Below, in pieces: positions 1 through 64,000 of a stretch of 64,000 bases of DNA (positions are counted from its first letter, which is position 1; each line of letters opens with the position of its first letter). Position numbers and translations under genes: made by a program. The notes beneath the pieces were generated by a model. That model searched no databases. It was given only the letters and a program-made list of their open reading frames with translations, and had not been told where the DNA came from. The DNA is from Jiangella endophytica (GTDB taxonomy: Bacteria; Actinomycetota; Actinomycetes; Jiangellales; Jiangellaceae). The DNA is taken from NCBI RefSeq assembly GCF_003427025.1, contig NZ_QVAI01000001.1, positions 1-64,000 on the forward strand. Reading direction: 5' to 3'.

Positions 1-223
1 CCCGCCCCCGCCGCCGGAGACGCCCGGCAACCCGCCGAGCGACCCGCCCAGCGACGACGACGACAACGGCGGCGGTAACGGTGGCGGTGGCGACGACCTC
101 GCCGACACCGGCAACGGCACCTCCGCACTGCTCCTGCTCGCCGGCGCACTCCTCATCATCACCGGCGGCACCGCCCTCGCGGTCACCCGCCGCCGCACCG
201 GAACAGGAGGCCTGACCGGCTGA
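1..223 (+). CDS. 3' end of a sortase-anchored cell-surface protein (partial)
   Basis: Only the last 73 residues are in the window, reading from base 2; the start lies upstream. A Pro-rich stretch, then an Asp/Asn/Gly linker, leads into the sortase motif LADTG, a hydrophobic helix (about 20 residues rich in Leu, Ile, Ala) and a positively charged TRRRTG tail. This is the standard tripartite cell-wall sorting signal. LAxTG rather than LPxTG is the form used by class E sortases of high-GC actinobacteria. The protein would be exported and linked to peptidoglycan. The function of the missing N-terminal part cannot be judged. A strong hairpin terminator follows. Confidence 0.85.
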   Translation, partial: PPPPPETPGNPPSDPPSDDDDNGGGNGGGGDDLADTGNGTSALLLLAGALLIITGGTALAVTRRRTGTGGLTG

Positions 224-278
224 CGGGGGAACCGCGGGGCCGGCTCCGGCCGGTCCCGCGGGCCGACGTTGCGAAGGG

Positions 279-312
279 CCCGGCCGCCGACGACCTCGGC
301 GGCCGGGTCTTT
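279..312 (+). terminator. Intrinsic terminator after the surface-protein gene
   Basis: A perfect 12-bp inverted repeat (279-290 with 296-307, all G/C except one pair) encloses a 5-base loop and is followed by TCTTT. It sits 55 bases after the stop codon of the LADTG protein and should end its transcript. Confidence 0.8.
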
Positions 313-539
313 CGCGCGCTTGGCGAAGGCCGGCTCTGTCGAGCGCCCGCCGGCGACGACACTGGGGCGCGTGCGGCATTGGCTCTTGTGCGCTTGCGGG
401 CGTTCGCGCGGGTGTCGGCGGAGTCCGGGCCTTTCGCGCGCTCGCGTGCGGGCGAACCCGCCCGGCTGGGTGGGTCACCCACCCCTATGGGCGGGCACCG
501 ACAAGCGCCGAACCGCCGAACGCCGAACCGCCGAGACGC
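313..539. other. Non-coding spacer, no gene seen
   Basis: Between the terminator and the 3' end of the sigma-factor gene I see no convincing gene. There is a short imperfect direct repeat built on GAACCGCCGAACGCC near 505-535, immediately downstream of the leftward sigma gene. It may be part of its transcript end, but no clean hairpin with a U-run is visible. Confidence 0.4.
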
Positions 540-1097
540 TCAGGCGTCGACCGTCGTGGCGGCCTCGAGGTAGGCGGCGCGCAGCGCTTTCCGGGCCCGC
601 GCCGCCAGGCTGGAGACCGCGTTCGGCGTCATCGCGAGCCGGGTGCCCAGCTCAGAGGGCGAATACCGCTCGACGTCGACCAGCCAGAGCACGTGCCGCC
701 AGCGGGCCGGCAGGCTGGCCAGCGCGGCCGCCACTCGGCTCGCGTCGCCGGGTTCGCCGGGGCGGCCGAGCAGCGCGTCCCAGGCGGCCGGGTCCTGGAC
801 GGCGACGGTGCGGCCGCGGGCGGTCGAGTGCCGGTAGGCCAGCCGCTTCACCGTCGACAACACGTAGCCGGGGAACGACGAGCGCGGCCCACGTCCGGCC
901 CGGACCGCGTTCAGCACGAGGCAGAACGTCTCCTGGACCAGGTCGTCGGCGGTGTGCCGGTCGCGCACGATGTGCTGGGCCGCTCGGTGGGCCATCGGCG
1001 CGGTCTTCTCGTAGAGGATCCCGAAGGCGTCGTCGTCGCCGTCGTGGGCCCGGTCCAGCAGGATCGCGAACTCCTGGTGATCCCACTCTTCGGTCAT
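540..1097 (-). CDS. ECF-type RNA polymerase sigma factor
   Basis: 185 residues starting MTEEWDHQEF. Region 2 contains the core-binding helix DDLVQETFCLVLNAV; region 4 at the C-terminus reads LPARWRHVLWLVDVERYSPSELGTRL as two short helices followed by a recognition helix (MTPNAVSSLAARARKAL). It would direct RNA polymerase to a small set of promoters. The reading frame is open further upstream, but the extra residues do not resemble a sigma factor, so the ATG at 1097 was chosen despite a weak ribosome site. No anti-sigma gene is next to it on either side, so how it is held inactive is not visible here. Confidence 0.85.
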   Translation of the reverse strand: MTEEWDHQEFAILLDRAHDGDDDAFGILYEKTAPMAHRAAQHIVRDRHTADDLVQETFCLVLNAVRAGRGPRSSFPGYVLSTVKRLAYRHSTARGRTVAVQDPAAWDALLGRPGEPGDASRVAAALASLPARWRHVLWLVDVERYSPSELGTRLAMTPNAVSSLAARARKALRAAYLEAATTVDA

Positions 1098-1364
1098 GAC
1101 AAAGAACCTGGAGGCAGCGGGGGTTCCCGCGCGTCGGCACTCCCCGCAGATCTTGCTACGGGGAAACACGATGATGCGACGAATCACCGCAAAAACCACG
1201 CCATCTTCTGCTTCCGTGGGTCTGGTCGCGAGGGGGCTCACGCACGGGCCGGGATGGTTGAGGGACAAGTGCTGCCAGGGCAACCCGGATCCCTCGACCA
1301 TCCATCGCCATCGACAGTCGCGCCCTCGCCCACCCACAGATGTGTCAGGAAGCCCGCAACCAGC

Positions 1365-3872
1365 TCAGGGGGCGGGCGGCAGGATCGCCAGCGCCCGGGC
1401 CACCGTGACGGCCTCGTAGCGGTCGGCAGCGCCGAGCTTGCGGTAGAGCGAGCGCGCCGTCGTCTTCAGCGTGTTGCCGGAGATGTACATCGACTTGGCG
1501 ATCTCGCTGAGGGTGTCCGGGCCGTCCAGCGACAGCAGCACCTCGGTCTCGCGTTCGGACAGCGTGGGCGCGCCGCCGGTGTTGGCCCGGTGCAGCGCGG
1601 CCAGCTCGACCGCCAGCGTGCTCAGCGGCCCCGACGGAGGCAGCGGCAGGTCGCCGGTGGTCAGCGCCGTCCGCAGCGCCGGCGGCAGCAGCAGCGGCCG
1701 CCGGGAGCCGGTGCGCTCGACCAGAGCGAGCAGCTGGTGGAGGTCGCCGTCGGCGGTGACGCCGCGTTGCAGGGCGCTCTCGACGTGCAGGGCGTAGACG
1801 TCGGCGCGGACGGTCAGCGGGACGGCACCGAGGTCGCCCAGCGCCGCCAGCTCACGGCCGGCCGTCAGCGGGTCGTCGGCGGCCAGCAGCGCCCGGGCCC
1901 GCGCGACGGTGAGCAGCGCGACGTGCCGGGGCGGAGCGACCGCGGTCTCGAGCACGTCCGTCGCGGCCTTCGGGTCGTCGCGGGCCAGCAGGGCGTACGC
2001 GCGGGCGATCGTCGCGAGCAGGCGGTTGAACGGGAGCCGGTTGGTGTCGTAGTCGTCGCCGGTGAGCAGTTCGGCGTGTCCGGCGGCGGTGCGGTCGCCG
2101 GCCAGCAGGGCGAGCACCGCCCACGCGACCGCCAGCCGGCCGGCCGGCGGCACGGCGTCGCGGTCGACTCGGCGCTGCGCCCGGTGCAGCCGTTCGGCCA
2201 CCCCGGCGGTGCGCCCGTGCTCGAGGTCGAGCGCACCGCGGGTGAGATGCACGTGGTCGGTGAACTGGTTGTCGGCCCAGCCGTGCCGCCGCGCGATCTC
2301 CGCCGCCGACCGCGACTGCCGGGCCGCGCCGGCGAGGTCGCCGCGCAGCAGCGAGGTGTACGAGCGCAGCGCCTCGCTGTTGGCCTCGTGCCAGGCGATG
2401 CCGTGGTGCCGGGCCTGCGTGGCGGTGTGGCCGAGGATGGTCTCGGCGGCGTCGAGGTCGCCGGCGGCCAGCCGGTTGGCGCCGGTCTGCCAGTCGAAGT
2501 AGACGACGCGGTCGAGGTGCTCGCGCAGCTCGCCGTCGGTGGCGGCGTCGATCAGCGCGCGGCCGCGCCGCTCGACGGCGAACGCGGCGGCGGAGTCGCC
2601 GCGCGCCCGGGCCAGCACCATCTGGAAGCACCGGATGGTCAGCAGCGTGCCGCTCAGCGTGTGCTGGTCGACCAGCCGGTCGGCCTGGGCCACCCGGCGG
2701 GCGAACGTGTCGAGGTCGGGCGGCGGCGCGACCGCGGAGATGGCCGCCAGCAGCAGGAGCACCGGGTCGGCGTCGATGACGTCGTCGGGCAGCGTGTTCA
2801 CCGCCGGTAGCAGGTCGTCGAACTGGCCGCGGGCGACAGCCGGCTCCCAGCTGGCCCGCACCACGCTGCCGGCGGTCGCCTTGTCCAGCGAGGAGTCGAC
2901 CACCAGCGGCAGCGCGTCGGTCGTGCGGCCGCGGGAGACCAGCAGGCGGACGGCCCGGGTCACCAGGTCGGTGCGCCGGCCCGGTTGCTCGAGGTCGAGC
3001 TGCGCGAGCAGGCAGCGGCGCACCGGCAGCGGCAGCCGCCAGTGGCCGTCGTCGGAGGCGGGCACCAGCCGGCCGGCCGTGACCCATCGGTCGATCAGCG
3101 TGGCCGCGTAGGCCGGCAGCGCCTGGTCCTCCAGCAGCAGCGCCAGCACGGTCGCGTCGAACCGAGGAGCGGCGGCGGCGTCGGTGAGCAGGGCACGGTC
3201 GGCGGGGCCGAGGTCGCCGAGCACCTCGATGCGGACGAAGCGGTCGATCAGGTCGTGCAGCTTGCGCTCGGACAGCGTGGCGTCGGGCCGCCGGGTGCGC
3301 AGCCACGCGACCACCAGGGCCGGCCAGCCGTCCGCGGCCTGGTCCAGGTCGGCGAGGTCGTCGGCGGACAGCGCGACCCGGAACCGGGTGGCCAGCTGCT
3401 GGACCTCGGAGGCGTCGAACAGCAGATCCGCCAGCCCGACGAGCTGAATGGTGCCGTCGAGCATCCGGTCGGCCGTCACCCAGCCGGGGAGTGTCCGGGT
3501 GCTCAGCAGCAGCCGGGTGTCGTGGTCGCGTACGGATCGCAGTGCCGCACGCACGCCCTCGCCGTCGGGTCTGACGACGTCGTCGAGCAGGATCGTCGGC
3601 GGGTCGGCGGCGTCGTCGGTGATCGCGTGAGCCAGGATGTCGTCGACGACCGCGCCGAGGTCGTCGACGCCGTCCGAATCGACCCGCGCCACGCGGCCCG
3701 GACCGAGCCGGCGGGCGACGTCGTCGAGCAACAATGACTTGCCCAGCCCGGGCGGGCCCTGGACGACGACGATGGGTGCGGCATCGCGCCTGGTCAGTGG
3801 CTCGCTCAGGCGTGGCCGGGACAGGATGGGGCGTGGCCCCGCCCGCCGGCGGTCGCGCTCGGCACCCTGCAT
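1365..3872 (-). CDS. Large ATP-dependent LuxR-family regulator (MalT/LAL type)
   Basis: 835 residues. A P-loop GPPGLGKS lies at about residues 39-46 and a Walker-B-like TILLDDVV follows about 80 residues later, within a STAND-type ATPase. A long helical, TPR-like middle follows, and a C-terminal LuxR helix-turn-helix reads LSERETEVLLSL..SEIAKSMYISGNTLKTTARSLYRKLGA. This architecture belongs to MalT-like signal-dependent activators, where an inducer and ATP drive oligomerisation. The ATG at 3872 is preceded by GGGGAGG at ideal distance, which fixes the start over longer options. It is divergent from another giant LuxR gene 196 bp away. Its target genes are not evident. Confidence 0.85.
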   Translation of the reverse strand: MQGAERDRRRAGPRPILSRPRLSEPLTRRDAAPIVVVQGPPGLGKSLLLDDVARRLGPGRVARVDSDGVDDLGAVVDDILAHAITDDAADPPTILLDDVVRPDGEGVRAALRSVRDHDTRLLLSTRTLPGWVTADRMLDGTIQLVGLADLLFDASEVQQLATRFRVALSADDLADLDQAADGWPALVVAWLRTRRPDATLSERKLHDLIDRFVRIEVLGDLGPADRALLTDAAAAPRFDATVLALLLEDQALPAYAATLIDRWVTAGRLVPASDDGHWRLPLPVRRCLLAQLDLEQPGRRTDLVTRAVRLLVSRGRTTDALPLVVDSSLDKATAGSVVRASWEPAVARGQFDDLLPAVNTLPDDVIDADPVLLLLAAISAVAPPPDLDTFARRVAQADRLVDQHTLSGTLLTIRCFQMVLARARGDSAAAFAVERRGRALIDAATDGELREHLDRVVYFDWQTGANRLAAGDLDAAETILGHTATQARHHGIAWHEANSEALRSYTSLLRGDLAGAARQSRSAAEIARRHGWADNQFTDHVHLTRGALDLEHGRTAGVAERLHRAQRRVDRDAVPPAGRLAVAWAVLALLAGDRTAAGHAELLTGDDYDTNRLPFNRLLATIARAYALLARDDPKAATDVLETAVAPPRHVALLTVARARALLAADDPLTAGRELAALGDLGAVPLTVRADVYALHVESALQRGVTADGDLHQLLALVERTGSRRPLLLPPALRTALTTGDLPLPPSGPLSTLAVELAALHRANTGGAPTLSERETEVLLSLDGPDTLSEIAKSMYISGNTLKTTARSLYRKLGAADRYEAVTVARALAILPPAP

Positions 3873-4068
3873 CGCACAGCCTCCCCCTGTCTCCCACCCG
3901 AAGACGATCTTAGACTCACCCCCTCCCTCACCCCACGATCCACCCCGGCTCACCCGTCAGCAGTGTCGGCTTCTGCCGTCATGAGGGGGTGCCGGACCGC
4001 GATGCTTGGGAGTGAAGATCGCGATGGGGGGCCCGGCGATGGGGTTGGTCGCAGGGTGAGGGGAACGG

Positions 4069-6834
4069 GTGGAGAAGGAAGTACGCGACGCGTTGATCGG
4101 TCGCGACAGTGAACAGACCAGGATCCGGGAAGTCCTGCTGAGGTTGGCGGCCGACGAGGGGGGCGCGGTCGTCGTGGAGGGCGCCGACGGCGTCGGCAAG
4201 AGCGCGCTCGTGCGCGCCGTGTCCGACGACGCTCGCGCCGGACGCCTGACCGGACTCGACGAGGTGACGGTGTCGGCGGTGGTGGCCGCCGACTCCGAGC
4301 GCGGCTGGCCGTTCTCGGGGCTGCACCTCGTGCTGTCCGCTGTCGTCGGCTCGTTGGAGCCTGAGCAACAGCGCCAGGCGGCGCGGCTCGTCGACGAGCT
4401 CACCACGCAGCTGGACCAGACGGCGTCGGCCTACGAGATCGCCGTCCAGGTGCAGCCGCTGGTGAGCCGCGTCCGGCGGCCGCTGGTGATCGTCATCGAC
4501 GACGCACACCGCCTCGACCCCCAGTCGCTGGAGGTGGTCGGCTTCGTGGCCCGCCGGGTCGGGACGTCGCCGCTGGTGTTCCTGGTGGTCGTCGACACCG
4601 CCGAGCGGGTGCCGCCGCTGCTGGGGCTGCCGTTGATCCGCCTCGGCGAGCTGCCGGCCACCGAGTCGACCGAACTGGTCCGTCGCGCGGCCGGGTCGCA
4701 TACCCTGCACAGCGTCGCCGCCCGCATCGCCACCCGGGTGGGCGGCAACCCGCGCGCTCTGCTCGACGTCGTCGGCCGCATCCCGGACGTGCAGCTGCTC
4801 GGGCAGGTCGAGCTGGACCGGCACCTGCCGCACTCGCCGGTGCTGGAGGCGCTGCAGCTGCCCGAGCTGGGCTCGCTCGACGACGACCAGCGGTTCGCGC
4901 TGCTGGTCGCGACCGGCAGCGAGGACCACCGGCTGGCTCCCGTCCTGAACGCGCTCGGCTCGCCGGACGCGCCGCACGTCGCCTGGCTCTTCGCCGAACA
5001 CATGAATCGTTCTGACGGGACGTTCACGCTGAAGCGCCCGGCCGTCCGCTCGATCATCTGGCAGGCCGCCACCATGGCCGAGCGCGACGCGGCCCACCAG
5101 GCGCTGGCCGCGGCGTACGCCGACTCCGACTCGGGCCGGCAGCTCTGGCACCTGGCGCAGACCCGGCACGATCACGACGACGAGCTGGCGACGCGGCTGG
5201 AGCGGGTCGCCGCCGAGTCGCTGGTTCGCGGCGAGGTGGAGCGGTCGCTGGCGTTCGCCCGCGAGGCGGTCCGGCTCACGTCCAAGCCCGGCGAGCGGAT
5301 CGGGCGGCTGCTGCAGGCCGGTCGGTTCGCCGTCCTCGCCGGCCGGCTGGACGAGGCGGTGCACATCGCTCGCGAGCGGTTCCGGCTCGACACCACGCCC
5401 GAGCAGCGGGCCGACTTCGCGCTGCTCGAGGTGCGCGCCCGCAACCTGCTCGACGGCGAGGTCGCGACCGGTCTGGTCAGCCGGCACGTCGAGGAGGTCG
5501 CGCCGATCGATCCCGCCCGGGCCGCCGCGCTCGACCTCGCGGCCGCGCACGGGCTGGCCGGCCGCATGGAGCAGGCCGAGGCGGCGCGTTTCCTGGCCCT
5601 GGCGGAGCGGTTCATCGACGACTTCGACGCCGCCACCCACGCCGCACACCGGCGCACGGCCGCGTTGCTCGCCTCCGTCAGCGGCGAGCTGGACCGGGCG
5701 GTGGAGCTGGCCGAGGCCGGTGCCGCCGGCGCCGGTGACCTGTTCGGCGAGGCCGAGTCCAACCTGCTGCACGCGACCGTGCTGGTCCGCGCCGAGCGTT
5801 ACGGCGAGGCGCGGCGGCTGCTGCGGGCCGTCACCAGCGGTCAGTTCGGCGACTCGCCGCTGCTGCTGCGGGCCGCCTTGGCCGGGCTGGTCCAACTGGA
5901 GCTGCGGGCCGGCCGGCTGCGCGAGGCCGCCGCGGCCGCGGCCGCCTGGGACCGCGTCGACGCCGACAGCGCCCACCGCGCGCTGGTACCGGCCTACATG
6001 ATCCGGGCCAACGCCTACCTGGGCGAGGACGAGGCCGCCTGGGACCGCCGCCGTCAGTCCATCGAGGGGTCGCGGCGGCACGGCGACTCGTGGGCGACCG
6101 CCGTCATGCAGTCCGAGACTGGCGCGTTCCTCCTGCTGCTCGGACGGTTCGACGAGGCGATGTCGGTGCTCGACCACGCCCGGCGGCACGCTTTGGAGCA
6201 CGCCGACCCGTCCATCCTCGCCGTCGAGCCCGACTACGTCGAGGCCTGCGCGCGCAGCGGCGAGCTGGGCCGGGCCCGGGCCGCGCTGGCCGAGTTCGAA
6301 CTGCGCGCCGGCCGGGTGCCCACGGCGTGGGCGCGGCACACCGTCGCCCGCTGCCGCGCACTGGTCAGCGAGGGCGAGGAGGCGCTGACGCTGTTCAGCG
6401 TGGCGGTCGAGACCGCCACCGACACGGTGTCGCCGGTCGAACAGGCCCGCACGCTGCTCTGTTACGGCGAGCGGTTGCGGCGGCTGGGCCGCCGCACCGA
6501 CGCCCGGTCGTGGCTGCAGCGCACCGTCGTGCTGGCGCAGGAGAGCGGCGCCATCGCATTGGCCGGCCGGGCCGGTCAGGAACTCGGCGCGTCGGGCGGG
6601 CCGGTGACGCCGACCACCCGGCTGGCCGACCTCACCGACGCGGAGCAGCGCATCGCCACGCTGGTCGCCAGCGGCCGGCGCAATCGCGAGATCGCCGCCG
6701 AACTGTTCGTCTCGGTCCGCACCGTCGAGGCACACCTGGGCCGCATCTTCCGCAAGCTCGGCATCCGCTCGCGCACCGAGCTGACCGGCATCGTCGTCAC
6801 CGGCATCGACGACGACGGCAGCGGGCCGGGCTGA
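4069..6834 (+). CDS. Large ATP-dependent LuxR-family regulator (LAL)
   Basis: 921 residues from a GTG codon preceded by GAGGGGA. An AAA-type module starts at once: P-loop EGADGVGKSALV at about 38-48 and Walker B PLVIVIDDAHRLD near 140-152. The middle 500 residues are Ala/Arg/Glu-rich helical repeats resembling TPRs. The C-terminal helix-turn-helix reads LTDAEQRIATLVASGRRNREIAAELFVSVRTVEAHLGRIFRKLGI, a textbook LuxR/GerE domain. It differs in sequence from the divergent MalT-like neighbour, so the pair is not a recent duplication. Probably a transcriptional activator responding to a small molecule; no enzyme gene is beside it to suggest which. Confidence 0.88.
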   Translation: MEKEVRDALIGRDSEQTRIREVLLRLAADEGGAVVVEGADGVGKSALVRAVSDDARAGRLTGLDEVTVSAVVAADSERGWPFSGLHLVLSAVVGSLEPEQQRQAARLVDELTTQLDQTASAYEIAVQVQPLVSRVRRPLVIVIDDAHRLDPQSLEVVGFVARRVGTSPLVFLVVVDTAERVPPLLGLPLIRLGELPATESTELVRRAAGSHTLHSVAARIATRVGGNPRALLDVVGRIPDVQLLGQVELDRHLPHSPVLEALQLPELGSLDDDQRFALLVATGSEDHRLAPVLNALGSPDAPHVAWLFAEHMNRSDGTFTLKRPAVRSIIWQAATMAERDAAHQALAAAYADSDSGRQLWHLAQTRHDHDDELATRLERVAAESLVRGEVERSLAFAREAVRLTSKPGERIGRLLQAGRFAVLAGRLDEAVHIARERFRLDTTPEQRADFALLEVRARNLLDGEVATGLVSRHVEEVAPIDPARAAALDLAAAHGLAGRMEQAEAARFLALAERFIDDFDAATHAAHRRTAALLASVSGELDRAVELAEAGAAGAGDLFGEAESNLLHATVLVRAERYGEARRLLRAVTSGQFGDSPLLLRAALAGLVQLELRAGRLREAAAAAAAWDRVDADSAHRALVPAYMIRANAYLGEDEAAWDRRRQSIEGSRRHGDSWATAVMQSETGAFLLLLGRFDEAMSVLDHARRHALEHADPSILAVEPDYVEACARSGELGRARAALAEFELRAGRVPTAWARHTVARCRALVSEGEEALTLFSVAVETATDTVSPVEQARTLLCYGERLRRLGRRTDARSWLQRTVVLAQESGAIALAGRAGQELGASGGPVTPTTRLADLTDAEQRIATLVASGRRNREIAAELFVSVRTVEAHLGRIFRKLGIRSRTELTGIVVTGIDDDGSGPG

Positions 6835-6948
6835 GCCGCGAAAAAAATCCGGGATCGCCGCGTGCGGATCCGGTGCCCTGACGCCTCCTACATAGTGACG
6901 GGTGGGAGGTGCAGGGCAGGCCGGCACATCCGTTCACGGGGGAATCGG

Positions 6949-6990
6949 CACTCCGCTCCCCGCGAAGCCCCCCTTTTCGGGGGCGGAGTG
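6949..6990. terminator. Bidirectional terminator between convergent genes
   Basis: A long hairpin: CACTCCGC plus CCCCG on the left pairs with CGGGG plus GCGGAGTG on the right, 13 pairs with a single bulged T, around a C-run/T-run loop. It lies between the ends of the rightward LuxR gene and the leftward GAF/ANTAR gene. Confidence 0.7.
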
Positions 6991-7001
6991 GCCGTTCCCG
7001 A

Positions 7002-7724
7002 TCAGAGCTTCGGCGGGCTGACGTCGGCGGCGAGGTCGACGGCGCGGTCCAGGACCTGCCGGGCGATCTCGCCCAGCGCGATGTCTGCCACGTAGGCCCG
7101 CGCGCGCAGCAGCGCGAGCGCGTCGTCAGGCGACAGGCCGAGCCGCGCCACGAGGAAGCCGGTGGCCTGGTGCACCTCGGCGCGACCGGCCCAGACGCCG
7201 GTCGGCTCGGCGGCCACCTCGGCGTGGTCGAGGTCGAGCTCGTGCAGCAGCGTCATGCCGACGGCGGTCGCCAGGTGCGTGGTCAGCCCGCTCGCCGGGG
7301 CGGGATGACCGGTCCCGGTGCGGTACGCGGAGAGGACGCCGAGCACGTCACCGCAGACCGGGACCGGGACCGCGGCCACCGTCAGCGGCCCGGTCGCGCG
7401 CAGAGCCGCCTCGGCGAACAGCGGCCAGGTCCGCGCGGCGTCGCCGGCGCCGATGCCGGCGACCACCGTCCGGCCGGACCGGTACGCGTCGGCGCACGGG
7501 CCTTCGCCGAGCACGTCCTGCAGGTTCTCGACCCGCGCGATGACGTCGTCGGTGAAGCAGATGGTGAGCCGCTGCGGCTGCGTGTAGGCGAGCACGATGG
7601 CGACACCGTCAGCGCCGAGGACGGAGCGGCAGGTCTCGCCGAGCCGGTCGGCCAGCGGCGCGTCGGGACCGGCGCCGGCGACCGCCTGAGCCAGTCGCGA
7701 CGTCACCTCGGCTGGTGTGGTCAA
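7002..7724 (-). CDS. GAF and ANTAR domain regulator (first of three)
   Basis: 240 residues. A GAF-like sensor domain spans roughly residues 15-155 (DGVAIVLAY...GEGPCADAYRSG, the GPC motif typical of this actinobacterial family). A C-terminal ANTAR domain (HQATGFLVARLGLSPDDALALLRARAYV) would bind hairpins in nascent RNA and prevent termination. The best start is a TTG at 7724 with GGGAG seven bases upstream, since no ATG or GTG fits with the domain; an internal GTG six codons later is the alternative. It is the last of three consecutive leftward GAF/ANTAR genes. Confidence 0.8.
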   Translation of the reverse strand: MTTPAEVTSRLAQAVAGAGPDAPLADRLGETCRSVLGADGVAIVLAYTQPQRLTICFTDDVIARVENLQDVLGEGPCADAYRSGRTVVAGIGAGDAARTWPLFAEAALRATGPLTVAAVPVPVCGDVLGVLSAYRTGTGHPAPASGLTTHLATAVGMTLLHELDLDHAEVAAEPTGVWAGRAEVHQATGFLVARLGLSPDDALALLRARAYVADIALGEIARQVLDRAVDLAADVSPPKL

Positions 7725-7785
7725 GCTGCGGCTCCCGCGGCGGCCGGCGCGCGAGGCCGGTCGCCGGAGCACCACCCTACTGGAC

Positions 7786-8520
7786 TCACTCGCCGACTCC
7801 GTGGGCGTCGGGCAGCGCCCGGGTACGTACGACATCGGCCGCGACCTGGCTGAGCTTGATGTTGTTGTCGCGGGAGTGGCGGCGCAGCACCTCGAAGGAC
7901 TGCGCGGCGTCGAGACCGTACCGCTCCATGAGAATGCCCTGCGCGAAACCGATCTGAGACCGGGCGTCGATGGCTTCGCGCAGGGTCGACGCCCGATGAG
8001 CGCTGGCGATCGCGACGGCCGCATGCCGCAGCAGCAGCCGTGCCACCGCGACGTGCCGGTCGGCCGGCTGCTCGGGCAGCTCCCAGAACACGACGACCGC
8101 TCCGGCGTAGTGCGGCCCCAGGTCCAGCGGGAGCGCCAGCAGGCTGCGGTAGCCGAGGCCGGCGACGGCCGCGCGCCACCGCTCCCACCGCGGCTCGGTG
8201 GCGGTGTCGTCGATGCGGACCGGCGCCTGCGCGGCCAGCGCGGTGAGCGACGGTCCCTCGTCGAGCTCGACCTGGGCGCGGTCGGCCTCGTCCGCGCGGG
8301 CGGTGGTGCCGGTGGTCAGCTCGCGCCCGCCGCGAGGACGCAGCAGGGTGGCGCTCGCGGCGTCGCCGCCGACGATCTCCACGCCCTGGTGGACCATGGT
8401 GGTCACCGTCGCGTGCAGATCGGGCTGCAGGTAGAGCTGCGACGCCGCGGCGGCGAGCTGCCGGGCGAGGGCGTTGGACGTGGGCTCAGGCTCGGGGAGC
8501 GCCTCGAAGGGCATGACCAT
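7786..8520 (-). CDS. GAF and ANTAR domain regulator (second of three)
   Basis: 244 residues starting MVMPFEAL, with GAGG five bases before the first ATG; the second ATG two codons later is also possible. The GAF region (about 20-165) contains ELDEGPSLTAL in place of the more usual GPC, and a conserved LALPLDLG strand. The ANTAR domain at about 175-235 reads EAIDARSQIGFAQGILMERYGLDAAQSFEVLRRHSRDNNIKLSQVA, a strong match to the family. An RNA-binding antiterminator under control of a small ligand or redox signal is the likely role; the ligand is unknown. Confidence 0.88.
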   Translation of the reverse strand: MVMPFEALPEPEPTSNALARQLAAAASQLYLQPDLHATVTTMVHQGVEIVGGDAASATLLRPRGGRELTTGTTARADEADRAQVELDEGPSLTALAAQAPVRIDDTATEPRWERWRAAVAGLGYRSLLALPLDLGPHYAGAVVVFWELPEQPADRHVAVARLLLRHAAVAIASAHRASTLREAIDARSQIGFAQGILMERYGLDAAQSFEVLRRHSRDNNIKLSQVAADVVRTRALPDAHGVGE

Positions 8521-8633
8521 GAAGACCTCGGTGCGTCGGCCAGGTGCGGCAAAGCAGCCGCCGGCTGACGTCTTAACCAGAGACCGCCAACGTACAGAGC
8601 GGCCTCCGGAAAAGACAACTCCTGCCCGCCTGA

Positions 8634-9455
8634 CTAGGCGTTGTCGCCGCGCTCGTCGCCGTCGTCGAGGGCCGGTGTCGGCTCGGCCGCGGCACCGGGG
8701 ACGCCGGGTCGCCGCCGGAACGTCGCCGTCTGCGGCGCGGGCCGGCCGGACACCCTCGAGACCATTCGCTCGGCGACGGTGCGCAGCTTGAGGTTGTTGT
8801 TCTGCGAGTGCTTGCGCAGCAGTGCGAACGCCTCGTCGGCGGTGCACCGCTGCTGCGCCATGAGGATGCCGACGGCCTGGTCGATGACACTGCGGGTGGC
8901 GAGCGCCTGCTCGAGCTGTTCCGTCAGCTCGGTGTCGTGCGCCTGGCGCAGGGCGAGCGTCAGCGCCGTCGACGCCTGGGCGGCGAACGTCTCGGCCCGG
9001 CGCCGGTTCTGGTCGTCGAACGCCTCGGGCTGGTCGAAGTCGTAGAGGTTCATCGCGCCGATGACGTCGCCGTTCACGACCAGCGGCAGGCTCAGCGACG
9101 ACCGCACGCCCAGCGTGACGGCGTGGACGCGATACTCCGGCCAGCGCGGGTCGGACCTCTGGTCGGCGATCTCGACCACGTCGCCGGACACGAGCGTGTG
9201 CACGCACGGGCCCCAGCCGCCGGTGTACTGGCCCTCGTCGACCTGCGCGGCGCGGGGATCGCTGCTGACGACGGTGCGGGGCCGGCCGTCGTAGGTGGTG
9301 GTGATGCCGCACGACGCCGGTGGCTCGACGAGGTCGGCGGCCAGCTTCGCGAGGTCGGTGAGGAACTCCTCGACCCTGGGCGCGTTGAGCAGCAGGTTGT
9401 GCACGGCACCGAGGAGCTCGGAGAGGTCGCGGCCCGGCTGTGGCTCGTCGGTCAT
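8634..9455 (-). CDS. GAF and ANTAR domain regulator (third of three)
   Basis: 273 residues. The GAF domain (about 20-170) carries EGQYTGGWGPCVHTLVSGDVVEIAD and GAMNLYDF. The ANTAR domain (about 180-240) reads IDQAVGILMAQQRCTADEAFALLRKHSQNNNLKLRTVAERMV. A disordered Pro/Arg/Asp tail of about 35 residues follows. Its 3' end is 113 bp from the start of the second ANTAR gene. It is the most typical member of the trio, and the three are diverged enough to be old paralogues. Confidence 0.9.
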   Translation of the reverse strand: MTDEPQPGRDLSELLGAVHNLLLNAPRVEEFLTDLAKLAADLVEPPASCGITTTYDGRPRTVVSSDPRAAQVDEGQYTGGWGPCVHTLVSGDVVEIADQRSDPRWPEYRVHAVTLGVRSSLSLPLVVNGDVIGAMNLYDFDQPEAFDDQNRRRAETFAAQASTALTLALRQAHDTELTEQLEQALATRSVIDQAVGILMAQQRCTADEAFALLRKHSQNNNLKLRTVAERMVSRVSGRPAPQTATFRRRPGVPGAAAEPTPALDDGDERGDNA

Positions 9456-9479
9456 CGGTTCAGCCCCCGTGACGGGTGA

Positions 9480-10067
9480 TCAGCGATAGCGCTCGATGAG
9501 GTCGGCGGCCATGGCCCTGGCCCGCCGCGCGGCGTCGACATCGCCCTCGAGCGCGGCGATGATCGAGCCCTTCATGAGGATCTGCCACGACCGGGCGAAC
9601 CCCTCGGGGTCGCGCAGACCGGCTTCGGCGGCGCGGCCGGCGACGATCGCGCGCAGGTTGGCCAGGTGCTGGATGCTGGCCTGGCCCAGCGGGTGCGACC
9701 GGCCCATCTCGAGCAGCACCGTGATGAAGGCGATGCCGTCGAAGTCGTCGCTGCGGAACCACTCGTCGAACACGTCGAAGATCGCGAGCAGCTGTTCTTC
9801 CGGGGTCTCGCCGCGTTTCTGCGACTCGGCCTCGACCAGTCCGATCGTCCACTCGCGTTCCCGGCGGTCCAGGAAGGCCAGGACCAGGTCGTTCTTGGAC
9901 GGGAAGTGCTTGTAGAAGGTGGCCTTCGCGACGTGGGAGCGTTCGATGACCTCGTCGACGCCGACGCCGAGCACTCCCCGGCGGGCGAACAGCCGGTAGC
10001 TGGTCGCCAGGATGCGCTCTCTCGCGGTTGGCGTGGCGCCGGTCGTGTCCGGAGCCTGCATGACCAT
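9480..10067 (-). CDS. TetR-family transcriptional repressor
   Basis: 195 residues (193 if the second ATG at 10061 is used). The N-terminal helix-turn-helix is clear: RERILATSYRLFARRGVLGVGVDEVIERSHVAKATFYKHFPSKNDLVLAFL. The ligand domain is helical and resembles the C-terminal TetR_C_11 type (WFRSDDFDGIAFITVLLEMG). It lies 24 bp from the third ANTAR gene. A short inverted repeat upstream suggests autorepression. A ligand cannot be predicted from context; the next gene upstream is a baeRF-like protein in the same direction. Confidence 0.88.
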   Translation of the reverse strand: MVMQAPDTTGATPTARERILATSYRLFARRGVLGVGVDEVIERSHVAKATFYKHFPSKNDLVLAFLDRREREWTIGLVEAESQKRGETPEEQLLAIFDVFDEWFRSDDFDGIAFITVLLEMGRSHPLGQASIQHLANLRAIVAGRAAEAGLRDPEGFARSWQILMKGSIIAALEGDVDAARRARAMAADLIERYR

Positions 10068-10104
10068 CGACCATACCCGTTGCACCACGCGGTGTCGCGG
10101 GTAG

Positions 10105-10118
10105 ACAGAACCGTCTGT
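10105..10118. promoter_or_regulatory. Candidate TetR operator
   Basis: ACAGA-ACCG-TCTGT is a perfect 5-bp inverted repeat with a 4-base centre, 38 bp upstream of the tetR start, inside the 62-bp gap before the baeRF-like gene. Many TetR proteins of this type bind ACAGACNGTCTGT-like sites. Assignment rests on position and symmetry only. Confidence 0.45.
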
Positions 10119-10129
10119 GCAGCAGCGGC

Positions 10130-11215
10130 TCAGCCGGGTGCGGGCCGGTCCCATCGCAACAGCGCGGCGACGCCGTCGTCGGGCAGCAGCGACGCTGCGG
10201 TGAACACCGCCCCCGCACCGGTGGCCGCGGCGGCCGCGAGCACCAGCAGGTCGGACCGCACCGCCGGCGCGGCGTGCACGCCGTCGGGGAGCGGCAGGTA
10301 CGGGTGGTCGGCCGGGCAGACGGTGTGCCCGGCCGCTCGCTCCTCGTCGAGGACGACGGTGTCGACGCCGGCCTGGACGGTCATGTCCAGCACGTCGGCC
10401 AGCCCGACGGCGACGGCGTACTGCCGGCCCAGGTGCTCCTCCAGCCGGGCCGCCGTGCGCCGCTGTCGCTCGTCCACCGTCCGCTCCACGGCGGCGTCGA
10501 CCTCCGCGACGAACGCCTCGTTCGCGGCGCCCTCGGCGCGGCTGCCGCGCTCGACCTCGACCACCTGCTCGGCGACGTGCTGAGGCAGGCCCGTGCGGAT
10601 GTCGTGCCGGGCCCGCGGGTCTCCGGCCAGCACGATCAGCGGCGGTTCGGTCCCGGCCAGGCGTTCCAGGTCGGCCACCACCACGCGGGCGTTGAACCGC
10701 CACAGTTCGTCGGTGCGGCCGCGCAGGTCGGCCCGCGCCGGGCCGCCGTCAGCCGCATGCTCGATGCCGCCGTCGACGGTGTGGACGACGGCGGGCTCGC
10801 GCCCCCAGGAGGCGCAGTGGATCAGGTCGGCCCCGGCCTGGTCGGCCAGGACGACGAGCACCGGCACGGCCAGGTCCCGATAGGCCAGCCACGCCGTCGC
10901 GTCGGGCAGCGGGCCCCACGTCAGCGCCTCGTGCCCGGACCAGTGCGGCAGCAGGTCGTCGACCAGCACGCCGTCGCGTCCCGCCACCACGAACCGGGCC
11001 GTCTCGCCCGGTGTGCCGGTCGGCTCCAGCAGCCGCTCCACCACCTCCTCCGCGACGGCGTCCGGTGCGCCGGACGCCGCCAGTTCCGTCCGGGCCGCCC
11101 TGCCGCGCAGCACCAGTCGTTGCCGTGCGTCCTCCGTCGTCCGGCTGACGTCGAGCAGCGCGCTGGCGAACGGTCCCTGGTGGTCGAGGACGTGGGTGAG
11201 AGTGTCCAGTCGCAT
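10130..11215 (-). CDS. baeRF-like protein (Rv2629 type)
   Basis: 361 residues from an ATG with GGGAG five bases upstream. The sequence shows an alternating alpha/beta pattern with DGVLVDDLLPHW, VPVLVVLADQAGADLIH and LIVLAGDPRARHDI strands, and a C-terminal VDTVVLDEERAAGHTV segment. This matches the bacterial relatives of archaeo-eukaryotic release factor eRF1, of which mycobacterial Rv2629 is an example. Members are linked to ribosome or stress functions but are poorly characterised. The gene stands alone, leftward, followed by tetR. Confidence 0.6.
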   Translation of the reverse strand: MRLDTLTHVLDHQGPFASALLDVSRTTEDARQRLVLRGRAARTELAASGAPDAVAEEVVERLLEPTGTPGETARFVVAGRDGVLVDDLLPHWSGHEALTWGPLPDATAWLAYRDLAVPVLVVLADQAGADLIHCASWGREPAVVHTVDGGIEHAADGGPARADLRGRTDELWRFNARVVVADLERLAGTEPPLIVLAGDPRARHDIRTGLPQHVAEQVVEVERGSRAEGAANEAFVAEVDAAVERTVDERQRRTAARLEEHLGRQYAVAVGLADVLDMTVQAGVDTVVLDEERAAGHTVCPADHPYLPLPDGVHAAPAVRSDLLVLAAAAATGAGAVFTAASLLPDDGVAALLRWDRPAPG

Positions 11216-11338
11216 CGTTTCTCCCTGGTGCGGTGATCGTCCTTCCACTCGCCGTGCTACCCGGTCCGTCCGGCGGCAAACGACCGCGGATGCTTTCGGC
11301 GGGGACGGGGTACGGGCCGAGGGACGGAGGTGATCCGT

Positions 11339-11662
11339 ATGCCGAGACAGTGGAGTGACACACGCGAACGGCAGTACGAGCACATCAAGGAAGGCTTGGA
11401 GGACCGCGACTACGGCGAGGACCGCGCCGAGGAGATCGCCGCACGCACCGTCAACAAGGAACGCGCGAGGTCCGGCGAGTCCCGCCGGAAGAGCCGTTCG
11501 TCCAGCGACGACCTCTCGTCCGGCCGGCGCGGGGGACTGCGCTCGGGCAAGGGTTCGGGTGGGCGGACGAAGGAGCAGCTCTACAACGAGGCCAGGCGGA
11601 AGGGCGTCAAGGGCCGCTCCACGATGACGAAGAAACAGCTGGAGAAGGCGGTCGGCCGCTGA
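11339..11662 (+). CDS. Small basic protein with C-terminal Rho-N/SAP-like motif (DUF7218-like)
   Basis: 107 residues from an ATG with GGAGG eight bases upstream. The protein is strongly charged. Residues 1-45 (PRQWSDTRERQYEHIKEGLE...AARTVNKERARSG) are helical, the centre is Ser/Arg/Gly-rich, and the end (TKEQLYNEARRKGVKGRSTMTKKQLEKAVG) looks like a Rho N-terminal or SAP helix-extended-helix module, which often binds nucleic acid. Relatives are widely labelled plasmid stabilisation protein without evidence. A strong terminator follows. Function unknown; a stress or DNA-associated role is inference. Confidence 0.7.
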   Translation: MPRQWSDTRERQYEHIKEGLEDRDYGEDRAEEIAARTVNKERARSGESRRKSRSSSDDLSSGRRGGLRSGKGSGGRTKEQLYNEARRKGVKGRSTMTKKQLEKAVGR

Positions 11663-11682
11663 CGCGGGACCGCACCATGCTC

Positions 11683-11724
11683 GCCGGGCCGGTGCCGAGG
11701 GTCACACCGGCCCGGCGTCCTGTT
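11683..11724 (+). terminator. Intrinsic terminator
   Basis: Perfect 12-bp inverted repeat, GCCGGGCCGGTG (11683-11694) with its complement at 11705-11716, 10-base loop, followed by GTCCTGTT. It ends the transcript of the small basic protein. Confidence 0.75.
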
Positions 11725-11789
11725 GACGACGCGTCCGGGCGGGGATAACCTCGCGGCTTCCCATTGACGTGCAGGGGGGCCGGGGGGCC

Positions 11790-12461
11790 ATGGGTATCGG
11801 TGCAACACGCCTGCGTACGGGCGTTCTCGTTCTTGTTCCGCTCGCGTTGACGGTGGTCGCGTGCGGGCCCGGTGACGACGGGCAGCGGGCCGCGCCGTCC
11901 GCGGCGGCAGCGCCGTCGGCGACCGCGACGCCGTCGCCGAGTCCGACGCCGGTGGTGACGGTCGAGACGGTGACGCAGACGGAGGCGATCCCGTTCGAGC
12001 GGGTCAGCGTCGAGGACGACACGATGGACCTCGGCACCTCCGCCGTCACGACCGCCGGGGTGGCCGGCGTGCGAACGCTCACCTACGAGGTCACGTTCAC
12101 CGACGGAGTCGAGACGGCCCGGGAGCTGTCCGCCGATGAGGTCACGACGGCGCCGGTCGACGAGGTGACGTCGGTGGGGACGTACGAGCCGCCGCCTCCT
12201 CCTCCGGAACCCGAGCCTGAGCCGGAACCCGAGCCGGAACCCGAGCCGGAGGACGAGGAGCCGGTGGGTCTCGTCGAGGCGCCGCCGCAGGACGCGGGCT
12301 GCGACCCGAACTACAGCGGCTGCGTGCCGATCGACACCGACGTCGACTGCGCCGGTGGCAGCGGCAACGGGCCGTCCTACGTCGACGGGCCGGTCGACGT
12401 CATCGGCGAGGACATCTACGGTCTCGACGCGGACGACGACGGGGTCGGCTGCGAGCCGTAG
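11790..12461 (+). CDS. Lipoprotein with G5-like and excalibur domains
   Basis: 223 residues. A signal peptide with lipobox LTVVAC puts Cys near residue 26. Residues 50-135 (VETVTQTEAIPFERVSVEDDTMDLG...LTYEVTFTDGVE) resemble a G5 domain, a fold that binds N-acetylglucosamine or zinc in surface proteins. A PPPPEPEPEP repeat spans the wall. The C-terminus is an excalibur calcium-binding module ending DADDDGVGCEP, with its usual Cys pair. It would be membrane-anchored and reach outward. A cell-wall or sporulation role is inference. A GTG seven codons upstream is less likely. Confidence 0.8.
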   Translation: MGIGATRLRTGVLVLVPLALTVVACGPGDDGQRAAPSAAAAPSATATPSPSPTPVVTVETVTQTEAIPFERVSVEDDTMDLGTSAVTTAGVAGVRTLTYEVTFTDGVETARELSADEVTTAPVDEVTSVGTYEPPPPPPEPEPEPEPEPEPEPEDEEPVGLVEAPPQDAGCDPNYSGCVPIDTDVDCAGGSGNGPSYVDGPVDVIGEDIYGLDADDDGVGCEP

Positions 12462-12470
12462 CCGACCCCG
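12440..12470. terminator. Hairpin overlapping the lipoprotein stop codon
   Basis: Perfect 11-bp inverted repeat (12440-12450 with 12460-12470) whose 9-base loop and right arm contain the last codons and the TAG stop. There is no U-run. It lies between convergent genes and could act on both strands. Confidence 0.5.
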
Positions 12471-12488
12471 TCCGCGTCGCCGCGACGA

Positions 12489-13994
12489 TCAGCGCATCCG
12501 GCCGGTCCGCGTCCGGTCGCTGTGCTGCCGCGGATGCGCCGCCCGGCCCGGCACCGCGTGGGGCTGCCGCCGTCGCCGTCGCTCCGCCGGGTGCGTCGGC
12601 CGCGCCCGGCCCCGCAGCCCTCGGCTGAGCAGGCCCGGCGTCAGCGACACGGCCGCCGCCGGCACGGCGTCACGCGGCACGACGTACAGCACACCGCGCC
12701 CGGGCCGGTCGCGCAGGATGAGCCGGGTGGTCAGCCGGCCCTTCCGCGCCAGCGCCGCGCCCACGATGACGGCGCCCAGCAGCGGCCCGGCGCCGCAGAC
12801 CACCATGGCGAGGTTCGCGCCGAACTCGTGCGCGATCCACCCGATCATCACACCGGATCCGGCCTGCGCGCCGAACAGCACGAGGATGTACAGCGCCATG
12901 ACCCGGCCGCGCATGGTGCCCGCGACCGCCGTCTGGACCATCGTGTTGCCGCCGGTCAGGTACAGCAGCGACGCCGCGCCGACGGCGACCAGGACGACGC
13001 AGAACAGCGGCAGCGACGCGATGGTGCCGGCCACCATCTGCAGGACGCCGAGCACGCCGGCGGTGTAGACGAGCGTGCGCAGCCGCAGGCTCCGGCGCCG
13101 CGTCGAGGCGAGCGCACCGGCGACGGCGCCGGCCGCGAGGCACGAGTTGAGCAGGCCGTAGCCGGCCGACCCGATGTCGAAGACGTCGTCGGCGTACGCG
13201 GCGAGCACGGTGGCGAGGTTGATGCCGGTGATCGCGACGAAGCCGACCAGCACGACCGACCACAGGATCACCGGTTTGTCGCCGACGTAGCGCAGTCCCT
13301 CGCGCAGCTGCCCGCGGGTGCGGGCGATCGCCGGCGCGGCCGACAGCTCCGACGCGCGCATCGCGACCAGCAGCGCGACGGCGACGACGCCGGCCAGCGC
13401 GTTGACGACGAACGACCAGCCCTGGCCGACCAGCGCGATACCGGCGGCCGCCAGCGCGGGGCCGACGAGCGCGCCGAGCTGGAACACGGTCGAGTTGATG
13501 CTGATGGCGTTGCGCAGGTGCTGGTGCCCGGCGACCTCCGGGACGAACGCCTGCCGGGCCGGGTTGTCGACGACCGTGGCCACGCCGAGGAAGGCGGCGC
13601 TGGTCAGGATGTGCCACGGCTGGATCGCGCCGGTCAGCGTCAGCGTCCCGAGCACGAGCGCGGACAGCGCGAACAGCGACTGGGTGATCATCAGCAGCTT
13701 CCGCTTGTCGAACCGGTCGGCGACGACGCCGCCGAACAGGCCGAACACGAGCATCGGCGCGAGCTGCAGGGTGACGGTGAGCCCGACCCAGGCGACATTG
13801 CCGGTCAGGCTGAGGATGAGCCAGTCCTGAGCGACGCGCTGCATCCAGCCGCACGTGTTGGTCAGGACCTGGGAGATGACGTAGAGGCGGTAGTTGCGGA
13901 CCCGCAGCGAGGCGAAGGTGTCGCGCCAGTGCGGGCGGCGGGGATCTGAGTGGGCTGGTGAGGACGGGTGAAGGGCGGCAGGCGCCGGTCTCAC
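12489..13994 (-). CDS. MFS transporter, probable drug or siderophore exporter
   Basis: 501 residues from a GTG with AAGGAA upstream. Hydrophobic helices recur through residues 30-430, consistent with 12 membrane spans. The motif GGVVADRFDKRKLL between helices 2 and 3 is the MFS signature of the MFS_3 (EntS-like) branch. A basic Arg-rich tail of about 60 residues follows the last helix. It is divergent from a LysR regulator 153 bp away, which very likely controls it. Export of a toxic or signalling compound is the likely role; the substrate is not predictable. Confidence 0.88.
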   Translation of the reverse strand: MRPAPAALHPSSPAHSDPRRPHWRDTFASLRVRNYRLYVISQVLTNTCGWMQRVAQDWLILSLTGNVAWVGLTVTLQLAPMLVFGLFGGVVADRFDKRKLLMITQSLFALSALVLGTLTLTGAIQPWHILTSAAFLGVATVVDNPARQAFVPEVAGHQHLRNAISINSTVFQLGALVGPALAAAGIALVGQGWSFVVNALAGVVAVALLVAMRASELSAAPAIARTRGQLREGLRYVGDKPVILWSVVLVGFVAITGINLATVLAAYADDVFDIGSAGYGLLNSCLAAGAVAGALASTRRRSLRLRTLVYTAGVLGVLQMVAGTIASLPLFCVVLVAVGAASLLYLTGGNTMVQTAVAGTMRGRVMALYILVLFGAQAGSGVMIGWIAHEFGANLAMVVCGAGPLLGAVIVGAALARKGRLTTRLILRDRPGRGVLYVVPRDAVPAAAVSLTPGLLSRGLRGRARPTHPAERRRRRQPHAVPGRAAHPRQHSDRTRTGRMR

Positions 13995-14061
13995 GGTGCG
14001 GTTCCTTGGGATGGTACGGATGGTTGGGCGTGCGGCGGTCCCGCCACGATGGCAGGACCGT

Positions 14062-14082
14062 GTTCAACGTTAGGTGCTGAAC
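14062..14082. promoter_or_regulatory. Candidate LysR binding site between MFS and lysR
   Basis: GTTCA-N11-TGAAC is an interrupted perfect dyad with the spacing expected of a LysR-type T-N11-A box. It lies in an unusually AT-rich stretch between the two divergent starts, where both promoters must be. Regulation of the exporter by the LysR protein is inferred. Confidence 0.5.
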
Positions 14083-14147
14083 GCCAATTCGCTAAGCCGA
14101 TAAGGGCTATAAATGTCATCAGGAAACTCAATGACGAGGGGAAGCCC

Positions 14148-15038
14148 GTGTTCGATCCGGTGCATCTGCGGACATTCCTGGCGGTGGCGTCGACGCTGAA
14201 CTTCACCCAGGCGGCGCAGCAGCTGGGCATCAGCCAGCCCAGCGTCAGCCAGCACGTCCGGCGGCTCGAGGAGGCGGCCGGCCGCCAGCTGCTGCTGCGC
14301 GACACCCGTGCCGTCACGCTCACCGACAACGGCGAGGCGATGGCCGGCTTCGCCCGCTCGATCCTCGCCGCCCACGACGAGGCGGCCAGCTACTTCACCG
14401 GGACGGCCATGCGCGGCCGGCTCCGCTTCGGCGCGGCCGACGACCTCGCGCTGGCCCAGCTGCCCGCCGCCCTGCGCGCGTTCCGGCAGCTGCACCCGCG
14501 GATCAACCTGGAGCTGACGGTCACCCAGACCCGCACGCTGATGCGCCGGCTGGAGGCCAACCAGCTCGACCTCGTCTTCATCAAGGAGTTCCCCGACGAG
14601 ACCGTCGGCCGCGTCGTGCGCCGCGACCGTCTCGTCTGGATCGGGCTGCCCGGCACCCAGGTGCGTCCCGATGAGCCGATTCCGCTGATCACCTACACCG
14701 CGCCGTCGGTCAGCCGGGTGACGGCGCTGCGGGTGCTCGCGGAGTCCGGGCGCAGCTGGAAGATCACCTGCAAGACACTGGAGGTCAACGGCGTCCTGGC
14801 CGCGGCCCGCGCCGGCATCGGCGTCGCGGTCTTCCCCAGCAGCCTGGTCCCCGCCGACCTCCAGGCCCTGCCCGCCTCGGTCGGCCTGCCCGAACTCGGC
14901 GACATCGACTTCACGCTGCTGTCGAACCCGCGTTCCCCGGTCGAGCCCGTCGAGGCGCTCACCTCGGCCATCCTCGGCCAGCCGTTCGCCGCCCGCTCCT
15001 CCGCACCGGCACCCGCGCCCACGCCCGCGTCGAGCTGA
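14148..15038 (+). CDS. LysR-family transcriptional regulator
   Basis: 296 residues from a GTG with GAGGGGAA upstream. The N-terminal winged helix-turn-helix reads LRTFLAVASTLNFTQAAQQLGISQPSVSQHVRRLEEAAGRQLLLRD. A typical substrate-binding domain follows (GRLRFGAADDLALAQLPAALRAFRQLHPRINLEL...LVFIKEF). The extreme C-terminus is an Ala/Pro tail. The divergent MFS gene is the presumed target. A hairpin terminator follows. Confidence 0.92.
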   Translation: MFDPVHLRTFLAVASTLNFTQAAQQLGISQPSVSQHVRRLEEAAGRQLLLRDTRAVTLTDNGEAMAGFARSILAAHDEAASYFTGTAMRGRLRFGAADDLALAQLPAALRAFRQLHPRINLELTVTQTRTLMRRLEANQLDLVFIKEFPDETVGRVVRRDRLVWIGLPGTQVRPDEPIPLITYTAPSVSRVTALRVLAESGRSWKITCKTLEVNGVLAAARAGIGVAVFPSSLVPADLQALPASVGLPELGDIDFTLLSNPRSPVEPVEALTSAILGQPFAARSSAPAPAPTPASS

Positions 15039-15094
15039 TCGGCGGGCGGCCCCCGCCGGGCGCCGACCCCGTCGGAGTGTGATCGGAGGTGTCG

Positions 15095-15123
15095 ACCCCG
15101 GCGCCGCTTGTTGGCGCCGGTGT
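15095..15123. terminator. Bidirectional terminator between lysR and the dehydrogenase gene
   Basis: Inverted repeat 15095-15105 with 15113-15123 (ten of eleven pairs, core CCGGCGCC/GGCGCCGG, loop GCTTGTT). It is placed between convergent genes. Confidence 0.6.
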
Positions 15124-15188
15124 CTACAGCGCGACGAAGAACTCCTGGCCGAGTGCCGGACTCGCCGCCCGGAGCCTCGGCAGCGCGC

Positions 15189-16124
15189 TCACCAGGTGAT
15201 GGCGGCCTTGACGAAGCCCGGCTCCTTGCCGACGAGGGCGGCGAAGGCGGTGTCGACCTCGTCCAATCCGTACCGGTGGGTGATCAGGGTGCCGATGTCG
15301 ATGCGGCCGGCGGCGACCAGGTCGATGCCGCGCCGGACGCTGTCGCGCAGGCGGGCGCGATCGCGCACGTGGGCGTTGACGACGTCGATGGCCTTCCAGT
15401 TCCAGGCGTGCAGATCGACGGTGCGGGGGCCCTGGTGGTAGCCCATGATCGACAGCACGCCGTGCGGCCGCACCAGCGTCGTCGCGAGATCGAGGCCCGG
15501 CGCGGTCCCGGACGCCTCGACGGCGACGTCGAAGGCGTCGTCGTAGGGCGGGCCGGACGTCTCGCCCGGCGCCAGGGCGGCGTCGGCACCGTGCACCAGC
15601 GCCTGCTCGCGCGCGTCCGGCCGCGGGTCGATCGCCACCACCTGACGCGTCCCCGCGTGCCGCAGCAGCTGCAGGAGCACCAGGCCCATGAACCCGGTCC
15701 CGACGACGGCGACGCGGTCGCCGGTGTCGAGCCGGGTGCGGCGCAGCGCCTCGACGACGCAGCCGAGCGGCTCGCCGAGGGCCTCGGCCGGTTCCACGCC
15801 GGGCGGCACGACGACGAGGTCGCGGACGTCGGCGATGCAGTGGTCGGCGAACGACGCGTCGACCCGGCCGGTGACGACGTCGCCGACGTGCACCGCCGCG
15901 ACCTCGGGGCCGACGGCGACGACCTCACCCACCGGCTCGTGCCCCAGCGCCAGCGGCACGTCGGCCACGGCGGGGCCCGCCGACCACTCCGCCACCTCGC
16001 TGGCGCACACGCCGCTGACCAGCACCCGAAGCAGCACCTCGCCGTACCCCGGCTCCGGCAGTTCCACGGACCGCACGGCCGAGGTCCGCGCGCCGGCCAG
16101 CTCACTGCGCCGCGTCGTCACCAT
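15189..16124 (-). CDS. Zinc-type medium-chain alcohol/polyol dehydrogenase, compact
   Basis: 311 residues. The GroES-like half shows GVCASEVAEW (first zinc ligand) and LGHEPVGEVVAVG (His-Glu pair). EPLGCVVEALRR matches the third-ligand region of sorbitol-type enzymes. The Rossmann half has VAVVGTGFMGLVLLQLL and then AIDPRPDAR. The loop that normally holds four structural-zinc cysteines is missing, so the protein is about 30 residues shorter than usual. It is the last gene of gntR-SDR-ASRT-ADH, spaced 5 bp from the ASRT gene. Oxidation of a sugar alcohol or related polyol is likely. A GTG three codons upstream is an alternative start. Confidence 0.85.
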   Translation of the reverse strand: MVTTRRSELAGARTSAVRSVELPEPGYGEVLLRVLVSGVCASEVAEWSAGPAVADVPLALGHEPVGEVVAVGPEVAAVHVGDVVTGRVDASFADHCIADVRDLVVVPPGVEPAEALGEPLGCVVEALRRTRLDTGDRVAVVGTGFMGLVLLQLLRHAGTRQVVAIDPRPDAREQALVHGADAALAPGETSGPPYDDAFDVAVEASGTAPGLDLATTLVRPHGVLSIMGYHQGPRTVDLHAWNWKAIDVVNAHVRDRARLRDSVRRGIDLVAAGRIDIGTLITHRYGLDEVDTAFAALVGKEPGFVKAAITW

Positions 16125-16129
16125 CGCCC

Positions 16130-16495
16130 TCACCGCGCCGGGTATGCGATGGTCGACATCAGCGCGTTGGCCGCCTGCCGCGAATCCAGCCGGGTGTGCT
16201 GCACCACGACCGGCACGTCGCTGTGCAGCACGATGCTGTAGTCGACGCCGGCTGGGACGCCGAGCTCGCCGAGCTGCTGGTGGAACGCCCGGCGCGCCGG
16301 GACGGGCAGGACGTGCGGCCCGTCGGGCTCGCGGTCGGTGAAGTACACCCACAGCTCGACGGCCGCGTCGGCCGGCCCGGTGTTGAGGATGCAGACGCTC
16401 TCGTGACTGGCCAGCGCCGGGTCGTCGCCGCTGCTGCCCGGCGGGATGTACCCGTCGGCGACCACCCACACCGTCGAACCGATCGACGACACCAC
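16130..16495 (-). CDS. ASRT-family protein (sensory rhodopsin transducer-like)
   Basis: 121 residues from a GTG with a perfect AAGGAGG upstream. The whole protein is one domain: SIGSTVWVVADGYIPPGSSG, SHESVCILNTG, VELWVYFTDREPDGPH and the C-terminal VVVQHTRLDSRQAANALMSTIAY are hallmarks of the family named after the Anabaena sensory rhodopsin transducer. No rhodopsin gene is present. Comparative work has proposed that this beta-sandwich family binds small molecules such as sugars, which fits its place between an SDR and a polyol-type dehydrogenase. A ligand sensor, mutarotase-like or isomerase-like step are all possible. Confidence 0.85.
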   Translation of the reverse strand: MVSSIGSTVWVVADGYIPPGSSGDDPALASHESVCILNTGPADAAVELWVYFTDREPDGPHVLPVPARRAFHQQLGELGVPAGVDYSIVLHSDVPVVVQHTRLDSRQAANALMSTIAYPAR

Positions 16496-16512
16496 GGAAG
16501 CCTCCTTGTGAG

Positions 16513-17304
16513 TCAGAAGTCGTTGGCGCTCTTGGCCATCAGCCCGCCGTCGCAGACCAGGTGTGATCCGGTCACGTACGACGACTCGTCCGACAGCAGC
16601 CACAGCACCGCCGCGGCCACCTCGTCGGGGCGGCCGAGCCGCCCGAGCGGGACCTGGGTCGCGGCCGCCGCCCGCAGCCGCGCGACGGCATCGGCCCGCT
16701 CGGCGGCGGGCACCCCGGTCGTCAGCATCGCGGTGTCGGTCGCACCGGGCACGACGGCGTTGACGCGGATGCCGTGCGGCGCGTAGTCCAGCGCCGCCGA
16801 CCGGACGAACGCCGACACCCCGCCCTTCGAGGCCGCGTAGGCGCTGTTGCCGCCGCCGGCATGCCCGACGAACGCGGCGGGCGACGACGTGCAGACGAGG
16901 GAGCCGCCGCGTCCGGCCGCGACGAGCCGGCGCAGCGCCTCGCGGCAGGTCAGGAACACGCCGACCAGGTTGACGGCGACGACGCGCTCCCAGTCGGGCA
17001 CGGCGAACGAATGCACCGGCGCGTTGACCTCGACGCCGGCGTTGGCGAACACCGCGCCGGGGTCGCCGACCGCGGCCGACACCGCGTCGAACGCCGCCGT
17101 CACGGACGTCTCCGAGGACACGTCGCAGGCCACGGCCACCGCACCGCCCGCGCCCGCCTCGAGGGCTGACGCCGCGGCTGCGGACGCCGCCGACGAGTCC
17201 ACGTCGAGCGCCGCCACCCGCGCACCCCGTGCGGCCGCCGCCAGCAGCACCGCCCGGCCGATGCCGGACCCGGCCCCGGTGACGGCGACCGTCTCAGCCC
17301 ACAT
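16513..17304 (-). CDS. SDR-family NAD(P)-dependent oxidoreductase
   Basis: 263 residues. Classical SDR features: cofactor motif TGAGSGIG at about 9-16, the ANAG-type motif FANAGVEVN, catalytic Ser in CTSSPAAF and the YxxxK motif in YAASKGG, then a C-terminal YVTGSHLVCDGG. The start codon overlaps the end of gntR by 11 bp, so translation is probably coupled. It likely oxidises a sugar or sugar lactone in the pathway fed by the ABC importer on the other arm of the locus. Confidence 0.92.
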   Translation of the reverse strand: MWAETVAVTGAGSGIGRAVLLAAAARGARVAALDVDSSAASAAAASALEAGAGGAVAVACDVSSETSVTAAFDAVSAAVGDPGAVFANAGVEVNAPVHSFAVPDWERVVAVNLVGVFLTCREALRRLVAAGRGGSLVCTSSPAAFVGHAGGGNSAYAASKGGVSAFVRSAALDYAPHGIRVNAVVPGATDTAMLTTGVPAAERADAVARLRAAAATQVPLGRLGRPDEVAAAVLWLLSDESSYVTGSHLVCDGGLMAKSANDF

Positions 17305-17977
17305 CGTGGCCGCCCGGCCCGTCCGGCCCGTCCGGCGCGAGGTGGATGTGGATGTGCTGCTCGACGGCGTCCAGCACGGTCTCGCGATCGCCGGCGCGCA
17401 GCACGTCGAGCAGCTCCTGGTGCTGCCTGGCGACGTCGCCGGGGTCGGCGTGCGCCGGGGCGTCGCGGCGGAAGTACGCGCGCACCCGCGGCTGGATCGT
17501 CTTCCACATCTGCAGGCAGTGCCGCTGCTCGGAACGGGTGATGACCAGCTCGTGGAAGCGGATGTCGAGGTCGGCCAGCCGCTCGGCCTCGCCGTCGGCG
17601 GCCGCGACCAGCATGTCGTCGACCAGCCGCTGCAGGGCGTCGAGGTCGTCGTCGGTCAGCTTGCCCAGCGCCTTGCCGAAGGCGAAGCGCTCCAGCGTGA
17701 TGCGGATCGGCACCAGCACCTGCTCGACCTCGTCCTGCGAGACGCCGAGCACCTCGCTGCCGCGGTACGGATAGGACGCGATCAGCCCCTCCTGCTCGAG
17801 CTGGCGCAGGGCCTCGCGGATGGGGGCGCGGCTGGTGCCCAGCTCGGCGGCGAGGTCGAGTTCGACCAGCCGGTCGCCCGGCTTGAGCCGGCCGCTGGTG
17901 ATCGCCTCGCGCAGGATCTCGGCGACGTGCTCGCGCCGCGACAGGCTCGGGACCCGTCGCAACCCCAGCCCGCTCAC
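17294..17977 (-). CDS. GntR-family (FadR/FCD type) repressor
   Basis: 227 residues from a GTG with GGAGG five bases upstream. The winged helix is RREHVAEILREAITSGRLKPGDRLVELDLAAELGTSRAPIREALRQLEQEGLI. The C-terminal all-helical FCD domain carries the metal/ligand-binding pattern DIRFHELVI, and the closing AVEQHIHIHL. Such proteins sense a carboxylated sugar or organic acid. It heads the leftward operon and faces the importer operon across 138 bp that contain a near-perfect palindrome, so it probably controls both arms. Confidence 0.92.
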   Translation of the reverse strand: MSGLGLRRVPSLSRREHVAEILREAITSGRLKPGDRLVELDLAAELGTSRAPIREALRQLEQEGLIASYPYRGSEVLGVSQDEVEQVLVPIRITLERFAFGKALGKLTDDDLDALQRLVDDMLVAAADGEAERLADLDIRFHELVITRSEQRHCLQMWKTIQPRVRAYFRRDAPAHADPGDVARQHQELLDVLRAGDRETVLDAVEQHIHIHLAPDGPDGPGGHDVG

Positions 17978-18030
17978 GGGTACCTCCGACCTCTGATGGC
18001 GTCCATGGCCATGATCCTAGAGCATATGAG

Positions 18031-18046
18031 CGACTGTCGACAATCG
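18031..18046. promoter_or_regulatory. Candidate GntR operator
   Basis: CGACTGTCGACAATCG is a 16-bp palindrome with one mismatched pair around a perfect TGTCGACA core. It sits in the divergent region 54 bp from the gntR start and 69 bp from the solute-binding-protein start. FCD-type GntR regulators commonly bind such TTGTNNACAA-like sites. Confidence 0.6.
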
Positions 18047-18115
18047 GCCGTCGACCCTGCTACGGTCCCGCTCTACGAAATCCACCGGTCATCCCGACGA
18101 ACCGAGGAGCCGACC

Positions 18116-19465
18116 ATGAACCTGCGTCACCGTGGGGCCGCGCTGGTCGCGGCGGGTGCCGTCGTCACCGCGCTGGCCGCGTGCAGCAGCAGCGAGTCCG
18201 CCCGCCCGGAGGAACCGGCGGCCGACGACGCCGCGGTTGCTGCCGCCGAGGAGGCCGCGCTCGCGGCCGCCGGCGGTGAGGAGCTCGGCGGCAGCGTGAC
18301 GATGCTCGGCGTGCTGGGCGGCGAGGAGCTCGACGCGTTCCTCAGCGTGGTCGCGCCGTTCGAGGACGCCACCGGCATCGAGGTGCGCTACGAGGGCACC
18401 CGCGACTTCGCCGCCGTCCTGCAGACCCGCGTCGACGGCGGCAACCCGCCCGACCTCGTCGCCACGCCGGCCATCGGCGAGATGGCGGCGCTGGCGGAGC
18501 AGGATGCGCTCGTCGACCTCCGGACGGTGGTCGACGACGCCGTGCTCACCGCGAACTACCCGGCCAGCATGCTCGAGACCGGGACCGCCGGCGGCGAGCT
18601 GTTCGGCCTGTACAACACCGTCAACCTGGGCGGGCTGATCTGGTACGACCCGAAGCGCTACGACGGGCCGACCGACCCGGCCAGCTGGGACGAGCTGCAG
18701 ACGTGGGCCCGCGAGAAAGCGGGCGCCGGTGAGACGCCGTGGTGTGTCGGGCTGGAGAGCGGCGCCGCCAGCGGCTGGCCGGCCGCGGACTTCATCGACG
18801 AGATCCTGCTCCGCCAGGCCGGCCCGGAGTTCCACCGGGCCTGGCGCGAGGGAGCCGAGCCGTGGACGTCGCCGCAGGTCGAGCAGGCCTACGAGACATA
18901 CGGCGAGATGATCGCCGACGGCATGGTCTACGGCGGCACGACGACGGTGCTCAGTACGGACTTCTCCCAGGCCGCCAACCCGATGTTCGCGCCGGAGCCT
19001 GGCTGCTACCTGCTCCAGCAGGCGACGTTCATGGGCGGCATCATCGCCGACGCGTTCCCCGACCTGGCGCCGGGCGAGGACCTCGACTTCTTCCCCGCGC
19101 CGGACTTCAGCCCGGAGCATCCGGGCATCCGATCGATCTCCGGCGAGATCCTCGGCCTGATCACCGAGACGCCGCAGGCGGCCGCGCTGACCCGGTACCT
19201 CGCGTCCACCGAGGCGGGGACGCTGATCGCCGCGACGGGCCGTTGGCTGTCGCCGAACGTGACGGTGCCGGCCGACGCCTACGAGGACCCGTTCCTGCGC
19301 CGCGCCAACGAGGTGCTGACCTCGGCGGAGGCGACCTATCCGCTGGGCAACTCGCTGATGCCGCAGACCGAGGTGGACGCGTTCTGGCAGTCCGGGCTGG
19401 CGTTCGCCCAGGACCCGGGTGATCTCACCGCGATCCTGCAGGGCATCGAGGACGCCCGGGGATGA
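18116..19465 (+). CDS. ABC sugar-binding lipoprotein (family 1 solute-binding protein)
   Basis: 449 residues; GAGGAG precedes the ATG. A signal peptide ends in the lipobox ALAAC (Cys near residue 23), followed by an acidic Ala-rich linker. The mature part starts VTMLGVLGGEELDAFLSVVAPFEDATGIEVRYEGT and has the family traits NPPDLVATPAIGEMAAL and a hinge segment PTDPASWDELQTWA. It captures a sugar or glycoside outside the cell for the two following permeases, with which it overlaps by 4 bp. Closest in style to AlgQ/ABC alpha-glucoside binders, but the ligand is unknown. Confidence 0.9.
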   Translation: MNLRHRGAALVAAGAVVTALAACSSSESARPEEPAADDAAVAAAEEAALAAAGGEELGGSVTMLGVLGGEELDAFLSVVAPFEDATGIEVRYEGTRDFAAVLQTRVDGGNPPDLVATPAIGEMAALAEQDALVDLRTVVDDAVLTANYPASMLETGTAGGELFGLYNTVNLGGLIWYDPKRYDGPTDPASWDELQTWAREKAGAGETPWCVGLESGAASGWPAADFIDEILLRQAGPEFHRAWREGAEPWTSPQVEQAYETYGEMIADGMVYGGTTTVLSTDFSQAANPMFAPEPGCYLLQQATFMGGIIADAFPDLAPGEDLDFFPAPDFSPEHPGIRSISGEILGLITETPQAAALTRYLASTEAGTLIAATGRWLSPNVTVPADAYEDPFLRRANEVLTSAEATYPLGNSLMPQTEVDAFWQSGLAFAQDPGDLTAILQGIEDARG

Positions 19466-20433
19466 TCGCCGACCGCATCGTTCTCACCCTGGCGGCGACG
19501 GCCGTGATCGTCGTCGCCGGCTGGGCCTACCTGCGCCTCGGCGACCGGGCCCTGGCGGCGCTGCCGCGCGGTGCGTACCGGCGGCTGGTGCCGTGGCTGT
19601 TCGCCGGCCCGGCCGTCGCCATGGTGCTGCTGGCGCTCGCCTTCCCCGCCGCCGTCACGGTCGGGTGGAGCTTCGTCGACGCCGACGGCGGGTTCGCGGG
19701 GTTCGCCAACTACGTGCAGACGCTGTCCGACGAGGTCACCCGCATCGCGCTGCGCAACACCGTCCTCTGGGTGGTGCTGCTGCCGTCGCTCGCGGTGCTG
19801 GTCGGGCTGGCCATCGCCGTGCTGGCCGAGCGGGTCCGCTACGGCGCGCTGGTCAAGGCCGCGCTCTTCCTGCCCATCGCGATCTCGGCCGTCGCGGCCG
19901 GGGTGATCTGGAGCTTCATGTACGACTACCAGCCGCCCGGCGCCGCGCAGACCGCGACCCTGAACGCCGTCGTGACGGCGCTGGGCGGCGAGCCGGTCGC
20001 GTGGATCGTCGACACCGCGACGAACAACTACGCGCTGATCGGCGCCACGCTGTGGACGCAGGCCGGGTTCGCGATGGTGATCTTCGACGCGGCGCTGCGC
20101 TCGGTGCCGGGTGAGCTGCTGGAGGCCGCCCGGCTGGACGGAGCGTCGGAGTGGAAGGCGTTCCGGCACGTCACACTGCCGTTCCTGGTGCCGACGGTCG
20201 TGGTCGTGGCGACGACGATGACGGTGACCGCGCTCAAGGCGTTCGACATCGTCTACGTGATGACCAACGGCAACTACGGCACCGACGTGCTGTCGACGGT
20301 CATGTACCGGGCGCTGTTCACGGCCAAGGACAACGGGCTGGCCGGCGCCGTCGCGACGATCCTCATGCTCACCGTCGTGCCGATCATGGTCTTCAACGTG
20401 CGGCAGTTCCGCCGCGAGACCGGGGTCGCGTGA
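19462..20433 (+). CDS. ABC sugar permease (MalF-like)
   Basis: 323 residues with an ATGA overlap to the upstream gene. Eight or so hydrophobic stretches can be seen: an extra N-terminal helix, then the six-helix core. The ATPase-contact EAA loop is EAARLDGASEWKAFRHVTLPFLVP. It forms a heterodimeric channel with the next gene product. No ATP-binding subunit is encoded in the locus, so a shared ATPase such as MsiK is assumed. Confidence 0.92.
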   Translation: MIADRIVLTLAATAVIVVAGWAYLRLGDRALAALPRGAYRRLVPWLFAGPAVAMVLLALAFPAAVTVGWSFVDADGGFAGFANYVQTLSDEVTRIALRNTVLWVVLLPSLAVLVGLAIAVLAERVRYGALVKAALFLPIAISAVAAGVIWSFMYDYQPPGAAQTATLNAVVTALGGEPVAWIVDTATNNYALIGATLWTQAGFAMVIFDAALRSVPGELLEAARLDGASEWKAFRHVTLPFLVPTVVVVATTMTVTALKAFDIVYVMTNGNYGTDVLSTVMYRALFTAKDNGLAGAVATILMLTVVPIMVFNVRQFRRETGVA

Positions 20434-21290
20434 TGGGGGCGGCACGGCTGCGGGCGGTGTGGTGGCGGCGGATCCCGGTGCACGTGGTCGTCGTGGGCGT
20501 CGCCGTGATCTGGGCGGTCCCGCTGCTCGGCCTGGTGGTCAGCGCGTTCCGGCCGTCGTGGGCGGTGCTGTCGTCGGGCTGGTGGGAGTCGTTCGCGCTG
20601 CCCGGCGACTACACGCTGGAGAACTACCGCCGGGTGCTCGACCGCGACGGCATGGCGTTGAGCCTGTTCAACAGTCTCGCGGTGGTGGTGCCGGCGACGG
20701 TGCTGACGGTGGCGCTCGGCGCGGCCGCGGCATACGCGCTGGCCGGGATGCGGTTCCGGCTGCGCAGCGCGGTGCTGCTGACGATCGTCGCGCTGATCAT
20801 CGTGCCGATCCAGATCACGCTGGTGCCGTTGCTGCGGGTGTTCAACCTGCTGGACCTCACCGGCAGCTTCCTCGGCATCTGGCTGGTGCACCTCGGCTTC
20901 GGGCTGCCGTTCGCGGTCTACCTGCTGCACAACTTCTTCGCCGCGATCCCGCGCGAACTGTTCGAGGCGGCCGAGATGGACGGCGCGAGCCGTGGCCAGA
21001 TCTTCTTCTCGATCGTGCTGCCGGTGGCCCGTCCCGCGCTGGCCGCGCTGGCCATCTTCGACTTCGTGTGGACGTGGAACGACCTGCTGGTCGCGCTGAT
21101 CTTCCTCGGCGGGTTCCGCGACGTCGCGCCGATGACCGTCGCGGTGTCGCAGCTGGTCGCGTCGCGCGGCGACGGCTGGGAGATCCTCACGTCCGCCGCC
21201 GTGCTCTCCGTGCTGGTGCCGATGGCCGTGTTCGTCGCGCTGCAACGGCACTTCGTCCGCGGCCTGCTGGCCGGCGTCTCGAAAGGATGA
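20433..21290 (+). CDS. ABC sugar permease (MalG-like)
   Basis: 285 residues. Its ATG overlaps the TGA of the upstream permease by one base. Six membrane helices and the EAA loop EAAEMDGASRGQIFFSIVLPVARPAL identify the MalG/CUT1 partner. It ends LQRHFVRGLLAGVSKG, the usual C-terminus of this subunit. Confidence 0.93.
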   Translation: MGAARLRAVWWRRIPVHVVVVGVAVIWAVPLLGLVVSAFRPSWAVLSSGWWESFALPGDYTLENYRRVLDRDGMALSLFNSLAVVVPATVLTVALGAAAAYALAGMRFRLRSAVLLTIVALIIVPIQITLVPLLRVFNLLDLTGSFLGIWLVHLGFGLPFAVYLLHNFFAAIPRELFEAAEMDGASRGQIFFSIVLPVARPALAALAIFDFVWTWNDLLVALIFLGGFRDVAPMTVAVSQLVASRGDGWEILTSAAVLSVLVPMAVFVALQRHFVRGLLAGVSKG

Positions 21291-21298
21291 CCTGACCC

Positions 21299-24238
21299 AT
21301 GACCTTGCGGATCGGCTTCGGCCGGACGGACCTCACCCCGCCGCTGGGCGTCGAGCTGGCCGGCTTCGGCCCGTTCCTGCGCCGCCGGGCCACGTCGGTG
21401 CACGCGCCGCTGTACGCGCGCGCCGTCGCGGTGACGGGCCCTGGAGCCGGCTCAGGCGGCGGCCGGTGGGTGCTGGTGAGCTGCGACCTGCTGGGGATCG
21501 CGGCCGACGTGGTCGACGACGTGGTCGCGCGGGTGGCCGACGCGACCGGCTGGCGGCCGGACGAGGTCGTCGTCCACGCCACTCACAACCACTCCGGTCC
21601 GGGGACCGTCGAGAACGTCGGCTGGGGCGCGCCGGACGAGCTGTACGTCGCCCGGCTGCCCGAGCTGATCGCGACGGCCGGCATCGCCGCGGTCGCCGCG
21701 CTGGCGCCGGCGACGGTGCGGGAGGCCGTCGTCCCGCTGGACGGGTTCGCGCACAACCGGATGCTGCCGCGGCGCGGGCTGACGAACGCGCGAGCGCTGG
21801 AGGGCAGCTGGACCGAGCCGGACCCGTCCCTGGTCGACCAGGGTGTGCACGTGCTGCGGGTCGACCACGACGGCGCGCTGGCCGGGTTCGTCGCGTCGTA
21901 CTCCTGCCATCCGGTGATCTGCTGCGAGGAGACGTCGGCCGTGCACGGCGACTTCCCTGGCGAGGCGCTGCGGATCGTCGAAGCTGCGCATCCGGGCGCG
22001 ACCGGCGTGTTCCTGCAGGGCGCGCTCGGCGACCTCAACCCGCTGTACGCGCACGGCCCGGCCGACGAGTCGCTGGTCGCGCTGGAGCTGTTCGCCGGCC
22101 GGTTCGCCGACGCCGTCTCGGCCGGGCTCGCGTCGGCCGCGCCGCTCGGCGCGGACTCCGTGGCGGTCGTCAAGCAGGAGATCCCGTACGAGCTGGCCCC
22201 GTACGACATCGACGAGCTGCGCCGACGCCGCGACAAGGCGTACGACGCGCTGGCCGCCGACCCGCAGGCCGGCGTCGCGTACGTGTCGCTGCGCCGCACC
22301 GTCGCCGCGCTCGAGGCCGGCCGGGACGTGCGGCGGCCGCTCTGGGTGCACGCGCTGCGGCTCGGCCCGCTGACCCTGCTCGGCTACAACGTCGAGGTCT
22401 TCCACGGCATCAAACGCCGGTTGGCCGACGCGCTGGGTGAGCACTGCCTGGTGTTGTCGACCACGAACGGCTGGCTGGGCTACGCGCCGACGCACGACGC
22501 GTACGAGGCCCCGGCCGATCCGTACCCCGCGTACGAGGTGCCGATCATCGCCTGTCACCTGCCGTTCCGTCCGGACATCGAGGACGACCTCGTGGCGGCG
22601 GGTGTGCGGGCGGCCGGTCTCGTCGCCGGCGCCGGCGACCCGGACTGGTGGCGCGGCGCCGTCGTCTACGAGTGCCACCTGCCCAGCTTCCGCGACGGGT
22701 CCGGCGACGGCATCGGCGACCTGGAAGGGCTGATCGAGGGCCTGGACTACCTGCGCGACCTGGGCGTCGACGCCGTCTGGACCGGGCCGTTCTACCGCTC
22801 GCCGCTGCTCGACCAGGGCTTCGACGTGTCCGACTACCTGGACGTCGAGCCGGTGTTCGGGACGCTGGAGACGTTCGACCGGCTGGTGGCCGCGGCGCAC
22901 GAGCGGGGCATCAGGGTGATCGTCGACTACATCCCGAACCACACGTCCGACCAGCACCCGTGGTTCGTCGCGTCGCGCTCGTCGCGCGACGACCCGAAGC
23001 GGGACTGGTACGTCTGGCGCGACGTGCCGAACAACTGGACCAGCGAGGCCGGCGGGTCGGTGTGGGAGTACGACGCGCCGACCGGGCAGTACTACCTGCA
23101 CTCGCACCTGGTCGAGCAGCCGGACCTGAACTGGCGGAACCCGCAGGTGCGGGCGGCGTTGCTGGACGTGCTGCGGTTCTGGCTGGACCGGGGCGCGGAC
23201 GGCGTGCGGATCGACGTCGCGCACATGCTGCTGAAGGACCCGGAGTTCCGCGACAATCCCGAGGCGCCCGGCGGGCACCACAACGAGTTCGACCTGCAGC
23301 ATCCCGACTTCGGCACCCAGCTGCACGTCCATGATCGGCGGCACCCGGACACCTTCGCCGCGCTGGCCGAGATCCGGGCGGTCGCCGACGAATACGCGGG
23401 CGGCCGCGTGACGATCGCCGAGATCGAGGCGATGCCGTGGCCGGACTGGGCCGAGTACTACGCCGCCGGCATGCACCTGCCGTTCCCGTTCCGGCTGCTG
23501 GAGACGCACTGGCGGGCCGACCTGCTGCGCGCGGAGCTGGAGGGGCTGTACGCGGCGCTGCCCGACGGCGCCTGGCCGATCGTCGCGTTGGGCAACCACG
23601 ACCGCGTCCGGCTGGCCACCCGGCTCGGCCGTCCGCAGGCGCGGGTCGCGGCTGTGCTGCTGCTCACCCTGGCCGCGACGCCGTGCCTGCTCTACGCCGA
23701 CGAACTGGGCATGACCGACCAGCCGGTGCCGTTGCAGCGCCAGCGCGACTACTTCGCCCGCACCCACGGCGGCGTGAGCCGCGACCCGTCGCGGACCCCG
23801 CTGCCCTGGACCGACGGCGTCAACGGCGGGTTCTCCTCCGCTGCCGAGTCGTCGCTGTGGTTGCCGGTGTCGCACGACGTCGCGACGCTCAACGCGGCCG
23901 CTCAGCTGGCCGATCCGGCGTCGATGCTGCGGCTGTACCGGGCGCTGACCCGGCTTCGGCATGCGTCGCCGGCACTGCGGCGCGGGTCGATCGCCTTCGC
24001 CGACGCGACGGCGTCGGTGCTCGCCTACACCCGCACCGCGGGGAGCGACCGGAAGCTCGTTCTGCTCAACCTGGCCGACCGGCCGGCGACGGTGCCGGTC
24101 GCGGTGACCGGCCGGGTGCTGGTGTCGACGGCTTCGCCCGGTGGCGCCCCGGCGCGCCGGGTGTCCGGGACGGAGTTCGTGCTGGCCGCCGACGAGGCGG
24201 TCGTCATCGACGTGGAGAGGGACCATGCGGATCACTGA
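21299..24238 (+). CDS. Fusion of neutral-ceramidase-like domain and GH13 glucosidase
   Basis: 979 residues in one open frame. Residues 1 to about 445 match the neutral/alkaline ceramidase-like amidohydrolase fold: IGFGRTDLTPPLGVELAGFG, zinc-ligand motif VVVHATHNHSGPG, SCHPV, HGDFPGE. From about 446 (DPDWWRGAVVYECHLPSF) a complete GH13 barrel follows: VDYIPNHTSDQHPW, GVRIDVAH (nucleophile Asp639), VTIAEIEAMP (acid/base Glu708), GNHDR (Asp768), plus a C-terminal beta domain. No signal peptide, so cytoplasmic. It may cleave an amide or ester and then a glucosidic bond of an imported glycoside. The two halves are normally separate genes. Confidence 0.85.
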   Translation: MTLRIGFGRTDLTPPLGVELAGFGPFLRRRATSVHAPLYARAVAVTGPGAGSGGGRWVLVSCDLLGIAADVVDDVVARVADATGWRPDEVVVHATHNHSGPGTVENVGWGAPDELYVARLPELIATAGIAAVAALAPATVREAVVPLDGFAHNRMLPRRGLTNARALEGSWTEPDPSLVDQGVHVLRVDHDGALAGFVASYSCHPVICCEETSAVHGDFPGEALRIVEAAHPGATGVFLQGALGDLNPLYAHGPADESLVALELFAGRFADAVSAGLASAAPLGADSVAVVKQEIPYELAPYDIDELRRRRDKAYDALAADPQAGVAYVSLRRTVAALEAGRDVRRPLWVHALRLGPLTLLGYNVEVFHGIKRRLADALGEHCLVLSTTNGWLGYAPTHDAYEAPADPYPAYEVPIIACHLPFRPDIEDDLVAAGVRAAGLVAGAGDPDWWRGAVVYECHLPSFRDGSGDGIGDLEGLIEGLDYLRDLGVDAVWTGPFYRSPLLDQGFDVSDYLDVEPVFGTLETFDRLVAAAHERGIRVIVDYIPNHTSDQHPWFVASRSSRDDPKRDWYVWRDVPNNWTSEAGGSVWEYDAPTGQYYLHSHLVEQPDLNWRNPQVRAALLDVLRFWLDRGADGVRIDVAHMLLKDPEFRDNPEAPGGHHNEFDLQHPDFGTQLHVHDRRHPDTFAALAEIRAVADEYAGGRVTIAEIEAMPWPDWAEYYAAGMHLPFPFRLLETHWRADLLRAELEGLYAALPDGAWPIVALGNHDRVRLATRLGRPQARVAAVLLLTLAATPCLLYADELGMTDQPVPLQRQRDYFARTHGGVSRDPSRTPLPWTDGVNGGFSSAAESSLWLPVSHDVATLNAAAQLADPASMLRLYRALTRLRHASPALRRGSIAFADATASVLAYTRTAGSDRKLVLLNLADRPATVPVAVTGRVLVSTASPGGAPARRVSGTEFVLAADEAVVIDVERDHADH

Positions 24239-25373
24239 CATCAAGGCGGCCGGGCTGCGCGGCGCGACCCCGAAGGGCGGCTGGGCGCGCGAGCTGGACC
24301 CGGACGACAACGTCCACACGCTGGTCGCCGTGCACACCGACGAGGGGGTCGTCGGCGTCGGCAGCGTGTTCTCCAGCGAGTCGCTGGTCCGCGCGGCGCT
24401 GGACCAACTGCGCCCGCTCGCCGTCGGCGCCGATCCTCGGGAGCCGGACCGGGTCAGCCAGATCCTGCACGAGAACACCTTCTGGCTGGGCCGCGGTGGC
24501 GCGATCACGCACGCCGTCAGCGGCGTCGACATCGCGCTGTGGGACATCCTCGGCCAGGTCACCGGGCTGCCCGTGAGCACGCTCCTGGGCGGGCGGTACC
24601 GCGAGCGGGTCCGGCCGTACGCGTCGGTCCTGATGGACGACCCGCCGGTGCTGAAGGACGACCTCGCCCGGCTGGTGGCGCTCGGGTTCACCGCGTTCAA
24701 GATCGGCTGGGGCTCGTTCGGCCGGGCGAGCGACGCGGTCGACGAGGAGATCGTGCGGGCCGCGCGCGAGACCGTCGGGCCGGACGCGCTGCTGGCCGTC
24801 GACGCCGGCGGGTCCGACGCGTTCTGGGCGCGCGGGCTGTCGTGGGCGGTGCGGACGGCGGACATGCTGGCCGGCTACGACGTCGCCTGGTTCGAGGAGG
24901 CGCTGCGCCCGGACGACGTCGACGGCTTCGCCGAGCTGCGGCGGCGCTCGCCGGTGCCGATCTCCGGCGGCGAGGTGCTGACCCGGCGGCAGGACTTCCA
25001 CCGGTTCCTCACCGCGGGCGCGTTCGACATCGTGCAGCCCGACACCACCAAGGGCGGCGGGCTCTCGGAGTCGCGCCGGGTGGCCTGGCTGGCCGCCGAG
25101 TTCGGCGTCGGGTTCGTCCCGCACGGCTGGAACACCGCCGTCGGGCTGGCCGCTGATCTGCAGCTGGCGGCGGCGCTGCCCGGCACCGAGCTGGTCGAGT
25201 ACAAGACCGGGTCGGCCTACATCGACGAACTGGCCGCGGGCGGCTTCGCGCTGGACGCCGACGGCCTGCTGCCGGTGCCGTCGACGCCGGGGCTGGGCCT
25301 GCGGCTCGACGACGACGCGTTGGAGCGGTACGCGCCGGGCCACGACCTGTTCGCGCCGGGGGCTGGTCGATGA
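24225..25373 (+). CDS. Enolase-superfamily (mandelate racemase type) sugar acid dehydratase
   Basis: 382 residues; starts 14 bp inside the end of the fusion gene with GGAGAGGG upstream. The capping domain is followed by a barrel with AFKIGWGSFG (lysine of strand 2, but the second Lys of a KxK motif is Gly), metal ligands in AVDAGG, WFEEAL and SGGEVL, and the catalytic His in VPHGWNTAVG. Members of this subgroup dehydrate sugar acids such as aldonates. It would act on the acid made by the dehydrogenases of the other arm. Confidence 0.9.
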   Translation: MRITDIKAAGLRGATPKGGWARELDPDDNVHTLVAVHTDEGVVGVGSVFSSESLVRAALDQLRPLAVGADPREPDRVSQILHENTFWLGRGGAITHAVSGVDIALWDILGQVTGLPVSTLLGGRYRERVRPYASVLMDDPPVLKDDLARLVALGFTAFKIGWGSFGRASDAVDEEIVRAARETVGPDALLAVDAGGSDAFWARGLSWAVRTADMLAGYDVAWFEEALRPDDVDGFAELRRRSPVPISGGEVLTRRQDFHRFLTAGAFDIVQPDTTKGGGLSESRRVAWLAAEFGVGFVPHGWNTAVGLAADLQLAAALPGTELVEYKTGSAYIDELAAGGFALDADGLLPVPSTPGLGLRLDDDALERYAPGHDLFAPGAGR

Positions 25374-26674
25374 GCGCCGTCGCGCTGCCCGCCGTGCTGG
25401 GCGGCGACCCCGTCCTCACCCCGGCGAACGAGCCGGTGTGGCCGGAGGTCGGCGGTGTCGAGAGCGCGTTTCTCGCCGAGGTCACCGACAGCGGGCAGTG
25501 GGTCGGGTACGCGAACCACCCGGCGAAGTGGCGAGCGGTGCTCGAGCAGGTCGTCGCGGACACCACCGGGTATCGCTACGGCGTCGGCCAGCCCAACGGC
25601 ACGCTCGCCATCGCGAGCGGGCTGCGGGCGCAGCTGCACGCCCGGGGCGGCTCGTGGGCGCGGGAACGCGACGAGGTGCTGGTGGCGGACCTCACGCACG
25701 CGTCCGCGCACCACGGCGTCACGCTGGGGGTGGCCGCTCAGCTGGGCCGGGCGCCGCGGCTGGTGCCGATCCCGGCCAAGCTGGACGCGACGATGGACGA
25801 GGAGGTCGCGGCGGCCTACCTGGCCCAGCACGCCGACCGGGTGCTGGCCGTCGTCCCCGCGACGATGTACGGCAACTTCGGCGCGATCGGCCGGTTCGCG
25901 TCGCTGGGCCGGGAGCACGACGTCGCCGTCCACCACGACAACGCGCTCGGCGGCGCGGCCCGGTACGACGGCCCCGGCGCCCCGACGGCGTCGCTGTCGG
26001 GCCAGGGCGGCGGCAAGGCGGCGCCGTCCTGCGAGGGTGGCCTGACGCTGACCGACGACCCGGAGCTGGCCGCGCTGCTGCGCGCCGACACCGACTGCGG
26101 CACCGGGCCCGGCCGGCTCGACCCGATCCCGTACGCCGAGGTCGGGCCGATGATGGCCGGCAACCAGCGGATGGGGGAGCAGCCGGCGGCGCTGCTGCTC
26201 GTGCAGTGGCTTCGTGCGCTGCACGCCCGGCTGCTGATGCGGGAGAACCGCCGGCTGATCCGTGCGCTGATCGCCGACCCCGGTCTGTTCCCCGTCCCTG
26301 TGCTCTGGAACCCGCCGCCGGACGCCGAGTACCCGCCGTTCTTCGCGCTCTACCTGTCCTGCACCGACGCCCTGGAGCAGGAGCTCGGGCTGACGCCGAA
26401 GGACCTGCGGGTGACGCTGGCCGCGGAAGGGATCTGGGCCGAGGCCGGCTTCACGCCGACGCACCTTGACCCGGCGTGGCGGCACTGGGCCGACGGCGTG
26501 CCGCTGTCCTATGACGTGTCGGCGCGAGTGGTCGAGCGGGCGGTGTTCGTGCACACGAAGTTCCTGCGCGACCCGCGGTTCCCGGAGGTGCTGGGCGAGA
26601 TCCTCCGGCGGGTGGTCGCGCACCGGGACCGGCTGCGCGGCATCGGCGACGGGCGGCCGGAACCGGTGTGGTGA
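25370..26674 (+). CDS. DegT/DnrJ/EryC1-like PLP-dependent enzyme
   Basis: 434 residues with a 4-bp overlap to the dehydratase gene. It shows the fold-type I pattern: a glycine-rich YGVGQPNGTLAIASGL near the cofactor phosphate, Asp in VHHDNALGG, and a candidate Schiff-base Lys in SGQGGGKAAPSCEGG, the equivalent of the SFQxxKxxxxGEGG segment of DegT proteins. Relatives aminate keto-sugars. Its place last in the operon suggests that a deoxy-keto sugar is aminated, or that an imported amino sugar is deaminated. The exact reaction is not known. Confidence 0.75.
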   Translation: MSAVALPAVLGGDPVLTPANEPVWPEVGGVESAFLAEVTDSGQWVGYANHPAKWRAVLEQVVADTTGYRYGVGQPNGTLAIASGLRAQLHARGGSWARERDEVLVADLTHASAHHGVTLGVAAQLGRAPRLVPIPAKLDATMDEEVAAAYLAQHADRVLAVVPATMYGNFGAIGRFASLGREHDVAVHHDNALGGAARYDGPGAPTASLSGQGGGKAAPSCEGGLTLTDDPELAALLRADTDCGTGPGRLDPIPYAEVGPMMAGNQRMGEQPAALLLVQWLRALHARLLMRENRRLIRALIADPGLFPVPVLWNPPPDAEYPPFFALYLSCTDALEQELGLTPKDLRVTLAAEGIWAEAGFTPTHLDPAWRHWADGVPLSYDVSARVVERAVFVHTKFLRDPRFPEVLGEILRRVVAHRDRLRGIGDGRPEPVW

Positions 26675-26676
26675 GC

Positions 26677-27006
26677 TCACTTCGGCGGGAGGCCGCCGGC
26701 GAAGCCGAGTCCGCGGCCGACCCAGCGGCGCAGATCGTCCTCCTCGGCGAGCGCGGCGGCGTCGACCACCAGCCAGCCCTTCATCGGGCGGCCGGTCATG
26801 TCGAACAGCTTCGCGCCCGGCTCGCCGAGGGCCGCCTCGTGCTCGTCGGCAGGTAGCCGGACCAGCAGGTCGTCGTGGTGGACCCCACAGGCCATGTTGC
26901 CGTTGACCAGGAACGCGATGCCGCCGAACATCCGCTTCTCGGTGACGTCCAGGCGTTCGGCGACGATCTCGCGGATGCGGGCGGCCAGTCCTTCGTCGTA
27001 GGCCAT
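26677..27006 (-). CDS. TfoX N-terminal domain protein
   Basis: 109 residues starting MAYDEGLAARIREIV. TEKRMFGGIAFLVNGNMACGV and the C-terminal LRRWVGRGLGFAGGL are typical of small stand-alone TfoX_N proteins. Full-length TfoX/Sxy regulates competence in gamma-proteobacteria; the role of the isolated domain in actinobacteria is unknown. The gene is convergent with the DegT-like gene (2 bp apart). Confidence 0.85.
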   Translation of the reverse strand: MAYDEGLAARIREIVAERLDVTEKRMFGGIAFLVNGNMACGVHHDDLLVRLPADEHEAALGEPGAKLFDMTGRPMKGWLVVDAAALAEEDDLRRWVGRGLGFAGGLPPK

Positions 27007-27010
27007 GGGA

Positions 27011-27145
27011 TCAGCCTGCCAGCCGCGCGGCGTCGCCGGCGTCGCGGCTGGTGGTGACGTGGCTGGTGGTGGCGCCGCCGGGCGCGCGTTCGTCGCCGGT
27101 GCCGCCGAGGACGACCACGGCGTCGTGGGCGTAGGCCTGCCGCAT
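27011..27145 (-). CDS. Possible 44-residue small protein
   Basis: An open frame of 44 codons (MRQAYAHDAVVVLGGTGDE...DAARLAG) ends 4 bp before the TfoX-like start and would be translated ahead of it. The Gly/Ala/Thr-rich sequence has no recognisable domain and no good ribosome site. It may be only leader sequence. Confidence 0.2.
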   Translation of the reverse strand: MRQAYAHDAVVVLGGTGDERAPGGATTSHVTTSRDAGDAARLAG

Positions 27146-27163
27146 ACCGTCAATGGTGCCCGA

Positions 27164-27169
27164 TAGGTT
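27164..27169 (+). promoter_or_regulatory. -10 element of a leaderless promoter
   Basis: TAGGTT (TANNNT form) ends six bases before the ATG at 27176 and no ribosome site precedes that ATG, which fits a leaderless transcript of the reductase-like gene. Confidence 0.5.
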
Positions 27170-27175
27170 CTGCGC

Positions 27176-27712
27176 ATGGGCAGGGTGCTGTGGCACGTGA
27201 CGATGTCGGTCGACGGTTTCATCGCCGGGCCGGAGCACGACATGGACTGGGTGTTCGAGCAGCCGGCCCCGCCGGAGGCCTCGGCCGACGTGGTGCCGCG
27301 CGTGGGCGCGATCCTCTGCGGCCGGCACACCTACGACGTCGGGCAGCGCGACGTGGGCAAGGGCAGCGGCGAGGCGTTCGAGGGGGCGTGGTCCGGCCCG
27401 GAGTTCGTGCTGACGACCCACCGGCCCGAGCCGCCGTCGGCCGGGACGCGCACGTTCCTGTCCGGTGACATCCGCGCCGCGGTGGCGACGGCGCTGGCCG
27501 CGGCCGGCGAGGGCGACCTGCTGGTGCTGGGCGCCGACGTCGCGCTGCAGTGCGTCGAGGCGGGGCTGGTCGACGACCTGCTCGTGCACATCGCCCCGCT
27601 GCTGCTCGGCGACGGCGTCCGGCTCTACGGCGGGCCCGGCCGCGAGCGTGTCGACCTCGAACTCGTCGAGGCGACCGGCACCGTGCTGCGCTACCGAGTG
27701 CTCAGGCCGTAG
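27176..27712 (+). CDS. Dihydrofolate reductase/RibD C-terminal family protein
   Basis: 178 residues. VLWHVTMSVDGFIAGPEHDMDWVF at the start, GAILCGRHTYDVG in the middle and GDLLVLGADVALQCVEAGLVDDLLVHIAPLLLGDGVRLYGG near the end define the RibD_C fold common in actinobacteria. It is probably an NADPH-dependent reductase of unknown substrate, not the housekeeping dihydrofolate reductase. It seems to be translated without a leader. Confidence 0.88.
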   Translation: MGRVLWHVTMSVDGFIAGPEHDMDWVFEQPAPPEASADVVPRVGAILCGRHTYDVGQRDVGKGSGEAFEGAWSGPEFVLTTHRPEPPSAGTRTFLSGDIRAAVATALAAAGEGDLLVLGADVALQCVEAGLVDDLLVHIAPLLLGDGVRLYGGPGRERVDLELVEATGTVLRYRVLRP

Positions 27713-27725
27713 GAGGATCCCTGGC

Positions 27726-28217
27726 GTGGACCTTCTGGTGGCAGTGTCGGGTTCGGTGTTCGCGTTGGTGGGCGTGCTCCTCGGCGGGTTGATCGCCGCG
27801 CGGTCGCAGCGCCGGTCCCAGGAGGCGCAGAACGCGTTCCTGCTGCGGAGCGAACGCCGTGACGCGCTCGTGGGCCTTCTCGCGTCCGTGCGCGGCTACC
27901 GCCGCTTCCTCATGTACGCCGACGTGCGGTTCGAGACGGTCCCGCCGAGCGACGTCAGCAAGGGAACCGTCCTGGTCGAGGGACGTCAGCCCTACGACGC
28001 GGCGATGGACGAGGCCGTGAGCCGGCTGCTCATCGTGACCGGCTCCGCGACGGTCATCGAGGAGGCCGACCGGCTGCGCAGGAGGATCAACGAGTTCATG
28101 GTGATCCGTGCCGAGTACGGCCGCGGCGCGATCCCGAACGAGGTGATCCGCGAGTTCCGCGACGCCGAGCATCGCTTCGCCGAGCTGGCCCGCGCCGAGC
28201 TGGAGCGGCCGGCGTGA
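27726..28217 (+). CDS. Small membrane-anchored hypothetical protein
   Basis: 163 residues from a GTG with AGGAGGA upstream. One N-terminal membrane helix (LLVAVSGSVFALVGVLLGGLIAA) is followed by a charged, helical cytoplasmic part (ARSQRRSQEAQNAFLLRSERRDALVGLL) with likely coiled-coil character. No family recognised. It begins 13 bp after the reductase-like gene and may share its transcript. Confidence 0.65.
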   Translation: MDLLVAVSGSVFALVGVLLGGLIAARSQRRSQEAQNAFLLRSERRDALVGLLASVRGYRRFLMYADVRFETVPPSDVSKGTVLVEGRQPYDAAMDEAVSRLLIVTGSATVIEEADRLRRRINEFMVIRAEYGRGAIPNEVIREFRDAEHRFAELARAELERPA

Positions 28218-28229
28218 GCGGGGCCGTGC

Positions 28230-29315
28230 TCAGGCCGTGGCCGCCCGCGGAGGCGAGACCGAACCCTCCAGTGTCTGCGTGCAGGGCAGCAGGATCTGCC
28301 GCTCGTAGTCGCCGTGCGGGTCGGTGATCAGCGACGTCAGCAGCCGGACCGCGCGCCGCCCCATGGCGTTGCGCGGCACCCGCAGCGTCGCCCACTCGCG
28401 CCCGCCGGACTCGGCTCCCGGGTCGTCGACCAGCACGACCACTGACAGATCGTCGGGAATCGACAGCCCGCGCAGGCTCGCCATCGCGGTCAGCACGCGC
28501 AGCAGCGCCGCCGACTCGATCATCACGACGGTGGTGCCGGCGGCCAGGCAGGCGTCCAGCCACTGTGCCGTCAGCTCCTCGGGCCGTTCGAACGCCGGCG
28601 TCGGTATCGGCAGCCCGAACCGGCCGAGCGCGCTGCTGAACCCCTCCCACCGGTCGATCTGCGGCTCGTCGCGCAGCGTCTCTCCGAGGTAGGCGAAGGT
28701 GCGGTGGCCCATGGCGACCAGCTCGTCGACGATCTGGACGGTGGCCGAGCGGTAGTCGCCGCCGACGTAGGCGATATCGGCGCCCGGCACCTCGCGGTGC
28801 CCGATGTACACGAACGGGTGGCCGTCGGCGGCCAGCCGGGCGAGGTCGTCGCGGTGGGTGTGGTGGCCGAGCAGCAGGCTGCCGGTGGCCTGGCGCAGGC
28901 TGTTGACGCGGCCCTGGTAGATGCGCCGGACGCCGTCTTCGTCCTGCGCCGCGGTGAACAGCACCAGGTTGTGCCCCTCGGCGCCGGCCTGCTCCTCGAT
29001 GCCGCGCAGGAACTCGAAGTAGTAGTCGCGGGCGCTGGTCGGGAAGATCGGCTCGAACGTGTGGACGCCGAGCAGCAGCGGCAGCGTCTCGGGGCCCGGC
29101 ATCTGCCAGGCGACCGTCCGCGGCTGGACGCTCGCGACGTAGTTCAGCCGGCGGGCCGCCTCGACCACCCGGCGCTGCGTCTCGGGCGAGATGCGGGCAT
29201 GCTCGCCGGCGCCGGTGAGCACCACGGACACCGTCGACTGCGAGACGCCGGCCTCGCGGGCGACGTCGGCCTGTCGCGAACGGCGGCTCGCCGCAGTGTC
29301 TTCCGAGTTCGTCAC
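28230..29315 (-). CDS. LacI-family transcriptional regulator
   Basis: 361 residues from a GTG. The DNA-binding domain reads RQADVAREAGVSQSTVSVVLTGAGEHARISPETQRRVVEAARRLNYVAS. The hinge and periplasmic-binding-protein-like core follow (LLLGVHTFEPIFPTSARDYYFEFLRGIEEQAG). It is second in a two-gene leftward unit after an FAD oxidoreductase (19 bp gap). It probably represses the divergent FAD-oxidoreductase/GH38/ABC operon as well as its own transcript and responds to the imported sugar. Confidence 0.93.
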   Translation of the reverse strand: MTNSEDTAASRRSRQADVAREAGVSQSTVSVVLTGAGEHARISPETQRRVVEAARRLNYVASVQPRTVAWQMPGPETLPLLLGVHTFEPIFPTSARDYYFEFLRGIEEQAGAEGHNLVLFTAAQDEDGVRRIYQGRVNSLRQATGSLLLGHHTHRDDLARLAADGHPFVYIGHREVPGADIAYVGGDYRSATVQIVDELVAMGHRTFAYLGETLRDEPQIDRWEGFSSALGRFGLPIPTPAFERPEELTAQWLDACLAAGTTVVMIESAALLRVLTAMASLRGLSIPDDLSVVVLVDDPGAESGGREWATLRVPRNAMGRRAVRLLTSLITDPHGDYERQILLPCTQTLEGSVSPPRAATA

Positions 29316-29334
29316 CGCTGTGTCACCCCCGTGT

Positions 29335-30882
29335 TCAGTGTGCGGCCGGCTGGGTCAGGATGGCGCCGCCGAGTTCGAGGTCGCGCCGGAGCGCGGTGTA
29401 CTCGACGTCCTGGCACGCGACCTTATCGGTGATCGACAGTGCCGCGGCGACACCGGCGGCCTCGCCGAGCATCATGAACACCGGCTCCATGCGGGCCGAC
29501 GCGAAGGCGATGTGCGAGGCGGAGATGGCCGAGGCGACGAGCAGGTTGGAGCACTCGCCGGCCCGCGGCACCAGAGCCTGGTAGGAGACGCCGAACGGGG
29601 CGGCCAGCGGCTGCTGCACGTTGCCCTCGTTGCGCGGCTGCCCGTCGACGAGCACCCGCTTGGCGTTGTGGGAGTCCATGACGTACGAGGCCAGCGCCAC
29701 CGGGTCGGCCGCCCGGGCCGCGCCGGTGGCGTCGTGCTGGGTGATGACGTAGCCGGACACCATGCGCCGCGCCTCGCGGATGTACAGCTGCGCCGGCCAG
29801 TGCGAGCTGTCGGTGAACTCGCCCGGCGCCAGCCCGAACCGGTTGGTCGAGTGGCGGACCGCCGCCGGCAGCCGCGGGTCGGTGGCCAGGAAGTGCAGCA
29901 GACCGGCCTGGTAGCGGACGTGGTCCTGGAAGATCTCCTCGCGCCGGGCGTAGTCGCCCTCGGGCCAGTCGTGGTTCGCGCCGATGTGGTCCGACGAGAA
30001 CGCGCCGTGGTTGTTCATGTCGTGGACGTCGCCGTGCACGAGTGTGGTGCGGCCGAACAGTTCGTAGCCGCCGGCCTCGACGTAGCGGCGCAGCAGCTCG
30101 TAGCGGTCAGGGTCGTAGCCGGCCGGCCGCGGGAACGGCAGGCGGTCCGGCCCGGTGCTGACGTGCAGCCGGAAGTTGTAGGCCTGGATACGCTGATCGC
30201 CGTCGCCGACCTCGCCGTACGCGTCGGGCGTGATGCCCGGGAGCAGTCCGGACGCCGGATCGCCCGGCACGAGGTAGGGGTCGACCGGCAGCTGGAACTG
30301 GTGGTTGACGCTGTGCTGGACGCCCGCCGCCGGTTCGTCGTAGACCGCCGACGACTCGCGCCCCAGCGCGTAGGTGACGCCGGCCGCGGCCAGCAGGTCG
30401 CCCTCGTAGGAGGCGTCGACGTAGACCTTCGCGCGGTACCCGCTGCCGTCGTCGGTGCGCAGTTCGGTGATGCGCTCGCCGTCGCGCTCGACCGACGCCA
30501 GGTGCCGCCGCCGGTGCACCGTGACCCCTGCCTCGGCCAGCCAGCGCTCGAAGATCTGCTCGCCGACGTGCGCCTCGACGTCCCAGTGCGGCGCGGGCGC
30601 CCCGTAGGCCGTCGCGACGTCGTCGTAGAACGCCCGGGCCAGGCCGCCGACGGTGCGTGCGTCGCCGACGTCGGTGGTGCCGAGCCCGCCCGTCGTCATG
30701 CCGCCGACGTGGTCGCCGAAGGCCAGCAGCACCACCGACAGCCCGCCGCGGGCTGCCCGGACCGCCGCGGTGACGCCGCCCGACGTGGCGCCGTACACGA
30801 CGACGTCGGCCTCGGCGTCCTCGGGCGGGCCGGCGGGCGGATGGTGGTAGCGCAGACCGGGCAACGCGGGTTCGGACGTCAT
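29335..30882 (-). CDS. FAD-dependent oxidoreductase (FAD_oxidored family), paralogue 1
   Basis: 515 residues. The dinucleotide-binding motif is DVVVYGATSGGVTAAVRAARGG, followed by GDHVGGMTTGGLG; VYVDASYEGDLLAAAGV is the second diagnostic motif of this family, often mislabelled xanthan lyase. IREARRM and SASHIAFASARMEPVFMMLGEAAG close the FAD site. No secretion signal. It likely oxidises a sugar hydroxyl. Transcribed away from two paralogues; the start has no ribosome site but a TAGAAC -10 seven bases upstream suggests a leaderless message. Confidence 0.88.
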   Translation of the reverse strand: MTSEPALPGLRYHHPPAGPPEDAEADVVVYGATSGGVTAAVRAARGGLSVVLLAFGDHVGGMTTGGLGTTDVGDARTVGGLARAFYDDVATAYGAPAPHWDVEAHVGEQIFERWLAEAGVTVHRRRHLASVERDGERITELRTDDGSGYRAKVYVDASYEGDLLAAAGVTYALGRESSAVYDEPAAGVQHSVNHQFQLPVDPYLVPGDPASGLLPGITPDAYGEVGDGDQRIQAYNFRLHVSTGPDRLPFPRPAGYDPDRYELLRRYVEAGGYELFGRTTLVHGDVHDMNNHGAFSSDHIGANHDWPEGDYARREEIFQDHVRYQAGLLHFLATDPRLPAAVRHSTNRFGLAPGEFTDSSHWPAQLYIREARRMVSGYVITQHDATGAARAADPVALASYVMDSHNAKRVLVDGQPRNEGNVQQPLAAPFGVSYQALVPRAGECSNLLVASAISASHIAFASARMEPVFMMLGEAAGVAAALSITDKVACQDVEYTALRRDLELGGAILTQPAAH

Positions 30883-30889
30883 GGATGAG

Positions 30890-30895
30890 GTTCTA
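30890..30895 (-). promoter_or_regulatory. -10 element of a leaderless promoter (leftward)
   Basis: TAGAAC on the minus strand, seven bases before the ATG at 30882, which lacks a ribosome site. Confidence 0.4.
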
Positions 30896-30921
30896 GCATC
30901 AGCAGGTGATGGTTGTCTATC

Positions 30922-30933
30922 GCTGATATTGGC
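30922..30933. promoter_or_regulatory. Candidate LacI operator, site 1
   Basis: GCTGATATTGGC fits the palindrome GCNNATATNNGC. It lies 40 bp from the leftward oxidoreductase start, where bound repressor would cover its promoter. A second copy of the pattern is at 31032. Confidence 0.5.
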
Positions 30934-30970
30934 AAACCGATCTTCGGCCCGCACGGTGGAGAGTTTCCTC

Positions 30971-30999
30971 TTGACATCGGCTGGGGACGTGGCTGTAGC
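30971..30999 (+). promoter_or_regulatory. Promoter of the rightward FAD-oxidoreductase/GH38/ABC operon
   Basis: A consensus -35 TTGACA (30971-30976), a 17-base spacer and a weak -10 TGTAGC (30994-30999). It lies 67 bp upstream of the first gene and between the two candidate LacI sites. Confidence 0.6.
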
Positions 31000-31031
31000 G
31001 TGACCGAAACATTGTGGCGGGTGCCACATCG

Positions 31032-31043
31032 GCAAATATTAGC
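31032..31043. promoter_or_regulatory. Candidate LacI operator, site 2
   Basis: GCAAATATTAGC, the second GCNNATATNNGC palindrome, located between the -10 and the start codon of the rightward operon, a classical roadblock position. It is a conspicuous AT island in a very GC-rich region. Confidence 0.55.
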
Positions 31044-31065
31044 AGCGTTCGGAGTGAGGTCTGCT

Positions 31066-32730
31066 GTGACGGAACTGAAGACTGATCTGCTGGTCGTCGG
31101 CGGTGGCCTCGGCGGCGTGGCCGCGGCGCTCACCGCGGCGTCGCTGGGCCTGCGCGTCGTCCTCACCGAAGAGACCGACTGGCTCGGCGGGCAGCTCACC
31201 GCGCAGTCGGTGCCGTCCGACGAGCACCCGTGGATCGAGACCCCGCACATCTCCGCCGGCTACGCCGACCTGCGCACCCGCATCCGCGACTACTACCGCC
31301 GCAACTACCCGCTGACGCCCGAGGCGGTCGCCGACCCCACGCTCAACCCGGGCCTGGGCAACGTCAGCAGGCTCTGCCACGAGCCGCGGGTCGGTGTCGC
31401 GGTCATCGACGAGCTGCTGGCCGGCTGGATCTCCGCCGGGCGCATCAGCGTCCGTCACCATCTCGTGCCGGTGGCGGCCGACGTCGACGGCGACCACGTC
31501 ACCGCCGTCACGTTGCGCGACACCCGCACCGGCGAGACCCTCACCGCCACCGCGCCGCTGATCGTCGACGCCACCGAGCTGGGCGAGCTCCTCGAGCTGG
31601 CCGGCGTCGAGCATGTCATCGGGGCCGAGTCGCACCACCAGACCGGCGAGCCGTACGCCGCGCCCGTCGCCGAACCCGCCGACCAGCAGGCCATCACCTG
31701 GTGCTTCCCGCTGGAGTACCGGCCGGGCGAAGACCACACCATCGCGGCGCCGGCGTCCTACGATCACTGGAAGACCCACGTCGACCCGTTCTGGCCGGGA
31801 CCGCAGCTGTCCTGGGAGAAGATCGACATCCACACCATGTCGGGCAAGGTCAACCGCATCTTCGAGGGCGACCTCGACGCCGTCCGGCTGCCCGACCTCT
31901 GGCACTTCCGCCGCATCCGGGCCCGCACCCAGTTCCGCCGCGACATCGTCGACACCGACATCTCGCTGGTCAACTGGCCGAACATCGACTACTGGGAGGC
32001 GCCGCTGATCGGCCCGGGCATCGACGACGCCGCCCGCGCGACGGCGCTGCGGCGGTGCAAGGAGCTGTCGCTGTCGTACCTGCGCTGGATGCAGACCGAG
32101 GCGCCGCGGCCCGACGGCGGCACCGGCTACCCGGGCCTCAGGCTGCGGCCCGACCTCACCGGCACCGACGACGGCCTGGCCAAGTACGCCTACATCCGCG
32201 AGGCGCGCCGCATCCAGGCCCGGTTCACCGTGCTCGAGCAGCACGTCGCCGTCGTCGACCGGCCCGACGGCGAGGGTGCGGAGCAGTTCGCCGACGCCGT
32301 CGGGGTCGGGCACTACAACATCGACCTCCACCCGAGTGCCGCCGGCGTCAACTACGTCAACCTCGAGACCTACCCGTTCCAGATCCCGCTCGGCGCGCTG
32401 CTGCCGGTCCGGGTCCGCAACCTGCTGCCGGCCAACAAGAACATCGGCACCACCCACATCACCAACGGCTGCTACCGGCTGCACCCGGTCGAATGGAGCA
32501 TCGGCGAGGCGGTCGGCGCACTGGCCGCGCTCTGCCACCGCGAGGGCACCGAGCCGCACGCCGTCGGCGACACGGCGTCGCGCACCGAAGACCTCCAGCG
32601 GCTGCTCACCGGCACCGTCGGCGCGCCGGTGCGCTGGCCCGACGACATCCGGCGCACCCGGCCGTCGCAGACGGTGAAGAACGCCACCCCCGTGCTCGCG
32701 CTGCCGGAGAAGCGGGTGCCGCATGCCTGA
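31066..32730 (+). CDS. FAD-dependent oxidoreductase (FAD_oxidored family), paralogue 2
   Basis: 554 residues from a GTG with GAGG seven bases upstream. It starts directly with the cofactor motif LLVVGGGLGGVAAALTAASLG and TDWLGGQLT. The second motif is LIVDATELGELLELAGV, and the C-terminus has LLPANKNIGTTHITNGCYRLHPVEWSIGEAVGAL. The middle is long and Trp/Arg-rich. First gene of a long rightward operon. An oxidation of a sugar unit by FAD is likely; relatives lie in polysaccharide-use loci but few are characterised. Confidence 0.88.
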   Translation: MTELKTDLLVVGGGLGGVAAALTAASLGLRVVLTEETDWLGGQLTAQSVPSDEHPWIETPHISAGYADLRTRIRDYYRRNYPLTPEAVADPTLNPGLGNVSRLCHEPRVGVAVIDELLAGWISAGRISVRHHLVPVAADVDGDHVTAVTLRDTRTGETLTATAPLIVDATELGELLELAGVEHVIGAESHHQTGEPYAAPVAEPADQQAITWCFPLEYRPGEDHTIAAPASYDHWKTHVDPFWPGPQLSWEKIDIHTMSGKVNRIFEGDLDAVRLPDLWHFRRIRARTQFRRDIVDTDISLVNWPNIDYWEAPLIGPGIDDAARATALRRCKELSLSYLRWMQTEAPRPDGGTGYPGLRLRPDLTGTDDGLAKYAYIREARRIQARFTVLEQHVAVVDRPDGEGAEQFADAVGVGHYNIDLHPSAAGVNYVNLETYPFQIPLGALLPVRVRNLLPANKNIGTTHITNGCYRLHPVEWSIGEAVGALAALCHREGTEPHAVGDTASRTEDLQRLLTGTVGAPVRWPDDIRRTRPSQTVKNATPVLALPEKRVPHA

Positions 32731-34261
32731 GCCCACCCGTCACGACGTCGTCATCTACGGCGCCACGCTGGCCGGCATCATGGCCGCGCTGCGCCTGAAA
32801 CTGCGCGGCTACACCAGCCTGGTGCTCGAGCCGACCGGCCACGTCGGCGGCATCGTCGCCGGCGGGCTGGTGAAGTCCGACACCCCGGGCGTCGCGGCGG
32901 CGCTGACGGGGCTCACCCAGGAGCGCTTCTTCGCCGGCATCGGCGCCGAGTACGTGGCGGGCGGGCTCGACGACCCGAAGGCGCAGTACCTGTTCGAGCC
33001 CAAGGTGGCCGAGCGGGTGGCCTGGCGGCTGCTCCAGGAGGCCGGCGCCACGGTCGTGCTGAACACCCGGCTGCACGACGCCGGCGACGTCGAGGTGCGC
33101 GGCGGCCGCATCGCCGCCGTCCGCACCGCCGACGGCTGGCACCGCGCGTCGTTCTTCGTCGACGCGTCCTACGAGGGCGACCTCATGGCGGCGGCGGGCG
33201 TGCCCTACGCCGTCGGCCGCGAGCCGGCGTCGCAGTACGGCGAGGCCTACGCGGGGTTCCAGCCGGCCCGGGCGCATCGCATCCAGTCGTTCCGGCCCAA
33301 CACCGGCTTCCCGGTCGGCCCGGTGCCCGACACCGCGCCCGGCGACGGCGATGCCAAGGTGCAGGCCTACAACTTCCGCGGCGTGCTGACCCGCGAGTCC
33401 GATCGCCTGCCGTTCCCGAAGCCCGACGGCTACGACCCCGCGCTGTACACCCATCTGCGCAGCCTGCTCGAGCACCGCGGCATCCCGGGGCTGTCGTCCA
33501 TCGTCACGCACACCGCCGCGCTGCCGTACGGCAAGTTCCAGACCAACCAGGCGCTGTTCGTCGGTTTCGACCTGCCCGGCGCCAACTGGGACTACCCCGA
33601 CGGCAGCTGGAAGCGGCGCGACGAGATCATCGCCGAGCAGGTCCGCTGGCACCAGGGCATGCTGTACTTCTTCGCCAACGACCCCGCGCTGCCCGAGACC
33701 TTCCGGGCCGACGCCCAGACGTTCGGCCTGCCGCCCGACGAGTTCACCGACAGCCCCTACGGCACCGGCTTCCCGCACGCGCTCTACGTGCGCGAGGCCC
33801 GCCGGATGATCGGCGAGCACGTGTTCACCGAGCACGACACCCAGCGGCCGCACCACACCAAGGCCACGGCGGTGTGCTGCTGGCAGTACGGCCTCGACTG
33901 CCACGTCGTGCAGTACTACCCCGACGGCGACGACACCATCGTCGGCGAGGGCAGCACTACGGGCAGCTTCCTCAACGCGCCGGCCGACCTCTACCAGCTG
34001 CCGGCCGAGAGCCTGTTGCCCGCGCGGGGGAGCATCGAGAACCTCGCCGTGCCCGTCTGCTTCTCCGCCAGCCACGTCGGCATCCTGTCGCCGCGCATGG
34101 AGCCGGCCTACGGCATGCTCGGCGAGGCCGCCGGCGAGCTGGCCGCGCAGGCGCTGCGCAGCGGGCGGCCGGCGCAGGAGTACGACTACCAGGCGCTGGC
34201 CGCCGCGCTGACCGAGCACGGCACCGTGCTGGAACTGCCCGAGCTCGAGGCGGCGCCATGA
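32723..34261 (+). CDS. FAD-dependent oxidoreductase (FAD_oxidored family), paralogue 3
   Basis: 512 residues, overlapping the upstream gene by 8 bp. Motifs: VVIYGATLAGIMAALRLKLRG, GHVGGIVAGGL, FFVDASYEGDLMAAAGV, YVREARRMIGEHV and CFSASHVGILSPRMEPAYGMLGEAAG. It is closer to paralogue 1 than to paralogue 2 in these blocks. The three may act on different positions or sugars of one glycan. Confidence 0.88.
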   Translation: MPEPTRHDVVIYGATLAGIMAALRLKLRGYTSLVLEPTGHVGGIVAGGLVKSDTPGVAAALTGLTQERFFAGIGAEYVAGGLDDPKAQYLFEPKVAERVAWRLLQEAGATVVLNTRLHDAGDVEVRGGRIAAVRTADGWHRASFFVDASYEGDLMAAAGVPYAVGREPASQYGEAYAGFQPARAHRIQSFRPNTGFPVGPVPDTAPGDGDAKVQAYNFRGVLTRESDRLPFPKPDGYDPALYTHLRSLLEHRGIPGLSSIVTHTAALPYGKFQTNQALFVGFDLPGANWDYPDGSWKRRDEIIAEQVRWHQGMLYFFANDPALPETFRADAQTFGLPPDEFTDSPYGTGFPHALYVREARRMIGEHVFTEHDTQRPHHTKATAVCCWQYGLDCHVVQYYPDGDDTIVGEGSTTGSFLNAPADLYQLPAESLLPARGSIENLAVPVCFSASHVGILSPRMEPAYGMLGEAAGELAAQALRSGRPAQEYDYQALAAALTEHGTVLELPELEAAP

Positions 34262-37200
34262 CCGTCACCGTGGCCACCCCCGGGGTGGAGCTTCCGGCGT
34301 TCCAACCGGGACCGCTCGACGCCACGGCCGGGTGGCGCGAGCACCGGGCCGAGGTCCGGTTCACCGTCGACGCCGCGGCCGACCGGGTGCTGCGGCTGGA
34401 GTTCGACGCCGGGCACGGCCCCTGCCCCGACCTCCTGGTCGAGCTCGACGGCGTCCACCGCGGCCTGTTCCACCCGGAGGTCGTCCGGGAGGACCGCAGC
34501 GAGGTCTACCGCCACGGCCCCATCGCCGGATCCTGTGTGGTGGCGGTCGCCCTGCCGGCGTCCTGGCTGGCGGCGGGCGAGCACGTCCTGGCGCTCACCA
34601 CGACGCTCGACGCCGATGCCGCCACCGGTCCCGTCGACGTGCCGGCCGATGCGGTGGGCGGCCGGCATCGCGAGCAGTTCGGGCACCACTTCGGCAGCGG
34701 CATCACCTGGCGGAGCCTGACCCTCGCGCCCGCGTCGCCGACTCCGCCCGCGTCGCCGCCTCCGCTCGCGACGGCGCGGCTGCGCAGCACCCCGCTCTAC
34801 CCGCTGACGGGTGGGCAACTGGCCGAGCTGACCGTCGACGTGCCGGCGGGCACGCCGTGGCCGGCGAGCGCGACCGTCACCGTCGGCGGCGAGCCGCAGA
34901 CGTTCCGGCTGGCGCGCGAGGGCCGCCACTTCGGGCAGGTCCGGGTCCGGTTCCCGGTCGCCGAGCTGACCTCCCCCGCCAGCGCCACTGTCACCGTCGA
35001 CGACGGCCCGCCCGCCACGTTCACCCTCACGCCGCAGCGCAGGTGGACCGTCCACCTCATCCCGCACGTGCACCTCGACGTCGGCTACACCGACGTCCAG
35101 GGCAAGGTGCTCGAGCTGCACAGCCGCAACCTCGACCGCGCCCTCGACGCACTCGACCGCGACGACGCCTTCGCGTTCTCCGTCGACGGCTCGCTGGTGG
35201 TCGGGCAGTACCTGGCGACGCGGTCGGAGAAGCGGTCGCAGCGGGTGCTCGAGGCGCTGCGGTCGGGCCGGCTGTCGGTCAACGCCTTCCACAACCTGTT
35301 CCTGTCCGGCGTCGCCAGCCTCGAGGAGGTCTACCGCGCGGCCTACCTCGCCGCCCGGCTCCGCGACGACTACGGCGTCCCGATCAGCTACGCGAACCTC
35401 ACCGACGTCCCGTCGTACAGCGCGGCGGTGCCGTCGATGCTGACGGCTCTGGGCATCGACGCCTTCGTGGGCATCGAGAACCACCACCGCGGCGGCAACG
35501 CCGACAGCGACCTCCAGCACCTCGCGAGCCCGGTCCAGTGGGAGGGTGTCGACGGCTCGCGGGTGCTGACGCACTTCTCCGACACCTACTCCCAGCTGCG
35601 CTTCATGGCCGGCGACCCGCAGACGGTGGCCGGGGGTGCGCACGCGCTGGTCCGCCTGCTCGACCGGTACGAACGCCCCGACTACCTGCCGCACGACCTC
35701 GCCGTCATCGGCACCCACGCCGACAACGAGGACCTCGCCGACGGCGACGCCGCGTTCGCCGCCCGCTGGAACGCCGTCTACGCCTGGCCGCGGGTCGCGG
35801 TGTCGACCATGGCCGGCTACCTCGACGCCGTCCGGCCGCTGGCCGACCGCCTGCCGGTCTGGCGCGGCGACGGCGGCAGCTACTGGGAGGACGGCGTCGG
35901 CACCGGCGCCGTCGTCATCGCCGAGCATCGGCGGGCGCAGGTCGCGTTGCCGACGGCCGAGGCGCTGGCCGCGCTCGTCGCCCGGGCCGACGACACCTAC
36001 CGGCCCAACCGCGCGGCGCTCGACACCGCCTGGGACGGCGTGCTCTACGGCAGCGAGCACACGTGGACCTGGTCGCACGCCAACGCGCATCCGCATGGTG
36101 AGCAGGTCGGCGACCAACTCGACTGGAAGCGGCACCAGGTGCACACCGGCCTGCGCACCGCGGTCGACGAGACGCGGCGGGCACTGAGCCAGCTCGGCGA
36201 ACTGGTCACGACCACCGGCCCGACACTGCTCGCGTACAACCCGCTGGGCTGGGCCCGCGACGTCGAGATCGAGGTCGAGGCGCCGGCCGGCACGCTCGAC
36301 GGCGAGGTGCTCGCCGACTGCAACGGGCTGCTGCGCCACCGCGTCACCGTGCCCGACGTGCCGTCGTTCGGCTACCGGACCGTACCGCTGCGGTCGGCCC
36401 GGACCCTGGCACCGGGCGAGGAGGACGGCGCGGCCGCCGGCGGGCCGGACGCCGACGACGCCGGTGGCTGGGCGCCGGTGCCACCGAGCCTGGAGACGTC
36501 GCGGTGGCAGGTGGCGTTCGACCCTGCCACCGGCGCGGTGACGACGCTGACCCACCGGCCGACCGGGCGGTCACTGCTCGACGACACCGGGCCCTGGCGG
36601 CTCGGCCAGGTGCTCTACGTCCTGAACGGTCCCGACACGCTGACCAGAGGCGACCACGCGCACGAGCCGGCACACTCGGGCACGCCGCACGTGCACCCGC
36701 CGGCGCCGCGCAGCACGCTGTCCGGCCGCCGTCCGGTCGCCGATCCGCCCGAGCTGACGATCACCGCCGCGGCCATGCGCCCGGTCGGGCTGCGGCGCAC
36801 CGCCGACGGCTGGCGGCTGCGCACCGTCGGGTCGGCGCCGAGCCTGCCGAGCATCGAGGCCGACGTCCTGCTGCGCGACCACAGCGACCGCGTCGACGTC
36901 ACCGTGCGGCTGACCAAGGAACGCGAGCTGGCCAAAGAGTCGGTGTACGTCGCATTCCCGTTCGCCGCCGACGCGCCCCGGTTCCGCTACGACCGCCAGC
37001 AGGGCTGGATCGACCCCGCCACCGACCACGCGCCCGGCGCCTGCCACGAGTGGTTCACCACCCAGTACGGCGTCGTGGTCGAGTCCGCGCCCGGCGGGCC
37101 GGCCGTCGCCTGGACCAGCGCCGACGCACCGTTGTTCACCGCCGGCGACATCGTCCGCGGCGCCTGGCCGGAACGGTTCGAACCGGCGAGCGGCAGCGTC

Positions 37201-37683
37201 CTGTCCTGGGTCATGAACAACTACTGGCCCACCAACACGCCGCCCGAGCAGGACGGCGACCTGACCCTGCGGTACGCGTTCACGCCGCTGCCGGCGTTCG
37301 ACCCCGTCGCGGCCGGGCGGTTCGGCCGCGAGGTCCGTGTGCCGGCCGCGGTCTCCGAGGTCGGGCGGCTCGATAAGTTCGACACCGACCCGCGGCCACT
37401 CCCGGCGAGCGGAGCGTCGCTGCTCGATCTCGGGTTGCCCGGCTGGGTGCACGCGACGGTGGCCGAGTCCCGCGACCGTGCCGGGTTGCTGCTGCGGCTG
37501 CAGGACCTCTCCGGCGACGGCGGCACGCTCCGGCTTCCGGTCGCGGGTCCCGTCGTACGGTGTCACGCCGACGAACGCGAGGACGCCGCGCTGCCGCTCG
37601 ACGCCTCCGGCGCGGCGGTCGTCGAACTGCGGCCGTGGCAGGTCGTGTCGGTACTGGTGCGTGGTGGGGAGGGCGGGCGATGA
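34258..37683 (+). CDS. GH38-type glycosidase with N-terminal beta-sandwich domains
   Basis: 1141 residues, ATGA overlap with the upstream gene. Residues 1-150 resemble the carbohydrate-binding module found at the end of family 4 polysaccharide lyases (VLRLEFDAGHGPCPDLLVELDGVHRG). The catalytic part starts near 262: HLIPHVHLDVGYT (metal ligands His270, His272, Asp274) and TDVPSYSAAVPSML with Asp383 at the nucleophile position of GH38 alpha-mannosidases. A large C-terminal beta domain follows. No signal peptide, so it acts on imported oligosaccharides. Alpha-mannosidase is the default; a different glycan is possible. Confidence 0.75.
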   Translation: MTVTVATPGVELPAFQPGPLDATAGWREHRAEVRFTVDAAADRVLRLEFDAGHGPCPDLLVELDGVHRGLFHPEVVREDRSEVYRHGPIAGSCVVAVALPASWLAAGEHVLALTTTLDADAATGPVDVPADAVGGRHREQFGHHFGSGITWRSLTLAPASPTPPASPPPLATARLRSTPLYPLTGGQLAELTVDVPAGTPWPASATVTVGGEPQTFRLAREGRHFGQVRVRFPVAELTSPASATVTVDDGPPATFTLTPQRRWTVHLIPHVHLDVGYTDVQGKVLELHSRNLDRALDALDRDDAFAFSVDGSLVVGQYLATRSEKRSQRVLEALRSGRLSVNAFHNLFLSGVASLEEVYRAAYLAARLRDDYGVPISYANLTDVPSYSAAVPSMLTALGIDAFVGIENHHRGGNADSDLQHLASPVQWEGVDGSRVLTHFSDTYSQLRFMAGDPQTVAGGAHALVRLLDRYERPDYLPHDLAVIGTHADNEDLADGDAAFAARWNAVYAWPRVAVSTMAGYLDAVRPLADRLPVWRGDGGSYWEDGVGTGAVVIAEHRRAQVALPTAEALAALVARADDTYRPNRAALDTAWDGVLYGSEHTWTWSHANAHPHGEQVGDQLDWKRHQVHTGLRTAVDETRRALSQLGELVTTTGPTLLAYNPLGWARDVEIEVEAPAGTLDGEVLADCNGLLRHRVTVPDVPSFGYRTVPLRSARTLAPGEEDGAAAGGPDADDAGGWAPVPPSLETSRWQVAFDPATGAVTTLTHRPTGRSLLDDTGPWRLGQVLYVLNGPDTLTRGDHAHEPAHSGTPHVHPPAPRSTLSGRRPVADPPELTITAAAMRPVGLRRTADGWRLRTVGSAPSLPSIEADVLLRDHSDRVDVTVRLTKERELAKESVYVAFPFAADAPRFRYDRQQGWIDPATDHAPGACHEWFTTQYGVVVESAPGGPAVAWTSADAPLFTAGDIVRGAWPERFEPASGSVLSWVMNNYWPTNTPPEQDGDLTLRYAFTPLPAFDPVAAGRFGREVRVPAAVSEVGRLDKFDTDPRPLPASGASLLDLGLPGWVHATVAESRDRAGLLLRLQDLSGDGGTLRLPVAGPVVRCHADEREDAALPLDASGAAVVELRPWQVVSVLVRGGEGGR

Positions 37684-38954
37684 GACGGCGCAGTTTCCTC
37701 GGGGCCACGTCGCTGGCGGCCGGAGCTGCCCTGGCCGGCGGCGCGACCACGGCGAACGCGGCCGGTGTCGCGGCCACCACGAGGCCGCCGGCGACCCGCC
37801 CTCGCGGCGGCGCGGCCCGGGTCCGGGCCGGCACCTGGGGCGCCGGTGCCTACGGCCTCGACGGCGTCACGTTCGGCGGGCGCACGGGCCGGTTCATCGT
37901 CCGCACCAGCGTCGGCGGCACCCATCCGCGGGTCCGGCTGTCCAACGTCGCCGGCACCGAGCCGATCACCGTCGGCCCGGTCCACCTCGGCCTGCACGCC
38001 GGCGACGGTGCGGTCGCCGCGGGCACCAACCGGCCGGTGACGTTCGGCGGCGCCACCACCGTCACCATCGCCGCCGGCGCCGTCGTGCTGGGCGACCCCG
38101 TCACCCTCACGCTGCCCGACGAAGCCGACCTCGCCGTCAGTGTGTACCTCGCCACCCCGGTCGCCGGCATCACCGGGCACAGCATCGCCGCCCAGCGCTC
38201 CTACCTGAGCACCGACGGCGACCACGGGGCCGACGAGCCGGCCGCGGCGTTCGTCACGCCGATCTCGCAGTGGTACCTGATCGACGAGGTGACGGTCGAG
38301 ACCGGCGCGACCGGCGGCACCGTCGTCTGCCTCGGCGACTCCATCACCGACGGCGTCGGCTCGGTGTCCGGTACCAACCAGCGCTGGCCCGACGTCCTCG
38401 CCCGGCGGCTGCTGGCCGCCGGTGGCACGCTCGCCTCCGTCGGCGTCGTCAACGCCGGCATCTCCGGCAACCGCGTGCTCTGGGACGGCGCGTCGCCCAA
38501 CAGCCAGGCCCGGCTCGAGCGCGACGTCCTGTCGCACCCCGGCGTCCACGCCGTGGTGCTGGTCGAGGGCATCAACGACATCGCCAGCGGCAAGGCCGGC
38601 AGCGCCGGCGACCTGCTCGCCGCATACCGCCAGATCGGCGAGCGGCTGGGCCTGCACGGCATCCGGCTCCTCTGCGGCACCGTCACGCCGTGGCTGGGCT
38701 CGGCCAGTTACACCGAGGAGAAGGAAGCGATCCGCGAGGCGGTCAACGCCTCGGTCCGGGCCGCCGGCGGCGTCGACTTCGACCTCGCCGTCCGCGACCC
38801 GGCGAACCCCAAGCGGCTGCGCGCCGAGTACGACTCCGGCGGCGGCGTGCACCTCACCCCGGCGGGCTACCGGGCCATGGCCGACGCCGTCGACCTCGCC
38901 CTGCTCGACCCAGCCCGGACCCCCACGTCAAGCCTGATCGGAGTACGCCCATGA
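37680..38954 (+). CDS. Tat-exported SGNH/GDSL-type hydrolase, catalytic Asp apparently changed
   Basis: 424 residues, ATGA overlap. A twin-arginine signal (MRRRSFLGATSLAAGAALAGG) directs export. A beta-rich domain (about 50-200) precedes the SGNH domain: block I VVCLGDSITDG (Ser221), block II NAGISGNRV, block III VLVEGINDI. In block V the usual SGDHLHP pattern reads SGGGVHLTP: His391 is kept but the Asp three residues before it is Gly388. Related exported proteins deacetylate polysaccharides. Asp385 could substitute. It is the only clearly exported enzyme of the operon before the binding protein. Confidence 0.82.
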   Translation: MRRRSFLGATSLAAGAALAGGATTANAAGVAATTRPPATRPRGGAARVRAGTWGAGAYGLDGVTFGGRTGRFIVRTSVGGTHPRVRLSNVAGTEPITVGPVHLGLHAGDGAVAAGTNRPVTFGGATTVTIAAGAVVLGDPVTLTLPDEADLAVSVYLATPVAGITGHSIAAQRSYLSTDGDHGADEPAAAFVTPISQWYLIDEVTVETGATGGTVVCLGDSITDGVGSVSGTNQRWPDVLARRLLAAGGTLASVGVVNAGISGNRVLWDGASPNSQARLERDVLSHPGVHAVVLVEGINDIASGKAGSAGDLLAAYRQIGERLGLHGIRLLCGTVTPWLGSASYTEEKEAIREAVNASVRAAGGVDFDLAVRDPANPKRLRAEYDSGGGVHLTPAGYRAMADAVDLALLDPARTPTSSLIGVRP

Positions 38955-40585
38955 GCGACATGCGTTTCACCAGGAGGCGGTTCCTCGAGGTCACCGGAGG
39001 CCTCGCGGCCGTCGTGGCCGCGCCCAGTCTCCTCTCCGCGTGCGGCGGCGACGGCGGCACCACGCCCACCGACGCCGCGTCGGCCAACCGCGCCGTCCGG
39101 CTGCCCACCTACACGCCATGGGACCAGGTCGCCCCCGACCTTGCGCCGACGCCCGAGGGTGTCATGGCCGGCTACTACAGCTACCCGACGCCGGTCGACG
39201 CGTTCAGCTCGCCGCCGCTGGCGGGCGCCGACCCGGTCGAGATCCTCACCAACATGCTGAACCCGCTGCCACCGGCGCAGGGCGACAACGCGTACTGGCA
39301 GGAGCTCAACACCCGGGTCGGCACCGAGCTCAACCTCACCATGACGCCGCAGGCGGAGTACCCGAACAAGCTGGCCACGGTGTTCGCCGGCGGCGAACAC
39401 CCCGACATCATGCTGATCACGACGACGCTGGCCAACCGCGCCGACGTGCTGACCCGGCTGTGCGCCGACCTCACGGAGTACCTGTCCGGCGACGCCGTGA
39501 ACGAGTACCCGTTCCTGGCCAACATCCCGGCCGACTCCTGGCCGTCGATGGTCTACAACGGCGGCATCTACGCGCTGCCGATCCCGCGCGCGGCCGTCGG
39601 CACCATCTTCTTCTCCCGCGCCGACCTCATCGCCGAGCGCAGCCTCAACGCGGCGCCGGCCAGCTACCAGGAGTTCCGTGAGCTGGCCGAGGGCCTGACC
39701 GACCCCGCGAACAACCGGTGGGCGTTCGGTGGCGGCGACGGCAACGGCAAGAACGTCATCACGTTCGTCGGCAACATGCTCGGCGTGCCGAACGCCTGGC
39801 GCGAGGAGGGCGGGAAGTTCACCTCCGAGAACGAGACCGAGGAACGCAAGGAGGCCATCGCCCGCACCGCCGAGCTGGTGCAGGCCGGCGTCTTCCACCC
39901 CGACGCTCTCGGCGGCAAGCTGCAGGAACGCGAGCTGTTCGGCAACGGCACGCTGGCGTTCCGGTCCGACGGCTACGCCGCCTGGGACATCCTGGCCGAC
40001 ACCTATCCGGTCGAGGTCGGCGCCGTCGCCGCGCCGCTGTTCGACGGCGGCGGGCCGGGTGTCGTCCGGGCCGGCGCCACCAGCTTCGGCTACGCGGCGT
40101 TCAAGAAGAACGACCCCGAGCGCATCCAGCAGTTGCTGACACTGTGCAACTGGCTGGCCGCGCCGCTGGGCACCAGCGAGTTCATGTTCCGCAAGTTCGG
40201 CATCGAGGGCACCCACTACACCATGGAGGACGGCGCCCCGGTCCGCACCGACCAGGGCAACGTCGAGGTCAAGCTGCCGCTCGAGTACGTCGCCGACTCC
40301 CCGCACGTGCTCGGCCCGCGCGACCGCGCCCGGGTCGACGCCCAGCGCGCCTACCAGGAGCAGGCCGTCCCGAACATCGTCCGCAGCGCGGCCGAAGGGG
40401 TGTACTCCGAGACGTCGATCAACAAGGGGGGCCAGCTGACGAAGCTCGTCGACGACGGCGCGCTGGAGATCCTCGCCGGTCGCCAGCCGATCGAGTACTG
40501 GGACACCGTCGTGGACAACTGGCGCCAGCAGGGCGGCGACCAGATCCGCGGCGAGCTCGAGGCATCGTTCGCCGAGACGCGCTGA
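38951..40585 (+). CDS. ABC solute-binding lipoprotein (LplA-like)
   Basis: 544 residues, ATGA overlap. Tat motif FTRRRFLEVTGG and lipobox LLSAC (Cys near residue 31) indicate a folded, exported lipoprotein. The large size and the LNTRVGTELNLTMTPQAEYPNKLATVFAGGEHPDIM pattern match the LplA group, which captures complex oligosaccharides rather than simple sugars. It works with the next two permeases. Confidence 0.9.
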   Translation: MSDMRFTRRRFLEVTGGLAAVVAAPSLLSACGGDGGTTPTDAASANRAVRLPTYTPWDQVAPDLAPTPEGVMAGYYSYPTPVDAFSSPPLAGADPVEILTNMLNPLPPAQGDNAYWQELNTRVGTELNLTMTPQAEYPNKLATVFAGGEHPDIMLITTTLANRADVLTRLCADLTEYLSGDAVNEYPFLANIPADSWPSMVYNGGIYALPIPRAAVGTIFFSRADLIAERSLNAAPASYQEFRELAEGLTDPANNRWAFGGGDGNGKNVITFVGNMLGVPNAWREEGGKFTSENETEERKEAIARTAELVQAGVFHPDALGGKLQERELFGNGTLAFRSDGYAAWDILADTYPVEVGAVAAPLFDGGGPGVVRAGATSFGYAAFKKNDPERIQQLLTLCNWLAAPLGTSEFMFRKFGIEGTHYTMEDGAPVRTDQGNVEVKLPLEYVADSPHVLGPRDRARVDAQRAYQEQAVPNIVRSAAEGVYSETSINKGGQLTKLVDDGALEILAGRQPIEYWDTVVDNWRQQGGDQIRGELEASFAETR

Positions 40586-40614
40586 GCGGGCGCGGCGACC
40601 GGCATGGAGGCAGC

Positions 40615-41616
40615 ATGGCCACAGAGGTAGAGACGACACCGGCGCCGGCCGGCCGGGGCCACCGGCCGCGCCGGCCCCGGTCGCCGGGGGCGGGCCGGCG
40701 CCCACGGGCGTCGCGGCGGACGCGGTTCCGCCGCGATCGTTTCCTGCTGCTGCTCGGCCTGCCCGGGCTGCTGGTCGTGCTGCTGTTCAACTACGTGCCG
40801 TTGTTCGGCAACGTCATCGCGTTCAAGGACTACCAGCCCTACATCGGCATCTGGGACTCCCCGTGGGTCGGGTTCTCGAACTTCGACGTGATCTTCAACG
40901 GCGACCCAGCGTTCGTCAACGCGCTCACGAACACGCTGGTCATCTCGTTCGTGCAGATCGTGTTCGTGTTCCCGGTGCCCATCGCGCTGGCGCTGCTGCT
41001 GAACTCGATGCTCAGCGAGCGGCTCAAGCGGGTGGCGCAGTCGATCCTGTACCTGCCGCACTTCATGTCGTGGGTCGTCGTCGTCGCGATCTTCCAGCAC
41101 ATGCTGGGCAACGCCGGCCTGCTGAACAACTTCCTCCGCTCGCACGACTGGGCGACGCTGCCGATCTTCGGCAACCCCGACATGTTCCTCACGCTCATCA
41201 CGTCTCAGGTGATCTGGAAGGACGCCGGCTGGGGGACGATCATCTTCCTGGCCGCGCTGTCGCGGGTCGACATGGAGCTGTACGAGGCCAGCGCGGTCGA
41301 CGGCGCGTCGCGCATGCGGCAGCTGTGGCACGTCACGCTGCCCAGCATCCGCGGGGTCATCGTGCTGCTGCTGATCCTCAAACTCGGCGACGTCCTGACC
41401 GTCGGCTTCGAGCAGATCATCCTGCAGCGCCAGCAGGTCGGCGCCGACGCGTCCGAGGTCCTCGACACCTACGTCTACTTCAACGGCGTCATCGGCGGTA
41501 ACTGGGGCGTGTCGGCGGCCGTCGGCCTGATCAAGGGCCTGGTCGGCGTCGTCCTGGTGCTGGGCGCCAACAAGGTCGCGCACCTGCTCGGCGAGAGAGG
41601 GGTGTACTCCAAATGA
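40615..41616 (+). CDS. ABC permease (LplB-like)
   Basis: 333 residues; the ATG has GGAGG six bases upstream. A basic, Arg/Pro-rich N-terminus precedes six membrane helices (FLLLLGLPGLLVVLLFNYVPLFG onwards). The EAA loop is YEASAVDGASRMRQLWHVTLPSIRG. LplB-type permeases pair with a YtcP-like partner, here the next gene. Confidence 0.92.
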   Translation: MATEVETTPAPAGRGHRPRRPRSPGAGRRPRASRRTRFRRDRFLLLLGLPGLLVVLLFNYVPLFGNVIAFKDYQPYIGIWDSPWVGFSNFDVIFNGDPAFVNALTNTLVISFVQIVFVFPVPIALALLLNSMLSERLKRVAQSILYLPHFMSWVVVVAIFQHMLGNAGLLNNFLRSHDWATLPIFGNPDMFLTLITSQVIWKDAGWGTIIFLAALSRVDMELYEASAVDGASRMRQLWHVTLPSIRGVIVLLLILKLGDVLTVGFEQIILQRQQVGADASEVLDTYVYFNGVIGGNWGVSAAVGLIKGLVGVVLVLGANKVAHLLGERGVYSK

Positions 41617-42551
41617 CCGACACCATCATCCGCGACGACCGCCGCGGCGGCCGGGCCGGAAGGCCGCGCATGGTCGGCGGCACGCCACGGCCCGGGTTGC
41701 CGATCCGCGGGCTCAAGGGCATCGCGCTGCTCATCGCGTGCGCCCTGGTCATCCTGCCGTTCCTCGCCGTCGTGTCGACCAGCCTGGCCGACCAGCAGCA
41801 GGTCACCGAGGCCGGCGGCTACGTGCTGTGGCCCGACCGGCCGAACCTCGACGCCTACCGGGCGATCCTGTCCGGTGGCGTGGTCACGCGCGCGCTCCTG
41901 GTGTCCGTCGGCATCACGCTGGCCGGCACGGCGCTGTCGCTGACCTGCGTCACGCTGCTCGCATACTCGCTGAGCCGGCCCGGCAGCTACCTGCAGAAGC
42001 CGGTGCTGCTGACGGTGCTGTTCACGCTGTTCTTCACCCCGGGCATGATCCCGATGTACCTGACGGTGCGGCAGCTCGGGCTGATCGACTCCTACTGGGC
42101 GCTGATCCTGCCGACCATGGTGGGCGCGTTCCAGGTCATCATCATGCGGGCGTTCTTCCAGGAGATCCCCGGCGAGCTGATCGACGCCGCGCGCATCGAC
42201 GGCGCCAACGAGCTGCAGATCCTCACCCGCATCGTGCTGCCGCTGTCGAAGGCGGTCATGGCGGTGATCGGGCTGTTCAACGCCGTCGCCTACTGGAACG
42301 CGTTCTTCAACGCCGTCCTCTACATCAACGACACCGAGAAATGGCCGCTGCAGCTGGTGCTGCGCACCTACGTGGTCGACAACGCCGCGCTCGGCGTCGA
42401 CACCGCGGACATCGCCGGCACCGTCATGCCGCCGTCGCAGTCGCTGCAGATGGCGATCCTCGTCATCAGCCTGGTCCCCATCGCGCTCGTCTACCCGTTC
42501 CTGCAACGCCACTTCGCCAAGGGGATGCTCATCGGCGCCGTCAAGGGCTGA
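41613..42551 (+). CDS. ABC permease (YtcP-like)
   Basis: 312 residues, ATGA overlap with the LplB-like gene. Six helices, EAA-type loop IDAARIDGANELQILTRIVLPLSKA and the C-terminal YPFLQRHFAKGMLIGAVKG. It is the last gene of the tightly overlapping operon begun at 31066. No ATPase gene accompanies it. Confidence 0.93.
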   Translation: MTDTIIRDDRRGGRAGRPRMVGGTPRPGLPIRGLKGIALLIACALVILPFLAVVSTSLADQQQVTEAGGYVLWPDRPNLDAYRAILSGGVVTRALLVSVGITLAGTALSLTCVTLLAYSLSRPGSYLQKPVLLTVLFTLFFTPGMIPMYLTVRQLGLIDSYWALILPTMVGAFQVIIMRAFFQEIPGELIDAARIDGANELQILTRIVLPLSKAVMAVIGLFNAVAYWNAFFNAVLYINDTEKWPLQLVLRTYVVDNAALGVDTADIAGTVMPPSQSLQMAILVISLVPIALVYPFLQRHFAKGMLIGAVKG

Positions 42552-42699
42552 CCCTGCCACCACCGTCGCCGTCGTCCCACCGCTCGGACCTGGTCACACC
42601 CGCCGTACATCTCCGTCCTCGGCTGGACACGTACCTCGGCCGGCGCGTACCCCCGCGCGCCCGGTCGTCGCCGCACGCCCTCACGAAGGAGTGATCGCC

Positions 42700-44811
42700 A
42701 TGAGCACAGGTGACCGCACGATCAGCCGCCGCGGGCTGTCCGCGCTCGGTGTCGCCGGGCTGGCCGCCGCCGGAGGTGCCGCGCTGGCGCCGTCGGCCGC
42801 CGCCGCTCCGTCCGCACCGCTGCGCCCGGCGCTGCCCGGCCGGCTGGCGGGCATCGAGACCATCGCCAGCGTCGACGACCTGCGCACGGTGCCGGGCGGG
42901 GCCGACGGTACGCAGGTCTACCTGCTCGGCTACTGGGCCGACCTGCCGGGTGTCGGCGGTGGCGCCCTGTTCTGGGACGCCGACGCCACCGAGGCGGACA
43001 ACGGCGGCACCGTCTTCGCCGTCACCGGCACCGCCACCGGCCGCTGGAGGCGCGAGACGTCGGCGACCCTCGACCTCGCCGACTTCGGCTGGCGCGGCGT
43101 CGGCGACGTCGACGACTCCGGTCGCCTCCAGGCCGCCGTCGACGCCCTCCCGCTCGGCGGCGTCATCGAGCACGGGCCCGGCAAGGTGCGCATCGAGTCG
43201 ACGATCCGCATCGAGCGCTCGCCCATCACCTTCCGCGGCGTCGGCCCCACCGACAGCCTCGACACCGCGACGCAGTTCGTCATCGCCACCGGCGACGCCG
43301 ACGGCTTCGTGCTGTCCGGCTGCCACGGTGGCGGCTTCCGCGACCTGCAGTTCCAGGGCGAGAACCTCACGGGCGGGTACATGATCCGCACCGAGCGCAT
43401 CGGCATGGAACAGAACGACGGCAACTACATGGTGACCGTCCAGAACGTCCGGTTCCGGCTCGGCTACAACGGCATCCTGCTGCGCTCGGCCAACACCGTC
43501 CGGTTCCTCAACTGCGTCTGGAACGAGTTCCACGGCGAGCAGGTCATCCTGCTCAACGGCGAGTCCGACACCTCGCGCGCCGACCCGGTCGAGTTCGTCG
43601 AGTGCGCCATCGCCGCCGGCACCGCGAACCGCGCCACCGACAACGTCGTCATCGACGGCCAGGGCGGGTCGATCAAGTTCATCGGCACCGCCGTGCTCTT
43701 CGGCCACCACGGCATCTGGATGCGCAACACCACGGGCACGGGGCTGCCGAAGTTCGTCTACTTCGAGGGCGGCGGGTTCGAGAACGGCCACGGTGTGCCG
43801 GTGCTGCTGGAGCAGGGCGCCCAGGCGGTGTTCGCCAACGCCTACATCTCCTCCGACGGCGCCGACGACAACGTCCGCATCCTCGACACCTTCACCGGCA
43901 TGGCGACGTTCACCGGCTGTGTCGTCCGCGGCGCCGGGCGACACGGCATGGACATCGCGTCGAGCCACGTGACCATCACGGGCAACGTCATCGGCAACAA
44001 CGCTCGCATGGCGCACGAGAACTTCGCCCGGGCCGTCACCGGGGTGGCCGACAACGGCGCCGGCGGTGTGCGCGTCACCGTCGACGCCGCACACGGCTGG
44101 GAGACCGGCGACCGCATCCGGGTCGAGCAGGTCGGCGGAGCCGTGGGGGCGAACGGCACCTGGCCCGTCACGGTGGTCGACGACACCCGCTTCGACCTCG
44201 TCGGCGCTGCCCTCGGCGGCTCGTACAGCGGCGGCGGACGGACCATTCGCACCGCCACCGGCATCCACCTGCGCGACACGGCCGAGAAGATCATCGTGAC
44301 CGGCAACCTGCTCGGGCGGCTCCCCGAGGGCCTGCACCGTCAGGACTACGGTCTGGTCAGTGCCGCCGCCGACGTCGTCATCACCGGGAACGACCTGGTC
44401 GGCAACCTCGCCGGGCCGTACCTGCTGACGGGCACGCAGACCACGCAGACGCGCATCATCGGCAACAAGGGCATCGAGCAGCTCGACGGCCGGCTCATCG
44501 CCCGGATCGACGGTGCCGTCGCCGACGGCCTCCACGACTTCGCCAACCTGCTCTACCTCGACGGCCAGCGCATCCGCGTCACCCGCGTCACCCGCGTCGT
44601 CGGCGCCGGCAGCTGCACGGTCCAGCTGGAAGCCGGCGGTGCCCTGGTCGGGACGGCGCAGGGCGCCACGACGTCGCTGCAGACCATCCAGCTCACCGTC
44701 CCGCCCGCCGTCGACGCGGTCAGCGCGCCGAAGCGGGTGCAGGTGCGCGTCGCGGGCGCGAGCGGTGCCCAGGACCTCGAGGTCCAGTTCGGCTACCAGC
44801 TGGTCAGCTGA
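42700..44811 (+). CDS. Tat-exported right-handed beta-helix protein
   Basis: 703 residues; AAGGAG nine bases before the ATG. The twin-arginine signal is ISRRGLSALGVAGLAAAGGAALA. After a stretch with YLLGYWADLPGVGGGALFWDADA (common in phage-tail-spike-like and pectin-lyase-like proteins), repeated strands such as GGFRDLQFQGENLTG, VQNVRFRLGYNGILL and HVTITGNVIGNNARM form a parallel beta helix. A small C-terminal beta domain ends the protein. Probably a secreted polysaccharide lyase or hydrolase that supplies the upstream importer. It is 148 bp from the permease gene, so may have its own promoter. Confidence 0.78.
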   Translation: MSTGDRTISRRGLSALGVAGLAAAGGAALAPSAAAAPSAPLRPALPGRLAGIETIASVDDLRTVPGGADGTQVYLLGYWADLPGVGGGALFWDADATEADNGGTVFAVTGTATGRWRRETSATLDLADFGWRGVGDVDDSGRLQAAVDALPLGGVIEHGPGKVRIESTIRIERSPITFRGVGPTDSLDTATQFVIATGDADGFVLSGCHGGGFRDLQFQGENLTGGYMIRTERIGMEQNDGNYMVTVQNVRFRLGYNGILLRSANTVRFLNCVWNEFHGEQVILLNGESDTSRADPVEFVECAIAAGTANRATDNVVIDGQGGSIKFIGTAVLFGHHGIWMRNTTGTGLPKFVYFEGGGFENGHGVPVLLEQGAQAVFANAYISSDGADDNVRILDTFTGMATFTGCVVRGAGRHGMDIASSHVTITGNVIGNNARMAHENFARAVTGVADNGAGGVRVTVDAAHGWETGDRIRVEQVGGAVGANGTWPVTVVDDTRFDLVGAALGGSYSGGGRTIRTATGIHLRDTAEKIIVTGNLLGRLPEGLHRQDYGLVSAAADVVITGNDLVGNLAGPYLLTGTQTTQTRIIGNKGIEQLDGRLIARIDGAVADGLHDFANLLYLDGQRIRVTRVTRVVGAGSCTVQLEAGGALVGTAQGATTSLQTIQLTVPPAVDAVSAPKRVQVRVAGASGAQDLEVQFGYQLVS

Positions 44812-44816
44812 CGTTC

Positions 44817-44856
44817 CCGGCCCGGCTGAGGGGCGATGCCGCCTCAGCCGGGCCGG
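44817..44856. terminator. Strong bidirectional terminator
   Basis: A perfect 15-bp inverted repeat (44817-44831 with 44842-44856, all but four pairs G/C) around a 10-base loop. The right arm contains the stop codon and last codons of the convergent araC gene. Confidence 0.8.
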
Positions 44857-45818
44857 AGCGCGTCGGCCGCCGCGCCGCGTTTGACGGCGCCGGGCGGGAG
44901 ACCGACGACGCGTTTGAAGGCGCGGGCGAAGGCCGCCTCGGAGCGGTAGCCGAGTCGCCGGGCGAGTTGAGCGGCCGTCGCCTGCTCGGAGCGCAGCGCG
45001 TCCAGCGCGAGGTTCATCCGCCACGTCGTCAGGTACTGCATGACCGGCTCGCCGACGACCTTGGTGAAGCGGTCGGCGAACGCCGAGCGCGACATCGACA
45101 GCTCGGCCGCGAGGGCGGCCACCGACCAGTCGCGCTCGGGCTGCTTGTGGATCAGCGAGATCGCCCGGCCGATCTGCTCGTCGTGCAGGGCACCCAGCCA
45201 GCCGGTGCGGGCGGCGGGGTCGGTCTCGAGCCATGCCCGGATCGCCTGGATCACCAGGATGTCGCCGAGCCGGGTGATCACCTCCTCGCCGCCGGGGCGC
45301 AGGAGCTGCGCCTCGGCCGCCATGAGCCGCAGTGTGCTGTGCATCCACTCCTGCTGCGGCGAGCCGCCGACCTCGACGTGGATGGTCTCGGGGAGGGCCT
45401 CGACGAGCTTGCGCGCGGCCGGGTGGTCGAGCCGGACGGCGCCGCAGATCAACGTGGTCGGCTCGCCGCCACCGCCGTGGCGGATCAGCTCGTACCGGTC
45501 GCCCACGGCGTCGCGTTCGAGGTCCATGACGTTCGGCGCGGGAGCCCCGGGGGCGCCGAGGATGAGGTGCCCGCGGCCGTGCGGGACCAGCGCCAGCTCG
45601 CCGGGGAGCAGCCGCCGCGGCTCGCTGTCCTCGGGCTGCAGCCAGGCCGGGCCCGACGTGACGATGTGGAACCAGATGTGGCCCGGCATCACCGGCATCG
45701 TCATGCCCCAGGGCGCGGTCAGCTCGGAACGGCTGTAGAACGCGCCGTTCATGCGCATCTGGTGCAGCGCCTCGCCCAGCGGGTCGGTGGGCGCCCAGTA
45801 GTCCGGCGTCGTCGTCAT
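44844..45818 (-). CDS. AraC-family transcriptional regulator with cupin sensor
   Basis: 324 residues. The N-terminal cupin (RSELTAPWGMTMPVMPGHIWFHIV...LLPGELALVPHGRGHLI) belongs to the AraC_binding_2 type. The C-terminal pair of helix-turn-helices reads VAALAAELSMSRSAFADRFTKVVGEPVMQYLTTWRMNLA then TAAQLARRLGYRSEAAFARAFKRVVGLPPGAVKRG. It is divergent from an NmrA-like reductase gene 145 bp away, the probable target, as is common for this subfamily. Confidence 0.93.
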   Translation of the reverse strand: MTTTPDYWAPTDPLGEALHQMRMNGAFYSRSELTAPWGMTMPVMPGHIWFHIVTSGPAWLQPEDSEPRRLLPGELALVPHGRGHLILGAPGAPAPNVMDLERDAVGDRYELIRHGGGGEPTTLICGAVRLDHPAARKLVEALPETIHVEVGGSPQQEWMHSTLRLMAAEAQLLRPGGEEVITRLGDILVIQAIRAWLETDPAARTGWLGALHDEQIGRAISLIHKQPERDWSVAALAAELSMSRSAFADRFTKVVGEPVMQYLTTWRMNLALDALRSEQATAAQLARRLGYRSEAAFARAFKRVVGLPPGAVKRGAAADALRPG

Positions 45819-45918
45819 GCCACGAGTATCCGCCTTGCCATGCCCGTAGATCCAGACCGACTGGACGATCGAGCATGAACGTCGGTCGGATAGTCATAGA
45901 TCCGCCGGATCGGCGCTG

Positions 45919-45940
45919 CTTGACTGGACGCCAAGTCAAG
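45919..45940. promoter_or_regulatory. Inverted repeat in the araC/NmrA divergent promoter
   Basis: CTTGACT-N8-AGTCAAG, a perfect 7-bp dyad 24 bp before the NmrA-like start. Each arm contains TTGACT, which could also serve as a -35 hexamer. Candidate regulator site; AraC proteins more often use direct repeats, so the binding protein is uncertain. Confidence 0.45.
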
Positions 45941-45963
45941 AACAAGCGCAAAGGGAGACCGAG

Positions 45964-46791
45964 ATGCACACGACCACCACCACCCTCGTCCTCGGCGGCA
46001 CCGGCAAGACCGGCCGCCGGGTCATCGAGCGCCTGACGGCTCGCGGCGCCGACTTCCGCGTCGGGTCGCGGTCGGCCGAGATCCCGTTCGACTGGACCGA
46101 CCGCACGACGTGGCCGGCCGCGCTGGCCGGAATCGACCGCGTCTACATCGCGTACTACCCCGACATCGCCATCCCGGGCTCCGCCGACCTGGTCAAGGTG
46201 CTGGCCGAGGCCGCCCGCGACGCCGGCGTCCAGCGGCTGGTGCTGCTGTCCGGGCGCGGTGAGGAGGAGGCGGAGGCCACCGAGCGGGTCGTGCAGGCGT
46301 CCGGGCTGGAGTGGACGATCGTCCGCTGCTCGTGGTTCAACCAGAACTTCGACGAGGGCTACCTGCTCGACCCGATCCTCGCCGGCGAGGTCGCGCTGCC
46401 CGCCGGCGACGTGCCGGAGCCGTTCGTCGACGCCGACGACATCGCGGACGTCGCGGTGGCGGCGCTGACGGAGGACGGCCACGTCGGCGAGGTGTACGAG
46501 CTGACCGGCCCGCGGATGCTGACCTTCGCCGAAGCGGTCACCGAGATCGCCAAGGCGACCGGCCGCGAGATCGCCTTCGTCCCCCTCGCGCACGAGGACT
46601 ACATCGCAGCGCTGGCGGACGCCGACCTGCCGGCCGAGGTCGCATGGCTGGTCGGCTACCTGTTCGGCGAGGTCCTCGACGGCCGCAACGCGCACCTGAG
46701 CGACGGCGTCCAGCGCGCACTGGGCCGCGCGCCGAAGGACTTCAGCGACTACGCCCGCGAGGCCGCCGCCCGCGGTGCGTGGAACGCCTGA
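45964..46791 (+). CDS. NmrA-like NAD(P)-binding reductase
   Basis: 275 residues with AAAGGGAG before the ATG. The cofactor motif TLVLGGTGKTGRRVIERL opens the protein; LVLLSGRGEEEAEATERVVQASGLEWTIVRCSWFNQNF is typical of NmrA/azoR-like atypical SDRs, and the C-terminal part has FAEAVTEIAKATGREI. These are often induced by electrophiles under AraC control. Followed 47 bp later by a DUF1772 membrane protein, probably in the same transcript. Confidence 0.9.
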   Translation: MHTTTTTLVLGGTGKTGRRVIERLTARGADFRVGSRSAEIPFDWTDRTTWPAALAGIDRVYIAYYPDIAIPGSADLVKVLAEAARDAGVQRLVLLSGRGEEEAEATERVVQASGLEWTIVRCSWFNQNFDEGYLLDPILAGEVALPAGDVPEPFVDADDIADVAVAALTEDGHVGEVYELTGPRMLTFAEAVTEIAKATGREIAFVPLAHEDYIAALADADLPAEVAWLVGYLFGEVLDGRNAHLSDGVQRALGRAPKDFSDYAREAAARGAWNA

Positions 46792-46838
46792 CCAGTCCCG
46801 AGACCCCATCCACATCGAGAATGCGAAGGAGACCGGCC

Positions 46839-47324
46839 ATGTCGGACCGACTCGAGACCACGGCCACCGTCATCGCGATCACCGGCAGCGCCCTCATGGC
46901 CGGTCTCTGGTTCTTCTGCTCGACCGCTCTGATACCCGCTCTGTCGAACCGGCCGGTGCCCGAGGCGATCGCCGCGATGCAGGAGATCAACGTCGTCATC
47001 CTCAACCCGGTCTTCGGGCTGGCGTTCGGCGGGACGGCGCTGCTCTCGCTCGGGCTGGCGATCGCCACGTTCCTCCGCCTGGACCGGCCGGCGTCCGGGC
47101 TGCTGCTGGCCGCCGCGATCGTCATCCTCGTCGGCACGTTCGTCGTGACGATGGCGTTCAACGTCCCGCTCAACGACCAGCTCGCCGCCGTCGACCCGGG
47201 CAGCACCGCCGGTGCCGAGGTCTGGGACCGCTACCTGTCCCGGTGGACCGCCTGGAACAACGTCCGGCTGGTCAGCTCGACGGCGTCGGTGGTGCTGTTC
47301 GCGTCCTACCTGATCCGCCGCTGA
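46839..47324 (+). CDS. DUF1772 membrane protein
   Basis: 161 residues; GAAGGAG precedes the ATG. Four membrane helices are visible (near residues 10-30, 50-75, 85-105, 140-160). MAFNVPLNDQLAAVDP and WDRYLSRWTAWNNVRLVSSTASVVL are the conserved DUF1772 segments. Relatives are often next to NmrA-type reductases. Function unknown. Confidence 0.82.
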   Translation: MSDRLETTATVIAITGSALMAGLWFFCSTALIPALSNRPVPEAIAAMQEINVVILNPVFGLAFGGTALLSLGLAIATFLRLDRPASGLLLAAAIVILVGTFVVTMAFNVPLNDQLAAVDPGSTAGAEVWDRYLSRWTAWNNVRLVSSTASVVLFASYLIRR

Positions 47325-47337
47325 CCGAACCGCCGCG

Positions 47338-48303
47338 TCAACCGGGGAGCTCGATGTCGAGCTCCCCGTTGCGCGTGAGCCACTCGACCGCCTCGCGGAC
47401 CGCCGCCTCCGGCGCGTACCGCGGGGCGTAGCCGAGCAGCCGGCGCGCCTTGTCGACGGACGCGAACTGGCTGCGCGACAGGTGCTCCCAGCTCTGCTCG
47501 GCGTACTCCGGCGTGGTGCGGTCGCGGAACTCGTCCCAGCCGACGAACTCCAGCACCGGTTCGCGGCCGAACCAGGACGCCGCGTACCCGGCGAACCCGC
47601 GCACCGTCAGCGCCGACGGCGCCGTGACGTGGAACGCCTGGCCGGCCGCGGCGTCGCGCTGCTCGATCGCCAGCTGGAAGCCCTGCGCGACGTCGTCGGC
47701 GTGGACGTGGTGCAGCAGCTCCGCCCCGATGCCCGGGACGGCCAGCGGCGCACCCGTCGCGAGCGCCGTCCACACGGTCGGGTCGAGGTTGCCCAGCGGG
47801 TTGATCGGGTGCCAGCCCGGCCCGCTGATGTGCCCCGGGTGCAGCGACGTCGTCACCAGCCCGCCACGTGCGGTCTCGTCCAGGAGCAGCCGCGCGATCG
47901 CCGCCTTCTGGGTGCCGTACTCGCCGAACGGCACGGTCTCGCTGCCCTCGTACAGCGGGACGGACCGGCTCGGTCCGTGCATCCAGATCGACCCGCAGTG
48001 CACCAGATGCGCCACCCGTCCGCGCAGGCCGTCGACCAGCTGGCGGGCGGACTCCTCGGTGAAACAGACGAGGTCGACGACGACGTCCGGCGCGAGGCCG
48101 GCGACCCGGCCGGCGAAGGTCCCGGCGCGGTCCTCCGCCTCGCGGTCGACGGTCAGCTGCTCGACCCGCGCCCAGGCCGGATGTTCGGTGTACGGCCGCC
48201 GGGTGCCGCGGCTGAGGTTGACGACCTGGTGGCCGGCGGCGACCAGCCGGGGGATCAGGTACGTGCCGACATGCCCGGTTCCACCGATGACGACGATGCG
48301 CAT
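47338..48303 (-). CDS. NAD-dependent epimerase/reductase
   Basis: 321 residues starting MRIVVIGGTGHVGTYLIPRLVAAGHQVV, an extended-SDR cofactor motif. The catalytic region contains HCGSIWMHGP and FGEYGTQKAAI (a YxxxK motif), followed by SLHPGHISGPGW. The C-terminus binds the substrate sugar or acyl group. It starts 31 bp from the divergent DapA-like gene. A hairpin within its last codons (GGGGAGCTC with its complement, 47344-47367) probably terminates the convergent DUF1772 transcript. Confidence 0.85.
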   Translation of the reverse strand: MRIVVIGGTGHVGTYLIPRLVAAGHQVVNLSRGTRRPYTEHPAWARVEQLTVDREAEDRAGTFAGRVAGLAPDVVVDLVCFTEESARQLVDGLRGRVAHLVHCGSIWMHGPSRSVPLYEGSETVPFGEYGTQKAAIARLLLDETARGGLVTTSLHPGHISGPGWHPINPLGNLDPTVWTALATGAPLAVPGIGAELLHHVHADDVAQGFQLAIEQRDAAAGQAFHVTAPSALTVRGFAGYAASWFGREPVLEFVGWDEFRDRTTPEYAEQSWEHLSRSQFASVDKARRLLGYAPRYAPEAAVREAVEWLTRNGELDIELPG

Positions 48304-48309
48304 GCGGAC

Positions 48310-48327
48310 ATCATGGCCGTTTAGGCT
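48310..48327. promoter_or_regulatory. Overlapping back-to-back leaderless promoters
   Basis: In a 31-bp gap, TAGGCT (48322-48327) ends seven bases before the rightward ATG and CATGAT on the minus strand (48310-48315) ends six bases before the leftward ATG. Neither gene has a ribosome site. Both -10 elements would be for leaderless messages whose -35 regions lie inside the opposite gene. Confidence 0.45.
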
Positions 48328-48334
48328 CGCGCTC

Positions 48335-49264
48335 ATGAAGGCGCTGCGGGCGGTCGATGTCAGGGGCGTGTGGGGGACGGTGCTGCTGCCGCTGGGCGGC
48401 GACGGCGCGATCGACTGGGACCGGCTCGCCGCGCAGGTCGACACGCTGGTCGCCAGCGGCGTCGACGGCGTCTACGCGCACGGCACCGCGGGCGAGTTCC
48501 ACGCTATCGACGAGGCCGAGTTCGACCACGTCAACGACGTGCTGGCGACGCGGTGCGAGGCGGCCGGGCTGCCGTTCCAGCTGGGCGGATCGCACCCGGC
48601 GACGCCGGTGATGCTGAGCCGCATCCGACGCGCGGCGGCGCTGGAGCCGGGCGCGATCCAGGTGATCCTGCCCGACTGGGTGCCGTTGAACGACGACGAG
48701 GTCGTCCGCTTCCTCGCCGGCGCGGCCGAGGCCGCCGGGCCGGTGCCGCTCGTGCTCTACAACCCGCCGCACGCGAAGACGCAGGTCGGGCCGGCGCTGC
48801 TGGCGCGGGCCGCCGCGGCGACGCCGTCCCTGATCGGCGTGAAGGTGGCCGGCGGCGACGAGGACTGGTACACCGCGATGACCGAGCTGACCAGCGATCT
48901 GTCGGTCTTCGTGCCGGGCCACCTGCTGGCGACGGGGATCGCCCGCGGCGCGCACGGCAGCTACTCCAACGTCGCCGCGATGTCGCCGCGCGGCGCCGTC
49001 GCCTGGTACCGGATGATGACGACGGACCCGGAGGACGCGCTCGACCTGGAGGCGCGCATCGCCACGTTCTTCCGCCGGCACATCGCCCCGCTGCAGGCCG
49101 CCCGGCTGTCCAACCCGGCGCTGGACAAGTTCCTCGCCACGGTCGGCGGCTGGGCCGACATCGGGACGACGCTGCGCTGGCCCGCGTCGTCGGCCCCGGA
49201 CGACGCCGTCGCGCCGGCCCGCGCCGACGCTCGCGGCCTGCTGCCGGAGCTGTTCCCGGCCTGA
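48335..49264 (+). CDS. DapA-like (class I) aldolase/dehydratase
   Basis: 309 residues. The barrel shows GVDGVYAHGTAGEFHAIDEAEF near the N-terminus, the catalytic Tyr142 in VPLVLYNPPHAK and the Schiff-base Lys170 in LIGVKVAGGDEDW. The family includes dihydrodipicolinate synthase, N-acetylneuraminate lyase and keto-deoxy sugar acid enzymes. The opening WGTVLLPLGGDGAIDW departs from the TPF motif of true DapA, so a sugar-acid aldolase is more likely. Confidence 0.88.
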   Translation: MKALRAVDVRGVWGTVLLPLGGDGAIDWDRLAAQVDTLVASGVDGVYAHGTAGEFHAIDEAEFDHVNDVLATRCEAAGLPFQLGGSHPATPVMLSRIRRAAALEPGAIQVILPDWVPLNDDEVVRFLAGAAEAAGPVPLVLYNPPHAKTQVGPALLARAAAATPSLIGVKVAGGDEDWYTAMTELTSDLSVFVPGHLLATGIARGAHGSYSNVAAMSPRGAVAWYRMMTTDPEDALDLEARIATFFRRHIAPLQAARLSNPALDKFLATVGGWADIGTTLRWPASSAPDDAVAPARADARGLLPELFPA

Positions 49265-49274
49265 TCGCAGCCGC

Positions 49275-49280
49275 TACCGT
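49275..49280 (+). promoter_or_regulatory. -10 element of a leaderless promoter
   Basis: TACCGT ends six bases before the GTG at 49287, which has no ribosome site. Confidence 0.4.
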
Positions 49281-49286
49281 GGCCGG

Positions 49287-50309
49287 GTGCTGGAAGCCGC
49301 GGGCGTCACCGCCGTCGAGGAGCAGGTGTACGGCGCCCTCGTCGACTGGCCCGCCGACACCGCGGCGGCCATCGCGACCCTGCTCGGGCTGTCCTTCGAC
49401 GAGACCACGGCGGTGCTGGCGTCGCTCGAGGCCAAGGGGCTGATGAGCCGCACCGCCGACCGCACGCCGCGGTTCCTCGCCACGCCGCCGGACATCGCCA
49501 TCGAGCCGCTGATCCTGCAGCGGCAGGCCGAGCTGCAGGAGACCCGGCGGGCCGTCGACGAGCTGCTGCGCCGCTACCGCGCCAGCCGTCGCCCGCGTGA
49601 GGCGGCCGAGCTGGTCGAGGTCGTCGTCGGCCGGCCGGCGGTGGCGCAGCGGTTCCAGCAGCTGCAACGGCGAGCCGAGCGCGAGGTGCTGGTGCTGGTC
49701 AAACCGCCGTTCGCGATCCCGCACGAGGCCAACGACACCGAGCTGGACCTGCTCGCCCGCGGCGTCACCGCCCGGGCCGTGTATGAGCGGTCGGTCCTCG
49801 AGTCCGACGGCGGCAGCGCGGCCGTCGCGCGCTACGTCGCCGCCGGCGAGCAGGCCCGCGTCGTCGACGAGCTGCCGGTGAAGTTCGCGCTGATCGACGG
49901 GTCGGAGGCGTTCGTGCCGCTGACGCCGGACGACCCCGAGACCGAGCCGACGTTCATGGTCGTGCACCGCAGCGGGCTGCTGGCCGCGTTGATCGCGCTG
50001 TTCGAGTCGCTGTGGGAGCGGGCGTTCGAGCTGTCCGCCCTGACGGCGCACCCGCCGGGCCGCCCGTCGCGACTGACACCGGCCGACGCGCAGCTCATGT
50101 CGCTGCTCCTGGCCGGGCTGACGGACAAGGCGATCGCCGGGCAGCTGGGGCTGAGCATCCGGACCGTCCACCGGCGCATCAGCGCGCTGCTCGACCGCGC
50201 CCAGGTCTCGACCCGGCTGCAGCTGGGCTGGTACGCCGCTCAGCACGGCTGGCTGGACGGCTATGGCCCGGCGGCCGGCCCGCCCGGCGCCCGTGGCGGC
50301 GCGGAGTAG
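49287..50309 (+). CDS. TrmB-like/LuxR hybrid transcriptional regulator
   Basis: 340 residues. Residues 5-75 form a TrmB-type winged helix (VEEQVYGALVDWPADTAAAIATLLGLSFDETTAVLASLEAKGLM). A coiled helix and a phospholipase-D-like sensor region follow. The C-terminal LuxR helix-turn-helix (LTPADAQLMSLLLAGLTDKAIAGQLGLSIRTVHRRISALL) ends the protein. Two DNA-binding domains in one chain is the known pattern of this actinobacterial family. It follows the DapA-like gene by 22 bp and may control it. Convergent with the protease gene (7 bp). Confidence 0.85.
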   Translation: MLEAAGVTAVEEQVYGALVDWPADTAAAIATLLGLSFDETTAVLASLEAKGLMSRTADRTPRFLATPPDIAIEPLILQRQAELQETRRAVDELLRRYRASRRPREAAELVEVVVGRPAVAQRFQQLQRRAEREVLVLVKPPFAIPHEANDTELDLLARGVTARAVYERSVLESDGGSAAVARYVAAGEQARVVDELPVKFALIDGSEAFVPLTPDDPETEPTFMVVHRSGLLAALIALFESLWERAFELSALTAHPPGRPSRLTPADAQLMSLLLAGLTDKAIAGQLGLSIRTVHRRISALLDRAQVSTRLQLGWYAAQHGWLDGYGPAAGPPGARGGAE

Positions 50310-50316
50310 CGGGGCG

Positions 50317-53300
50317 TCAGCGCAGGCCGTAGGCGCGCAGCACCGTCTGCTCGATCCGGTTGCCGCCGCCGTCCCAGGCCTCGACCCGGAGGCCGACGGC
50401 GCCGGCGCCGCGCCGCGGGTCGAGCAGTGCCGTGTAGGTCGAACCGCGGCGGGTGACTCGGGCGGGTTCCCAGCTGACACCGTCGTCGTAGGAGGCCCAG
50501 AGCCGCAGCCCGCCGCCGTCGACCGGCTCGGCCGCCGCCTGCCGGTGGACCGTCAGCTCGATCCGGGTGCGGGCCCGGTCGCTCACGGTCCCCGAGGCGT
50601 CGGCCGGCACCGCGTAGTCGACCTGCAGCAGCGGCAGCATTGCCCGCTCACCTGCCGACGGCCGCGACGACGTGAACGTCCACGCCGTGCGAGTCGACGT
50701 CGACCGCTCCCACCAGGGCGCGTCACGGTCGACGTCGAGCTCGAGCCGGTAGGTCGCCGCACCCGCCACTGCCGGCCACGTCCCGTACACGCCGTCGCGC
50801 TGCGCGACCAGCGCGCCGTCGCGGTAGAGCCGGGCGGCGGTGGTGTCGTAGGCCGTCTCGTCGCCGTTGCGGTCGCTGCCGTCGAGGAACGAGCGCATCA
50901 AGATCGTGAACTCGTCGTCCGAACGGAAGCCGGGCATGCCGTACTGGCCGTAGTGGTCGGTGTCGAGCGGCACGCCGGGCCGGACCACGGGCCCGAACCA
51001 CGACCGCGGGTCCGACTCGCCCGCCGCGTAGGTGCGCTCGCCCTCGATCATGCCGGCCACCAGCAGCCGCTCGGCCCAGACGAACTGCTGCCAGCGGGTG
51101 TCGCCGGGCGAGACCCACTCGTCGCGGTGCGACGGCAGCAGCACCTCGCGCGGGCTGCGGATCGAGAAGCTGTCGTACGGCCGGAACGCGTGCCGCGCCT
51201 CGTTGCCCAGGTGCTCGGGACCGGTCGCGACGTAGGTCGAGTCCAGCTCGGCGAGGTCGCGCGGGCGCACCCGCTCTGCCAGGGCCGACGGGATCGCGCC
51301 GGGCCAGGCCTGCATGAGGTCGTACAGGTACGGGCTGACGGCGACCCCGTCGAATTGGACGACGGGACGCTGGTCCAGCAGCGCCGCGCCGTCGGCCTGC
51401 GAGATCGTCAGCACCGGGACCGTCGTGCCCTCGGCGACCCGCGCCAGCAGCCAGCCGGGCCGGTCGTGGTGCACGATCACGGCCGAAGCGCCCGCCGCGG
51501 TCACCGCGGCCACCTGATCATCGATGGCGACGTCGTCGGACCGGCGGACCAGGGCGGCGGCTCCCGTGAGATCACGTCCGGCCAGCTCGGCGGGCGTGCC
51601 GGTACCGGCATCGACGACGCGGTGGCGGTGCCGGCCGTCGACCCGCGGTGAGCCGGCCGCGTACTCGTGCTCCAGCTCGCGGCCGCCGGCCCGCAGCGTC
51701 AGCTCCGGCGCGAACAGCTCCCACAAGCCGGAGAACTCGAACGTCCCCCGCCGCACCGGCTCGGTCGGCGCGGCGTAGGCGACGTCGATGTACTGGTCGA
51801 GCAGGTACTTGAGGTTGAACATGTGCTCCTCGGAGCTGCGGTACCAGCCGAGCGTGAGGCCCTGGTGCTCCGTCGGCTCCGGGGTGTCGACGGCGACCCG
51901 GGTGGCGGTGCGCCCGTCCAGCACGAGATGGGTGTCCTCGCTCAGCTCCAGCTCGGTGTCGCCGACGATCGCCACTTCGCGCGCCTGCTCACCGGCCTCG
52001 TCCGGGGTGAAGACGACGCCGAGCAGGCTGTAGGTGCCCGGCTGCACCCGGAACACCGCCGGCCCGCTGCCGCCGCCCTTGCGGCCGAAGAAGCCGGTGC
52101 CCCACCAGTCGGTGTCGAGGCTCCACAGCTCGGCCGAGCTGGTGCCGGTCGCCGGCGCGCCCTCGTGGTCGATGCCCTCGACGGTCACCTCGATGGTCCG
52201 CGGTTCCTTCGTCAGACCCACGAGCGTGTGCACGACAACGGCGCCGTCGGCCGACCGGGCGGTGACGCGGCCGCCATAGACGTCCGGGTCGCCGAGGTTC
52301 GGGTCGAGCGTCAGGTCGACGCTCGCCGTACCGCCGGCCGGGACGGTCAGCTCGGGCCGGCTCAGCGTCAGCATGCCCGGCGGCGCGGGCGTGCCGGTCG
52401 CGCCGGTCAGCGTCGCCTCCAGGCCCAGGACCACCGGCACGGCGCCCTCGTTGGTGTACGTGATCGCGTGCGTGACCAGCGGGTCGGTGCCGTCGTGCGG
52501 CCAGTCGTAGACCCCGAGGTCCAGCGTCGCGGTGTCGGCGAACGTGGTCTGGGCGACGGCGCGGGCGGCGTCGAGGCGGCCGGCGCCCTGCTCGTAGACG
52601 GTGTAGTCGTCCAGCTCGTGCGCCGACTGGACCAAGGCCTGCTTGAGCTGGCCGGCCGCCCAGTCCGGATGCCGCTGCAGCAGCAGCGCCGCCGCTCCGG
52701 ACACGTGCGGTGTCGCCATCGAGGTGCCGTCGAGGCTGGTGTAGAGGTCGTCGACGGGATCGCCGAGCGACGTCCCGGCCGCCCGGGCCGCCACGATCGC
52801 CACCCCTGGCGCGGTGATCTCCGGCTTGATCGCGTGGTCGCCCAGCCGCGGGCCGCGGCTGGAGAACCCGGCGAGCACATCGGACTTGTCGACGGCGCCG
52901 ACGCTCAGCGCCGCGTCGGCCACTCCCGGCGCCCGGACGCTGGTCGCGCCCGGTCCCTCGTTGCCGGCCGCCGCGACGAACAGCGTCCCGCTGGCCGCCG
53001 TCAGCTCGTTCACCGCCTGGCTGAGCGGGTCGGTGCCGTCGGTGACCTCGCTGGACAGGCTCATGCTGACGACGTCGGCACCCTGTGCGACCGCCCACTC
53101 CATGCCCTCGATCAGCCATGAGTTCTGGCCGCTGCCGTCGTCGCCGATGACTTTGCCGATGAGCAGGTCGGCGCCGGGCGCCACGCCGCGGCGGGTGCCG
53201 TCCGACCCGGCGCCCGTCCCGGCGCCCGTCCCGGCGACGGTGGCGGCGACGTGCGTGCCATGGCCGTTGGCGTCCTGGACGCTGGTGCCGGAGAAGTCGG

Positions 53301-54039
53301 CGGCCTGCGTGACCTGCCCGGCGAGGTCCGGGTGGGCGGGGTCGTACCCGGTGTCGAGGACGGCGACCGTGACACCGGTGCCGTCGTAACCGGCCGCCCA
53401 CGCCGCGGGCGCGCCGATCTGCGGCACGCTCTCGGACAGCGTGGGCCGGACCTTGGCGTCCAGCCAGATCTTCTCGATCACGGGCAGGGCCCGGCGCGCG
53501 CTCCCGGCACTCGGGAGATCCGCGGAGACGCCGGTCCAGAACGCCGCCAGCTCAGTGGCCGGCGCCTGCACCGCGACGGCGCCGACGCTCTCCAGCGTGG
53601 CGGTGACGACGGCGTGCTCGGGCGCGGCTGCCGCGGCGGAGCGGCCGAGGCCGTCGGCATACGTCACGATCAGCGGCAGCGCGTCGCCGGTGTAGCCCTG
53701 CTCGATCAGGCCGGTGACGTTGAACAGTTCGGGGTCCAGCGATCCGGCGGCGAGGTAGGGCTCGGCCTCGGCCGGGATCGCGTAGAGCCCGTCCGGCCGC
53801 TCGACCACCTTGAGGTTCGCCCGGACGGCGCCCGGTGCGGGCAGCGCGGTGACCGCGTGCCGGCCGTCGGCCGACGTGTCGACCCGCAGGCGGTGCCCGG
53901 TCACCAGGGTGACCGTGACGCCGTCGGCTTCCGGCTGGGGGAGCGGGGCGGACGGCGCCGGGTCCGCGGAGCCCGGCGCGGCAGCCGCGACCAGCAGCCC
54001 GGCGGCGCAGACGGCGAGCAGGGTACGAGACCGGCGCAT
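50317..54039 (-). CDS. Large secreted subtilisin-like serine protease (S8)
   Basis: 1240 residues; the ATG has GGGAGG four bases upstream. A Sec signal peptide (RRSRTLLAVCAAGLLVAAAAPGSA) and a propeptide of about 190 residues come first. The catalytic triad is Asp229 (AVLDTGYD), His260 (NGHGTHVAA) and Ser440 (GTSMATPH), with the oxyanion Asn in AAGNEGPG. After the peptidase come Fn3-like domains and a PA-like segment (LAGRDLTGAAALVRRSDDVA...AGASAVIVHHDR) and a 250-residue C-terminal beta domain. It is an extracellular protease similar in layout to Streptomyces 1100-residue subtilases. Confidence 0.93.
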   Translation of the reverse strand: MRRSRTLLAVCAAGLLVAAAAPGSADPAPSAPLPQPEADGVTVTLVTGHRLRVDTSADGRHAVTALPAPGAVRANLKVVERPDGLYAIPAEAEPYLAAGSLDPELFNVTGLIEQGYTGDALPLIVTYADGLGRSAAAAAPEHAVVTATLESVGAVAVQAPATELAAFWTGVSADLPSAGSARRALPVIEKIWLDAKVRPTLSESVPQIGAPAAWAAGYDGTGVTVAVLDTGYDPAHPDLAGQVTQAADFSGTSVQDANGHGTHVAATVAGTGAGTGAGSDGTRRGVAPGADLLIGKVIGDDGSGQNSWLIEGMEWAVAQGADVVSMSLSSEVTDGTDPLSQAVNELTAASGTLFVAAAGNEGPGATSVRAPGVADAALSVGAVDKSDVLAGFSSRGPRLGDHAIKPEITAPGVAIVAARAAGTSLGDPVDDLYTSLDGTSMATPHVSGAAALLLQRHPDWAAGQLKQALVQSAHELDDYTVYEQGAGRLDAARAVAQTTFADTATLDLGVYDWPHDGTDPLVTHAITYTNEGAVPVVLGLEATLTGATGTPAPPGMLTLSRPELTVPAGGTASVDLTLDPNLGDPDVYGGRVTARSADGAVVVHTLVGLTKEPRTIEVTVEGIDHEGAPATGTSSAELWSLDTDWWGTGFFGRKGGGSGPAVFRVQPGTYSLLGVVFTPDEAGEQAREVAIVGDTELELSEDTHLVLDGRTATRVAVDTPEPTEHQGLTLGWYRSSEEHMFNLKYLLDQYIDVAYAAPTEPVRRGTFEFSGLWELFAPELTLRAGGRELEHEYAAGSPRVDGRHRHRVVDAGTGTPAELAGRDLTGAAALVRRSDDVAIDDQVAAVTAAGASAVIVHHDRPGWLLARVAEGTTVPVLTISQADGAALLDQRPVVQFDGVAVSPYLYDLMQAWPGAIPSALAERVRPRDLAELDSTYVATGPEHLGNEARHAFRPYDSFSIRSPREVLLPSHRDEWVSPGDTRWQQFVWAERLLVAGMIEGERTYAAGESDPRSWFGPVVRPGVPLDTDHYGQYGMPGFRSDDEFTILMRSFLDGSDRNGDETAYDTTAARLYRDGALVAQRDGVYGTWPAVAGAATYRLELDVDRDAPWWERSTSTRTAWTFTSSRPSAGERAMLPLLQVDYAVPADASGTVSDRARTRIELTVHRQAAAEPVDGGGLRLWASYDDGVSWEPARVTRRGSTYTALLDPRRGAGAVGLRVEAWDGGGNRIEQTVLRAYGLR

Positions 54040-54181
54040 GGGACCTCCCGGGCAGAGGCGCCGAAAGCGGCGCGGATTCCCGGAGCCTAGGGCCGAGGAC
54101 CGACCCCGGCCGAGAGTCCGGCGGTGTCCGATGAACGCCATGGCAGGAACCCGCCAGGCCGGTGCGGTGGAGTGTGCGTGG

Positions 54182-54187
54182 CAAAAT
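54182..54187 (+). promoter_or_regulatory. -10 element of a leaderless promoter
   Basis: CAAAAT, an AT island six bases before the GTG at 54194; no ribosome site is present. Confidence 0.4.
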
Positions 54188-54193
54188 CGGCGC

Positions 54194-57100
54194 GTGCAGG
54201 TCGCTACGCTCGGATCGTTCGAGGTACGCACGGACGACGGCCGCGTGGCCGACGTCGCGGGCGCCCGGTTGCGCGGGCTGCTGGTCGCCCTCGCGCTCGA
54301 GCCGAGTCACGTGGTCCCGAAGGCGACGCTGGTCGACTGGATCTGGGGCGCCGACCCGCCCTCCGACGCGACGAACGCCCTGCACCGGCTGGTCTCTCGA
54401 CTGCGCAAGGTGCTGCCGGACGGCGTGATCGAGGGCCATCCGGACGGCTACCGGCTGGCGGCGGACTCCGACGCCGTCGACGCCGTGCGGTTCGAACGTC
54501 TGGTCGGCCGGGCTCGCACTGCCGACGACGTCCTGCGGGTGCGGCTGCTGCGTGAGGCTCTCGCGTTGTGGCGCGGTGCGGCCCTGCAGGACGTCGGTCT
54601 GCACGAGAGCGCGGCGTTCGACGCGGCGGCCACCCGGCTCGAGGGTCTGCGCCTGTCCGCCATGGAGGAGCTGTTCGACGCCGAGATCGGCCTCGGCCAC
54701 GGCGCGGGTCTGGTCACCGAGTTGACCGACGTGGTGGCCGCGCATCCGCTGCGCGAACGGCTGGTCGGCGCGCTGATGCGGGCGCTGGTCGCGGCCGGCC
54801 GCAACTCCGAGGCGCTGCTGGCGTACGAGCGCACGCGCGAGGCGCTGGCCGACGCCCTCGGCGTCGATCCCGCGCCCGAGCTGTCCGCCCTGCACCTCGC
54901 CGTGCTGCGTGGCGAGGTGGGTCGCCGCGACGACGACCGCAAGACCAACCTGCGGGCCGAGCTGACCAGCTACATCGGCAAGGACGCCGACGTCGCCGCG
55001 GTCCGTGGCCTCGTCACCGAGCACCGGCTCACCACCCTGATCGGGCCGGGCGGCTCGGGGAAGACCAGGCTGGCCACCGAGACCGGGCGCACGCTGCTCG
55101 ACGACCTGCCCGACGGCGTCTGGCTGGTCGAGCTGGCGGCCATCGGTGCTGACGGCGACGTCGCTCAGGCGACGTTGGGCGCACTCCGGCTGCGCGACTC
55201 GCTGCTCGGCGACGCGCCGGACCTGGAGCCGATCGATCGGGTCGTCGCCGCGCTCCGCGAGCGGGCGATGGTGCTGATCCTGGACAACTGTGAGCACGTC
55301 ATCGAGTCCGCGGCGACGTTCGCCGACCGCGTGCTCGGCGAGTGCCGGCGGGTGCGGATCCTCGCCACCAGCCGCGAACCGCTCGGCATCACCGGCGAGG
55401 TGCTCTGGCCGGTCGCGCCGCTGGTCCTGCCGGCAGACGACGCCGATCCCGGCGCCATCGAGTCGTCGCCGGCCGTCCGGCTGCTGCTGGAGCGCGCCAG
55501 CGCGGTGCGCACCGACCTCATGGCCGACACCCGCACGCTGGCGACGCTGGCGCGCGTCTGCCGGGCGTTGGACGGCATGCCGCTGGCGATCGAACTGGCC
55601 GCGGCCCGGTTGCGCAGCATGTCCCTCGACCAGCTGGCGAACCGGCTCGACGATCGGTTCCGGCTGCTCACCGGCGGCAGCCGGACCGCGCTGCCTCGGC
55701 ACCGGACGCTGCGGGCGATGGTCGACTGGAGCTGGGAGCTGCTCACCGACCCCGAACGCGCGGTGCTGCGCCGCCTCTCGGTGTTCTCCGGCGGCGCGAG
55801 CCTGGACGCGGCCGAGCGGGTCTGCGCCGACGCCGAGGTAGCGCCGGGGCAGGTGCTCGACCTGCTCACTGCGTTGACGGAGAAGTCGCTGGTGGTCGCC
55901 GAGGGCGAGCGCTACCGCATGCTCGGCACCATCAAGGAGTACGCCGAGCAGCGGCTCGACGAGGCGGGCGAGACGGTCCGCACCCGGCGGGCGCACCTCG
56001 ACCACTTCACCGAGCTGGCCGAGACCGCCGAGCCGTGGCTGCGCCGTGCCGAGCAGGTCGAGTGGCTGGCCACGCTCGAGGCCGAGCACGACAACCTCGG
56101 TGCGGCGATGCGCGACGCGCTCGCGGCCGGCGACGCGCAGGCGGCCATGCGGCTGGCGGCCGGCGCCGGCTGGTACTGGTGGCTGGCCGGTCACAAGACC
56201 GAGGGCCTGGAGCTGATCACGGCGGCGACGGAGCTGCCCGGCGAGGTGACCGACGCCGTCCGGGCCACGGTGTACGCCATCATCGTGCTGTTCGTGTCCA
56301 CGGGGCCGGGTGACGAGCACCAGGCCGCGGAGTGGGTCCACCAGGCGTACGAGATCAGCCGGCGGGTCGAGGGCGGCCATCCGGCGATGGGACTCGTCGT
56401 CGCGATGGAACGACTGCTGCAGGGGCCGGAGGCGGCGCTGACCGCGTTCGAGCCGGTGCTCGACGACGACGATCCCTGGGTTCGGGCGCTGGGCCGGCTG
56501 CAGCTGGGCAAGATGCGGGTCGTCAGCGGCCAGGGTGGGCAGGACGCCGAGGTGTACCTCGAGACCGCGCTCGCCGAGTTCCGCGCCATCGGCGAGCGCT
56601 TCGGGATCTCCTTCGCGCTCACCGAACTGGCCGACCTCATCGCCGCGCGCGGCGAGCTGGTTCGCGCGTGTGCGTACTACGACGAGGCCATCGCGGCCGT
56701 CGCCGAGGTGGGCGCCGTCGACGACGTCATCCGCATGCGGGCGCGGCAAGCCGAGCTGTACTGGCAGCTGGGCGACAAGGACGCCAGCGCGGCGGCCATC
56801 GCCGAGGCGCAGCGTCGGGCGGAGGGGGTGACGTGGCCGGGCACGCTGGCCGTGCTGGCCCTCTCGAAGGCGGAGCTGGCCCGCTGGGGCGACGCCGCCG
56901 AGGAGGCGTACCAGCAGGTCGAGATCCTGCGGGCCGTGCTGGGCGACGAGGCGGAGCTGCCGTACATCCGCGCGCCGATCCAGAATCTGCTGGGCTACCT
57001 CGCCGACGATCTCCGCTCCGCCTGCGAACATCGCGCCTCGGCCTGCGCGGCGGCGGCCGAGGCGGGGCACGCGCTCGTCGTCGCGGACGTCCTGGTCGGC

Positions 57101-57322
57101 GTCGCGGACCTCGCCCTGCGCCGCGAGCAGTACGAGCAGGCCGCGCGGCTGCTGGCGGCGAGCGCCGTCGCCCGCGGGCTGCCCAACGGCCCGCACCCGG
57201 ACGTCGTCCGCATCGAGCAGGACGTGCGGAGCCGCCTCGGCGAGGATGGGTACGCCGAGGCGGCTCGGGAAGGGACGCGGGCGGACTGGCGGGAGCTGGC
57301 CGAGGTCACGCTCGCTTGCTGA
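54194..57322 (+). CDS. BTAD/NB-ARC regulator (AfsR-like)
   Basis: 1042 residues from a GTG that starts directly at the OmpR-like DNA-binding domain (VQVATLGSFEVRTDDG, residues 1-90). The bacterial transcriptional activation domain follows to about 235 (FERLVGRARTADDVLRVRLLREALALWRG). The NB-ARC ATPase begins near 270: P-loop IGPGGSGKTRLA near 284, VLILDNCEHV, ATSREPLGITGE, GMPLAIELAAARLR. TPR-like helices fill the rest. An ATG 18 codons upstream is possible. Such SARP-type activators bind direct repeats with 11-bp period; one such array lies at 59007. It is convergent with the exporter genes, overlapping by 17 bp. Confidence 0.92.
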   Translation: MQVATLGSFEVRTDDGRVADVAGARLRGLLVALALEPSHVVPKATLVDWIWGADPPSDATNALHRLVSRLRKVLPDGVIEGHPDGYRLAADSDAVDAVRFERLVGRARTADDVLRVRLLREALALWRGAALQDVGLHESAAFDAAATRLEGLRLSAMEELFDAEIGLGHGAGLVTELTDVVAAHPLRERLVGALMRALVAAGRNSEALLAYERTREALADALGVDPAPELSALHLAVLRGEVGRRDDDRKTNLRAELTSYIGKDADVAAVRGLVTEHRLTTLIGPGGSGKTRLATETGRTLLDDLPDGVWLVELAAIGADGDVAQATLGALRLRDSLLGDAPDLEPIDRVVAALRERAMVLILDNCEHVIESAATFADRVLGECRRVRILATSREPLGITGEVLWPVAPLVLPADDADPGAIESSPAVRLLLERASAVRTDLMADTRTLATLARVCRALDGMPLAIELAAARLRSMSLDQLANRLDDRFRLLTGGSRTALPRHRTLRAMVDWSWELLTDPERAVLRRLSVFSGGASLDAAERVCADAEVAPGQVLDLLTALTEKSLVVAEGERYRMLGTIKEYAEQRLDEAGETVRTRRAHLDHFTELAETAEPWLRRAEQVEWLATLEAEHDNLGAAMRDALAAGDAQAAMRLAAGAGWYWWLAGHKTEGLELITAATELPGEVTDAVRATVYAIIVLFVSTGPGDEHQAAEWVHQAYEISRRVEGGHPAMGLVVAMERLLQGPEAALTAFEPVLDDDDPWVRALGRLQLGKMRVVSGQGGQDAEVYLETALAEFRAIGERFGISFALTELADLIAARGELVRACAYYDEAIAAVAEVGAVDDVIRMRARQAELYWQLGDKDASAAAIAEAQRRAEGVTWPGTLAVLALSKAELARWGDAAEEAYQQVEILRAVLGDEAELPYIRAPIQNLLGYLADDLRSACEHRASACAAAAEAGHALVVADVLVGVADLALRREQYEQAARLLAASAVARGLPNGPHPDVVRIEQDVRSRLGEDGYAEAAREGTRADWRELAEVTLAC

Positions 57323-58049
57323 ACGTCGAGCGGGCCCACACGTAGCCGACGAGGCCGATGCCGACGCACCAGGCGACGGCGGCGATCGCGTCGCCGGACG
57401 ACGGCGCGCCGTTCAGCAGTCCGCGCAGGGTCTCGATGATCGGCGTGAACGGCTGGTACTCGGCGAACTCGCGCAGCCCCGGGCCCATCTTGTCCGCGGG
57501 CACGATCGCGCTGCTGAAGAACGGCAGCAGTACGAGCGGCACGGCGGCCATGCCGGCCGTCTCCGGCGACTTCGCCGACAGCCCGAGGGCGACGGTGAAC
57601 CAGCCGGCCGCGGTGGCCAGCAGCACGACCATTCCGGCCACGCCGAGCCAGTCCAGCGCGCTCGCCGACGCGTCGAAGCCGAGCAGGAACGCGACCCCGA
57701 CGAGGGCGGCGATCGCGATCAGGTTCGTCAGCACACTGGTGACGACGTGGCCGGTCAGCACCGCGCCACGGGAGACGTCCATGACCTTGAACCGGTTGAT
57801 GACGCCCTTCGTCATGTCGGCGTTCACCGCGGTCGCGGTGCCGCCGAGGCCGTAGCAGACGGCCATCAGCATCAGGCCCGGTGTCGCGTAGTCGACGTAG
57901 TCGACACCGACGCTGAACGCGTCGCCGAGCATGTACACGAACATCAGCATGAGCACGATCGGCATCAGGACGGCGTTGAACACCGAGGTCGGGTTCCTGG
58001 TGAGGTGCTTGAAATCGCGGCGCAGCATCACCATCGAGTGGGAGTTCAT
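57306..58049 (-). CDS. ABC-2 type export permease (DrrB-like), pair A
   Basis: 247 residues with six hydrophobic helices. RDFKHLTRNPTSVFNAVLMPIVLMLMF at the start, MTKGVINRFKVMDVSRGAVLTGHV after helix 2 and EYQPFTPIIETLRGLLNG near the end match DrrB daunorubicin-type permeases. It overlaps the ATPase gene by 4 bp and forms a half-size exporter with it. Confidence 0.92.
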   Translation of the reverse strand: MNSHSMVMLRRDFKHLTRNPTSVFNAVLMPIVLMLMFVYMLGDAFSVGVDYVDYATPGLMLMAVCYGLGGTATAVNADMTKGVINRFKVMDVSRGAVLTGHVVTSVLTNLIAIAALVGVAFLLGFDASASALDWLGVAGMVVLLATAAGWFTVALGLSAKSPETAGMAAVPLVLLPFFSSAIVPADKMGPGLREFAEYQPFTPIIETLRGLLNGAPSSGDAIAAVAWCVGIGLVGYVWARSTFSKRA

Positions 58050-58984
58050 TTCGCGGCCACCTCCGTGGCGTGACCCGTCAGGGCCAGGAAGACGTCGTCG
58101 AGGTCAGGGGTGTGGACGGAGAACTCCTCGGCGCTGAGCGAGTACTCGTCGAGCCGGTCCAGGAGCGCCCGCAGCGAGGTCGTGCCGCCGTCGCTGGGCA
58201 CCCGCAGGGCCAACGACTCGTCGTCGCGGGTGGCGTCGGGGAGCACCCGAGCGGCCGCGTCGAGCTCGCCGGCGGAGTCGAACCGCAGGCGGACGTGGGT
58301 GCCGGGGAGCCGGCGCTTGAGCTCGCCCGGGGTGCCCTGCGCGACGATGCGGCCCTGGTCGAGCACCGCGACCCGATCGGCGAGCTTGTCGGCCTCGTCG
58401 AGGTACTGGGTGGTGAGGAAGATCGTGACGCCGTCGGCCACCAGGTCGCGGACGATCGACCACATCGTGCGGCGGCTGCGCGGGTCCAGGCCCGTCGTCG
58501 GCTCGTCGAGGAAGATGATCCGCGGGCTGCCGACCAGCGTCATCGCCAGGTCGAGCTTGCGCCGCATGCCGCCGGAGTAGGTCGAGGCGGCCTGCTGCGC
58601 CGACTCCACCAGATCGAACCGCTCCAGCAGCTCCGCCACGATCCGCTTGCCGTCCTTGGCCGGCACCGGGCTCAGGTCGACCATCAGCTGGAGGTTCTCC
58701 TGCCCGGTCAGCAGCTCGTCGACCGCGGCGAACTGGCCGGTGACGCCGATGGCGCGGCGCACCGCCTTGGGCTCGGCGGCGACGTCGTGCCCGGCGACCC
58801 GGACCGTCCCGCCGTCGGCTCGCAGCAGTGTGGTCAGGACGTTGACCGTCGTCGTCTTGCCGGCCCCGTTCGGGCCGAGCAGGGAGAAGACCGTGCCTGC
58901 CTGGACATCCAGATCGATGCCGTCGAGCACGACCTTGTCCCCGAAGGCCTTGCGCAGCCCCGAAACCTCAATCGCGTGTGTCAT
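58046..58984 (-). CDS. ABC export ATPase (DrrA-like), pair A
   Basis: 312 residues. Walker A GPNGAGKTTTVN, signature YSGGMRRKLDLAM, Walker B IIFLDEPTTGLD and the C-terminal LDDVFLALTGH typical of DrrA. Energises export through the overlapping permease. The promoter region carries four 11-12-bp-spaced repeats. Confidence 0.94.
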   Translation of the reverse strand: MTHAIEVSGLRKAFGDKVVLDGIDLDVQAGTVFSLLGPNGAGKTTTVNVLTTLLRADGGTVRVAGHDVAAEPKAVRRAIGVTGQFAAVDELLTGQENLQLMVDLSPVPAKDGKRIVAELLERFDLVESAQQAASTYSGGMRRKLDLAMTLVGSPRIIFLDEPTTGLDPRSRRTMWSIVRDLVADGVTIFLTTQYLDEADKLADRVAVLDQGRIVAQGTPGELKRRLPGTHVRLRFDSAGELDAAARVLPDATRDDESLALRVPSDGGTTSLRALLDRLDEYSLSAEEFSVHTPDLDDVFLALTGHATEVAAK

Positions 58985-59006
58985 GCCTCCACGGTCGGCG
59001 CCTCGT

Positions 59007-59049
59007 CTGACACCGGCCTGACACGGGTCTGTCACGGCCCCTGACGCCG
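59007..59049. promoter_or_regulatory. Array of CTGACRC direct repeats with 11-bp period
   Basis: CTGACACCG (59007), CTGACACGG (59018), CTGTCACGG (59029) and CTGACGCCG (59041) are spaced 11, 11 and 12 bases, in the 77-bp gap upstream of export pair A. Direct repeats on one helix face are the hallmark of SARP/AfsR binding sites. The AfsR-like gene is 1.7 kb away. Binding is inferred. Confidence 0.5.
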
Positions 59050-59061
59050 TGGCGGCCGGGG

Positions 59062-59907
59062 TCAGACGCGACGGCGCAGGGCCCAGACGGAGAGCGGGGC
59101 GAACACCGCGGCGATGGCGGCCGCCCAGATCAGCGACTGCACGACCGGCGTGGTCGCGGACGCCACGTGCCACTCGGTGCCGAGGGTGTCGTCGCCGACC
59201 ATGAGCGCCCGGCAGGCGTTGGACAGGATGGTGACGGGGTTGTTCTCGACGATCGGCTGCAGCCAGCCCGGCATGGTGCTCGTCGGGGCGAACACGTTGC
59301 TGACGAAGGTCACCGGGAACAGCGCGGTGAAGCCGAACAGCTGTACCTTCTCGGGGTCTTTCGCCACCACGCCGACCAGCACCGACACCCAGGAGAACGC
59401 GAGCGCGAACACCAGCAGCAGCCCGACCGCCGCCAGCAGCGACCAGACGTCGGTGCCGATGCGGAAGCCGAGGGCCATGCCGATGGCCAGCAGCAGGAAG
59501 ATCGACCATGCCTGCTTGACCTGGTCGGCGAGGATGCGCCCGGCCATGGGCGCCCATCGCGCGATGGGCAGCGACCGCAACCGGTCGAAGACGCCCTTGG
59601 TGAGGTCGGTGTTGAGCCCCGTGCCGACGTACATGGTGATGAACAGCATGTTCATGACGATGATGCCCGGCAGCGCGAACGTGAGGTACTCGCTGGTCGA
59701 CCCGGCGATGGCGCCGCCGAACACGTAGGTGAACAGCAGCACGAACATGATCGGCTGGATGCTGTAGTCGCCCAGCTCCCACGGGTTGTGCCGGACCTGG
59801 ACGATGGTGCGCCAGGCCAGGGTCATGGTCTGCTTGATGCCTTCGCCCACGCCGACGCTCGGGCTCAGCTCGGCCGGTGTCGGCCGGGCCGCGGTGACGG
59901 TGGTCAT
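59062..59907 (-). CDS. ABC-2 type export permease (DrrB-like), pair B
   Basis: 281 residues; GGGAGG upstream of the ATG. Six helices; TIVQVRHNPWELGDYSIQPIMFVLLFTYVFGG and LTKGVFDRLRSLPIARWAPMAGR are DrrB hallmarks. Overlaps its ATPase gene by 4 bp and lies upstream of pair A, from which it is separated by the repeat array. Confidence 0.93.
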   Translation of the reverse strand: MTTVTAARPTPAELSPSVGVGEGIKQTMTLAWRTIVQVRHNPWELGDYSIQPIMFVLLFTYVFGGAIAGSTSEYLTFALPGIIVMNMLFITMYVGTGLNTDLTKGVFDRLRSLPIARWAPMAGRILADQVKQAWSIFLLLAIGMALGFRIGTDVWSLLAAVGLLLVFALAFSWVSVLVGVVAKDPEKVQLFGFTALFPVTFVSNVFAPTSTMPGWLQPIVENNPVTILSNACRALMVGDDTLGTEWHVASATTPVVQSLIWAAAIAAVFAPLSVWALRRRV

Positions 59908-60866
59908 GCCGGCCTCCCTTCGGGCTCGGCCTCGTCCTCGACCGGCCGCCCGGTGAGGGAGAGGAACACCTCGTTGAGACTGGCACCGCGCAGCGTGAGC
60001 TCGGTGACCAGCACTCCGGCGTCGTCGAGCCGCCGGACCACGGCGGGCAGGACGGCGGGGTCGCCGACCGGCGCGGTGACCCGCGGACCGTCGATCTCGG
60101 GGACGGCCTTGGTCAGCTCGGCGACGACGGACGTGACGACCGGCAGCTTGGCGTCGTCCTCGGGACGGACGACGAGGGTCTGCGAGCCGGTCTTCGCCTT
60201 CAGCTCGTCGGGAGTGCCGGCGGCGATGACCCGGCCGTGGTCGATGACCGTGATCTCGTCGGCCAGGGCGTCGGCTTCGTCGAGATACTGCGTGGTCAGC
60301 AGCACGGTGACCCCGGTGGCGACCAGGCCGCGGATCAGCGACCACAGTTCGGCGCGGGCCCGTGGGTCGAGCCCGGTGGTGGGCTCGTCGAGGAACAGGA
60401 TGGACGGCCGGCCGACCAGGCTGGCGGCGAGGTCGAGCCGGCGCCGCATGCCACCGGAGTACGTCTTGGCGGCGCGGTCGGCGGCGTCGGTGAGGTCGAA
60501 CTCGGCCAGCAACTCGTGCGCGCGCTGTTTCGCGGCCGGCCGCGGCACCCCCAGCAGCCGGCCGATGAGCAGCAGGTTCTCGGTGCCGGTGAGCATCTCG
60601 TCGACCGCCGCGTACTGCCCGGTGAGCCCGATGAGCTGACGGGCCTGGTGCGCCTGCCGGACGACGTCGTGGCCGCCGACCGAGGCATGGCCGTCGTCGG
60701 GCTGGAGCAGGGTGGCGAAGATGCGAACCGCCGTGGTCTTGCCGGCGCCGTTGGGCCCGAGCAGGCCGAGCACGGTCCCCGCGCGAACGGCGAGGCTGAC
60801 GCCGTCGAGGGCCGTCGTCTCGCCGAAGCGCTTCACGAGCCCTTCGGCCTGGATGGCGTGGTCCAT
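59904..60866 (-). CDS. ABC export ATPase (DrrA-like), pair B
   Basis: 320 residues; AAGGAGG precedes the ATG. Walker A GPNGAGKTTAVR, signature YSGGMRRRLDLAA, Walker B ILFLDEPTTGLD, C-terminal LNEVFLSLTGRP. It is clearly related to the pair A ATPase, so the two export pairs arose by an old duplication. Substrates are likely hydrophobic drugs or lipids. Confidence 0.94.
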   Translation of the reverse strand: MDHAIQAEGLVKRFGETTALDGVSLAVRAGTVLGLLGPNGAGKTTAVRIFATLLQPDDGHASVGGHDVVRQAHQARQLIGLTGQYAAVDEMLTGTENLLLIGRLLGVPRPAAKQRAHELLAEFDLTDAADRAAKTYSGGMRRRLDLAASLVGRPSILFLDEPTTGLDPRARAELWSLIRGLVATGVTVLLTTQYLDEADALADEITVIDHGRVIAAGTPDELKAKTGSQTLVVRPEDDAKLPVVTSVVAELTKAVPEIDGPRVTAPVGDPAVLPAVVRRLDDAGVLVTELTLRGASLNEVFLSLTGRPVEDEAEPEGRPA

Positions 60867-60912
60867 GGGGAACCTCCTTGTTCCACCTGGCAGGAGACCA
60901 GCATGCCGTGCA

Positions 60913-60931
60913 CCTCCGACAATGTCGGTGG
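60913..60931. promoter_or_regulatory. Palindrome upstream of export pair B
   Basis: CCTCCGACAATGTCGGTGG: CCGACA and TGTCGG flank one central base, extended by CC/GG after one mismatch. It lies 47 bp from the pair B start and 20 bp from the sigma-fragment start, so could control either. Confidence 0.45.
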
Positions 60932-60938
60932 CCGATGC

Positions 60939-60944
60939 CATGCT
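60939..60944 (+). promoter_or_regulatory. -10 element of a leaderless promoter
   Basis: CATGCT, six bases before the GTG at 60951, which has no ribosome site; weak match. Confidence 0.3.
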
Positions 60945-60950
60945 GAATCG

Positions 60951-61112
60951 GTGCCGCCTCCCGAGCCGCCGCCCGTCGACGTGCTCGCCGGCCTGCTGCT
61001 GGCCCGCGACGAGACGGTGTTCGCGCAGGTCGTCGACGCGTGGTCGCCCGGCACGGTCCGGCTGGCCCGCGTCTGCGTCTCCACGGAGGAATCGGCGCCC
61101 GATGACGTCCGA
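60951..61112 (+). pseudogene. N-terminal remnant of an ECF sigma factor
   Basis: From a GTG the frame reads DVLAGLLLARDETVFAQVVDAWSPGTVRLARVCVSTEESA, a close match to the first helices of region 2 of actinobacterial ECF sigma factors, where EEVVQDTW would come next. Here it breaks off at about residue 54 and continues into unrelated sequence. No region 4 is found. The frame stays open into the following gene, so a 365-residue hybrid is formally possible, but loss of the rest of the gene by deletion is more likely. Confidence 0.6.
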
Positions 61113-61154
61113 AACCTTCAAGCCGCGCGCGGGCGGACGCGGGAGCATGGCGGG

Positions 61155-62048
61155 ATGGACCTCACCGCCGCGACCGCGTTCCTCGCCGGCCATGCCCGTC
61201 AGCTCGACCGGCTCCGGTTCGGGCTGCTGACCGGGACCGGCGACCGTACGGCGACGCTGGCCGCGCTGGCCGGCTACCGCAACCCCGACGGCGGGTTCGG
61301 CTGGGGCCTCGAACCGGACCTGCGCTCGCCGGAGAGTCAGCCCGGCGCCGCGCTGCACGCGTTCGAGGTACTGGCCGAGACCGGGCCCGGCGCCGCCGGC
61401 CTCGCCGGTCCGCTGTGCGACTGGCTGGCGTCGGTCACGCTGCCCGACGGCGGGCTGCCGTTCGCGCTGCCGGTGACTGTGCCGGCCGGGACGTCGCACT
61501 GGTGGACCGACGCCGACCCCACGGCGTCGTCGCTGCAGATCAGCACGGCCGTGGCCGCCCAGGCGCACCGCGCCGCCCGGCTGGACCCCGTCGTCGCCGG
61601 GCAGCCATGGCTCGAGCGCGTCACCGACTTCGTGCTGGCGACCATCGCCGCGACCGAGCGCCCGCAGGCGCTCGAGCTGAGGTTCTCGCTGGGCCTTCTC
61701 GACGCCGTCCACGACACCCGGCCCGAGGCGGCCGTCCAGCTGGAGCGCCTGGGCGCACTGGTGCCGCCCGACGGTGGCATCCCGGTCGAGGGCGGCATCG
61801 AGGGCGAGGCGATGCACCTGCTCGACCTGTCGCCCGAGCCGGACCGGCCACTGCGCGCGCTGCTCGATCCGGACGCCGTCGAGACGGACCTCGACCGGCT
61901 GGAGTCGCTCCAGCAGGGCGACGGCGGCTGGGTCGTCGACTTCGCGTCGTCGTCGCCGGCCGGCGCCCTGGAGTGGCGTGGCTACCAGACGGTGTGGGCG
62001 GTGCGGACGCTGCTCGCCCATGGCCGCCGCCAGGGCGCGTCGCTCTAG
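61155..62048 (+). CDS. Terpene-cyclase/prenyltransferase-like repeat protein
   Basis: 297 residues starting MDLTAATAFLAGHARQLDRLRF, the usual start of this family, with GGGAG nearby. Repeats with the QxxDGGW-like pattern occur (YRNPDGGFGWGLEPD, LPDGGLPFAL, LQQGDGGWVVDF), the alpha/alpha toroid signature of prenyltransferases and squalene-hopene cyclases. The DxDD motif of cyclases is not seen, so catalysis is unproven. It ends 4 bp inside the convergent phosphotransferase gene. Confidence 0.75.
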   Translation: MDLTAATAFLAGHARQLDRLRFGLLTGTGDRTATLAALAGYRNPDGGFGWGLEPDLRSPESQPGAALHAFEVLAETGPGAAGLAGPLCDWLASVTLPDGGLPFALPVTVPAGTSHWWTDADPTASSLQISTAVAAQAHRAARLDPVVAGQPWLERVTDFVLATIAATERPQALELRFSLGLLDAVHDTRPEAAVQLERLGALVPPDGGIPVEGGIEGEAMHLLDLSPEPDRPLRALLDPDAVETDLDRLESLQQGDGGWVVDFASSSPAGALEWRGYQTVWAVRTLLAHGRRQGASL

Positions 62049-62788
62049 TCCCGCATCCGCGCTCGCAGCACGTCGATCTCGCAGCCCGGCGCCGACGGGT
62101 CGAACCCGTGCTCGACCAGCCAGCGGATGGCCTGCAGGCTTCGCAGGGACCACCACGCGCGGATCACGTCGAGGTCGACGTCGGCCCCATAGCCGGCGAC
62201 GACGTCGCCGAGGCGTTCCTCGTGCCCGAGCGTCAGGATCGCGAGATCGAACAGGGCGTCGCCCCGGCCGGCCTCGGACCAGTCGATGACGCCGGTGACG
62301 TCGTCGCCGTCGACGAACACGTGGGAGAGCTGCAGGTCGCCATGCGTGAACACCGGCGTCCACGACCGGAGCGCGGCCTCGGCGATGCGGCGGTTGCGCG
62401 CGACCAGGTCGGCAGGGAGGACGCCGGTGGAGACGAGCCATTCGCATTCACGGTCGAGCTCGGCCGCGAACTCGTCGAGGCTCTTCCCGGGCCACGGCGG
62501 CAGTGGCGCGTCGTGCAGTCTCCGCACGGCGGCGCCGGCCGCGGCCCAGGCCGCCGCCGACGCGACGGACGGCTCCCCGAGGCGGCCGAGGGCCGACCCA
62601 GGCAGGGCGGCGAGCGCGAGCACGGGCGGATTCCGCCACAGGACCTCGGGAGTCGGGATCGGCGCGACGGCCATCGCCCGAACCTCGACCTCGGTACGCG
62701 CCTGATCGGCGTCGATCTTCAGGAAGACATCGCCGACCCGTAGGGTCGCCCGCTCGGAATGGGCGACGACGACCTCGATCTCCTCCAT
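62045..62788 (-). CDS. Aminoglycoside phosphotransferase-family kinase
   Basis: 247 residues. The catalytic loop is FTHGDLQLSHVFVDGDDVTGVIDWSEAGRGDALFDLA: HGD and the metal-binding DW are present, with His in place of the Asn after the loop, as in many actinobacterial relatives. The N-lobe is short (VGDVFLKIDADQARTEVEV). It may phosphorylate a small molecule such as an antibiotic or metabolite. Starts 13 bp after the methyltransferase gene, so likely in its transcript. Confidence 0.87.
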   Translation of the reverse strand: MEEIEVVVAHSERATLRVGDVFLKIDADQARTEVEVRAMAVAPIPTPEVLWRNPPVLALAALPGSALGRLGEPSVASAAAWAAAGAAVRRLHDAPLPPWPGKSLDEFAAELDRECEWLVSTGVLPADLVARNRRIAEAALRSWTPVFTHGDLQLSHVFVDGDDVTGVIDWSEAGRGDALFDLAILTLGHEERLGDVVAGYGADVDLDVIRAWWSLRSLQAIRWLVEHGFDPSAPGCEIDVLRARMRD

Positions 62789-62801
62789 GCCACGGCCGTC
62801 G

Positions 62802-63491
62802 CTAGCGCTTGACGCAGGTGTAGGCGCCGAACAGTCCGGCGTCGTCGTACTCGACGTCGGCGATGTCGAAGCCGGCGTGGTGGAGCATGGGCTCGAGCAG
62901 CCAGCGGAACGTGCTGTGCTCGGTGCGGACGTGCTCCGCATAGTCGGCGCCGGTGTAGCCCACCGAGGGGTCGTCGACGCCGCCGGACACCCAGCCGTCC
63001 ATGACCTGCTCGGTCGTGGCCGACGGGAAGTCGTAGACGAGGTCGCGAAGCCGCAGGACGCCGCCCGGGCGCAGGACGCCGGCGATGCGGTGCAGTGCGA
63101 CGACCTTCCAGAAGTCGGGCAGCTGGTGCAGCGCGTGCCGTGTGTACACGGCGTCGGCCGGCTCGCCCGAGTGCTCGTAGCTGAGGAAGCCGGCCCGCAC
63201 CGGCTCGACCTCGACGCCGGCCGCGGCCGCCCGCTCGCCGAGGTGGGCCAGCATCGCCGGCGACACGTCGACGGCCACGACGCGGTCGAACCGGGAGGCC
63301 GCCGGGACGGCGAACTGGCCCGTGCCGGCACCGAGGTCGACCACGGAACGGACCCCGCGCTCGGCCAGCAGTGCGATGTCCGAGGCGGGGTCCGGGTAGC
63401 CCTGTTTGCGGTCGAACCCGGCGACGAAGCCGGGATCGAGGTGTTCCGGGCCGGCGTAGGCGGTCTCGTCGAGCATCCAGGTCGGGCGCAT
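62802..63491 (-). CDS. SAM-dependent methyltransferase
   Basis: 229 residues. Motif I is VVDLGAGTGQFAVPAA, then VVAVDVSPAMLAHL and a motif-IV region AVYTRHALHQLPDFWKVVAL. Class I small-molecule methyltransferase fold. The ATG at 63491 gives the family's usual MRPTWMLDE start; a GTG at 63506 overlapping the upstream TGA would couple translation and is a real alternative. Confidence 0.88.
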   Translation of the reverse strand: MRPTWMLDETAYAGPEHLDPGFVAGFDRKQGYPDPASDIALLAERGVRSVVDLGAGTGQFAVPAASRFDRVVAVDVSPAMLAHLGERAAAAGVEVEPVRAGFLSYEHSGEPADAVYTRHALHQLPDFWKVVALHRIAGVLRPGGVLRLRDLVYDFPSATTEQVMDGWVSGGVDDPSVGYTGADYAEHVRTEHSTFRWLLEPMLHHAGFDIADVEYDDAGLFGAYTCVKR

Positions 63492-63502
63492 GCGCCCGAT
63501 CG

Positions 63503-64000
63503 TCACATGCGAGCGCGGTCCTCCGCAGCCGGATTTTCCGCGGCTGTCGGCGTGACTGCGCTGCTGAGCAGCGCGATGGCCTCCTCGGACGGACTGCCCG
63601 GCTCGGCGTGGTAGGCGACGATCACCTGGCCGGGCGCGCCATTCACCGCCAGCGACTCGAATCGCAGCGTCAGCTCTCCGACCAGGGGATGCCGGAACCG
63701 TTTGCTGCCCGACGTCTTCGGCCGGACGTCGTGCCGCGCCCACAGCCGGCGGAACTCGTCGCTCTTCAGCGACAGCTCGCCGACGAGGTCGGTGAGCGCG
63801 GGGTCGTCGAGGTCGGAGCCGGCGGCGGCCCGCAGGCTGGCCACCGTCTCGGCCGCCACGGTGTCCCAGTCGGGGTACAGGTCGCGCGCGTCGGGATTCA
63901 GGAACACCGCGCGCACCTGGTTGACGCCGGGCGCAGAGCATGAGGCGATGCTGCCGCCCAGCGCGTTGACCGCCAGCACGTCGAGGTGCCGGCCGAGCAC
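63503..64000 (-). CDS. MmyB-type regulator, C-terminal part (partial)
   Basis: The last 165 residues of a gene running off the window edge. HLDVLAVNALGGSI, VFLNPDARDLYPDWDTVAAETVASLRAAAG, SDEFRRLWARHDVRPKTSGSKRFRHPLVGELTLRFESL are the MmyB-like ligand-binding domain found behind an XRE helix-turn-helix. The DNA-binding half should lie beyond base 64000. Likely regulates itself or neighbours in response to a fatty-acid-like ligand. Confidence 0.88.
   Translation of the reverse strand: MLGRHLDVLAVNALGGSIASCSAPGVNQVRAVFLNPDARDLYPDWDTVAAETVASLRAAAGSDLDDPALTDLVGELSLKSDEFRRLWARHDVRPKTSGSKRFRHPLVGELTLRFESLAVNGAPGQVIVAYHAEPGSPSEEAIALLSSAVTPTAAENPAAEDRARM

Follow-up and report, generated by a model that had tools for sequence, protein, structure and literature searches.

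A neutral-ceramidase-like domain joined in frame to a GH13 alpha-glucosidase domain in a sugar operon of Jiangella

The fusion gene and its surrounding operon

The window, that is, the whole stretch of DNA analysed, comprises 64,000 nucleotides of Jiangella endophytica. In this window, a gene encoding a ceramidase-like half and a GH13 half follows the genes of an ABC transporter and precedes genes for two further enzyme-like proteins, whereas a regulator gene and an SDR gene lie on the opposite strand (Table 1). When the binding protein was compared with the PDB, its matches were sugar-binding proteins, the best being 3vxb (E 1.2e-12), with AcbH at E 4e-7. The fusion gene and the gene of the enolase-superfamily (MR_MLE) protein share an overlap of 14 bp. 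Nine PDB relatives of this protein were found at 1e-35, including 3sjn, 4ggb and 5olc galactonate dehydratase; no solved relative was found at E 1e-60, and the protein fell below the cut-off of all 15 matching NCBIfam models. PDB relatives of the DegT-type protein, which was below the cut-off of all four matching NCBIfam models, included perosamine synthetase and 2-deoxy-scyllo-inosose aminotransferase. For the SDR protein, no solved relative was found at 1e-45.

Table 1. Features of the locus, with positions in the window.
Feature	Coordinates	Strand	Remarks
SDR dehydrogenase-like protein	16513..17304	-	3' of regulator gene; Pfam adh_short_C2, 188.8 bits
GntR-family regulator, FCD (FadR-type)	17294..17977	-	Pfam GntR, 66.1 bits; FCD, 80.6 bits
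16-bp palindrome CGACTGTCGACAATCG	18031..18046	.	between the divergent units; putative GntR operator
ABC-transporter sugar-binding lipoprotein	18116..19465	+	probably CUT1 type; PDB sequence matches
ABC permease 1	19462..20433	+	Pfam BPD_transp_1, 55.1 bits
ABC permease 2	20424..21290	+	Pfam BPD_transp_1, 58.9 bits
Fusion gene	21299..24238	+	ATG start; 979 aa; no internal stop
Ceramidase-like half	21299..22624	+	residues 1 to about 442; PF04734, fold model, zinc-ligand residues
Junction/linker	22625..22645	+	between last predicted helix (427-442) and W450; length varies among species
GH13 alpha-glucosidase half	22646..24235	+	residues 450-979; D639/E708/D768; PF00128, DUF3459, HaG match
Enolase-superfamily (MR_MLE) sugar-acid dehydratase-like protein	24225..25373	+	Pfam MR_MLE_C, 200.2 bits
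DegT/DnrJ/EryC1-type aminotransferase-like protein	25370..26674	+	Pfam PF01041, 72.0 bits

The GntR regulator and SDR genes adjoined the operon in all 10 of the other loci compared, with the regulator gene divergent. The palindrome was invariant across 11/11 aligned intergenic regions, and each of the nine operon-bearing Jiangella genomes contained one exact copy; no copy within one mismatch was found in the three Jiangella genomes without the operon (the scan excluded G020 and G021). We propose that this palindrome is the operator of the GntR regulator. A scan of positions 17900-27000 also revealed a promoter-like site on the minus strand (18040-18011), which was not used here, and no terminator-like sites. 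Matches to the DegT-type protein at E up to 1e-50 were present in 13 of 296 genomes, two of which (G057 and G507) lie outside the family. In both, the DegT gene adjoins an MFS-transporter-like gene (read by eye), and none of the other operon proteins had a match in the 17-18 kb read around it.

Occurrence and origin of the fused frame

The initial annotation held that a single frame unites two enzymes that are usually encoded apart, and this was borne out: a complete catalytic domain with the predicted neutral-ceramidase fold precedes a complete GH13 domain, and every Jiangella genome that carries the pair has it in fused form. The pair was found in 9 of the 12 Jiangella genomes searched, always as one unbroken frame of 945-982 residues, and three of these nine assemblies (G001, G008 and G010) consist of a single contig. 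Because all nine genomes are fused and free of stops, neither consistently split relatives nor a frameshift at the junction is what was found. An assembly error, or a stop codon lost in one strain only, was thus ruled out; nothing was found in its favour, and the same unbroken frame in nine congeneric genomes, three of them single-contig, excludes chance or sequencing error. In a codon alignment of the nine fused genes (36 pairs), mean dN/dS was 0.247 for the ceramidase-like half and 0.242 for the GH13 half; as estimated from these codons, purifying selection is similar on both halves. The fused GH13 rows fell on one side of one branch, with support of 85/89, below the tool's starred level.

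When 396 genomes of the phylum were searched for the fused subfamily at E up to 1e-40, the only genome recovered was the one under study. A contig-database search returned eight loci, namely four fused Jiangella loci, one split Phytoactinopolyspora locus and three distant ones; the four Jiangella loci (G007, G005, G009 and G011) had already been counted and add no further genomes. As these searches are samples, rarity outside the family is no proof of absence. Within the searches made, the combination of ceramidase-like and GH13 domains occurs in Jiangella only, both domain families being already known, and a ceramidase-GH13 fusion was named in no title or abstract start among the literature matches listed.

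The two halves had been described as joined without a linker by simple loss of a stop codon, and neither statement could be upheld. All nine fused genes contain a short linker, with a spacing of 7-10 residues between the conserved motifs RAAG and WWRG in the codon alignment; mean dN/dS of the linker codons was 0.72 (from only 10-12 codons), versus 0.25 and 0.24 in the domains. Reading of the codons also revealed a candidate internal start at codon 436 of the fusion gene. As to the stop codon, Phytoactinopolyspora alkaliphila (L039/L073) has an equivalent operon of like gene order in which the halves (62% and 75% identical by tblastn) differ from those of Jiangella in being encoded by two separate genes with an ATGA overlap. 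The products are a ceramidase-like protein of 456 aa and a GH13 protein that is 570 aa long if the overlapping ATG is taken as its start. The second gene lies in a different frame and, from the overlap start, encodes 33 residues ahead of WWRG; a start at a later ATG would shorten this stretch. Given this frame offset and leader, fusion would have needed a frame change together with loss of both the stop and the leader. The split, ATGA-overlapping pair makes a single origin of the fusion, from two genes coupled in translation, the most likely history. The locus thereby provides a clear example of a fusion from an ATGA-coupled gene pair whose split state persists in a sister genus. Among the GH13 matches listed, one other proximity of the two genes was noticed by reading positions (G017 C17), with a ceramidase-like gene within about 5 kb of a GH13 gene; this candidate was rejected as an equivalent pair because the ceramidase-like gene is on the opposite strand, in a gene cluster of its own.

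Predicted properties of the two halves

In the ceramidase-like half, Pfam Ceramidase_alk (PF04734) matched residues 4-233 with 48.3 bits (cut-off 32.1), covering only positions 2-232 of the 509-position profile, and the motif HATHNHSGPG is at residues 93-102. A predicted model of this half (pLDDT 66.5, pTM 0.76) matched 2zxc_A in Foldseek (E 4.8e-16). It aligned with P. aeruginosa neutral ceramidase 2zws over 366 residues (Z 24.8, rmsd 4.3, residues 3-492) and with human neutral ceramidase at Z 23.5, and its high-Z matches were neutral ceramidases only. As modelled, the half has the neutral-ceramidase fold throughout its length. It thus shares with the P. aeruginosa and human enzymes the predicted fold of the catalytic domain and the same four zinc-ligand positions. 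However, it is shorter, carries Asn or Asp in place of Ser, and has nothing aligned past residue 492 of the 630-residue P. aeruginosa chain; the C-terminal part of neutral ceramidases is missing, and GH13 follows. The fusion differs from these enzymes further in its lack of an obvious signal peptide (by eye), in its GH13 partner, and in its location in a sugar operon.

His96, His204, Glu366 and Tyr395, which we take to be zinc ligands by assignment from solved ceramidases (presumably H97, H204, E411 and Y448 in the P. aeruginosa enzyme), were kept in all 31 rows of an alignment of the wider family and were invariant in the nine fusions and the split relative. In the pairwise alignment, the first two positions fell in a significant stretch and the last two in a non-significant stretch only; all four columns were visible in the 31-row alignment, which comprised 26 loci and five further proteins (L028 and L097 are the same gene, as are L030 and L078). 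The column of the GDxSP motif, whose Ser is presumably the catalytic serine of neutral ceramidases, holds N247 in this protein and Asp in G005, but Ser in all six distinct genes with a match across the whole PF04734 profile. Hence, of the earlier claim that catalytic motifs are retained in both halves, the part on the GH13 triad and the zinc-ligand residues stands, and that on the ceramidase serine does not. With Asn or Asp replacing the serine of full-length ceramidases, ceramide is an unlikely substrate and the name "ceramidase" is no guide to function. We consider it very improbable that the protein is a true ceramidase plus glucosidase acting on alpha-glucosyl sphingolipids, as the PF04734 score above the cut-off and the restriction of high-Z fold matches to neutral ceramidases would suggest; the serine is missing where all six whole-profile genes have it, no secretion signal was seen by eye, the C-terminal part of the solved enzymes is absent, and the neighbours encode a sugar importer and sugar-acid-type enzymes.

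The GH13 half was matched by Pfam Alpha-amylase (PF00128) at residues 463-896 (353.6 bits, profile 6-446/446) and by DUF3459 at residues 879-961. Its best solved relatives were HaG, QsGH13 and XgtA, presumably all members of subfamily GH13_23. With HaG (3wy1, from Halomonas; phmmer E 2.4e-119), QsGH13 (7voh) and XgtA (6aav), it shares an alignment of about 500 residues, the triad, and the HPWF and RDNP motifs. It differs from them in having an N-terminal fusion partner and in that the fusion fell under every curated cut-off among the best 25 of 33 matching NCBIfam models; the best model listed, "beta-galactosidase BglA", was rejected as a name, with a score of 433 of the required 900. Asp639, Glu708 and Asp768, invariant in the nine fusions, align with Asp202, Glu271 and Asp333 of HaG, described as nucleophile, acid/base and stabiliser, respectively (PMC8928221). 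Judged from these alignments, the GH13 active site is intact.

Proposed function and alternative explanations

Taken together, the data are best explained by a genuine, probably single-origin fusion that is fixed in the Jiangella lineage and would act as a cytosolic bifunctional hydrolase within a GntR-regulated operon for sugar uptake and catabolism; we assign this reading a probability of about 0.68. Counted against it were the gene absence in G020, the missing serine, the varied neighbourhoods of related genes, and the low pLDDT of a full-length model. The last was an AlphaFold model (pLDDT 45), which was not used for placing the two active sites. The initial suggestion of a cytoplasmic two-step enzyme is reasonable, given the intact GH13 site, the lack of an obvious signal peptide and the importer genes directly upstream. 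In our best reading, the substrate would be an imported alpha-glucoside bearing an amide, ester or lactone. The ABC transporter would import such a glucoside, probably of modest size, and the GH13 half would take the terminal alpha-glucosyl unit off it, using the usual retaining Asp/Glu mechanism. The serine-less zinc-hydrolase half may cleave an amide (the first choice), an ester or a lactone in the same compound or in the released aglycone. Tethering would hold the two steps at a 1:1 ratio and near each other, and the products might go on to the aminotransferase-like, SDR and dehydratase-like proteins.

The missing serine also means that catalysis by the ceramidase-like half could be altered or gone. 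If gone, this half might serve the GH13 half as a folded, non-enzymatic scaffold or as a regulator, as could also be argued from G020, a genome from the genus of P. alkaliphila, in which the GH13 gene persists without it. We regard this as quite doubtful, since the nine fusions and the split relative show no variation at the four zinc-ligand residues, dN/dS does not differ from that of the GH13 half, and 21 of the 31 wider-family rows lack the serine with the zinc-ligand residues nonetheless retained. The G020 locus has kept the GH13, MLE, DegT, GntR and SDR genes, and both the transporter and the ceramidase-like gene are absent there; the step of the latter would thus be dispensable in this genome or supplied elsewhere.

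It is unlikely, if less so than a scaffold, that the ceramidase-like half acts as a lactonase on sugars, in a scheme where a sugar freed by GH13 is oxidised by the SDR to a lactone, which the zinc half opens to give an acid for dehydration by the enolase-type protein. The locus encodes an SDR and a galactonate-dehydratase-related MR_MLE protein, the Pfam scan of operon genes recognised no other lactonase, and the FCD-type regulator fits sugar acids. The absence of the half in G020 would be tolerable as well, because lactones open spontaneously. Yet neutral ceramidases are amidases, the scheme leaves the aminotransferase-like protein without a role, and an SDR or a dehydratase would be a more natural fusion partner than a glucosidase.

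A conserved fusion is a strong sign of two proteins in one process. Here, the fusion connects the ceramidase-like family with small-sugar catabolism, which suggests that the ceramidase-like half works on a sugar compound rather than on ceramide. With the usual serine absent in 21/31 rows, the family is probably misnamed after a lipid reaction; one soluble protein and a defined operon make its function testable. We further put forward, tentatively, that the numerous serine-less, zinc-keeping bacterial proteins with the annotation "neutral ceramidase" may form a separate class of cytosolic zinc hydrolases acting on N-acylated or amide-bearing sugars and aminocyclitols, which the Jiangella fusion would tie to an alpha-glucosidase, an aminotransferase, an SDR and a sugar-acid dehydratase. 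If so, the fusion would be a Rosetta-stone case, placing all of these in a single pathway that handles an alpha-glucosyl amide not described to date.

Standalone relatives of the ceramidase-like half were examined as well. PF04734 matches were present in 19 of 246 genomes of the phylum, and 6 of the 30 loci from this search entered the residue count. Standalone serine-less proteins of Actinomycetota (e.g., L031, L074 and L075) resemble the fusion in keeping the zinc-ligand residues without the serine. They differ from it in being 32-37% identical over the aligned part, unfused to GH13 in the loci read, and located in varied neighbourhoods. No sugar link was seen by eye around several of the sampled genes (L123, L125, L126 and L127), and no family was recognised when the L128 stretch was scanned with Pfam. 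Some sampled genes adjoin aminotransferase-like, SDR-like and sugar-transporter genes (by eye); others adjoin SIS-domain genes, or AstE/AspA-type deacylases and an enolase-superfamily gene; these settings count in favour of the best reading. Two of the neighbourhood relatives scored under the PF04734 cut-off of 32.1 (L129, 28.2 bits; L075, 31.8 bits), and the L129 gene, which is the same as that of L025, carries Ser in the ceramidase serine column.

An unbroken fusion in Jiangella

The reading frame that joins a ceramidase-like half to a GH13 alpha-glucosidase half holds 979 codons' worth of protein and contains no internal stop. When 99 related genomes (the source genome, GCF_003427025.1, counted among them) were compared, the ceramidase-like half was matched at E ≤0.001 in 22, and close matches (E <1e-180) came from the source genome, eight congeners, and one sister-genus genome. 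The closest GH13 halves were found in the same nine congeneric genomes, in frame and immediately after the ceramidase-like half, and the resulting fusions are 945-982 residues long. Among these nine are J. aurantiaca, J. anatolica, J. muralis, and J. ureilytica. In the remaining three Jiangella genomes (G002, G003, and G006), close matches were absent for the ceramidase-like half, for the GH13 half, and for the DegT-type protein of the operon. The pair is therefore fused in every Jiangella genome that has it (9/9), and the single continuous protein described in the initial annotation is real and fixed in Jiangella. A wider search of 396 phylum genomes at E ≤1e-40 returned one match, the source genome itself, and neither these nor the related genomes yielded the fused architecture outside Jiangella. 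Among the literature matches listed, no title or abstract opening named a ceramidase-GH13 combination. Both domains belong to known families, and within the genomes searched their combination was found solely in Jiangella.

Positions of the features discussed (window coordinates unless residues are stated)
Feature	Position	Context	Source
Fusion reading frame	21299-24238 (+)		
PF04734	residues 4-233		Pfam
PF00128	residues 463-896		Pfam
DUF3459	residues 879-961		Pfam
Codon 436	22604-22606	near the junction	
Palindrome CGACTGTCGACAATCG, 16 bp	18031-18046	between divergent GntR and transporter genes	alignment of intergenic regions
LacI-type regulator and FAD-dependent oxidoreductase	28230-31035 (-)		Pfam

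Pfam recognised only the front part of the ceramidase-like domain. A predicted model of residues 1-448 (pLDDT 66.5, pTM 0.76) resembles solved neutral ceramidases across its entire length: Foldseek returned four chains at E ≤0.001, every one a neutral ceramidase, and VIA-align against the 2zws chain (3-492) gave a Z of 24.8 over 366 residues with an rmsd of 4.3, the best fold other than neutral ceramidase scoring 4.0. In this model the final helix of the ceramidase-like half ends at residue 442, and GH13 homology begins at about W450; the two halves, first described as abutting with no linker, are thus separated by a short junction. Across 36 pairs of the nine fused genes, mean dN/dS was 0.247 for the ceramidase-like domain and 0.242 for the GH13 domain; with GC high and codon usage biased, these figures are uncertain in absolute terms, and what counts is that the two domains are equal. 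The linker gave a mean of 0.72, resting on just 10-12 codons, and its length differs by whole-codon indels. Both halves are maintained. Codon 436 is GTG in eight of the nine fused genes and ATG in the other, and may possibly allow translation to begin internally, yielding GH13 as a product of its own.

Operon context and origin of the fusion

The operon encodes, in order, a binding protein, two permeases, the fusion, an enolase-type protein (MLE), and a DegT-type protein. Its genes overlap or are separated by short gaps, and a GntR-SDR pair is divergent from it. These genes share 81-97% identity with those of eight other Jiangella and 56-83% with those of Phytoactinopolyspora alkaliphila (G021). 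The palindrome CGACTGTCGACAATCG was identical in 11/11 intergenic regions, including those of P. alkaliphila and of G020, a genome of the same genus. In a scan of 23 genomes that left out G020 and G021, one exact copy was present in each of the nine operon-bearing Jiangella, no site within one mismatch occurred in the three operon-less Jiangella, and one genome from another family had two 1-mismatch sites. CGACTGTCGACAATCG is likely the operator of the GntR protein. At this place G020 (L068, 9414-11905) has neither the three transporter genes nor the ceramidase-like gene, so that GntR directly adjoins GH13-MLE-DegT, with SDR and palindrome kept; this gene content suggests that the GH13 step is usable without the fused partner.

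P. alkaliphila has the same operon, but its ceramidase-like and GH13 proteins are encoded by two genes with an ATGA overlap. The GH13 gene lies in a different frame, and 33 residues separate its overlapping ATG from the conserved WWRG. The Jiangella form would therefore require a frame change, stop loss, and leader loss, and the loss of a stop codon alone, as originally proposed, is insufficient. In a midpoint-rooted tree of GH13 halves, the nine fused rows lay on one side of a single branch (support 85/89, short of the starred threshold; recovered in 80% of bootstrap trees), adjoined by the separate rows G021 and G020. Because standalone relatives of both halves are known from the genome comparison, a fusion event within the Jiangella lineage is more parsimonious than a split, and we infer the former direction.

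Catalytic residues and proposed activity

The GH13 residues D639, E708, and D768 were invariant in all nine fusions and align with D202, E271, and D333 of the Halomonas alpha-glucosidase HaG (3wy1), the catalytic roles of which are described in PMC8928221. In the ceramidase-like half, H96, H204, E366, and Y395 were conserved in 31/31 alignment rows. We take these positions to be the zinc ligands of solved neutral ceramidases, and Ser in the N247 column to be their catalytic serine. That column contained Asn in 12 rows, Ser in 10, Ala in 5, Asp in 3, and Trp in 1; the Ser rows were six distinct genes (L078-L082 and L097), all matching the whole PF04734 profile, the repeats L030 and L028, plus L029 and L025. 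The claim that the ceramidase motifs are intact thus holds for the zinc residues and fails for the serine. Since the fusion lacks both this serine and the C-terminal domain of neutral ceramidases, it is not to be filed as a ceramidase; the features tested place it in the ceramidase fold family and in GH13.

No signal peptide was visible by eye, which, together with the importer and the intact alpha-glucosidase site, suggests a protein that would act in the cytosol on an imported alpha-glucoside. The ceramidase-like half would add a zinc-dependent hydrolysis, for which an amide is our first-choice bond: neutral ceramidases are amidases, the operon's aminotransferase-like protein could take the freed amine, and some relatives have suggestive neighbours. 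Ceramidase-like genes adjoin AstE/AspA deacylase-type genes at L074 and L075, the latter cluster (1452-11371, an actinomycete MAG) containing two of them with enolase-superfamily, amidohydrolase, and beta-eliminating lyase genes. Distant relatives in two genomes (L128, 5323-7442; L129, 5930-8102) are immediate neighbours of SIS-domain genes of the sugar isomerase type, a DegT-type gene on the opposite strand adjoins the relative at L124, and aminotransferase-like, SDR-like, and sugar-transporter genes were seen by eye at L130. The L129 gene (identical to L025) has the serine; those at L074, L075, L124, L128 (identical to L022), and L130 are without it. Against an amide count the small, unsystematic sample, the lack of such a pattern by eye at L123, L125, L126, and L127, and the scores of L075, L129, and the scanned L128 stretch, which fell under the PF04734 cut-off or were absent. 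The main rival is that this half is a lactonase; amide cleavage is kept as first choice.

DegT-like proteins with 62-69% identity occur in two genomes from a different family of the class (L121, 7144-8454; L122, 5465-6805), where the rest of the operon is absent and the genes adjoin an MFS-transporter-looking gene. At least three congeners (L044, L046, and L047) likewise have the LacI-type regulator and FAD-dependent oxidoreductase of the window in the vicinity of the operon.
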